From positions 1 to 29,729 of the IMG/VR virus record IMGVR_UViG_3300040801_003694: a stretch of DNA of 29,729 nt. One strand, given 5' to 3'. The translations under genes were made by a program, and so were the position numbers. The stretch's first letter is position 1, and each line of letters begins with the position of its first letter. Below are positions 1-29,729 of the stretch, one piece after another. Source of the stretch: a virus. The notes beneath the pieces were generated by a model. It was not told where the DNA came from. It did not search any database and saw nothing but the letters and a program-made list of their open reading frames with translations.

Positions 1-429
1 GATGGGAATCCGCGGGAAATGCGGAACATCAACAGCAAGTTCAATCAGATCGTCAATGGTACCCGGATCGACGACAATTGGTTCTCGATGCCTGTTGCGA
101 CTACCAACGAAACCTGGGAAACCGGCTCTGGGGAGATCTCTCACTTCCTGCCCAGTGATATCACTGGCTGGGGCGGAGAGTGCAACATTCGTAAGAACTG
201 GTTCAGTCCAGTACTGCATACGATTTCAACAGCGCTGGGTACCATGACTCTGGATGGAACGGACGGCAGTGTCCGAGTCCAAATCGCCTCGAACGTAACA
301 GACACCATCGAACTGGTTCGTGGTGTGTACGACATTGACCTGTGGCCCGGGGGCGGAACACGTCCCACAAATGGCGCTCAGATCATTCGAGTATTCAAGG
401 GACCAGTCTTCCTGCATAGGGATTACTGA
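1..429 (+). CDS. Tail/fibre-associated beta-rich protein, 5' end cut off
   Basis: The reading frame is open from the first base, so the start lies outside the window and 142 residues remain. An internal ATG at 19 is possible but has no obvious ribosome site. The second half reads as alternating beta strands: a DITGW segment, a TMTLDGTDGSVRVQI segment, then RGVYDIDLW and a closing VFKGPVFL strand. This layout is seen in short phage proteins of tail-fibre clusters, where a polar strand pair is followed by an 'xYDIDL' strand and a short C-terminal strand. The stop codon overlaps the next start (TGATG), so translation is coupled. It is probably a small virion adaptor or fibre component. The exact role is not recognised. 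The frame shift of this ORF at 2-247 is a shadow. Confidence 0.75.
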   Translation, partial: DGNPREMRNINSKFNQIVNGTRIDDNWFSMPVATTNETWETGSGEISHFLPSDITGWGGECNIRKNWFSPVLHTISTALGTMTLDGTDGSVRVQIASNVTDTIELVRGVYDIDLWPGGGTRPTNGAQIIRVFKGPVFLHRDY

Positions 430-1010
430 TGAGCACATTCCATCTCGACACTGAATATCCAGAGATGGTCTACCTGCGGCCGGCTCCTGATACACGACCC
501 GTCAAGACCATTGAAAGCATCGAGCAAGCCGGCATGGTTATTGACCATGCGCATGCCATTGCCATGTATACCAGTCGTTCGGTTCCCAATGTGGGACCAC
601 AGGGACCGCCTGGGCACGGGTTTGATACAATCATCGCATCATGTTCTGACGAGCTGACACCCATTCCACTTGGCGGTCCCAAGACGACGTTCCGGGCGCC
701 GTATGCTCTGGATATGACAAATGGATTTGTCCGAGCCAGTTTGACTACTGCTCCGGACGGTGCATCGATGATTATCGATATCACCATGAATGGTACAAGC
801 ATGTTCTCAACCCCTATTCATATTGAATCTGGGTCAAGAACATCTGTCGGGGCTGCGATCCAATCGGTAATTAGCATTCCCTTGATTAGTGGATTGCCGA
901 TCGTTCCTGATGATGCTGAATTCCTGGTCTATGTGACACAGGTCGGCTCTACCTTCGCTGGCTCAGGGCTGAAAGTCGCTGTAACCGGCGAAAAGTATGA
1001 TCAAGTGTAG
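429..1010 (+). CDS. Tail fibre protein with C-terminal beta-sandwich domain
   Basis: This 193-residue protein starts inside the stop codon of the previous gene. Residues 1-55 resemble nothing I can name. Residues 56-62 are a short collagen-like GPQGPPG stretch, common as a linker in phage fibres. Residues 67-190 match a beta-sandwich module found at the C-terminus of many phage fibre and appendage proteins. Visible hallmarks are a strand with FRAPYALDM, then VRASLTTAPDGASMIIDI, NGTSMFSTPI, a short 'SRTS' turn, 'DDAEFLVYVTQVGS' and a final GLKVAVTG strand. In that family the domain trimerises or caps a fibre and may contact the receptor or glycan; that role is inferred here. The clustering with other beta-rich genes supports a tail appendage role. 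Confidence 0.8.
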   Translation: MSTFHLDTEYPEMVYLRPAPDTRPVKTIESIEQAGMVIDHAHAIAMYTSRSVPNVGPQGPPGHGFDTIIASCSDELTPIPLGGPKTTFRAPYALDMTNGFVRASLTTAPDGASMIIDITMNGTSMFSTPIHIESGSRTSVGAAIQSVISIPLISGLPIVPDDAEFLVYVTQVGSTFAGSGLKVAVTGEKYDQV

Positions 1011-1021
1011 GAGGTAGTCTA

Positions 1022-1441
1022 ATGGCTGCCATCTACATGTGGTTCCAGATCTACGAGGAAGAGTACACAACCACACTCTATCCTCTGGAGACTCAGGATG
1101 CTCTGCTCATGTCTGTGGATCTGAGCGGACCAGTCTACATGGAGCCGATTGATCAAGACGATATTCAGATGTGGACAACACTGAGTTCCGGTTGGATCAA
1201 GCAACTGCTCTTGACAGCACCCGAGCAGGAAGACGATATCCAAATGTGGACGGTGCTCACAACAGGTTGGATGAAACAACTTCTACTGAGTGCTCCAGAA
1301 CAAGAAGATGATATGCAAATGTGGACAGTATTGAGCAATGGTTGGGCTGACACTGTCTTGATTACGACTTACGAGCCTGATCAGGGGCTGTGGACAACAA
1401 TCGACCTGGTTCCTGGGTCTTGCTACATGACGAGCGTGTGA
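1022..1441 (+). CDS. Small protein made of 25-residue tandem repeats
   Basis: The gene encodes 139 residues behind a strong GGAGG site about six bases before ATG 1022. Most of the protein is repeats. Two near-identical 25-residue units begin at residues 46 and 71, with a third, diverging unit at 96. The core reads DDIQMWT..S.GW.KQLLL.APEQE. The region before residue 46 and the tail after 121 (GLWTTIDL) look like worn copies. Each unit has Trp at positions 6 and 13 and an acidic start, suggesting a stacked beta structure such as a solenoid or propeller blade. It lies between two fibre genes, so a virion or appendage role is likely. I do not recognise the family. Confidence 0.75.
   Translation: MAAIYMWFQIYEEEYTTTLYPLETQDALLMSVDLSGPVYMEPIDQDDIQMWTTLSSGWIKQLLLTAPEQEDDIQMWTVLTTGWMKQLLLSAPEQEDDMQMWTVLSNGWADTVLITTYEPDQGLWTTIDLVPGSCYMTSV
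1157..1381 (+). repeat. Tandem 75-base coding repeat (three units)
   Basis: Units lie at 1157-1231, 1232-1306 and 1307-1381, each 75 bases or 25 codons. The first two are highly alike at the protein level. The third keeps DD.QMWT.L..GW and then diverges. Synonymous bases differ between units (for example GACGATATT, GACGATATC and GATGATATG), so the duplication is not very recent and selection has acted on the protein. Confidence 0.85.
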
Positions 1442-1442
1442 T

Positions 1443-2405
1443 ATGTATGATTTCAGCGAAAAACATGGCGTATACCTGAAGAACCGCCAGATTATCAAGG
1501 CAGGCGTGGGGATGGGCTTGAAAGGTGAGTTCCGCGCAATTCTTCGAGATAAAAAGGGGAATGCGCTCTATGATTCCGGTTGGAATCGTAATTTGATTAC
1601 GAATAACGCATCTTGGATGTATGATTCAGTTAACTGGTATAGCTGGTGCACAATTGGTTCAGATGGCACAGCTCCAGACGTTACAAACACAAGCATTGGG
1701 GTATTTCTGGCCTCTCAAGTTAGTTCAACAAATCCCATGCCTTCCCCGGACTATCCGCGTCCTCCTGTTGCGCCTCTTTATGAGAGGTACTCAATTAAAA
1801 AGTGGAGATTTGATGCAGGACAGGGAACAGGCACAATCCGCGAGTTTACTCTTGGATCTACAAACGATGGTCTAAATGCATTTTGCCGCCATGTTCTACC
1901 AGCGCCAATTCCCAAAGATGTAGACCAATCTCTGGACATTTTCTATCGCTTTACCATTTATCCAGATCTCACACCACGTACTGGAACAGTCACTATCGAT
2001 GGTGTGCTGTATGACTGGGAAACGTCCTTCTTTGACCTTGACACATTCAACTACGGTATTTTTGCACGTCAAGATTTCAACATGACGTTCAGCTCAAACT
2101 GGAGAGTATATGATGGAGCAAAAGCTGGACCATTGGACAGCACACCTTCAGGAAATTCATCGGGTAGTGCCATCTTTTCATTTGTTGGAGAAGGGCCGTG
2201 GTACCGTACACGTCGTTTCTACATGAATTTGGATTACTGCAACACCGCAACCAACCAAATTAAGGTTGCCACTGTCCCGCTGCAAACCTACCACAAAGTT
2301 CAGGTTCAGATTTTGGACAATGCAACAGGAACCAGCGGCATTCCGAAAGACAATACCAAGGAAGCTTATCTGGATTGGACACTGTGGTGGTCGAGGTACC
2401 CATGA
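1443..2405 (+). CDS. Tail fibre/appendage protein, paralogue of the next gene
   Basis: The predicted 320-residue protein starts one base after the preceding stop. An in-frame ATG at 1512 (residue 24) is an alternative start, and neither site has a strong ribosome signal. It aligns along its length with the following gene product. Shared landmarks are DSGWNRNLIT near residue 44, a 'C.IGSDGTAPD' segment, 'YPDLTPRTGTVTIDGVLYDW', a 'SNWRVYDG' strand, and a closing 'TGTSGIPKDN' then aromatic strand. The 'SGW..NLIT' opening followed by 'GT..PD...T.LG' is typical of a family of phage fibre or baseplate-wedge-like proteins of unknown detailed function. Tyr and Trp are abundant, which fits a carbohydrate-contacting or trimer-forming beta protein; that is inference. 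Confidence 0.78.
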   Translation: MYDFSEKHGVYLKNRQIIKAGVGMGLKGEFRAILRDKKGNALYDSGWNRNLITNNASWMYDSVNWYSWCTIGSDGTAPDVTNTSIGVFLASQVSSTNPMPSPDYPRPPVAPLYERYSIKKWRFDAGQGTGTIREFTLGSTNDGLNAFCRHVLPAPIPKDVDQSLDIFYRFTIYPDLTPRTGTVTIDGVLYDWETSFFDLDTFNYGIFARQDFNMTFSSNWRVYDGAKAGPLDSTPSGNSSGSAIFSFVGEGPWYRTRRFYMNLDYCNTATNQIKVATVPLQTYHKVQVQILDNATGTSGIPKDNTKEAYLDWTLWWSRYP

Positions 2406-3616
2406 TGCAATTCCCTCTCCAAACTCCACAGCTCAAAAGCTATTACAAGGTTGAGCGTATCTCCAGCAAAACGGGTCGTGTACGTTGGTCCAGCGGCTGG
2501 TCAAATAATGTGTTGCTTACGTCTGGACGTAATGCAATGGGCAGCCAGAGTGGTTGGTTTAACTATTGCCAGCTCGGCACAGATGCAACAGATCCTGTGG
2601 CCGGTCAAACAGGTCTACTCGGTTATGTCAATGGTACTAACAATGTGGAAGAAGACACCTTTGGAGCGGAAGGCTCTGCTCCTTACTACGGCTGGCGACG
2701 AAAGAGATTTCGTTTTCTACCAGGCGAAGTATCTGGCAACTTGAATGAAGTTGGCGTTGGCTGGGCTGCATCCGGATCAACGCTGGTTTTTCGAGCTTTG
2801 TTGGAAGACATTACTGGAACCCAGGTAACAGTAACACCTTTGCCTGATGAGTATGTCGATGTTATCTGCGAAATTCGTTGTTATCCGCCACTTGAAGATG
2901 TCACGGGTACCGTTGACTTCAACGGTGTGACCTATGACTACCTCATTCGTGCAGCTGAAGTGACCAGCGGAACTTTCTGGGGAAGCTTCATTGGTGATCA
3001 AGTGGGCCACAAAGATACGTTTACAAGTTGGTGGCAGGCCTACGACAACGATATCTCAACAATTGACCAGGCGCCGAATGGTGTTGTGTACTATTCGGAT
3101 GGTACCAATGCTTATGACATTGCCTATTCGAACAACAGTTACCAACGCCAAATGGCGCAGATTGGCGGACCCAATGCATGGAACGCAACAACTGGTAAAA
3201 AGCTGCGTTCCTTCCGCTTTGTAACAACATTGGGGGCATACCAAATACAATTTGACAGCCAAGCCAGTCCAGGAAATGGTATTCCAAAGACGGATGCCTA
3301 CAACATCAAGTTTCAATTTGTGCTTGGCTGGGCGGAAGCTGGCCCTATCTTCACTGGTCCAGTGGCTACGCAAAATTGGAGCAACGGAGTGGCGATCACT
3401 CCACTGGATATTTCGACTTATTACCAGGCTGGCTTGCCAGAACCCATCACTTACACGGTTGTCGCCGGCACAATGCCATCAGGTCTGAGTCTGAACAGCT
3501 CGACTGGCGTGATCAGTGGTACACCAGACACGGTGTCAAGTGGGACATTGCAAATTCAATGTGAGAACGAGGTTGGCAAAGCCTCGACCAATGAGTTCTC
3601 CTGGACGGTGGCGTAA
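2402..3616 (+). CDS. Tail fibre/appendage paralogue with C-terminal Ig-like (He_PIG) domain
   Basis: I chose ATG 2402, giving 404 residues. It overlaps the previous stop as ATGA and has GAGG a few bases upstream, while an in-frame start at 2375 lies deep in the preceding gene and ATG 2405 is also possible. Residues 1-318 are paralogous to the previous protein (SSGWSNNVLLTSG; CQLGTDATDP; YPPLEDVTGTVDFNGVTYDY; SPGNGIPKTD). Residues from about 320 to 404 are an added domain with the putative Ig hallmark 'MPSGLSLNSSTGVISGTPD', ending in SFSWTV-like strands. He_PIG domains are common surface adhesion modules on bacterial and phage proteins. The gene probably arose by duplication followed by gain of this domain. 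The stop overlaps the next start (TAATG). Confidence 0.82.
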   Translation: MMQFPLQTPQLKSYYKVERISSKTGRVRWSSGWSNNVLLTSGRNAMGSQSGWFNYCQLGTDATDPVAGQTGLLGYVNGTNNVEEDTFGAEGSAPYYGWRRKRFRFLPGEVSGNLNEVGVGWAASGSTLVFRALLEDITGTQVTVTPLPDEYVDVICEIRCYPPLEDVTGTVDFNGVTYDYLIRAAEVTSGTFWGSFIGDQVGHKDTFTSWWQAYDNDISTIDQAPNGVVYYSDGTNAYDIAYSNNSYQRQMAQIGGPNAWNATTGKKLRSFRFVTTLGAYQIQFDSQASPGNGIPKTDAYNIKFQFVLGWAEAGPIFTGPVATQNWSNGVAITPLDISTYYQAGLPEPITYTVVAGTMPSGLSLNSSTGVISGTPDTVSSGTLQIQCENEVGKASTNEFSWTVA

Positions 3617-4218
3617 TGGCAATTCCCGAAGACAGATTTTCAACTGAGTTTGTGGATGGCGACTGGATCCCACCCGAGGATCGTTTCAGAGCTACTCTTC
3701 TGACCGATTACGAAGGCGGACCTATTGCCGTGACAGACACGAGCCAGGGTCTGAATTACCAACCCTGGTCTCTCAGTTATCAGCCTGGTGGAATTATTAG
3801 GCTGACCCCGGAAACGACCGGTGTACCATACGATGTATTGACAGTTCCTGGGTGCAGCCAGATCTCTTTTTGCTTTGACCAGAATGGACGTCCGTCAGTG
3901 ACGTACATCATTGGAGCCAACTGTTTTTTGTACTGGTATGACTCATACCTGGGTAGCTTTACAACAGATGAATTTCCTGGCATTTTCTCGGCCATGCTGT
4001 CGATGGATGACAAGAGATCCAAACAGAATGGAACGAATGATATTCTTTGGTGGTACACCAAGCTTACGGGACCAGCTGAATACACGCTGTATCATCGCAG
4101 ACAGCGCGATCGGTTCCAGACAGAGTTCACAATGAAGGTTGGTTGTCTTCCATACATGTCCCGAGCGGGCATGCACCGCGGTCTGCGGGGCAAAATTGCG
4201 ACAAGAGCAGGCATTTAG
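3616..4218 (+). CDS. Phage structural protein (FDQNGRP/DDKR/QRDR family)
   Basis: The 200-residue product begins within the stop of the previous gene. Three conserved-looking blocks stand out: FDQNGRP at 87-93 followed by a YWYDS strand, a 'MDDKR' at 130-134, and 'YHRRQRDRF' at 159-167. This order (FDQN.RP, WYD, DDKR, then a (R/Q)QRDR block) is familiar from small virion proteins encoded beside fibre genes in podophages and other phages. Their biochemical role is not settled, to my knowledge. It is the last gene before the 30-base gap in front of the portal gene, so it closes the tail appendage cluster. Confidence 0.75.
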   Translation: MAIPEDRFSTEFVDGDWIPPEDRFRATLLTDYEGGPIAVTDTSQGLNYQPWSLSYQPGGIIRLTPETTGVPYDVLTVPGCSQISFCFDQNGRPSVTYIIGANCFLYWYDSYLGSFTTDEFPGIFSAMLSMDDKRSKQNGTNDILWWYTKLTGPAEYTLYHRRQRDRFQTEFTMKVGCLPYMSRAGMHRGLRGKIATRAGI

Positions 4219-4226
4219 GGTACTAT
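4196..4226 (+). promoter_or_regulatory. Weak sigma70-like promoter candidate before portal
   Basis: TTGCGA at 4196-4201 and TACTAT at 4221-4226 resemble -35 and -10 boxes, but the 19-base spacer is long. The site falls at the end of the fibre cluster, and the only other gap in the left part is smaller. N4 late genes are known to use host sigma70 with phage SSB as activator, so a weak promoter here would fit. The evidence is only by eye. Confidence 0.22.
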
Positions 4227-4248
4227 AACGCTGTTCAGACAGGATTAA

Positions 4249-6378
4249 ATGATGGAATACGAAGAAAACATTGACATGCCGACAGAAGATACGGCCTATT
4301 CCGAACCTCTAACGGATTGGGAAAACGAGCCGACCTGCCTGGATCTCAAGAAAGATTTGCAGGAGGCTGAGCCGCATCATGACCTTCATGTACAGCAGGT
4401 CAATACCTGGCTGGACAATCTGAACGTCACTGGTTCAGCTCGCATTCCGAAGGTCAAAGGCCGTTCCACAATTGTACCGAAGCTCATCCGCAAACAGGCG
4501 GAGTGGCGTTACGCTGCGCTGTCGGAAGCTTTCCTGTCTCACGAAAACCTGTTCGAAACCTCTCCAGTCACGTTTGAGGACAAGCAAGCCTCTATCCAGA
4601 ACGGCCTGGTTCTCAATCAACAGTTCAACACCCAATTGAACAAGGTTGGATTCATCGATGAGTACGTACGTACCGCGGTGGACGAAGGTACAGTTGTGGT
4701 GCGTGTGGGTTGGAAATTCGAGGAAGAGGATCAGGAAGTTCCTATTGAAGAGCTGCGGCCGGTTACGGATCCTCAAGTAGCACAGACCATGATTGAGGCC
4801 TCTGAGTTGATGAAGGCCAATCCGATGAGTGAGGGGGAACTCCCAGAGGATCTGGTTCGCTCGATCAAAGCGTCGGCTGAGTACGGCCAACCAATGGAAT
4901 ACGTCGTAACGGGGTACGAAACACGACCGGTCACTACTGTCAACATGCCCACCCTGGACGTGTGTGACTTCAACAATGTGATTATCGATCCCACATGCAA
5001 GGGGGACATCAAGAAAGCGAACTTTGTCATCTACAAGTTCGAGACCAATCTCTCAGATCTCGAGAAGGCTGGTATCTACCAGAACCTGGATAAGATCCAA
5101 ATTGAGAAGGCGGCCATTCAGCACGAAAATCAGTACGGACAAGAGGACACTGGATCCTTCAATTTCGCAGACAAGCCTCGGCGTAAATTCAACGCATACG
5201 AGTACTGGGGCTACTGGGACATCGATGGGTCTGGTAAAACACGTCCCATTGTTGCCACGTGGGTGGGAGACACCCTCATTCGTATGGAAGAGTCCCCTTT
5301 CCCTGATGAGGGTCTCCCCTTTGTCTCCGTACAATATCTGCCGAAGCGCAAGAACGTCTACGGAGAGCCAGATGGTGAACTGCTTGAAGACAACCAAAAG
5401 ATTGCTGGGGCTGTCACTCGCGGCATGCTCGATATTATGGGACGTAGCGCTGCTGGCCAGGTCGGAATTAAGAAGGATGCGCTCGACGTAACCAACAAGC
5501 GCAAGTTCGACAATGGCCTGGATTACATGTTCAATGCGCACGTCAATCCAGTCGATTCTGTCTACCACCACACATATCCGGAGATTCCGCAATCAGCACC
5601 GCTGATTCTCCAGGCACAGAACCTCGAGGCCGAAGCACTCACCGGTGTGAAGGCCTTTCACCAGGGCATCACAGGCGAAGGATTGGGTCGCTCAGCTACT
5701 GCAGCTCGCTCGGCGATGGATGCAGCCGGGAAACGAGAGCTGGGTATCCTTCGTCGTCTTGGACACGGTGTTATTGAGATTGGTCGCAAGATCATAGCCA
5801 TGAATGCAGTATTCCTGTCTGATGAAGAGATTGTCCGTGTCACAAATGAACAGTTCATCACGATCAAGCGGGACGATCTCGCCGGCCGTGTTGACATCAA
5901 ACTTCAGATCTCCACAGCGGAGACTGACAACGCCAAAGCCGAAGAGCTGGCCTTCATGCTGCAGACAATGGGTAACAACATGGATCCCGAAATGTCACGC
6001 ATGATCTTGTCAGACATCGCAAGATTGCGTAAGATGCCGGAATTGGCGAAAGCAATTCAGACGTTCCAGCCAAAGCCTGACCCGCTTGCAGAGAAGATGC
6101 AGGAACTGGAAATGGCGAAACTGGATGCTGAAATTAGAAAACTGAACTCCGAAGCAATGGAGAACGAGGCGGAAGCACAGTTGGATCTTGCAAAGGCCAA
6201 GGAATCTGAGGCCAAAGCAGACCTGACAAGTCTCGACTTCGTTGAGCAAGAGAGCGGTGTCAAGCAGATGCGCGACATCGAGAAAGACCAAGCCCAAGGA
6301 GAGATGAATCTCAGAAGAGATTTGATCAAGGAAACTCTGAAAGGCGGCAATGATACTGGTAACAGTACATCCCCCTAA
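4249..6378 (+). CDS. Portal protein, N4-like
   Basis: This 709-residue protein would form the dodecameric ring at the DNA-entry vertex, to which the tail and terminase bind. The N-terminal part contains the run 'PKLIRKQAEWRYAALSEAFLS', then 'FEDKQASIQNGLVLNQQFNTQLNK' and 'DEYVRTAVDEGTVVVRVGW', a block I recognise from N4-type portal proteins (N4 gp59 is of similar size). The middle has the aromatic 'NAYEYWGYWD' strand and 'LPKRKNVYGEPDG', typical of the clip and stem-side region. Residues from about 608 to 705 are a long Glu/Lys/Ala-rich helix, probably a coiled coil and the barrel-like extension. Start choice: ATG 4249 or 4252 behind an AGGA. It stands first in the head module, followed by a small gene, a scaffold-like gene and the capsid gene. 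Confidence 0.9.
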   Translation: MMEYEENIDMPTEDTAYSEPLTDWENEPTCLDLKKDLQEAEPHHDLHVQQVNTWLDNLNVTGSARIPKVKGRSTIVPKLIRKQAEWRYAALSEAFLSHENLFETSPVTFEDKQASIQNGLVLNQQFNTQLNKVGFIDEYVRTAVDEGTVVVRVGWKFEEEDQEVPIEELRPVTDPQVAQTMIEASELMKANPMSEGELPEDLVRSIKASAEYGQPMEYVVTGYETRPVTTVNMPTLDVCDFNNVIIDPTCKGDIKKANFVIYKFETNLSDLEKAGIYQNLDKIQIEKAAIQHENQYGQEDTGSFNFADKPRRKFNAYEYWGYWDIDGSGKTRPIVATWVGDTLIRMEESPFPDEGLPFVSVQYLPKRKNVYGEPDGELLEDNQKIAGAVTRGMLDIMGRSAAGQVGIKKDALDVTNKRKFDNGLDYMFNAHVNPVDSVYHHTYPEIPQSAPLILQAQNLEAEALTGVKAFHQGITGEGLGRSATAARSAMDAAGKRELGILRRLGHGVIEIGRKIIAMNAVFLSDEEIVRVTNEQFITIKRDDLAGRVDIKLQISTAETDNAKAEELAFMLQTMGNNMDPEMSRMILSDIARLRKMPELAKAIQTFQPKPDPLAEKMQELEMAKLDAEIRKLNSEAMENEAEAQLDLAKAKESEAKADLTSLDFVEQESGVKQMRDIEKDQAQGEMNLRRDLIKETLKGGNDTGNSTSP

Positions 6379-6397
6379 TCCACGAGTGGAGTAAAAC

Positions 6398-6745
6398 ATG
6401 ATTGAGCAAGACATTAACCAGATTGAACTGGATATCGAAACTGCGCGTAAAGCGATCAAGAAAATGGAAGCCCTGGACCGGTTGTTCCGGAACAAAGACT
6501 TCAAAGATGTAATCTCAGAAGGTTACTTCAAGGACGAAGCAAGCCGTTGCGTGTTGCTGAAAGGCGATTTGAACGTCAACGAAGAAACACGCGATCATTG
6601 CGATCGTATGATCAATGGTATAGGCTTGCTACGTGGATACTTCCAACAAGTCAATTATTTTGGCCAACAAGCCAAGGCGGCGATGGAAGATTACGAGGAA
6701 ACGCGAGAAGAACTCCTGCAAGAGCAATTGACAGGGGGTGAATAA
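6398..6745 (+). CDS. Small helical virion/assembly protein between portal and scaffold
   Basis: The 115-residue product is almost entirely predicted helix. It has an N-terminal heptad-like stretch (IELDIETARKAIKKMEALDRL), a central 'NKDFKDVISEGYFKDEASR' block that recurs in small proteins of podophage head clusters, and a Glu-rich C-terminus. Its position directly after the portal corresponds to N4 gene 58. A GTGGAG ribosome site lies a few bases upstream of the ATG. The stop overlaps the next start (TAATG). Its function is unknown; a portal-assembly or head-completion role would be a guess. Confidence 0.75.
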   Translation: MIEQDINQIELDIETARKAIKKMEALDRLFRNKDFKDVISEGYFKDEASRCVLLKGDLNVNEETRDHCDRMINGIGLLRGYFQQVNYFGQQAKAAMEDYEETREELLQEQLTGGE

Positions 6746-7950
6746 TGACAGACGCGGCCAAAAATATTCAGGAACTCTCTGATGAGGAGTTCCTAGAGGA
6801 ATTTGCGAAGCACCGGGAAGAAGGTTTCCCGGCTTCCAATCAAGACTCTGACCCGGGTGTACCGGAAGAGTCCCAGGCCTCGGAGCCTGCGGCAGAAACT
6901 GAAGGCGAGTCTGAGGAAACGGGTGGTGCCGTCTCAGGTGGATCGGAAGCGGAAACCGAAGGTGATGGCGAGGTCAGTAGTTCGGAGGAAAGTACTTCCG
7001 ACGATGGCAATGACGAGCCGGATGAAGGCGAGACTGGCGCCAGGGCTGATCCCCACCAAGGATCAGATACCAGCGATCAGGATCCTGATTCTGAGAGCAA
7101 GTCAACCAAAAGCGGAACTACCGAAGCCGAGCAATTGGCGGAGCTACTGGCGCCGTTGAAGGCGGCCAAGCGCACCATCCAGATCGACTCAGTCGAAAAG
7201 GCCCGTCAGCTTATGCAGATGGGTGTCGATTACTCGAGAAAGATGGCGGACTTGAAGCCGTATCAACGGATGATGACTTCGCTGGAGCGAGCCGGTCTTC
7301 TGGAAGAAGACAAGCTCAATCACCTGATTGACCTCCATAACAAACGCCCGGAGGCCATTCAGAAGCTCCTCAAGGACAGTGACATCGATCCTTTGGATCT
7401 GGACCTTGAGGACAACGCAGACTACCGGCCCAATGACCACATGGTTCCGGAAGGTGAACTCGCAGTTGACCAGGTGTTGGATACGATTCGTACCTCACCA
7501 AAGTTCAACGATGTAGTCAACACCGTCCAATCATGGGACACGGCCAGTAAGAGAGCGTTGATGGACAACCCACAGGTTTTCCAACACTTGGCAGCACACA
7601 TGGAAGCGGGTATCTATGACATGATCATGGACCGCCTCGAGAGTGACAAGATTTTCGGAAAACACGTTGGCCTGTCTGACCTGGATGCGTACAAGGCAGT
7701 TGGCGATGCAATGCATGAGGAAGGAGCTTTCAACAAGGCTCCCAATGCTCCGGCACCATCGGCCGCTGGCTCTACCGACCAGGGGAGCAGTCAGGATTCG
7801 CAAGGATCACGTGAGTCAATCAAGGCTCGCAAACGGGCTGCTAGTCCCCCGAAGGGTGGTGCTGGCAAGGGTATGAAGAAACAGCCGGACTTCTCAAAGA
7901 TGACCGATGAGGAAATCGAGAACTACGACTGGAGATCTGCCCTAACTTAA
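6745..7950 (+). CDS. Scaffold-like capsid assembly protein
   Basis: This 401-residue protein sits immediately before the major capsid gene. Residues from about 20 to 130 are a very acidic, low-complexity region rich in Ser, Glu, Gly, Thr and Asp. The middle is helical (a 'KAAKRTIQIDSVEKARQLMQMGVDYSRKM' segment, then several amphipathic helices). Near the C-terminus there is a basic stretch (ESIKARKRAASPPKGGAGKGMKK), then 'FSKMTDEEIENYDWRS'. Acidic disordered N-terminus, helical core and a charged C-terminal coat-binding end are the usual features of phage scaffolds, and position supports it (N4 gene 57 slot). No protease motif is visible. An alternative is a head-interior protein that stays in the virion. 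Confidence 0.68.
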   Translation: MTDAAKNIQELSDEEFLEEFAKHREEGFPASNQDSDPGVPEESQASEPAAETEGESEETGGAVSGGSEAETEGDGEVSSSEESTSDDGNDEPDEGETGARADPHQGSDTSDQDPDSESKSTKSGTTEAEQLAELLAPLKAAKRTIQIDSVEKARQLMQMGVDYSRKMADLKPYQRMMTSLERAGLLEEDKLNHLIDLHNKRPEAIQKLLKDSDIDPLDLDLEDNADYRPNDHMVPEGELAVDQVLDTIRTSPKFNDVVNTVQSWDTASKRALMDNPQVFQHLAAHMEAGIYDMIMDRLESDKIFGKHVGLSDLDAYKAVGDAMHEEGAFNKAPNAPAPSAAGSTDQGSSQDSQGSRESIKARKRAASPPKGGAGKGMKKQPDFSKMTDEEIENYDWRSALT

Positions 7951-7966
7951 TTTTAACTTGTACGAA

Positions 7967-7978
7967 AAGGAGATAAGG
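7967..7978 (+). promoter_or_regulatory. Strong double ribosome binding site of the capsid gene
   Basis: AAGGAGAT is followed at once by AAGG, ending two bases before ATG 7981. The best core, AAGGAG, has near-ideal spacing. Together with codon choice in the capsid gene (mostly GGT, GCT, CGT, AAC, GAC, TTC), this marks it as the most strongly translated gene in the window. Confidence 0.7.
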
Positions 7979-7980
7979 AA

Positions 7981-9492
7981 ATGGCCTTTGAAAATCCCCA
8001 CATGTACAACGATCCGGCCGGAGGGACTCCGTCCGACGTTGGTGGCCAAATTCGCACTGACTACTATGACCGAAAGGCTCTGGTAGAAGCGGCGAAAGAA
8101 GCCTATTTCGGTCAGATGGCCGATGTCATGTCTATGCCCAAGAACATGGGTAAGACGATCAAGAAGTTCCACTACCTGCCCATCCTGGAAGATCGTAACG
8201 TCAACGACCAGGGTATTGACGCTTCTGGCGTTTCTACCGTTGCTGGCTTCGTTGCCAACACGACTCAGGTGAAGGTAACCGTCGAGTTTATCGCCCCTGC
8301 CGCTGAAGGCGGAATGGCGTACTACTTCGAAGGTCTCGCGACTGGCGCTGACCACGCGACTGCTCTCGGTCTGGCGAAAGCCGAAGCCGAAGGTACCGCA
8401 TGGGCATGGGCCATCCAGGAAGGTTACGTTGCTGCGGCAACTGCCAACTACGCGGCTGCGGTCGTAATCCTGGACGCTGCTGGCTGGACGACCAACGAGG
8501 TCAACTGGTCCGGTGACGGTACTACCAACTACGGTAACCTGTACGGCTCAAGCAAGGACGTCGGTACCATTCAGGCCAAGATTCCGGCTCTGTCTGAAAC
8601 CGGTGGCCGTGTGAACCGTGTTGGTATGAAGCGTATCCAGCTCGAAGGCTCGATTGAGAAGTTCGGCTTCTTCGACGAGTACACCCAGGAATCCCTGGAC
8701 TTCGATACGGACGCAGAACTGCTGATGCACATCACGGAAGAGTCTGTGAAGGCTGCTAACGAAATCACGGAAGACCAACTGCAAATCGACCTGCTGAACG
8801 CTGCAGGTGTGGTTCGCTACGCTGGTGACGCGACTTCGACGGCTACCCTCAACGGTTCTACCGCTGCTGGTAACGCAGAAGACGTGGTTGTCTACGACGA
8901 CCTGGTCAAGCTCGACATCGAGCTGGACAACAACCGCACTCCGAAGAATACGAAGATCATCGCTGGTTCTCGTATGACGGATACCCGTGTGGTCAATGCT
9001 GCTCGTTACGCATACTGCGGTTCCGAACTGCAGCCTGCGCTGATGCGCATGACTGACTACCACGGCGACAAAGCCTTTATCCCGGTGGCGCAGTACGCTT
9101 CTGCCGGTAACGTGGCTCGCGGTGAGTTCGGTGCCGTTGACAACTTCCGGTTCATCATCGTTCCTGAGATGATGCACTGGGCGGCTGCTGGTGCAGCTGT
9201 TGGTAACACCGCTGACGAAGTCTGCCGCTGGTCGGTTGACGAAGCTGGCGCTGCCAAGGTTGACGTCTTCCCGATTCTCGTGATCGGTGATGCGTCCTTC
9301 ACCACTATCGGTTTCCAGACCGATGGCAAGATGGTGAAGTTCAAGATCACCCACAAGAAGCCGGGACCGGATGTTGCTGACCGCAACGATCCGTACGGCG
9401 AGGTCGGGTTCTACTCGATCAAGTGGTATTACGGCTTCATGGCTCTGCGCCCCGAGCGCATTGCTCTTCTGAAGACGGTTGCGACTCTCTAA
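7981..9492 (+). CDS. Major capsid protein, N4-like (HK97-fold expected)
   Basis: The 503-residue protein forms the icosahedral shell. It carries landmarks I associate with N4 gp56-type coat proteins: 'KFHYLPILEDRNVNDQGIDASG' (residues 62-83), 'GRVNRVGMKRIQLEGSIEKFGFFDEYTQESLDFD', 'EDQLQIDLLNAAGVVRYAGDATS', 'NNRTPKNTKIIAGSRMTDTR', 'RFIIVPEMMHWAAAGAAVG' and a C-terminal 'TIGFQTDGK', 'DRNDPYGEVGFYSIKWYYGFM'. It is longer than the N4 coat protein, partly from an insertion-like segment near 110-180 (Ala/Gly-rich). Codon use is strongly biased and the ribosome site is strong, both fitting high expression. It lies downstream of the scaffold-like gene and is followed by two hairpins. Confidence 0.92.
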   Translation: MAFENPHMYNDPAGGTPSDVGGQIRTDYYDRKALVEAAKEAYFGQMADVMSMPKNMGKTIKKFHYLPILEDRNVNDQGIDASGVSTVAGFVANTTQVKVTVEFIAPAAEGGMAYYFEGLATGADHATALGLAKAEAEGTAWAWAIQEGYVAAATANYAAAVVILDAAGWTTNEVNWSGDGTTNYGNLYGSSKDVGTIQAKIPALSETGGRVNRVGMKRIQLEGSIEKFGFFDEYTQESLDFDTDAELLMHITEESVKAANEITEDQLQIDLLNAAGVVRYAGDATSTATLNGSTAAGNAEDVVVYDDLVKLDIELDNNRTPKNTKIIAGSRMTDTRVVNAARYAYCGSELQPALMRMTDYHGDKAFIPVAQYASAGNVARGEFGAVDNFRFIIVPEMMHWAAAGAAVGNTADEVCRWSVDEAGAAKVDVFPILVIGDASFTTIGFQTDGKMVKFKITHKKPGPDVADRNDPYGEVGFYSIKWYYGFMALRPERIALLKTVATL

Positions 9493-9513
9493 GAGTTGTG
9501 ACACAGGTGGGAA

Positions 9514-9531
9514 GCCCCCCGTAAGGGGGGC
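9514..9531 (+). terminator. GC hairpin with GTAA loop after the capsid gene
   Basis: GCCCCCC pairs with GGGGGGC over seven base pairs around a GTAA (GNRA-type) tetraloop, 21 bases after the capsid stop. It is followed by GACCCTTTC, which is not a proper T run. It may be a partial terminator or an RNA-stabilising 3' hairpin that sets the capsid message apart from its neighbours. No separate promoter was found downstream, so full termination is unlikely. Confidence 0.6.
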
Positions 9532-9580
9532 GACCCTTTCATAGGCGCAGGCGCACAGGATGTGTGGCCCCCTTAGTACT

Positions 9581-9597
9581 CACCCCAGGACGGGGTG
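9581..9597 (+). other. Second hairpin between capsid and next gene
   Basis: CACCCC (9581-9586) and GGGGTG (9592-9597) form a six-base-pair stem with an AGGAC loop. It ends nine bases before the ribosome site of the next gene (AAAGGAG at 9606-9612), so it could affect translation start there or stabilise the RNA. No T run follows. Confidence 0.5.
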
Positions 9598-9621
9598 CAA
9601 CGGATAAAGGAGCATCGACTC

Positions 9622-10197
9622 ATGAGTAATCTTGAAGCACTGAAAGAACGAGCCAAAGAACTTGGCGTGAAGCACCACCACAATGCCGGCGAAGCAAAGA
9701 TCCAAGAAGCGATCGATGCTCACCTGGCGGAAAACGCCCAAGCTGAACTGGCGGAAGAGTTCTCCCAACCAGTCAACAAGAATCACATCGACCCGGACAC
9801 CGGTAAGATCGTCCCCATGACCTCGGAAGAATACCGAGCCAAATACCTCCCAGATCGCAAGAAGAACATGAACCGCCTGGTTCGTTGCCGGATTACGTGT
9901 ATGAATCCTGCAAAGCGTGAATGGGAAGGGGAGATCATCTCTGTTGGGTCGGCCAAGCACGGTACGTTCAAGAAGTTCGTACCCTTTGATGGCCGGGAGT
10001 GGCACATTCCCAAGGTCATCTTCGACGAAATGAAAAGCCGCCAGTGCACCATTTTCCATACGGTCACTGATGCCCGCGGACAAAAGATCCGTAAGGGACG
10101 GCTGATTGACGAGTTTGCGATCGAGGTTCTGCCTCCGCTGACTCCAAAAGAACTGGAGCAGCTCAAGAAAGAGCAGGCTCTGGCCAACAACCGCTAA
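9622..10197 (+). CDS. Virion protein downstream of capsid, HeH/LEM-like N-terminus
   Basis: I chose ATG 9622 (191 residues) because AAAGGAG at 9606-9612 lies nine bases upstream; the longer GTG 9595 start falls inside a hairpin. Residues 4-35 (EALKERAKELGV...EAKIQEAIDAHL) have the helix-loop-helix pattern of the HeH/LEM/SAP-type fold, found in many phage head-tail and nucleic-acid-binding proteins. The rest is a compact beta domain (RCRITCMNPAKREWEGEIISV, then KKFVPFDGREWHIPKVIFDEM), a pattern seen in structural proteins of podophages. It fills the slot of N4 gene 55. The function is not known, though minor capsid or decoration is plausible. Confidence 0.72.
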   Translation: MSNLEALKERAKELGVKHHHNAGEAKIQEAIDAHLAENAQAELAEEFSQPVNKNHIDPDTGKIVPMTSEEYRAKYLPDRKKNMNRLVRCRITCMNPAKREWEGEIISVGSAKHGTFKKFVPFDGREWHIPKVIFDEMKSRQCTIFHTVTDARGQKIRKGRLIDEFAIEVLPPLTPKELEQLKKEQALANNR

Positions 10198-10209
10198 GGA
10201 TGAATCGCT

Positions 10210-10890
10210 ATGCCTGTTGACGGCTCACCAACGATTACCCACCCGCATTACACCAACAAAGGACTTGACGAAGGTCTCTTCGACCAGCTGATGGTAGCCA
10301 TTGACTACCACCTGCAAAAAGAGTGGAAGTCAGGGCGTATTTCGGGAGACACCTACCACAAGGTCTACCTGGGTTCGTTGGAGGCTGCCTTGGGGAATTC
10401 GACCCAGTATCTGCTGGGTCTTCTCCTCATCGACGAGAAGCGCGAACAACTGCTGAAGCAGATCGAGCTGACCGAAGAAGAGGCACGTCAAAAGGCATAC
10501 GAGACAGACTTTATTCTCCCGCAGCAGCTCCTCAAGCTCATTGAGGAGACTGCTCTGCTGGCGAAGCAGCAAGAGCTGATCGACAAGCAGATGGAGAAGA
10601 TCGACAAGGAAATCGAATTCCTTGACGCGAAGATCCAATCTGAGCTGGCGAATACAGATGAAACCATTGCTGATCCAGACTCTCTGATTGGGCGCCAGAT
10701 CGACCTGCTCAGAATCCAGGGACTCGGATTTGCTGGAGATCTTGAGGCCAAGGCTGCGAAGCTCTTCGCCGACTACGACTCCGTCCTCCAGTCTGTTCAG
10801 GAAATTCCAGAGATGGTTGCTTTGCAGACAGATGCGCAATCAGCGATCGATGCCATCGAGGCGACAGTAGTACAAATGAAGACCGGCTAA
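10210..10890 (+). CDS. Coiled-coil virion protein
   Basis: This 226-residue protein starts 12 bases after the previous stop with AAGGA upstream. The first half is mixed: 'HYTNKGLDEGLFDQLMVAIDYHLQKEW...GRISGDTYHKVYLGSLEAALGNSTQYLLG' recurs at the start of podophage internal or head proteins. Residues from about 75 to 145 are a strong heptad-like coiled coil rich in Glu, Lys, Gln and Leu (KREQLLKQIELTEEEARQ; KLIEETALLAKQQELIDKQ). The C-terminal quarter is again helical. It corresponds by position to N4 gene 54, a virion protein. Its specific role is not established; a part of the internal core or head-tail neck would fit. Confidence 0.75.
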   Translation: MPVDGSPTITHPHYTNKGLDEGLFDQLMVAIDYHLQKEWKSGRISGDTYHKVYLGSLEAALGNSTQYLLGLLLIDEKREQLLKQIELTEEEARQKAYETDFILPQQLLKLIEETALLAKQQELIDKQMEKIDKEIEFLDAKIQSELANTDETIADPDSLIGRQIDLLRIQGLGFAGDLEAKAAKLFADYDSVLQSVQEIPEMVALQTDAQSAIDAIEATVVQMKTG

Positions 10891-10900
10891 GGAGGCTCTT

Positions 10901-13312
10901 ATGGGCATCTTTAGCTCGAGCTACAAATACTACGCATTCGCCGGCAGCTCTGGACTCTTTGACGAAGATAACCGTCCTCATACCGTTCTTCAGTTGATGT
11001 TGAACGGTATTCTGGGTAACACAGCCTCGCCTCCAGAGGCAATTATTACCGGACTGAACACAAACCTCTATGCTCGAGCAAAGAGCATGTGGAAGTATGC
11101 GTCAAAAGAAGATGGTTACGTCTTCGGCTTTCCTACAGCGTCTACAACACAGTACGTCATCTCCTGGGCTGACCTTGAACCCTACGTAGAGGCAGATGTA
11201 GGCGAGGGCGTAAACATCAACTCTTACTACCTCGGAAATCCAAACGACTTTCAGTACTTCTGGGTTGAGCAAGGCATCCAAGATAACTACAACAGCTGGT
11301 TTACCGGTGATCCTTCACCACTGACTCGCTGGTCTCACTTGGCCTCGGATGTACCAATTCCGGTACAGAACCCAGATACGCTGGAATACTACACTGCCAC
11401 AGGCTACACAACCCAAGTGTCCGGTGACAATGTCACCGTAACGTGGAACTACACAGACAAAGACGGAAATCCACAGACCTGGGTTGCCCCTACCTATTCA
11501 ATGGGTTGGCCAGGGGACACCGGTGAGGTCAAGTACCTCATGGTGCGTTACCGTCTGACCGCGGATACAGATTACTTTGACTACTGGTTCTACGAGATTG
11601 GCTCTGGCGAGAATCCAGCTCTCGAGTCGGAGATTGAATCCCTGGAAATCGAGGCACAGTATCTCCCCATCTCAATCCTGATGCATGACCGCGTCTGGTT
11701 TGATGAAGCGACGGACTTTCCCGAGTGGGAAGAGACACTCGACCGGTTGATGCGTGACATTGCCCTGGATCCGTACGAGATCAAAGAACAATACCTCGAC
11801 AGTCTGGAGAACCCGGATCCGGAAACTCCTCCGGACTCAACCCCTGACATCGAGGATGTGTGGGACTTCTTCATCAAATTTGCCGTTCCGTTGCGCACAC
11901 GCGACAGAGGCGGCCGGGAATATCTATTCCATTTTTATGACCGTTTGAGAAGCCAGACCTGGACAACATTTGACGAATACAACAGTTGGGTGGCAGCTCC
12001 CTTTGGTGATCAGCCTCATTCAACGCTGGCAATTGAAGAAGGTAGCCAGTACACGGGTTACATTGCCCGTTACGCCTGGTCCTATATCGAGAAACGAGAG
12101 TTTGAGGGCGACTTCACACCGCCCGGGTGGCCGGAGCCTTTGAAGAAGCGCCGGCTATGGTCCGCTACCTACCAACTGGGTGATGCCGATTACAACTACG
12201 GTCTCGACATGATCCACGGCCCGGGTAACTACAACGTGGCGGCGAGCCAACCAAAAGGACAGGAACATACCTATACCATCGTGGTTCGGCGTAACGAAGA
12301 TGAGACCCATACAGCGATCTTGATGATGGGTCCGTCAATGGAGTACCAGATCAATACGTCCGAGACACCGGTGGGTGTCGGTGATAGCGGGTATGTGGAT
12401 TATCGCTACCGCTTTGTGGATGTTGAGCTGTTTCCCGAGGATCCAGAGGAAGAGTCTGAGTTTCGCTGGCCAGTAAATATCGCTGCCCTAAAAGAAGTCA
12501 GCGCCATGCAGCGCGAAAACAGCCTATCAGATGGACTATGCGCTACGATCTTCCTGGTCGAGCGGGTCAAAGTGAAATGGTACCAGAAGGGCTTTTTCAA
12601 ATGGCTCATTATTATTATCGTGGTGATCATCGTCATCCTGCTTTGGCAGTATGAGCTGCTTCCAACCATTGCAGCCGCGGCAACAGCCGCTACAGGTGCC
12701 ACTGCACTAGGACTCTGGGCGCTATACGTTGTGCTGACCTTTGCCATTGGCTTCCTGGTCAGCTTTGCAGGTGGATTGATTGGTGGACGACTGGGACAGC
12801 TGTTCGTCATCGTGGCCATGTTCATGGCGATGGGCGGAAGTTTCTCAAACATCAATCCTTTTAGTAAGGTCAGCTCAGCCTGGACCAACCTGACCACTAC
12901 TCCGTCGTTTGGTTCCGCTATTCAGTTCATTCAAGCGACGTATCCTTTCCTCTCAACAGGTCAGAAGATCTATGTAGAGTACGAATTGCATAATCTTCGC
13001 GATGAGATGGAAGATTTCGCTATGACGGCGAGAGAGAAGTACGAGCAGCTACAAGATGCGTGGGATGCAATGGGAGACAGTCCTTCATGGATCGATCCAC
13101 TCGAGATTGCCCGCACATTCTCCATTTCAACTCTGTATGAAGATCCATCAAGCTTCTATTACAGAACTTTGCATGCAAATCCCGGTACTTTGGGGTATGA
13201 TTTGATACAGAATTTTACGAACATGGCTGTAATGCTGCCTAAGTCCCCGGGAAGCCCGGGAATTGTTGATTCTATGATGGAAACATTCGCTGAACAGAGA
13301 GGACAAGTCTAA
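10901..13312 (+). CDS. Large virion protein with a central membrane-segment cluster
   Basis: The 803-residue product follows a TAAGGAGG site. The N-terminus (MGIFSSSYKYYAFAG...) and a large, soluble, Tyr/Trp-rich region with several beta strands fill residues 1 to about 560. Then come three hydrophobic segments: about 568-587 (Ile/Val-rich after FFKW), 603-627 (ALGLWALYVVLTF...) and 633-648. The segment between them is Ala/Gly-rich. The C-terminal 150 residues are helical and acidic. In N4-like phages large internal virion proteins in this position (gene 53-like slot) are ejected with the polymerase; membrane segments in one of them would suit a pore or channel in the host inner membrane. That role is inferred. 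The stop overlaps the next start (TAATG). Confidence 0.78.
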   Translation: MGIFSSSYKYYAFAGSSGLFDEDNRPHTVLQLMLNGILGNTASPPEAIITGLNTNLYARAKSMWKYASKEDGYVFGFPTASTTQYVISWADLEPYVEADVGEGVNINSYYLGNPNDFQYFWVEQGIQDNYNSWFTGDPSPLTRWSHLASDVPIPVQNPDTLEYYTATGYTTQVSGDNVTVTWNYTDKDGNPQTWVAPTYSMGWPGDTGEVKYLMVRYRLTADTDYFDYWFYEIGSGENPALESEIESLEIEAQYLPISILMHDRVWFDEATDFPEWEETLDRLMRDIALDPYEIKEQYLDSLENPDPETPPDSTPDIEDVWDFFIKFAVPLRTRDRGGREYLFHFYDRLRSQTWTTFDEYNSWVAAPFGDQPHSTLAIEEGSQYTGYIARYAWSYIEKREFEGDFTPPGWPEPLKKRRLWSATYQLGDADYNYGLDMIHGPGNYNVAASQPKGQEHTYTIVVRRNEDETHTAILMMGPSMEYQINTSETPVGVGDSGYVDYRYRFVDVELFPEDPEEESEFRWPVNIAALKEVSAMQRENSLSDGLCATIFLVERVKVKWYQKGFFKWLIIIIVVIIVILLWQYELLPTIAAAATAATGATALGLWALYVVLTFAIGFLVSFAGGLIGGRLGQLFVIVAMFMAMGGSFSNINPFSKVSSAWTNLTTTPSFGSAIQFIQATYPFLSTGQKIYVEYELHNLRDEMEDFAMTAREKYEQLQDAWDAMGDSPSWIDPLEIARTFSISTLYEDPSSFYYRTLHANPGTLGYDLIQNFTNMAVMLPKSPGSPGIVDSMMETFAEQRGQV

Positions 13313-13782
13313 TGGGTGCATTTGCAGATGCCCTAAACCAGCAGTTCGACCCCCTATACGGATTGAACCCGCAACAAAGCGCCATCGGTGACGGTATCAC
13401 TACCGGTCTCACGCAGATGCAGAACCCACTGACCATGAGTTGGAATCAGCTGGGTATTGGCGGGAAATTGGGAGTCGTAAGCCAAGGACTGGGCGCATTC
13501 AGTAACCTTGCCAGCCTTTATGCTGGATTCAAGGCGCTTCAACTACAGAAAGATCAGTTCAGGTTCCAGAAAGATGCTTGGAACAAGAACTACAACAACC
13601 AGCTCAAGGACTATGAGAACACTCTCAAAGACCGTTGGACTGCTCGCAACGCATGGGCGCAGAACAACAACCGCTCGTACGATAGCATGAGCAGCTGGGT
13701 TGGTTCCCGCATGCCGAATGGGCAGGCTCCGACGGGGAACTACTCACAAGCAGCGCCAAATAGTGGCGGAGGCTCAGGATAA
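13312..13782 (+). CDS. Small internal virion protein (N4 gene 52 position)
   Basis: This 156-residue protein overlaps both neighbours by the TAATG pattern. It has an N-terminal Gln/Asn-rich region, a Gly/Leu/Ala-rich amphipathic stretch at about 45-75 (GIGGKLGVVSQGLGAFSNLASLYAGF), and then a basic, aromatic helix (KALQLQKDQFRFQKDAWNKNYNNQL) followed by a Gly/Ser/Pro tail. The 'GLGAFSNLASLYAGFKALQLQKDQF.FQKD' motif is familiar from small internal proteins of podophage ejection cores and from fibre-attached proteins. The size agrees with the small virion protein N4 gp52 as I recall it. It may bind membrane through the amphipathic stretch. Confidence 0.7.
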   Translation: MGAFADALNQQFDPLYGLNPQQSAIGDGITTGLTQMQNPLTMSWNQLGIGGKLGVVSQGLGAFSNLASLYAGFKALQLQKDQFRFQKDAWNKNYNNQLKDYENTLKDRWTARNAWAQNNNRSYDSMSSWVGSRMPNGQAPTGNYSQAAPNSGGGSG

Positions 13783-15296
13783 TGGCAAAGCCAATCACAT
13801 GGCGTAATATCGCCGGCCCTTCTTTCCAGAACTCTGCTCTCGGGCAGGGTGTTGATGCGTTCCGTTCGGCAGGTGCAGGCTTCAGCGACCTCACCGACAG
13901 CCTCTTCAAGACCCAGGACCGTATCGATGAGGGATTCACCAACGAGGCCATCCGCCAAACTCTGCAAAGTGGGCAGGTGGACCCGAACCTAAATCCTCGG
14001 GCTGATTCTGCGCAGGTGTACGAAGCTCTCCTTGGAAAGAAAAAGTTCGAGAGCGATCTCGAGACGGCTGAGTCGCAGCGTGCCAACATCACGTCACAGA
14101 TTGGACTACGAGAAGAGCAGACAAAGGATGCTCGCTATCGCAACTCAGAAGAGTGGCGTGCTCTGGAGAAGCGCTCAACCAACGCACAGATTACCGCGGA
14201 CGAAGCTCAGGCCAGCTACAACAGCTGGAAGCTGAAATTCGACCAACGCCAGGACGAAGAAGCCCAACTCATCAAGACTCAGGCTCGTGACCTTGAGTCT
14301 CAGCTGGTCAGTGGACGTCAAGGCATCTACCAACAATATCTCCAAGCCAACCCTGGAGATGAGACCGGTGCTCGTCTCGCAGCACAGCAATGGAGCGAAA
14401 GCCCAGAGGCTCGTCAGGCTCTCGAGGCCTACGCTACTCAGCAAGGCTTCCTGCCGGAGGCGTGGGATCTCAGCACGTGGGGCGAACGTGATGCTCTTCG
14501 TGATCAAAGCCTGGCCAACCTGGCAGAGAAGCGAGCTGAGCGCGACGAAGTCCGTGCCGAGGCTGAGAACAATCGCTTCGTGGCAGAGCTGAACGGCGAT
14601 CTGGGTCTCACAATCGTAGATGAGCAGGGCAATGCCCGCGCTGGTACAGAACAAGAGCTGAAATCGCAGAAGATGAGCAGCTACACTGAGGCCATCTCCA
14701 AGATTCAGAACCACGGGATCAACATTTCTCAGCTGAACGGTATCAAAGGTACTTCACCAGAAGCAGCCGCAATCAACCTGGGTCGTACGAAGTTCCCGAA
14801 CTCTTCTCTGCTGGCTGGCGCCATTGAGCCATTCATCGCAGATGATGGTGAGTTCGACTACAAGAACTTCAATAAGATGCTGGCAGATGCTGGTCCTCGC
14901 ATTTCCATGAACCGAGTTAATGAGATTCGTCAGTCTCGTGGACTGCCTCCCATTCAAGGTACAGAAGGCGAAGAGGGCGGTGGTCCTGGTGCCCAGGAAG
15001 TTCTTGGTGAGCCAATAGTGAAGGGTGTGACAACCAAGCCAGCCACAGCAGGGACACTGAATAGTTACCGTACACGTCTTGCGGAAGCTGAACAATTCAT
15101 GGAGAATCTCCCTGCGGATGCAGATCCTCGAGGCGTAGATGCTCTCCGTCGAGCATTGGTTCGAGCGCAGAGCGAAGGTAAGGTAACTCAGGGCGAGCTG
15201 CCGGGTCTTGAGAAGAATCTGCAGATCTTTGAAAACATCATGCGTCGTTTCACCAACGCGGAAGAACAGCGTCGGGCTTTTGACGCAGCACAATAA
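13782..15296 (+). CDS. Internal virion protein, probably ejection-related
   Basis: The 504-residue protein begins MAKPITWRNIAGPSFQNSA, an opening common to internal core proteins of podophages that lie just before the largest ejected protein. The rest is mostly long helices rich in Glu, Gln, Arg and Ala, with a Glu-rich coiled coil at about 85-180, a middle 'IKGTSPEAAAINLGRTKFPNSS' segment and a Gly/Glu-rich linker near 395-410 (GTEGEEGGGPGAQEV). No enzyme motif is visible. It is immediately upstream of the giant polymerase gene, spaced eight bases, and takes the N4 gene 51 slot. Role: likely part of the virion protein set accompanying the polymerase during DNA delivery (inference). Confidence 0.75.
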   Translation: MAKPITWRNIAGPSFQNSALGQGVDAFRSAGAGFSDLTDSLFKTQDRIDEGFTNEAIRQTLQSGQVDPNLNPRADSAQVYEALLGKKKFESDLETAESQRANITSQIGLREEQTKDARYRNSEEWRALEKRSTNAQITADEAQASYNSWKLKFDQRQDEEAQLIKTQARDLESQLVSGRQGIYQQYLQANPGDETGARLAAQQWSESPEARQALEAYATQQGFLPEAWDLSTWGERDALRDQSLANLAEKRAERDEVRAEAENNRFVAELNGDLGLTIVDEQGNARAGTEQELKSQKMSSYTEAISKIQNHGINISQLNGIKGTSPEAAAINLGRTKFPNSSLLAGAIEPFIADDGEFDYKNFNKMLADAGPRISMNRVNEIRQSRGLPPIQGTEGEEGGGPGAQEVLGEPIVKGVTTKPATAGTLNSYRTRLAEAEQFMENLPADADPRGVDALRRALVRAQSEGKVTQGELPGLEKNLQIFENIMRRFTNAEEQRRAFDAAQ

Positions 15297-15304
15297 GGAC
15301 ATCA

Positions 15305-18300
15305 ATGGACGTCTCAGGTTTTGACAGAATCCTTTCGGAGAGTCTGACCGCAACTCGGCGTAACGAGGAAAAGCTCGCCGAGGCCTCTCAGCGGATGCAG
15401 AACAAGTTCAATCCACTCAACTACGAGAACGTAGAGCATGTGGACGGGGACACCTTTCGCCTAAAAGATCGCCCTGACTACAGCTTCCGTATCCAGAATG
15501 ATCCAAGCTTTGGGGTGGATACCTACGAGAGCGATCGCCGGGTGTACGAGCAGCAGCCTGATCGTCTGGCTGCCCACAAGCGTAACTACGCGAAGCTGAC
15601 CGGTCGTCCTGAATGGTCCATCACCATCAACGAGCTGGTTGACCGCGGCAAAGTGCAGGCTGAACAGGTCCGCCAGCGTATGTCTCAGCTGGGACAGGAA
15701 GGAAGACTGGGCTACAAGTCCAATGGCTACGATGAGTACGGGCGTGAGCTGATCCAGGTTTACGATACTGAAACTGGAGAAAACGTCTACGGCCAACACA
15801 GTGGCCGTGAACAAAACGCCAGCTACGACTCGAAGTACAACTCTGGGCAAGTCCTCAAGGATATTTTCTCTGGAGAGTATGGTAAGTACACGGCATTCGA
15901 CAATACCCGTGGCGTCAAAGATACTGCAAAGGATCTGGGCGTTAATCTAGCGGCCGGCACAGGTCGTATGCTCACAGGATTGGCTCAGGGTGCACTGACC
16001 CTGATTGGCGGAAATGGGCCGGTTGTAGACCGCTTTTTCAATGCTGTAAACGAAGGTCTGGACAACTTCCAGGATTCAGCTCTGTCCAACGAGGCTCTGG
16101 CCCGCAATGCCCGCATTGACCGAAATCGTGCTCGTAACGTAGAAGCCTACGGCGTTCGCAAACAAGAATACCTCCGTCAGGGTTACACCGAAGGTGAAGC
16201 CAGCTTCTTTGCCGGAGCAGAAGAATTCCAAGACACCGTGGCAGATCTGCTGACGGAACCTGGTTACATTATCGACAAGACGGTCGAGTCTCTCCCTTAC
16301 ATGATCGGCGTGGCCGCTGCGGGCCGTGCAGCCGTAACCCAGGCAACCAAGCTTCTGTCCAAGAATGTTCTGAAGAGTGTAACAAAGGCAGGTGGAACGA
16401 AGGAACAAGCCCGTGCTTCTGTCAAACTAGTACTCGAATCTGAGGCTGGTAAAAAGATCCTCAGCCGAGTGGCCAGCACCACCGGTGTGGCCGCAGTCGG
16501 TGTAACTGAAGCCCTGTCTACCTCCGCTGATGTCTACAACAGCGTATTGAACATGTCGGAAGCCGAAGCTTCCAAGTCCGAACAGTACCGTGCACTGCGC
16601 CAGGAAGGCATGGGTCACGTTGAAGCTACCCGTGCTCTTGCCGAAGCTGCGTTCGAGTCTACGTTCCTACCAGCGATGCTGATTGCTGGAGCGGCCTCAT
16701 TCATTACCGGTGCTGGTGGGTTCGAAGCCCGCCTGTTCACCAATCAAGCAGGTAAGTCTTTCGTGGGCAAAGGCATTGCCGGTGAGAGCGCTGTCAAGAT
16801 TGGTTCAGGCCTGACAGACAAGATCGTCGGCGGAAGCGTACGTAATATCGGACGATTCGCCCGCTTTGCTGGTCCGGCCGGCACTTCCGAAGCGACGGAA
16901 GAAGCCATCCAGTCCGGCTCACAGGAATTCCTCACACAGTTGGCTCAATTTGAGGCAGGTGTTGGCGAGGCTCCAGGTCCGGGTATTGGTGCAGCAGCAG
17001 GTGAAGGCGCAGCTATCGGCTTTGCTTCCGGTGCTGGGTTCCAATCTGTCTCTGGCGGGATCAAAAAGCTGGCTGACTCAGATCTGCGTAAGTCCGGTAT
17101 CGATGCGCTGGAAAGAGCCAAGAATGTTCGTAACCTGACGGACAATACTGGTGCCGTTGGTGGATCTAAGGTACGTGCGCAACGCAATGCTCGTAACGTA
17201 TCTCCCGAACAAGCAGCCTCTACTCTGGAAACAGTGGCGAAAGAGTGGGAGGCCTCCGATGAGAAGAACATCAAGGACATTGAGGATCTGCTCAAGCGCA
17301 AGTCTGAGATCGACCAACTGGTCGAAAAGGCGGAACAGTCCGAAGCGGGCGTAAGCCCCGAAGTACAAAAGCTCCAGGACGATGTCCAAGGGCTGTACGT
17401 CACTGCCCTGGATCGGGCAGCTGCCGCGGTATTGAAGCGGAATAAGAAGCCGGCTGATCGTAGCAAGAAAGAGAAGAGAATCCTGGCGGAAGCCATCGCT
17501 GAGAATGTGCCTTCTGTTCGCGAGGACGAGCAGTCATCGCGTATTTACTCGCATACTCGTTCTGCGATCGATGCCATTGAGAAGCAGACAGAAGCAACCA
17601 TCAAGGGAAGCGCTGAAGCCGCGGCTGCACAGGTAGACCGTGCTCTCGATAACGTACCCGAACGTGAAACTGAGCGCGTAGCTCGTGAGAAGATGGGGCG
17701 CCTGGATACTGATTTCGGCCCCGGGCTGATGGGCCACTTTGATCGTATTAACGAAGCCATCGTAAACAACGACAAAGCTGCCGTTGAGAAGCGCTTCGAG
17801 AAGTTCAACAACTTCATGAACAGCCAGCGCCACAAAGTACAGCAGCTGGCCAATTTCCTGGAAATGTCTGAGGAAGACCAGGCGAACCACAAGAAGTTCA
17901 GATACAAAGCCGGTGTCACTGAGAAGTACTACAACCTGCTCCAGGATGAGCTGGAAACGATGCAACAGGTCCGTAATGACCTGGCAGAGCTGTACAACCA
18001 GTGGAACCCCCAGCCACAGCGCACTGCGAACATTCCTGCCGCACCGAAGGTGCCGAAGCGCAGAAACTATGGTCGTGGTCCGGATCAGCAATCAGCCGAA
18101 GCGGAAACCTCCAATCAGCCGGAGAAAAAGTCTACTCGACCTCCGGCAGAAACCAAGCGCAGAAAGCGCAACTATGGGAGCGCCAAGGATGAAAATTCTA
18201 CGGAACAAGGATCAGCCGAAGACAACGTCGGACAGTCATCATCCGACACTGGAACAGGAACCGAAACAGAGACTGAGCAAGAAGCAAGTCCTGAGAGCGA

Positions 18301-21300
18301 GCCTGTCGATCAAGGAACTGAGGGAACTCCGGCGAGTGAGACGGCAGAAAGCCAAAGCAGTGAGAGCGGTACAACTGAACCGACCGCCTCCGATGTAACT
18401 CGTGAGCAGCTCGAAAACATGCCAAGCAGGGCCGTGTACAACATGGCTCTGGAACTCGGCATGCAGATCCAGGGTGTGGCAAATGTTGGTCAGATGATCG
18501 ACTTCATCCTGGAAAACCAGGGAACTGAAGAAACGACCGAACAAGTCGCCGAACAAGAGACCGAACAAGCTACAGACCTGGCGCTGGAAGACCTCAAAGT
18601 TCCAGAGCTGCAAGCTTTGGCTCGTGCCGAAGGTATCCCCCTGTCTGAGAACGGTCGCAAGCTGCGCAAGCAGGAACTCATCGACCGTCTCCGAAACGAA
18701 ACGATGGATGAAGCTTCTCAACAGGAGGTAGAACAAAGTGCCAGAGAGCAAGAGCAAGCAGAAACCGCGGCGGAATCCAACCGAGAGGGTGGGACCACCG
18801 AAGAATCTGTCACAGAGAACCGAAGAGAAGCAATCGAATCGGCGATCTACGACGAAAACGACTTCGTAGCCGGCCTGACTCGCATTTGGGCATTCTCTGA
18901 CAATGAACTGAACGCAACCCTGGCTCAACGTCTGCTGGAAGTCCTCGAGGGCCGTAAGATCAAGATCACGGTGCTGAATGACAAGGACTTTGTTGCACGG
19001 GTGAAGAAGGATGGCGGCAAGAACTACGAAGATGATCCGCCAACTGCCATGTTCCTGGGTAAAACTCAGGAAGTTCTGCTGCGCAAAAAGACCCGCAACT
19101 CGAATGCAATGGAAGAGGCCTTCCTGCATGAACTGACTCACGCTGCTATCAACGGCTGGATGATGCGTCCTGCCAAGAACAAGCGGGATCGTACGCTGCG
19201 TGACCATGCCCTGAAGACTCGAGGCATGATCATCAATCGTCTGGAGCAGCGGGTTAAGGATAATCCGGAAGACACAGATGCAGCTGACGTTCTGTCCCGT
19301 CTGAAAGAGAACAAGGAAGAGTGGATTGCCTATGCATGGTCCAATGAGAAGACTCAACGTATCCTAAGTGAGATTGACCTCGGATCGAAGTCTGCCTGGA
19401 CCCAGATCCTGGACATGATCAAGGGCATCCTCAAACTGGATCGTCGTTCCGCTCTCACCCACACCCTGCGCATCTCTAACGAGATCTTCAAGAATGAAGA
19501 GGGACAGCCCGGACGGACTTCTCGTGATGGTCGTACCCACACACCGAGCAAGGCTCAAGATCAGACAGCCCGCCGAGTGCGTACGCTGCTGAACCGTGTG
19601 GACACCCTGACAACCCAGCTGGAAGCAGCTGAGCCTGGTTCAGGGGCAGAGATCAACCTGGCTCGCCGACTGGAAGAAGCCAACGCTGAACTCGAGAAGC
19701 TCGGAACTGAAGAGCAGTCTGTAGCCTCTGAAGCTGAAACCGCTGTTGACGAAGCCGAAGCTGAAGTCGGAGCACAAGCGGAGGCGCAGCCGGAGCGCAG
19801 TGCAGAGACGGAAGCTGAGGCGCCCGTCGTAGCAACAACGAACAATGACCTGTGGTGGGATCGTATCAACGAAGTTGAACGACTCCAGTCACTGCTGCGT
19901 AATGGATCCATCACGGAAGAACAGGTTCGTTTCCCTGGTTCTATGGAAGAAGACCAGCGCCGATTTGAAGAACTGATGGCGAACGGTAACACTGCTGCCA
20001 GCGCACTGGCGCAGATGGAAACCGATATCAATGAGCGTCTGGACCGCAGCCAACCGCGGACAGAGATCCCTACAGACTACCTAAACCTCGAAGAAGCTGT
20101 ACAGAGTGCTGTACAACTCACCAAGACCGGTGAAACAGACCGCGTACAGAATATCCTCGAGGGTGCTTCTGACTTTACTTCAGAGTCCAACTGGACACGT
20201 ATCAAGAAATGGATCCTCGGTTCCTACGATCGTGCCAACATCAAGGACATCATCACGGAAGCCTTCAGAGGCCGCCTGATTCCAACCAGCGTGGAAGCTG
20301 GTTTTGACACAGCCCGTGATAAGGCCCGCAGCCTGATCACAGCTGTACCGAACCTGCATGATATTCTCAACAACCCAGTGGGTCGTCGTAAGCTCTATGA
20401 TGCTCTCGAGCTGACACCGGCTGAAGAGGCTGCGTTTGATGCCTTCGCCGAATTCCGGAACGAGATGAAAGATGCGGTTGACTCCGCATTCCAGGAACTG
20501 TTCCGTGACAAGATCGACTACCGTGACGGTAACCGTATTGCGCAGAACCCGGCCTACCTGCTCACGGACGACACAGACACACTCCTGCCGGGTGTGATCA
20601 CGGCTATCGCCTACGAGAGCATGAACTGGGTCACAGGGGACGGCTCACGTCTGTACAACGACGATGAGACCATTGCTCGCATTCTGGGTCTGCCTGACGG
20701 TGCACAACCCAATGACAAGCAGATCCGTCTGCGTACGGCCGGCACACTCCGCCGTAACGTGAATGACCGGATCGGCAGCGCGGTGTACCGCCACCTGAAC
20801 ATCAGAGCCAAGAACAGCCCTGACATTGCTCCGAACCTCGACGAGCGTATGGAAGCAGCGCTGGGTACGATTGCCATCCGCGCACTGCAGATCACTCGTC
20901 CAGCCGGACAGCGTGGTCCAGGCCGCGTACAGGCCATCACATTCGATGGAGCTGAGTTCCGTGCGATGAAGGGCGAAGAAGCCACAGAGCACGAAGATTA
21001 CAGCAAGCCAATCAGCTTCATCCGGGCTACGGCCGCAAGCAATCGCGGATCCCGTCGCTTCCTGCTGAGCAATCCAAACGGATACCTCCAGGAAGACATC
21101 CGCCCGGGTCGTACTGCCATGAACCGCGTGTTTGGCGTGTCCAACGTCATCAAAGAGCCGCTGACCTCGCCTCCAACGGAAGAGAACATTCCGAAGAAGG
21201 CACTGCGCTCCGTAACACGTCTGTCGAAGAAGATGCGCGAAGCCATTCGATTTCAGCAGTCTCGCGAATGGCAAGCCAATACGCGCCTGATCGACAAAGT

Positions 21301-24300
21301 TCGTCAGTTTATTCCTGAGCAGTACCTCAAGTACGCTCACGAAATGGAAGATGACCTGTCATCTATCCATGACCTGGAGCTGGACAACGTCGAGGGCCGT
21401 AACAGAACACTGATGACCGCGCTGGAGAATGCTCTCAACTGGGGAGCACGTGAAGGCGATGGATCTCTGTGGTTCACATACTCAATGACTCGTACCGGTC
21501 GTACGATGATCGACTCGACGTACATCAATCCACAGCAGAGCAAGATCCACCGCTTCCTGTTTGGTCAAAAAGCTTGGCAAGAAACCATTGAACCTGGCGA
21601 CATTGAGTTGCTGGAGAATTTCAAGATTGCCGTAGCCCAAGGACTGGGCATCAAGGTTGATAAGATGACGCGGGAAGCGATCCTCGCGGCTGTTGAAGCA
21701 CGGATGCAGGACGAAGACGTCCAGGCAGCCCTGGAGGAACTGGCCACGGATGGCCCGATCAACCTTGAAGTGGATGGGAATCCAACGGCACTGGGTAGTC
21801 TCCTCAAGGAAGAGGGGACACACACCCTGGCTGCGCTCATGGCGTGGCAGGACTATCTGGATGCAGATGGCGGGGCCTTCACCACAAACCTCCCAATCGA
21901 GGTCGATGGTGTAACCAACGGCTTTGCGGCTGGACTGCTGCAAACTCCGCCTATTGATCCTCAGGCGATGGAACGTCTGAAGGATCTGCTGCGTGCGGTG
22001 GGTGTTATTTTCACGGAAGATGAAGAGAAGAGCTTCGCAGAATGGCTGAGAGACCCGAGCAACCGGGACAACTATCAGTCCGCTGCAAGAAAGACGGCCG
22101 AGGCAATCAGTCGAATGATGCCTGGTGGTGACCTCTTCCAGTCATTGGATCGTCGGGAAGAAGCAGACCGATTTATGATGGTGATCGGCGAAGAAATGAA
22201 CACGTTGCTGGCATCTGGATTCAGCTTGGATGAACAAGCTCTGAAGGATCCGAAGACCGGTCGTGACTTTGCCAAGAACCCGCTGATGATCGTGGCTTAT
22301 GGTGCCAGCTCTCGTACAGTCGCCAACAACTTGGTTGAGAACATCTGGCTAGAGGCTCACCGCCAAATGGCCGCGGTAAACCGTATGCGCATCAAGGAAG
22401 GTGAAACTGAAGAGCAGTTCAAGGAAAGACAAGCCCAGGCATTGCTGGATGTACTCAACAAGTACATGGATGTGAATAACACCGGCAAGGAAGCCTACTA
22501 TTTCTCACGTGGGTGGAAGTTCAAGGCAGATGAGAAGTTCACCCGCGATGATCTGGACGTCATGATCGAGCGCAAGCTGGTCAAGGACAAGTGGGGCGAT
22601 CCGGTAACTGACATTCAGGGACTGGCTCGTTCATTCCAGTTCCAGGATGACAAGCGCAGCAAGGAATACCTGAAGACCAACTTCACCCGTGCCATGAAGG
22701 CCGTGTATGGCCGCGGCATCGAGGCAGCTCTGAGCGAGATGCTGTCCGGTATCCGGGAAATCCGCAACACGTACACCCAAGCCATCACAATGATGAACGC
22801 GATCTTTGTCATCGAGTTCCAGCGTCGGGTGGAAACAGAAGAGGCAGCGACGGGCCGGGTAGTAGGCCGTCACCGCCGTACACAAATCGTAGAGCGTATG
22901 CACGCAGAAGGCCTGGTGCCAAGCGTAGCCTCCGCCTACAGTGATCCGAACAACCTGTCTGAGAACCTCGAGCTGACAGCGTGGCAGCACAACCTGATCA
23001 ACGATCAGAATGTGAAGATCCTTCACGATGACTACGAGGGCGTAACCCGTATCCATTACGGAGATGGTACGGTTGAAGTGCTGGGTGACACCAAGTCCAC
23101 AACCAACAACCTGACCGCTCGCGACCCAAGCACTGATGTGGGTGTGGCGGGTATCGTTGGAAACATTCACTCTCTGGACGGAACCAACTCTGCCGACATC
23201 TTCGGAGCCTTCGACGTACTCAACATGTTCGATGCCTGGGTCATGAAGCTGAGTGATCTGGGAGCCGTTCCCAATCAGGGTAACAACCGGTTCTTCAACC
23301 AGCACCGTGACTATGACATGGGTCAGGAGCTGGTGCGTTCGATGGATCGTATGCTTCTGCTGGTTACAGAGGGTGACGGACGACTGAGCGCTGCTCAACG
23401 CCGTGCAGCCGGCAACCTGCTGATCAGCGAGATGAAGAAGCACGGTCAATGGTCGGAGGACATGGATGAGCAGTACACGATCGATATGGGTGCAGATGGA
23501 ACACCCATCTACGATACGCAAGCTGTCATGAATGACCTGGCCGCCGACATGCGGAACACGGTTTCGCAGGTTACGGAAGCCAAGGCCGAGATCATAAAGA
23601 TCATCGGCAGAATGGATCAGTTCGCCAACGACGGAACGGCATATGAAGTGCCAGAGAACCGTCGCAACGAGCCACTCCCCACATTGGAGGAAACTGAGAA
23701 ACATGCCAGACAAACCGCTTCAGCCGAGAAAATCACAGCCAAGGCCGCCACGTTGGCGAGAAACCTGGATAACGGTAACTTCAATGAAGCGTTCTTTAAC
23801 TGGCTCCAGGAAGAAACAGTTCGGCCAAGTGAAGCTCTTCGAGTTCTGAATGAGCTGATCCAAGACAACGCCATTGGCAATGTCGCCGAGCAGATGAACC
23901 AGTTGGTAGCAGTTCTCCACCAGTATGCGAACAACTCCAATCCTATCGTGGTGGGACGTACCGCTGGTCCGGATGCCAAAGGTGAATACAGCAACGGTCA
24001 GATCACCATTGACCCAACCAAGTTCGGCGAAGAGGACAATCCGGTTGAAACCCTGCTGCACGAGATTCTGCACGCAGCCACAGCCGAAGCTCTGGACAGA
24101 CTGGAACAAGACAACCCAGACTTGCTAATGAGCATTCACGCTCGAGGACAAGCGCTGTACAACACGCTGAAGTCTCGCAAGAACCTGGCACGTCCGCAGC
24201 AAGAGTTCCTCATTGCCTGGAAGGCACAGAAGGATCCGGTTATCCAGACTGGAGAATACCTGGCGCATGTACAAACCGGTCTCCTCGAAAATGACATGGA

Positions 24301-27300
24301 CCAGCTGTACCTGGCGTTCGGCACTCCTCGTAGCCAGTGGATCTCAACCTTTGCTGCGATGGGTTCAATCCTGACTCAGGGCAACACCAAGACAATCAGA
24401 CTGCGATCATCACAGGACAAGGTAAACAATGACCTGTTTGACGCAGCCAACGAAGGTAAGAAGCTCGAGCACCAGAAGCTCCTGGATGCGTTCGAGGACA
24501 TGCGTGCCATTGATGAAGAGCATGACGGCCAGTCAGCCCGTGAATACGCAGAGTTCCTGCGACCGGTAATGAATGGCATTCTCCTGCCTGGTTTGGCAGG
24601 TCTCATCAACGACGTCATTCTGAAGACTGGCGTCGAGACTGACGGAACGAAGAACCTCGGTGAAGTAGAACGTGGCAGCGATGCTGACATCCTGAAAGTT
24701 CAGGTAGCTGGCGCCAAGCTGACTAATCCCGGCGACATGACAGCACAGGAAGTGCTGGCTCACGAGCTGTACCACGCCATCACTGGGTTCGCTCTGGAAA
24801 CTGACACCAAGGTCAGAGCGGAGCTGCGCAAAATTTACGAGTACGCCAAGGATCGGCTAACTTGGGAAGACTTCATGCCTCCGGCAGATGAGATTGCTGG
24901 AGACCTGTCTGCGGTGGAGGCAGCCGCACAAGAGCGCTATGACTACGTGTTTGGTCGAGTGCCTTTTGACAAAGACGGGAACCCTGAAGTCGATCAGCTG
25001 CAGGAATTTGCTGCGCTGGGCATGTCCAATAAGCCATTCGCTCTGGCACTGTCCCGAATCGACGCACCGAGCGCTGCCGAACCCATCTGGGACGGTAACA
25101 TTCTCTCGTCTCTGGTTAATCTGATTAACAAGGGACTCGAGATGCTCCGGAGCTACACCCTGGGTACTCGTAAAGCGCAGTCTTCCGCTGAAGCTCTGCA
25201 CAGGCTGAGCCAGAAGGTAGTGACCATCAACAAGAACGCGAAGATCCGCGGTAAGCAGTTGAAGGGTCACGATGCAATGTGGCGCAACAAGGTAGACAAC
25301 CGCGCAGGTGAGTGGATCTCCAATAAACTGGAAGCAGCACAACGTAGACTCCGACTCAGCGAAGAAGAGAAGAAGACTAACGGGTCTGTAGCCAAGTGGA
25401 TCCGCATGGGAACCCACGCAGCTCTGGCTTCCCGTACTGAAGCACAACAGAAGGCGAACAGAGAGTTCATGCGCCACCTGGGTGTGAACAAGCAGTCCGC
25501 CCTCTCTGAGATCATCTCCGAGGTCATGCCTTACAACAAGGATGACCGTGGCGGAGCTGACGGTAAGATGGGCTTCCTGGATCTGCTGAGACACTCGAAG
25601 GTGTTGATCGACATGGCTCGCCAACGAGCGATTGAGCACACAAGCTCTGTGCTGATGTCTGCATTCGATCCGAAGCGCAGGCTGAACCGTGCGCAGCGAC
25701 TGGCGATGACCAATGTCCTTCTGCGTACCGACCTACATGCTCTGACGCAGCACAATGATGCTCGCAAGCTGAGCGAGATCCAGGAAATGATCCGTAACGA
25801 TCAACTGATCGATGCTGAGCTGGCTCGCCTGTACCGTGCACTGGTCCAAGAGCTGGAAGCTCAAGGCGCCAGCGATGTGCTGACCATGTACGAACGTCAG
25901 ATGGCATCCCTGGCCAACTACATGACCAAGGGAATCATGCTGGAAGACAACGGCATGAAGAACGTGCACAACATCGTGCGCCAGTACAATCTGACCAACT
26001 ACAAAGATCGCGTGTATATCGCTGATCCCAAGAAGCTGGATCCAATCCTGGATCAGATGGTGACTCTCCAAGCTCTGAAGCGCACGGAAGTTCGAGATCG
26101 AGAGCTGGCACTGCAAGTGATCGACCACGAAATGCAGCGCACTGATGACAATGGATTCCTGTACACGATGGGCATGGCCGGCAACTTCAAGTACGCCGCT
26201 CTGACTGACCTGTTCCAGAATAATCCAGTGCTGGTGCGCAAAGGCTACGTCTACGACATCACAGACGGTGACCGTAACATCGAAGTGATCTTCGACACGC
26301 CAGCTGAACGTGAGCGCATGAGAGACTTGGGCATGGTTCGTATCGGGCGTGTACAGGAAGACCGTCACGACCGGTCAGCTCCATATCCGAGAGCCATGTA
26401 CAAAGGCTTCCGTGGTGCTAGCACCTGGCAGAAAGCAACAGTTTCTCTGACCTCGACCCAGCGCCAAGGTACGTCGCTGTTCGAAGTGTCTGGCTTTGAT
26501 CCGAAGCGCACAGGTTGGAACCTGGGCCGCATGATTGCCTACAAGGATGTTGAGGCGAAGAAGCAGTTCAAGCCTGGTCAGTTGAAGACTGATGCACCTA
26601 TCGCCATCCCAGTGCTGGACGAAGCGGGTCGTATCGTAGACTACACCTACGAAATGAGCCTGAAGGACCGTGCACACCACCTGAAGAACACTCGTAACAA
26701 CGACTACTTCGATCTGGTGCTGCCTCGTCAGTTTGGTTCGATCCCTGACCGTATCCACACCAAGAAGATCAACAGCCAAGCTGCTGACTTGATCTTCAAG
26801 GAGTACATGGCGTTCAAGGATTCACCGGAGCACAAGTTCGCCAAAATTGGCAAGTACTCGAACAAGCGCGGTAAAGACATGTGGAACGTCATCCCTGATG
26901 ACATGAAGCGTGAGCTGGCCGAGAAGTTCAAAGGTACCCAATTCGTGGACAAGAAGGGCCGCCTGATTGCTCTGCCTCTGAGAGATGAAGCAGTGAACCT
27001 GGTGATGGGCTTCCGCAAGCTGTCGATCCTGGATCTCCCAGGGCCGAAGGGCAAGAAGCTGATCCGTGGTCAGAAGGCTACATTCGCAGCCAAGACTGCC
27101 GAGAAGGTCTGGCAGGAAATCATGCAGCTGGTTCGCATCAAGATGGCGATCATCAACCCAGAAGTTGTGATCGGCAACCTCAGCTCGAACTACGGCATCC
27201 TGCTGGCGAAGGGTATTCCGGAAAGATACATCCGAGACAAGACCTCAGAAGCGATCCGTGGTATGCGTCAGTACCAGCGTGATGTGCGCAAGGTGGACGA

Positions 27301-28036
27301 ACTCCAGCGACTGATCGGTATTCGCCTGAACACCATTCCAAGCACTGCGGTAACTACCGACCGCAAGCTGCAGAACATGGTAAATGAAAGAGAAAGATTG
27401 AAAGCCGAACTCCGGGTGAACCCGGTTGGCAAGTTGGTAAATGCGGGACTCTTTACGAGTATCGTTGAGGAAGTATCTTCGGACGAAGATACCTATCGTG
27501 AGTGGATCATTGGTAGCGCTCTGGACAAGTTCACTTCAACTCTGCCGAGCAAGGGTGTGCAACTGGCGAAGGAAGCCTACATGGTTCCTGGTTCCAACGC
27601 CTTCAACATGGCCATTGCAGCCACCCAGTACGGTGACTTCATTGGACGTTACATCCAGTTCCGTTATGAGACGGAGCACAAGGGTGTGGAAGAGCGCGAT
27701 GCTATCAACAACGCCCTGGCGACATTCATCTACTACGACATGCCGCAGAACCGTTGGCTCCAGTACATGAATGACAATGGCTTGCTGATGTTCACCAAGT
27801 TCTTCCTGAGAATCCAGCCAGTCATTGCCCAGCTGTTCCAGGAGAACCCAGTGAAAGCGACGGGTGTATTTGCGGTACAGCAGGCTCTGATGAATCCGTT
27901 CGACGAAAACATCGGCAAGTACGCGCTGTTCAATGGATTGGATAACCGCTACGAGCCGTTCCCACTGGCTCACATGGACAAGCTGGATCCGTTCAACCCG
28001 TCACTGTTCCAGTGGTTGAACCCGCTAGGCCTCTAA
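15305..28036 (+). CDS. Giant virion RNA polymerase, N4 gp50-like, with added nuclease-like and metallopeptidase-like domains
   Basis: The 4243-residue protein has an AAGGA site before ATG 15305. Visible order: (1) residues 40-165, staphylococcal-nuclease-like (VDGDT with D49; R62; GVDTYE with D72, T73, E75; DEYGR with R147); (2) residues 200-600, Gly/Ala-rich amphipathic segments at about 213-236, 330-346, 453-475 and 563-590, suited to membrane insertion; (3) helical region, then an acidic linker at 905-1030 with two KR-NYG motifs; (4) two SAP/Rho_N-like modules at about 1033-1073 and 1093-1132; (5) zincin 1, H1275ELTH and E1339; (6) polymerase core, about 1640-2750, with TRTGR (R2066), LPIEVDG (D2201), R2320...K2324...Y2332G, IHSLDG (H2622) and MFDAW (D2643); (7) zincin 2, H2919EILH and E2984; (8) zincin 3, H3153ELYH and E3234; (9) about 1000 C-terminal residues, helical, no motif recognised, ending FQWLNPLGL. 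In N4 the protein is packaged, injected and transcribes early genes. It is longer than N4 gp50 (3500 residues). Confidence 0.93.
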   Translation: MDVSGFDRILSESLTATRRNEEKLAEASQRMQNKFNPLNYENVEHVDGDTFRLKDRPDYSFRIQNDPSFGVDTYESDRRVYEQQPDRLAAHKRNYAKLTGRPEWSITINELVDRGKVQAEQVRQRMSQLGQEGRLGYKSNGYDEYGRELIQVYDTETGENVYGQHSGREQNASYDSKYNSGQVLKDIFSGEYGKYTAFDNTRGVKDTAKDLGVNLAAGTGRMLTGLAQGALTLIGGNGPVVDRFFNAVNEGLDNFQDSALSNEALARNARIDRNRARNVEAYGVRKQEYLRQGYTEGEASFFAGAEEFQDTVADLLTEPGYIIDKTVESLPYMIGVAAAGRAAVTQATKLLSKNVLKSVTKAGGTKEQARASVKLVLESEAGKKILSRVASTTGVAAVGVTEALSTSADVYNSVLNMSEAEASKSEQYRALRQEGMGHVEATRALAEAAFESTFLPAMLIAGAASFITGAGGFEARLFTNQAGKSFVGKGIAGESAVKIGSGLTDKIVGGSVRNIGRFARFAGPAGTSEATEEAIQSGSQEFLTQLAQFEAGVGEAPGPGIGAAAGEGAAIGFASGAGFQSVSGGIKKLADSDLRKSGIDALERAKNVRNLTDNTGAVGGSKVRAQRNARNVSPEQAASTLETVAKEWEASDEKNIKDIEDLLKRKSEIDQLVEKAEQSEAGVSPEVQKLQDDVQGLYVTALDRAAAAVLKRNKKPADRSKKEKRILAEAIAENVPSVREDEQSSRIYSHTRSAIDAIEKQTEATIKGSAEAAAAQVDRALDNVPERETERVAREKMGRLDTDFGPGLMGHFDRINEAIVNNDKAAVEKRFEKFNNFMNSQRHKVQQLANFLEMSEEDQANHKKFRYKAGVTEKYYNLLQDELETMQQVRNDLAELYNQWNPQPQRTANIPAAPKVPKRRNYGRGPDQQSAEAETSNQPEKKSTRPPAETKRRKRNYGSAKDENSTEQGSAEDNVGQSSSDTGTGTETETEQEASPESEPVDQGTEGTPASETAESQSSESGTTEPTASDVTREQLENMPSRAVYNMALELGMQIQGVANVGQMIDFILENQGTEETTEQVAEQETEQATDLALEDLKVPELQALARAEGIPLSENGRKLRKQELIDRLRNETMDEASQQEVEQSAREQEQAETAAESNREGGTTEESVTENRREAIESAIYDENDFVAGLTRIWAFSDNELNATLAQRLLEVLEGRKIKITVLNDKDFVARVKKDGGKNYEDDPPTAMFLGKTQEVLLRKKTRNSNAMEEAFLHELTHAAINGWMMRPAKNKRDRTLRDHALKTRGMIINRLEQRVKDNPEDTDAADVLSRLKENKEEWIAYAWSNEKTQRILSEIDLGSKSAWTQILDMIKGILKLDRRSALTHTLRISNEIFKNEEGQPGRTSRDGRTHTPSKAQDQTARRVRTLLNRVDTLTTQLEAAEPGSGAEINLARRLEEANAELEKLGTEEQSVASEAETAVDEAEAEVGAQAEAQPERSAETEAEAPVVATTNNDLWWDRINEVERLQSLLRNGSITEEQVRFPGSMEEDQRRFEELMANGNTAASALAQMETDINERLDRSQPRTEIPTDYLNLEEAVQSAVQLTKTGETDRVQNILEGASDFTSESNWTRIKKWILGSYDRANIKDIITEAFRGRLIPTSVEAGFDTARDKARSLITAVPNLHDILNNPVGRRKLYDALELTPAEEAAFDAFAEFRNEMKDAVDSAFQELFRDKIDYRDGNRIAQNPAYLLTDDTDTLLPGVITAIAYESMNWVTGDGSRLYNDDETIARILGLPDGAQPNDKQIRLRTAGTLRRNVNDRIGSAVYRHLNIRAKNSPDIAPNLDERMEAALGTIAIRALQITRPAGQRGPGRVQAITFDGAEFRAMKGEEATEHEDYSKPISFIRATAASNRGSRRFLLSNPNGYLQEDIRPGRTAMNRVFGVSNVIKEPLTSPPTEENIPKKALRSVTRLSKKMREAIRFQQSREWQANTRLIDKVRQFIPEQYLKYAHEMEDDLSSIHDLELDNVEGRNRTLMTALENALNWGAREGDGSLWFTYSMTRTGRTMIDSTYINPQQSKIHRFLFGQKAWQETIEPGDIELLENFKIAVAQGLGIKVDKMTREAILAAVEARMQDEDVQAALEELATDGPINLEVDGNPTALGSLLKEEGTHTLAALMAWQDYLDADGGAFTTNLPIEVDGVTNGFAAGLLQTPPIDPQAMERLKDLLRAVGVIFTEDEEKSFAEWLRDPSNRDNYQSAARKTAEAISRMMPGGDLFQSLDRREEADRFMMVIGEEMNTLLASGFSLDEQALKDPKTGRDFAKNPLMIVAYGASSRTVANNLVENIWLEAHRQMAAVNRMRIKEGETEEQFKERQAQALLDVLNKYMDVNNTGKEAYYFSRGWKFKADEKFTRDDLDVMIERKLVKDKWGDPVTDIQGLARSFQFQDDKRSKEYLKTNFTRAMKAVYGRGIEAALSEMLSGIREIRNTYTQAITMMNAIFVIEFQRRVETEEAATGRVVGRHRRTQIVERMHAEGLVPSVASAYSDPNNLSENLELTAWQHNLINDQNVKILHDDYEGVTRIHYGDGTVEVLGDTKSTTNNLTARDPSTDVGVAGIVGNIHSLDGTNSADIFGAFDVLNMFDAWVMKLSDLGAVPNQGNNRFFNQHRDYDMGQELVRSMDRMLLLVTEGDGRLSAAQRRAAGNLLISEMKKHGQWSEDMDEQYTIDMGADGTPIYDTQAVMNDLAADMRNTVSQVTEAKAEIIKIIGRMDQFANDGTAYEVPENRRNEPLPTLEETEKHARQTASAEKITAKAATLARNLDNGNFNEAFFNWLQEETVRPSEALRVLNELIQDNAIGNVAEQMNQLVAVLHQYANNSNPIVVGRTAGPDAKGEYSNGQITIDPTKFGEEDNPVETLLHEILHAATAEALDRLEQDNPDLLMSIHARGQALYNTLKSRKNLARPQQEFLIAWKAQKDPVIQTGEYLAHVQTGLLENDMDQLYLAFGTPRSQWISTFAAMGSILTQGNTKTIRLRSSQDKVNNDLFDAANEGKKLEHQKLLDAFEDMRAIDEEHDGQSAREYAEFLRPVMNGILLPGLAGLINDVILKTGVETDGTKNLGEVERGSDADILKVQVAGAKLTNPGDMTAQEVLAHELYHAITGFALETDTKVRAELRKIYEYAKDRLTWEDFMPPADEIAGDLSAVEAAAQERYDYVFGRVPFDKDGNPEVDQLQEFAALGMSNKPFALALSRIDAPSAAEPIWDGNILSSLVNLINKGLEMLRSYTLGTRKAQSSAEALHRLSQKVVTINKNAKIRGKQLKGHDAMWRNKVDNRAGEWISNKLEAAQRRLRLSEEEKKTNGSVAKWIRMGTHAALASRTEAQQKANREFMRHLGVNKQSALSEIISEVMPYNKDDRGGADGKMGFLDLLRHSKVLIDMARQRAIEHTSSVLMSAFDPKRRLNRAQRLAMTNVLLRTDLHALTQHNDARKLSEIQEMIRNDQLIDAELARLYRALVQELEAQGASDVLTMYERQMASLANYMTKGIMLEDNGMKNVHNIVRQYNLTNYKDRVYIADPKKLDPILDQMVTLQALKRTEVRDRELALQVIDHEMQRTDDNGFLYTMGMAGNFKYAALTDLFQNNPVLVRKGYVYDITDGDRNIEVIFDTPAERERMRDLGMVRIGRVQEDRHDRSAPYPRAMYKGFRGASTWQKATVSLTSTQRQGTSLFEVSGFDPKRTGWNLGRMIAYKDVEAKKQFKPGQLKTDAPIAIPVLDEAGRIVDYTYEMSLKDRAHHLKNTRNNDYFDLVLPRQFGSIPDRIHTKKINSQAADLIFKEYMAFKDSPEHKFAKIGKYSNKRGKDMWNVIPDDMKRELAEKFKGTQFVDKKGRLIALPLRDEAVNLVMGFRKLSILDLPGPKGKKLIRGQKATFAAKTAEKVWQEIMQLVRIKMAIINPEVVIGNLSSNYGILLAKGIPERYIRDKTSEAIRGMRQYQRDVRKVDELQRLIGIRLNTIPSTAVTTDRKLQNMVNERERLKAELRVNPVGKLVNAGLFTSIVEEVSSDEDTYREWIIGSALDKFTSTLPSKGVQLAKEAYMVPGSNAFNMAIAATQYGDFIGRYIQFRYETEHKGVEERDAINNALATFIYYDMPQNRWLQYMNDNGLLMFTKFFLRIQPVIAQLFQENPVKATGVFAVQQALMNPFDENIGKYALFNGLDNRYEPFPLAHMDKLDPFNPSLFQWLNPLGL

Positions 28037-28321
28037 TTGATCATCCTTAGGGGGCGGTATGTACTCAATACTGCCATCATCATGATGGATGCATTGGGAG
28101 CCGGCCTTGAAGCTTAGTTGCCGGAGCTTGTGGACACATTCTCTACAGGCCCAATCAGTCCGGCCCGTCCTTGGGCCGGATTTCCATTCAATCTTATCTT
28201 CCATCCAACGCAGTATATGTCCCTCGCATCCGCGAATAGTGCAGCGTGAAGGAAGCATAGACCAGAGTCTGTAGAAAGTGTCCGAGCGGTGGGCGAGGTA
28301 CTGCATCAGATCCATCAGCAT
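28025..28321 (-). CDS. Small Cys-rich protein, possible zinc ribbon
   Basis: This 98-residue protein starts at 28321 within the stop codon of the upstream phosphatase gene (TAATG overlap), with an AAGGGGA-type site just upstream. Its last 12 bases overlap the end of the polymerase gene on the other strand. Residues C27 and C32, then C59 and C62 (WACREC), plus nearby His, suggest a metal-binding ribbon. The rest is basic and aromatic with no recognised family. It is the last gene of the leftward cluster. Confidence 0.6.
   Translation of the reverse strand: MLMDLMQYLAHRSDTFYRLWSMLPSRCTIRGCEGHILRWMEDKIEWKSGPRTGRTDWACRECVHKLRQLSFKAGSQCIHHDDGSIEYIPPPKDDQLEA
28159..28180 (+). terminator. Candidate terminator of the late operon
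   Basis: TCCGGCCC pairs perfectly with GGGCCGGA over eight base pairs around a six-base loop (GTCCTT), followed on the plus strand by TTTCCATT. It lies about 120 bases after the polymerase stop, inside the opposing small gene. There is no true intergenic space for a terminator because the convergent genes overlap. The T run is short, so efficiency is uncertain. Confidence 0.5.
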
Positions 28322-28761
28322 TAGAAGTCCCCTTCGTCTACTTGACAGACATGGTAGCCTGCCTCGCGGAAAGCAACAACTAGTCGTCTGCGGTCTTCAA
28401 AGATCGTGTGTGGATACTTGGTGGGGTTCTCTCTGAGGAACTCTTCCAGCTTTTCCAACTTCACGATGGTGTCATCACGGTAATCGCCATGCGGTCGCAT
28501 GATTAAATTGTGATACTTGATATTGTGATCCTTCAGCCACTTCTCTGTTGGCTTTCGTACACGCTCATTACGACCAGTTAGCAGCATGATCTCATGACCA
28601 TGATCGTATAGCGCTTGAAGGATCCCAATAATGGGTACGATGGGAGCATCCCCATCTGTCTCTGCATCCCAGGCATCCCAATCCTTCTTTTCCTTTCCCA
28701 GGATGTGATGCAAGCGATGAGTAGCGTCGGCAAGTGTGCCGTCAATGTCAAAGATGTACAT
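28321..28761 (-). CDS. HAD-family phosphatase, like the T4 polynucleotide kinase 3'-phosphatase domain
   Basis: The 146-residue protein has the full HAD motif set: motif I FDIDGTLAD (D5 nucleophile, D7 acid), motif II LLTGRN (T62, G63, R64), 'RPHGDYRDDTIVK' with K101, and motif IV FEDRRR (E122, D123, R124). The layout, including 'RP.GD.R.D..VK' and a C-terminal 'AGYHVCQVDEGDF', matches the phosphatase half of T4 Pnkp/PseT, which removes 3'-phosphates and 2',3'-cyclic phosphates from nucleic acid ends. The kinase half is missing, so this is a stand-alone phosphatase; a nucleotide phosphatase role is also possible. It could heal RNA or DNA ends during infection. GAGGA precedes the ATG. Confidence 0.88.
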   Translation of the reverse strand: MYIFDIDGTLADATHRLHHILGKEKKDWDAWDAETDGDAPIVPIIGILQALYDHGHEIMLLTGRNERVRKPTEKWLKDHNIKYHNLIMRPHGDYRDDTIVKLEKLEEFLRENPTKYPHTIFEDRRRLVVAFREAGYHVCQVDEGDF

Positions 28762-28786
28762 GAAAAATTCCTCGGTTGAGGGGATG

Positions 28787-29152
28787 TCAGTCTTTACGCT
28801 GACTTTTCAGTGATCCCCGAACTCCAGGTTCTACCTGAATGTTGGCACGGCCAATTCGGCCGGTGTAGAAGGTCTGATTCCCGTACGAGTAGCCTCGCAG
28901 CTCCACGTGGCGGGTTGTACCCGTGTTTGGGTCATACAGATACCCCTCTGAGCGAGTAAATCGCTTAGAATCGATCTGAGGGCGTTCTACAGGGTCCGGC
29001 ATATAACCAGGTTTCAAGATCTCTTGCTTCAGAATGGGTTTTTCATCCCCATAAACCATAGGTTGAGCCAGTACGCTGTAGATCGCGTATACCATTGTTG
29101 CGAGAACGACCCACATCAGGGCAGCCATCGCGAAGTTTGCCAAATTACGCAT
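28787..29152 (-). CDS. Small protein with one N-terminal membrane segment
   Basis: I chose the ATG at 29152 (121 residues) because GGAGGAA on the minus strand (29156-29162) lies just upstream; the longer start at 29173 has no such site. Residues of about 8 to 30 (AMAALMWVVLATMVYAIYSVL) form a hydrophobic segment behind a short basic start, likely a membrane anchor. The rest is soluble and polar: a Pro-rich stretch (KPGYMPDPVERPQIDSKR), then 'GYLYDPNTGTTRHVELRGYSYGNQTFYTGRIGRA'. The first ten residues overlap the end of the upstream gene by eight bases. I do not recognise the family. A periplasmic or cytoplasmic-facing accessory role is possible. Confidence 0.68.
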   Translation of the reverse strand: MRNLANFAMAALMWVVLATMVYAIYSVLAQPMVYGDEKPILKQEILKPGYMPDPVERPQIDSKRFTRSEGYLYDPNTGTTRHVELRGYSYGNQTFYTGRIGRANIQVEPGVRGSLKSQRKD

Positions 29153-29282
29153 GTGTTCCTCCAAAATGTGCAATCAGAGCGTCGAGCAGCCCCATGATCT
29201 TATCGAGAAGATCAGGGTCTCCGACAGTCAGGATTGCGAACCAGAAAAGGATCCACATTATAGTCGAGTCTGTGCGATTCAT
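29145..29282 (-). CDS. Very small single-pass membrane protein
   Basis: The ATG at 29282 sits in an ATGA overlap with the upstream stop and has GAAGGGGG a few bases before it, giving 45 residues. Longer starts upstream would lie inside the preceding gene. Residues of about 9-20 (MWILFWFAILTV) form one membrane segment, and the rest (DPDLLDKIMGLLDALIAHFGG) is an amphipathic helix. The pattern resembles small phage membrane proteins, including holin-like ones, but one short segment alone does not show a holin. The stop overlaps the next gene by eight bases. Confidence 0.6.
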   Translation of the reverse strand: MNRTDSTIMWILFWFAILTVGDPDLLDKIMGLLDALIAHFGGTHA

Positions 29283-29488
29283 GAAGCCCCCTTCATCATC
29301 TTTTTCTCTTCGTCCGTGAACTTGCCTCGCTGAATGATGAGAAAGGCATCCGCCATAGCGACGGACTCGTGTGTGTAGACCCGGAGAATGGTCCATTCCC
29401 TCTGCCATTTGCGGCGAGCCTGGACCTCGAATACCTCTGGAAAACCAGAGACGTTGTAGCCTTTCCGTACTCTTACTTGATTCTTCAT
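29279..29488 (-). CDS. Small basic protein of unknown function
   Basis: The ATG at 29488 overlaps the previous stop as ATGA and gives 69 residues; a TTG start at 29500 is less likely. The protein is basic at the N-terminus (KNQVRVRKGYNVSG), then predicted beta-beta-helix (EVFEVQARRKWQREWTILRVYTHESVAMADAFLIIQ) and a Lys/Met-rich tail. It looks like a small folded cytoplasmic phage protein. No family is recognised. It belongs to the overlapping leftward cluster. Confidence 0.62.
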   Translation of the reverse strand: MKNQVRVRKGYNVSGFPEVFEVQARRKWQREWTILRVYTHESVAMADAFLIIQRGKFTDEEKKMMKGAS

Positions 29489-29691
29489 TCTATTCCCCAA
29501 TCCTTGAAGTTGCGATCAGCTTCGTTTTCGTTGTAACCGGCCCAGTAAGCTGCGATCTCGTCGGGATCCTTCAGCTCAATACGTTCGCCCAGGCCGCCAC
29601 CAATCATCTTGTGCGGGTTTGGGCAGCGCCGGTAGTAGCTGTCCGCTCCACCGCGGTCCCAGGGACTGCCATGTGATTTATCGTATTCCAT
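29485..29691 (-). CDS. Conserved-type small phage protein (DRGGADSYY)
   Basis: The 68-residue product has a clear AGAGGAG site seven bases upstream of its ATG. It contains the block 'PWDRGGADSYYRRCPNPHK', then a short loop and 'DPDEIAAYWAGYNENEADRNFKDWG'. This pattern (DRG.AD.YY....PHK, then AY..GY and a K.WG end) recurs in a family of small phage proteins that I recognise only as uncharacterised. Charged, without membrane segment or enzyme motif. Confidence 0.75.
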   Translation of the reverse strand: MEYDKSHGSPWDRGGADSYYRRCPNPHKMIGGGLGERIELKDPDEIAAYWAGYNENEADRNFKDWGIE

Positions 29692-29693
29692 GA

Positions 29694-29729
29694 TTATTTC
29701 TCCTCTTTGCGGTACCGCTTCATGGCGGC
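29694..29729 (-). CDS. C-terminal end of a gene cut by the window edge
   Basis: On the minus strand the last 36 bases read AAMKRYRKEEK followed by TAA at 29694-29696, three bases before the next ATG. An open frame with a basic tail that ends just before the next ribosome-start junction fits the close packing of this cluster. Only 11 residues are visible, so nothing can be said about the product. Confidence 0.35.
   Translation of the reverse strand, partial: AAMKRYRKEEK

Follow-up and report, generated by a model that had tools for sequence, protein, structure and literature searches.

A predicted staphylococcal nuclease-like domain at the N-terminus of an N4-type virion RNA polymerase

What stands at the head of the giant polymerase encoded by the IMG/VR virus fragment IMGVR_UViG_3300040801_003694? 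A preliminary description of these 29,729 bases (analysed whole, and called the window here) had read a staphylococcal nuclease (SNase)-like domain into the start of the virion RNA polymerase (vRNAP), and had listed residues that it took for the SNase catalytic set. Conservation among relatives, profile comparison and a predicted fold bear on this reading, and we put the probability that the vRNAP N-terminus is SNase-like in fold and active site at about 0.93.

The virion RNA polymerase of the window

Late genes in the window match phage families in PHROGs, among them portal, tape measure, major head protein and virion proteins. Downstream of these lie ORFs of 803, 156 and 504 aa followed by a single 4243-aa ORF, an order and a set of sizes that mirror gp53-gp52-gp51-gp50 of N4 in a synteny comparison.

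13312..13782, + strand: 156-aa ORF at the position of gp52 in N4 (matches phrog_2646, a family of unknown function, at E 1.4e-19)
13782..15296, + strand: 504-aa ORF directly upstream of the vRNAP, in the place of N4 gp51 (synteny with N4 gp53-52-51-50)
15305..28036, + strand: vRNAP of the N4 gp50 type, 4243 aa, open throughout (phrog_2206)
22169..22468, + strand: candidate N4 RNAP helical domain, vRNAP residues 2289–2388 (PF21894, E 1.7e-4, 22 bits, under the 27-bit cut-off)

The 4243-aa ORF matches the virion RNA polymerase family phrog_2206 over residues 1420–4203 (E 4e-297), and its C-terminal 1243 aa have tblastn matches in 420 phage records. Named relatives are all <60% identical over the C-terminus, the first listed at 26%. 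Homology over the polymerase and C-terminal regions identifies this as a vRNAP of the N4 type, and we infer from gene order and from N4 that it would be encapsidated and ejected. The 504-aa ORF in the gp51 position found no relative in phages by tblastn; a weak HNH-like match (phrog_865, E 0.0082) covers its residues 196–230.

Three HExxH motifs occur along the vRNAP, at residues 1275, 2919 and 3153 (19127–19141, 24059–24073 and 24761–24775), and a weak SprT-like match (PF10263, E 2.3e-4, below the cut-off) covers residues 2900–2926. In N4, an HExxH is reported in the C1 domain (PMC12633501). A SAP/Rho_N-like DNA-binding motif was also seen in a low-complexity stretch at residues 1094–1131 (18584–18697; Rho_N E 4.7e-4 and SAP E 0.0048, both below Pfam cut-offs).

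Active-site residues and their conservation

The region singled out for the domain, 15422–15799, corresponds to vRNAP residues 40–165. It contains VDGDTF at residues 46–51, arginine at residue 62, GVDTYES at 70–76 and GYDEYGRELI at 141–150, which places D49, R62, D72, T73, E75 and R147 exactly where the preliminary description had them. In the numbering of staphylococcal nuclease we take D47, D49, R62, D72, T73, E75 and R147 to be the counterparts of D19, D21, R35, D40, T41, E43 and R87.

15443..15451, + strand: D47 and D49 (SNase D19 and D21), in VDGDT; D47 in 8/8 covering rows, D49 in 9/9
15488..15490, + strand: R62 (SNase R35), invariant in 9/9 rows
15518..15529, + strand: D72, T73 and E75 (SNase D40, T41 and E43); D72 and E75 in 9/9 rows, T73 in 5/9
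15743..15745, + strand: R147 (SNase R87), in DEYGR, invariant in 9/9 rows

The spacing departs from that of SNase much as had been described. Between R62 and D72 the window has a distance of +10, against +5 for R35 to D40, in keeping with an insertion of about five residues, and E75 to R147 spans 72 residues against 44 in SNase, a longer loop. In one sequence such a pattern is suggestive, not provable.

An alignment of vRNAP C-termini (A1), used as scan query, yielded 80 IMG/VR loci. Eight further IMG/VR vRNAPs carry the N-terminal region (L019, L020, L021, L022, L056, L066, L127 and L149), at 19–34% identity to the window. L019, L020 and L021 are the three best matches of the polymerase C-terminus and have N-termini alignable with that of the window, and L022, L056 and L066 were chosen partly by eye or motif. 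The remaining two, L127 and L149, were found out of sample, only by a profile of the other seven: run against all six-frame ORFs of the loci then collected, this profile returned, beyond its own members, just L127 (E 1.1e-10) and L149 (E 2e-9), with nothing after them below E 0.25. All relatives came from alignment-based viral contig scans. Viral contig scans with the N-terminus alone or with the C-terminal 643 aa alone found no relative, nor did tblastn of the window N-terminus against 50,697 phage records (allowing E up to 10 gave two partial matches, E 5) or tblastn of the L022, L020 and L127 N-termini against phages (one match for L127, at 15% coverage and E 0.9).

In a MAFFT alignment of the nine N-termini, of which that of L056 begins within the domain, the sole invariant positions among columns with at most one gap are D47, D49, R62, D72, E75 and R147. 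That nine divergent N-termini share only these residues as invariant argues that the pattern is more than chance. A six-row subset that leaves aside L022, L056 and L066 (window, L019, L020, L021, L127 and L149) has D47, D49, T50, R62, D72, E75 and R147 as invariant. The R62–D72 spacing is +5 in L020, L022 and L127, as in SNase, and +10 or +11 in five other relatives. Five of the six residues proposed as the catalytic set (D49, R62, D72, E75 and R147) are therefore upheld as a conserved group. The sixth, T73, is not invariant, its column holding T in 5/9 rows, A in 3/9 and S in 1/9. Staphylococcal nuclease uses the backbone oxygen of T41, so that a varying T73 is no objection to the SNase reading.

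Profile comparison and predicted fold

Searched against Pfam, PHROGs, NCBIfam and PDB sequences, the window N-terminus returned no SNase. The SNase model PF00565 had no match in the window record at its curated 21-bit cut-off (controls matched in 8/14 genomes), and none in six relatives scanned with Pfam. Lacking a match at that cut-off, the domain is filed here as SNase-like and not as a PF00565 member. A profile of the first seven rows likewise found no SNase among PDB sequences, the best match being a MarR protein (E 0.81).

By profile–profile comparison, hhalign aligned the vRNAP N-terminal profile with 22 bacterial SNases at 96.2% probability and a score of 58.8, which was reached by 0/100 column shuffles (best 16.8); the reversed family scored 24.4, and the best of 15 stretches from the vRNAP C-terminus scored 13.2. 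Against just five SNases from vRNAP-bearing records the probability was 46–57%. Masking the six invariant columns lowered the result to a score of 27.8 (27%), so the profile evidence comes largely from the active-site residues. In the reciprocal direction, an SNase profile run over 31,769 ORFs ranked canonical SNases 1–8, L127 ninth and the window vRNAP N-terminus tenth; the E-values of these two (0.75 and 5.8) are not significant alone, and the result is one of rank only.

15386..15880, + strand: modelled region, vRNAP residues 28–192, predicted SNase-like domain with short flanks (AlphaFold2 on nine rows; Foldseek, VIA-align)
15431..15766, + strand: predicted core, vRNAP residues 43–154, three strands, helices and two strands in SNase order (DSSP of the model)

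The AlphaFold2 model of residues 28–192 reached pLDDT 83.0 and pTM 0.74 from the nine rows, a small alignment on which the other tests also rest. DSSP places strands at model residues 16–20, 23–26, 29–36, 108–115 and 121–127 and helices at 51–56, 58–72 and 81–104 (adding 27 gives vRNAP numbering). The predicted architecture is that of the SNase superfamily, an OB-type barrel of five strands in which a helix lies between strands 3 and 4, and the model shows an extra helical insert between these same strands. A helix also follows strand 5 (150–161), in blocks of pLDDT about 66–68. Of the rows, L022 is the only one that looks canonical by eye in this C-terminal part.

Foldseek against the PDB returned 136 matches at E ≤ 10. 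Staphylococcal nuclease occupies every rank from 1 to 27, with a best E of 0.012 and a best probability of 0.90; no match reached E ≤ 0.001, in the PDB or in the viral library BFVD. The top match in BFVD is named a nuclease (probability 0.92), and the second is a homologue of micrococcal nuclease (0.98). With VIA-align, SNase accounts for all 50 matches listed, the best having rmsd 3.9 over 115 of 135 residues and Z 8.1, a value at the edge of the tool's informative range. The preliminary description had named two grounds for giving up the idea, an absence of SNase from profile or structure searches, or a predicted fold that lacks the OB-barrel and scatters the listed residues. Instead, the structure search returns staphylococcal nuclease first, the profile–profile comparison agrees, and the listed residues form the conserved core. 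The connection to SNase (PF00565) that it had anticipated came through structure and profile–profile matches and not through a direct Pfam match to PF00565. On this model, the first ~190 residues are predicted to be a divergent SNase-like domain, with an OB-type barrel and a complete set of catalytic side chains.

Distribution among virion RNA polymerases

The fused domain occurs in 7/186 distinct vRNAP ORFs collected (a set without the window) and in 5/106 full-length ones, defined by a stop on the 5' side and a length of 2900 aa or more (L019, L020, L022, L066 and L127); several scans were seeded with domain-bearing relatives, so these counts are not population frequencies. L149 is counted apart from the 7/186. 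Its vRNAP is encoded as two overlapping ORFs (L149:2584-7185 and 7163-13216) with the SNase-like domain on the first, which may reflect an error, a frameshift or a true split.

A six-frame profile search, which in the same run recovers all known members, found no fused domain in 17 sampled named schitoviruses, and on the N4 stretch the best profile match had E 100. The remark that N4 gp50 has no such domain thus holds, and the comparison with other Schitoviridae vRNAP N-termini that had been suggested finds the domain in eight IMG/VR relatives and in none of N4 and the 17 named phages. A further search of N4 and the named phages (0/18) was run without a positive control and shows little.

Canonical PF00565 SNases lie upstream of the vRNAP in seven other loci, directly so in six. 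In L065 and L095 the ORF immediately before the vRNAP carries the SNase as its C-terminal part, in L086, L154, L220 and L286 the SNase is a separate ORF of 256–279 aa in that position, and in L082 a 467-aa ORF sits between the two. PF00565 was found in 6/100 chosen vRNAP records from viral loci (1/50 and 5/50) and in 1/3 bacterial assemblies with a vRNAP, where the SNase, L350, lies in L286; it matched in 0/17 named phages and, as for the window record, in none of the records of the eight fused relatives. L286 (JANJVG010000124.1, 126,998 bases), with its vRNAP and upstream SNase, is a contig of a Burkholderiaceae MAG; it exceeds in length the complete named phages compared, which measure 70–79 kb.

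In a 110-row vRNAP tree, built by a quick method and midpoint rooted, all nine fused rows fall in one 35-row side and the seven upstream-SNase rows in another side of 64 rows, and many rows with neither arrangement lie between them. An origin of the fused domain by simple fusion of the neighbouring SNase gene was rejected, the two arrangements being on different sides of the tree. For the same reason the fused and upstream SNases look like separate recruitments to the same gene boundary and not like stages of one fusion. Within the 35-row side the fused rows form two subgroups parted by rows without the domain, so that one old gain with losses and several gains would both fit.

Activity and alternative readings

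We consider it quite likely that the SNase-like domain is an active nuclease or close to one, leaving its target aside, and enzymatic activity of the predicted domain seems likely in its own right. The sole evidence for activity is conservation, the catalytic positions being the only invariant ones. On the same ground a "disarmed DNA-binding part", one of the roles offered in the preliminary description, appears less favoured than an active nuclease.

A specific form of such a part would be an SNase fold without catalysis that serves as a nucleic-acid-binding tether, holding, for example, the leading end of the genome to the polymerase. Tudor-SN repeats are SNase folds that bind nucleic acid without catalysis. 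High divergence from PF00565, a position on a DNA-handling protein and a helical insert absent from SNase would all suit a tether, but one would not expect simple binding to preserve six catalytic positions as the only invariant columns of nine rows when the relatives are 19–34% identical to the window. We regard the tether as unlikely.

An active nuclease could also work on the phage's own nucleic acid, in genome-end processing at entry or on early transcripts. SNases are nonspecific nucleases, which speaks against this use, and the lack of the domain in N4 and 17 sampled named schitoviruses implies that it would not be a general step of the life cycle. Even though the domain is joined to the polymerase, which is the first to handle the genome as it enters (PMC4496689), we find action on the phage's own nucleic acid improbable.

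The fold itself could be read otherwise. In a winged-helix DNA-binding domain, residues ~85–155 (helices and two strands around DEYGR) would be the wing and the SNase motif an accident. AlphaFold2 on the window sequence alone gave helices and a hairpin at ~85–155, and the fold search with that model listed many winged-helix proteins and no SNase (VIA-align best Z 4.1 overall); weak sequence matches to Rex repressors (E 0.0015), RNase M5 (E 0.0032) and the MarR protein (E 0.81) point the same way. However, the single-sequence model is poor (pLDDT 57.8) and is superseded by the nine-row model (pLDDT 83), which matches SNase over residues 7–165 at Z 7.7–8.1 with no winged-helix protein among the 50 matches listed. 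A winged helix would also leave the invariant D47, D49, R62, D72 and E75 unexplained, and we judge it very improbable. An accidental resemblance, of the kind that a loose motif may show somewhere in a long protein, could be argued from one sequence with loose spacing and no Pfam match, but it is scarcely credible and is refuted in practice by conservation, which extends to the out-of-sample relatives, and by concurring fold (Foldseek, VIA-align) and profile searches.

Proposed role at cell entry

Reports on N4 describe a vRNAP that exits the capsid before the DNA, via the tail, and stays at the inner membrane (PMC12633501, PMC4496689). There, a complex of gp51 with the N-terminal domain of the vRNAP has been proposed as the inner-membrane part of the DNA ejectosome (PMC12633501). 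By analogy, the SNase-like domain of the window would be packaged as part of the vRNAP, ejected with the polymerase ahead of the genome, and so delivered into the cell to act near the entry site. It probably works, at the cell envelope or within it, as a nonspecific nuclease that depends on metal, and would attack nucleic acid of the host or of competitors in early infection. By comparison with other nucleases of phages, DNA of the host or of rivals is the likeliest target, an assignment that we make tentatively.

15971..16027, + strand: hydrophobic stretch just past the SNase-like domain, vRNAP residues 223–241 (Kyte–Doolittle mean 1.04 over 19 residues)

This stretch lies at about the position of the membrane helices predicted at 224–278 in N4, and by analogy with that report it may have a membrane role (PMC12633501).

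A nuclease packed beside the phage genome would need restraint. Staphylococcal nuclease needs calcium at high concentration, and such a need could keep the SNase-like domain quiet in the cytoplasm and active in the envelope. For N4, a molten-globule state in the capsid has been suggested (PMC12633501). A broader picture, which we offer as speculation and consider rather doubtful, is that in schitoviruses a nuclease has repeatedly been placed where the gp51-position protein and the vRNAP N-terminus adjoin. A metal-gated SNase at this site, kept inactive or unfolded within the capsid and switched on in the calcium-rich envelope, would cut nucleic acid where the phage enters, be it of the host, a plasmid or a rival phage, while the incoming genome is shielded in the channel.

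If active, the domain would be a nuclease that arrives on one polypeptide with an ejected RNA polymerase, and these schitoviruses would have in it a weapon or counter-defence ready for use before phage gene expression. It would also identify the N-terminus of the vRNAP, together with the gp51/gp50 boundary, as a site where payload enzymes can be exchanged. This raises the questions of what protects the phage's own genome from a packaged nuclease and at which face of the membrane the vRNAP N-terminus operates.

Relation to known systems

The domain is like SNase homologues (PF00565) in its predicted order of barrel and helix and in the residues aligned with catalytic D21, R35, D40, E43, R87 and D19. 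It differs from them in lying below detection by the PF00565 model, in a longer helical insert before the DxYGR strand, in a different tail after strand 5 in most rows and in its fusion to a polymerase of >3000 aa. The whole protein is like N4 gp50 and other schitovirus vRNAPs in its phrog_2206 region, gene order, HExxH motifs and size class. It differs in its N-terminal domain, which is seen neither in N4 gp50 nor in the 17 named phages sampled; the N-terminal domain of the N4 vRNAP is reported as two helical subdomains with membrane helices (PMC12633501). The SNases of the seven loci described above likewise sit in the ejection cassette where the gp51 and gp50 genes meet, or close by, but they are canonical PF00565 members, are not fused to the vRNAP and belong to a different part of the vRNAP tree.

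The window vRNAP also resembles the polyvalent proteins of phages, giant ejected multidomain proteins surveyed in PMC5512222, where N4-like RNAPs fused to metallopeptidase, lysozyme, ART and PBECR domains are reported. With an SNase-like domain, an RNAP and a zincin-type HExxH on one chain, it is polyvalent in this sense, its ejection being presumed from N4 and gene order. The main text of the survey does not mention SNase, staphylococcal nuclease, thermonuclease or micrococcal, and an active SNase-like domain would add a DNase-type domain to a protein class for which that 2017 text reported only ParB-like DNases (PMC5512222). A literature search, with most subscription papers outside it, found no SNase or thermonuclease in a schitovirus vRNAP, an absence that is not proof. 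Phage R4C has a thermonuclease-like match, and its paper keeps R4C apart from N4-like phages. The SNase-like domain on a vRNAP is a new domain combination in a known protein class.

Other vRNAP starts among the collected loci were recorded in passing. The vRNAP of Vibrio phage 1.152.O has an N-terminal phage lysozyme domain (PF00959, L012:2436-3200, E 1.8e-4, exactly at the 22.3-bit cut-off), and that of its relative pYD6-A (L005) has a start that is transglycosylase-like by eye, with no Pfam match. The N-terminus of the vRNAP thus seems to be a slot that takes enzymes of different kinds. Four vRNAP ORFs are short, at ~2290–2460 aa (L024, L029, L033 and L034), as if an N-terminal domain were missing or encoded apart, and those of L024, L029 and L034 have nearly identical starts.

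What the first reader, a model, noticed from the sequence alone, without database searches (positions are those of the whole stretch)
23930..25190. Two further tandem zincin-like domains directly after the polymerase core
H2919EILH with E2984 (E-Y-L-A) and H3153ELYH with E3234 (E-F-A-A) repeat the same layout as the upstream domain, with 61 and 77 residues between the last His and the Glu. Each is preceded by short strands (IVVGRTAG...ITIDP; ILKVQVAGAKL). Three copies in one polypeptide, flanking an RNA polymerase, is an unusual architecture I cannot place in a described protein. The copies are divergent, so they may have different targets or be old duplications.
Basis: partly seen in the sequence, partly recalled or inferred. 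Interest (0 to 1): 0.85.

Follow-up and report, generated by a model that had tools for sequence, protein, structure and literature searches.

The report
Tandem zincin domains behind phage polymerase
A giant RNA polymerase that N4-like phages carry in the virion and eject into bacteria ends in an ancient pair of protease-like zinc domains; most relatives keep only one with intact catalytic residues, but this phage keeps both plus a third in front of the polymerase.

Summary
ORF 15305-28036 (4243 aa) is a schitovirus (N4-like) virion RNA polymerase. HEILH2919-2923 with E2984 (domain A) and HELYH3153-3157 with E3234 (domain B) lie in two consecutive domains. Profile comparison shows that A and B are homologous to each other and to the domain at H1275. 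AlphaFold models put each HExxH and its Glu on the two expected helices.

The kind is known. Iyer et al. [quoted passage not shown]

What appears new:
(1) B exists in all 138 vRNAPs surveyed. It is degenerate in A-type phages, N4 included, where it aligns to residues 2373-2592, the start of "C2", said to resemble no known structure.
(2) Of 114 full-length vRNAPs, 96 have A only, 11 B only, 4 both, and 3 neither but an N-terminal HExxH. This phage alone has three zincin-type motifs.
(3) Two close Vibrio phages differ by a clean in-frame loss or gain of A.
(4) A-type zincins also sit in large internal or probably ejected proteins of phages without a vRNAP.

Most likely one intact zincin acts as a peptidase after delivery, and B also serves as scaffold. 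Activity and target are unproven.

The parts
15305..28036 (+). virion RNA polymerase (N4 gp50-like), 4243 aa
   Evidence: PHROG 2206 'virion RNA polymerase' E 4e-297; tblastn to 468 phage records, mostly schitoviral vRNAPs among those listed
18785..19483 (+). zincin domain N (aa 1161-1393), in front of the polymerase: HELTH 1275-1279 (19127-19141), Glu1339 in EWIAYAWSN (19319-19321)
   Evidence: domain-A HMM 32 bits in this protein; hhalign vs A 97.8%; tblastn to a DarB-like protein 8e-6
21275..23365 (+). single-subunit RNAP core segment (aa 1991-2687), containing TxxGR and the HSLDG motif taken as motif C
   Evidence: alignment with N4 and 11 other vRNAPs, anchor HMM
23882..24427 (+). zincin domain A (aa 2860-3041): HEILH 2919-2923 (24059-24073), Glu2984 (24254-24256)
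24467..25255 (+). zincin domain B (aa 3055-3317): HELYH 3153-3157 (24761-24775), Glu3234 (25004-25006)
25256..28033 (+). rest of the C-terminal region (equivalent of N4 C2 after residue ~2592)
   Evidence: alignment to N4; PHROG 2206 match runs to aa 4203
10901..15296 (+). upstream genes in the order of N4 gp53, gp52, gp51 (the last two are the other two ejection proteins in N4)
   Evidence: phrog_2220 and phrog_2646 hits; gene order as in N4. Third ORF (13782-15296) had no PHROG hit; assigned by position only

Best explanation
Domains A and B are an ancient tandem pair of zincin-type (HExxH + Glu) metallopeptidase domains that open the C-terminal region of schitovirus virion RNA polymerases. 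Shown by sequence, model and fold comparison: both copies here keep both His, the base Glu and the distal Glu; they are homologous; B is present in every vRNAP surveyed; in most phages, N4 included, B has lost its catalytic residues while A keeps them; in a Vibrio/Alteromonas-rich group B keeps them and A is usually absent; when neither is intact, an HExxH lies in front of the polymerase. Inferred: vRNAP is packaged and ejected with the genome, and an intact zincin then acts as a zinc peptidase (two His and the distal Glu bind Zn, the Glu of HExxH activates water) on a protein met during or after delivery: a host protein, an ejectosome partner, or vRNAP itself in the cell. B has a second, structural role in the C-terminal module, which is why its fold survives loss of the active site. 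In this phage three intact sites coexist; they may be redundant or have separate substrates.
For: Homology: A vs intact B 98.4%, E 9e-15; A vs degenerate B 83%, E 9e-6; comparisons of A, B and N with other parts of the C-terminal region gave 0.2-0.7%. Census: 137 of 138 vRNAPs have an intact HExxH, the exception being a contig truncated before A. Invariance of the four catalytic positions in intact copies against very divergent backgrounds. Structure: A+B model pLDDT 79, B alone 82 with pTM 0.80; both have sheet, HExxH helix, Glu helix. B fits N4 2373-2592, Z 10.6, rmsd 3.7 A over 178. Both fit the lethal-factor and PPEP/Zmp1 zincin fold at Z 5-7.7. Delivery: N4 vRNAP is injected, and the A-type domain with intact HExxH and an ELVAWGLT-like motif is in an Autographiviridae inner core protein, in two probable equivalents and in a DarB-like protein at 49-69 bits. 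Not pre-packaging processing: N4 vRNAP is packaged unprocessed (PMC5512222). Modularity: Vibrio phi 1 and VCO139 differ by an in-frame ~654-nt segment equal to A, with flanks 94-97% identical.
Against: No zinc, peptidase activity, substrate or mutant phenotype was found in the papers read, and none could be tested here. Recombinant full-length N4 vRNAP showed no evidence of degradation (PMC12633501), so it is not an indiscriminate self-cleaving protease under those conditions. Loss of B's site needs only about two changes on the RNAP-core tree, so the joint loss of His, His and Glu rests on few independent events. Fold matches to lethal factor and PPEP are below Z 8, where the tool warns of chance arrangements. 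The position of the intact zincin varies, which fits a mobile accessory as well as an essential step.
Confidence: 0.62

Rival explanations
1. Self-processing: the intact zincin cleaves the giant vRNAP itself, inside the head or after entry, to free the polymerase core or relieve the inhibitory C-terminal domain.
For: Iyer et al. propose autoprocessing for polyvalent-protein zincins, with P1 DdrB as a case of proteolytic processing. The N4 C-terminal domain inhibits transcription, so cutting it off would activate. Long low-complexity linkers flank domain N here.
Against: N4 vRNAP is packaged full length and recombinant N4 vRNAP showed no evidence of degradation. The same domain occurs in ejected-type proteins without a polymerase. 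The intact copy can lie before or after the core.
Confidence: 0.2
2. Structural or regulatory zinc sites only: the domains are folded wedges for packaging or for autoinhibition of the polymerase, and zinc just stabilises them.
For: The N4 C-terminal domain is reported to be required for encapsidation and inhibits the RNAP. Degenerate B persists in 47 of 65 aligned vRNAPs, often with a Glu/Arg pair where His and Glu were (31 of 47), so the fold is useful without catalysis.
Against: The general-base Glu of HExxH, not needed for zinc binding, is invariant in all intact copies. A is cleanly absent in VCO139 while present in its close relative, so A is not needed as scaffold. 137 of 138 keep at least one full HExxH.
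Confidence: 0.15
3. HExxH oxygenase rather than peptidase, as hinted by the preprint's mention of radical-SAM/HExxH enzymes.
For: A weak fold match to the alpha-ketoglutarate HExxH oxygenase ChlB domain (8s5f), Z 3.6-3.8; citation in PMC12633501.
Against: Peptidase folds match far better (Z 6-7.7), and distal Glu plus helix order follow zincins.
Confidence: 0.03
4. Chance motifs in helical protein.
For: HExxH is short.
Against: 0.064 expected per protein against 3 observed; conserved positions, profile homology and models.
Confidence: 0.005

Closest known systems
Escherichia phage N4 vRNAP gp50 (PDB 9pnr, 9pnt and others)
   Same: RNAP core followed by a zincin (C1, HELVH 2228) and then a second domain of the same fold (2373-2592), same gene neighbourhood
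   Different: In N4 the second copy is degenerate (F..T and distal Thr) and there is no HExxH before the polymerase; 3500 aa against 4243
Vibrio phage phi 1 vRNAP
   Same: Both A and B intact, 235 residues apart (234 here)
   Different: No N-terminal zincin; its near-twin VCO139 lacks A altogether
Zincin-like metallopeptidases of polyvalent proteins (Iyer et al. 2017, PMC5512222), including DarB-like and Autographiviridae inner core proteins
   Same: HExxH helix plus Glu helix after a three-stranded sheet, fused into giant delivered proteins; N4-like RNAPs are stated to carry one or more
   Different: The universal tandem B domain and its degeneration are not described in the passages read; three copies in one vRNAP not mentioned there
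M34-type fold: lethal-factor catalytic and N-terminal domains, PPEP/Zmp1 endopeptidases
   Same: Fold resemblance of both A and B (Z 5-7.7); lethal factor likewise pairs an intact and a catalytically dead copy of one fold (from knowledge)
   Different: No sequence match, no Pfam ATLF hit, no Tyr at the usual place before the Glu

Membership tests
Schitovirus virion RNA polymerase (N4 gp50-like) | whole-protein profile match and T7-like single-subunit core | tested here: met
   PHROG 2206 E 4e-297; core alignable with N4, RNAP-core tree puts window with L031
Schitovirus virion RNA polymerase (N4 gp50-like) | gene order portal - tape measure - major head - gp53/52/51 - vRNAP | tested here: met
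   PHROG hits of upstream genes against N4 map; gp51 by position only
Polyvalent-protein zincin metallopeptidase (Iyer 2017) | HExxH on the first and Glu on the second C-terminal helix, after a three-stranded sheet with an N-terminal helix | tested here: met
   DSSP of models for A and B; conservation; profile homology between copies
Polyvalent-protein zincin metallopeptidase (Iyer 2017) | binds zinc and cleaves peptides | not testable with these tools
   no assay; metal in N4 C1 not described in the passages read
M34 (lethal factor) / PPEP peptidases | fold | tested here: inconclusive
   Z 5-7.7, best after N4 itself, but under 8
M34 (lethal factor) / PPEP peptidases | Tyr seven residues before the zinc-binding Glu (feature recalled from knowledge) | tested here: not met
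   window has Asp2977 (A) and Pro3227 (B) there (sequence); a Tyr elsewhere is not excluded
M34 (lethal factor) / PPEP peptidases | sequence profile match | tested here: not met
   no such family in Pfam scan up to E 10; HMMER filters limit weak matches

The most novel reading that the evidence does not exclude
Schitovirus ejection depends on one delivered zinc peptidase whose place in the giant polymerase is interchangeable, while its sister copy B became a universal pseudo-zincin scaffold at the start of N4 'C2', with the zinc site often replaced by a Glu/Arg pair. The window phage is a rare lineage that kept both sites alive and gained a third before the polymerase.
Probability: 0.35. Interest if true: 0.75.

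Novelty: new variant of a known kind. Interest (0 to 1): 0.5.

Why it matters
The role of the 1,400-residue C-terminal region of N4 vRNAP is an open question, and its C2 part was reported to resemble no known structure. The survey identifies the first ~220 residues of C2 as a degenerate sister of C1, gives a simple rule (at least one intact zincin per vRNAP, place variable), and points to concrete tests in a classic laboratory phage. Finding the same module in inner core proteins of phages without a vRNAP suggests a general job in delivery rather than in transcription.

Tried and rejected
IMG/VR scan with the window's 881 aa alone found nothing, and a 13-sequence alignment was too diverse to search with; subsets worked. 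phmmer of A+B or of N against PDB: no hits. Pfam on the separate domains: nothing above cut-off (weak Peptidase_M91 for A, SprT-like for Vibrio phi 1 A). Foldseek of B alone against PDB gave no match under E 0.001, so the zincin fold call rests on VIA-align plus motifs. Fisher tests on joint loss of B's catalytic residues (p 4e-15) are not used as evidence, because the tree shows about two changes. Chance-motif and oxygenase readings were considered and rejected. HEEFH in L033 lies inside the RNAP core and is taken as chance; the HELAH/HELMH in L166 and L161 do not fall in a domain found by the A, B or N profiles.

Full report
Observation. The window carries one ORF of 4243 aa (15305-28036, +). 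It matches the PHROG of schitovirus virion RNA polymerases at E 4e-297, and upstream genes match portal, tape measure, major head and gp53/gp52-like proteins in N4 order. HExxH occurs at aa 1275, 2919 and 3153 (expected 0.064). The two in the finding lie right behind the polymerase core, and E2984 and E3234 are as stated. The window is a 29.7-kb virus fragment with no close relative found: the best surveyed one is L031, 35% identical in the core.

Relatives. Twelve annotated phages and about 150 IMG/VR loci were read. In an alignment of 65 non-redundant C-terminal regions two positions carry the motif. Position A (window 2919) is HExxH with E[LF].A[WY]G[LM][TS]N in N4, EcP1, Pylas, ort11, PA26, Littlefix, XC38 and many others. 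Position B (window 3153) is HExxH with EF.A.G.TN in Vibrio and Alteromonas phages and the window's own neighbours. In A-type phages B is still present, but the first His is usually Leu, Ala, Ile or Phe, the second Glu or Gln, and the distal Glu usually Arg; 31 of 47 have the Glu/Arg pair, while N4 has F..T and Thr. A larger census of 138 gives, among 114 full-length proteins, 96 A only, 11 B only, 4 both (window, Vibrio phi 1, L024, L031) and 3 neither (L021, L049, L066). Those three have an HExxH before the polymerase. The only protein without any is a truncated contig. The window alone has N, A and B intact.

Homology of the copies. hhalign: A vs intact B 98.4% (E 9e-15), A vs degenerate B 83% (9e-6), intact vs degenerate B 99.9%, N vs A 97.8%, N vs intact B 96.0%, controls 0.2-0.7%. 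N was built from only five divergent sequences, and in L021 and L049 the second motif is unclear, so their N-terminal HExxH may be of another subtype. The A profile alone finds N, A and B in the window protein at 32, 60 and 17.5 bits.

History. On an RNAP-core tree (quick method, several long branches) the window is sister to L031. A's state changes at least 7 times and B's at least twice, so B's decay is essentially one or two old events and A is the mobile part. A clean case: Vibrio phi 1 and VCO139 are 94-97% identical in flanks and differ by an in-frame block of about 654 nt, exactly domain A. Whether this is loss or gain cannot be told, though the phages closest to the pair lack A.

Structure. 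Against PDB the A+B model finds only N4 vRNAP at E below 0.001. VIA-align aligns it over N4 2133-2592 (Z 10.3; the large rmsd probably reflects a different orientation of the two domains), and B alone over 2373-2592 with Z 10.6, rmsd 3.7 A, 178 residues. Next come the N-terminal and catalytic domains of lethal factor, Certhrax and PPEP-3 (Z 6-7.7), and for A the lethal-factor catalytic domain, Zmp1 and Spartan (Z 6.4-4.8). In the viral model library B matches other vRNAPs, large polyvalent proteins and, weakly, a crAss-like 'RNAP associated protein fused to zincin protease'.

What is known. Iyer et al. [quoted passage not shown] Bellis et al. 2025 solved N4 vRNAP: C1 (2124-2375) has HExxH; C2 (2376-3500) shows no significant structural homology; the C-terminal domain inhibits the RNAP; its role in early transcription is unknown. 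Here N4 2373-2592 is identified as the degenerate sister of C1.

Function. Three facts bear on it. Intact copies keep the base Glu as well as the ligands, so catalysis appears to be under selection. The intact copy may sit before the polymerase, directly after it, or one domain later, so a fixed geometry to the polymerase is not needed. And A-type domains with the same motifs sit in an inner core protein of an Autographiviridae phage (phikF77), in probable equivalents (a Pradovirus internal virion protein and an unannotated Limnohabitans phage protein), in a DarB-like protein, and in giant proteins of Vibrio phages 1.205.O and Vp_R1; none of these is annotated as a vRNAP. Together they favour a peptidase acting on something met during or after delivery over polymerase-specific self-processing. 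N4 vRNAP being packaged full length and recombinant N4 vRNAP showing no evidence of degradation point the same way. B's persistence without catalysis shows it has another, structural use. Substrate, zinc and activity remain unproven, and why three intact sites are kept here is open.

Noticed in passing
window 18584-18697 (aa 1094-1131): SAP/Rho_N-like stretch (Pfam E 5e-4 and 5e-3, both below cut-off) just before the N-terminal zincin, in a low-complexity Glu/Gln/Thr-rich region; possible DNA-binding insert.
   Followed up: no
window 18785-19483: N-terminal zincin most like a DarB-like protein of Serratia phage Parlo by tblastn (8e-6); not folded.
   Followed up: partly
L170, L174, L175, L173, L171, L172: A-type zincins in Autographiviridae inner core-type proteins, a DarB-like protein and giant Vibrio phage proteins, with HExxH and, where alignments were read, the ELVAWGLT-like motif.
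   Followed up: partly
L014 10957-11611 vs L015 near 10955: In-frame presence/absence of a whole zincin domain between two nearly identical Vibrio phages, a natural deletion experiment.
   Followed up: yes
L002-L169, B domain: In degenerate B copies the second His and the distal Glu are often replaced by Glu and Arg, as if a salt bridge took the place of zinc.
   Followed up: partly
window 7981-9492: Major head protein is 503 aa but matches a 356-position profile end to end, so it seems to carry a large insertion.
   Followed up: no
window 28321-28761 (-): Small ORF beginning MYIFDIDGTLADATHRLH looks like a HAD-type phosphatase.
   Followed up: no
BFVD hit A0A345MT41: A crAss-like phage protein named 'RNAP associated protein fused to zincin protease' matches B weakly (E 0.08): a possible parallel fusion in another phage group.
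   Followed up: no
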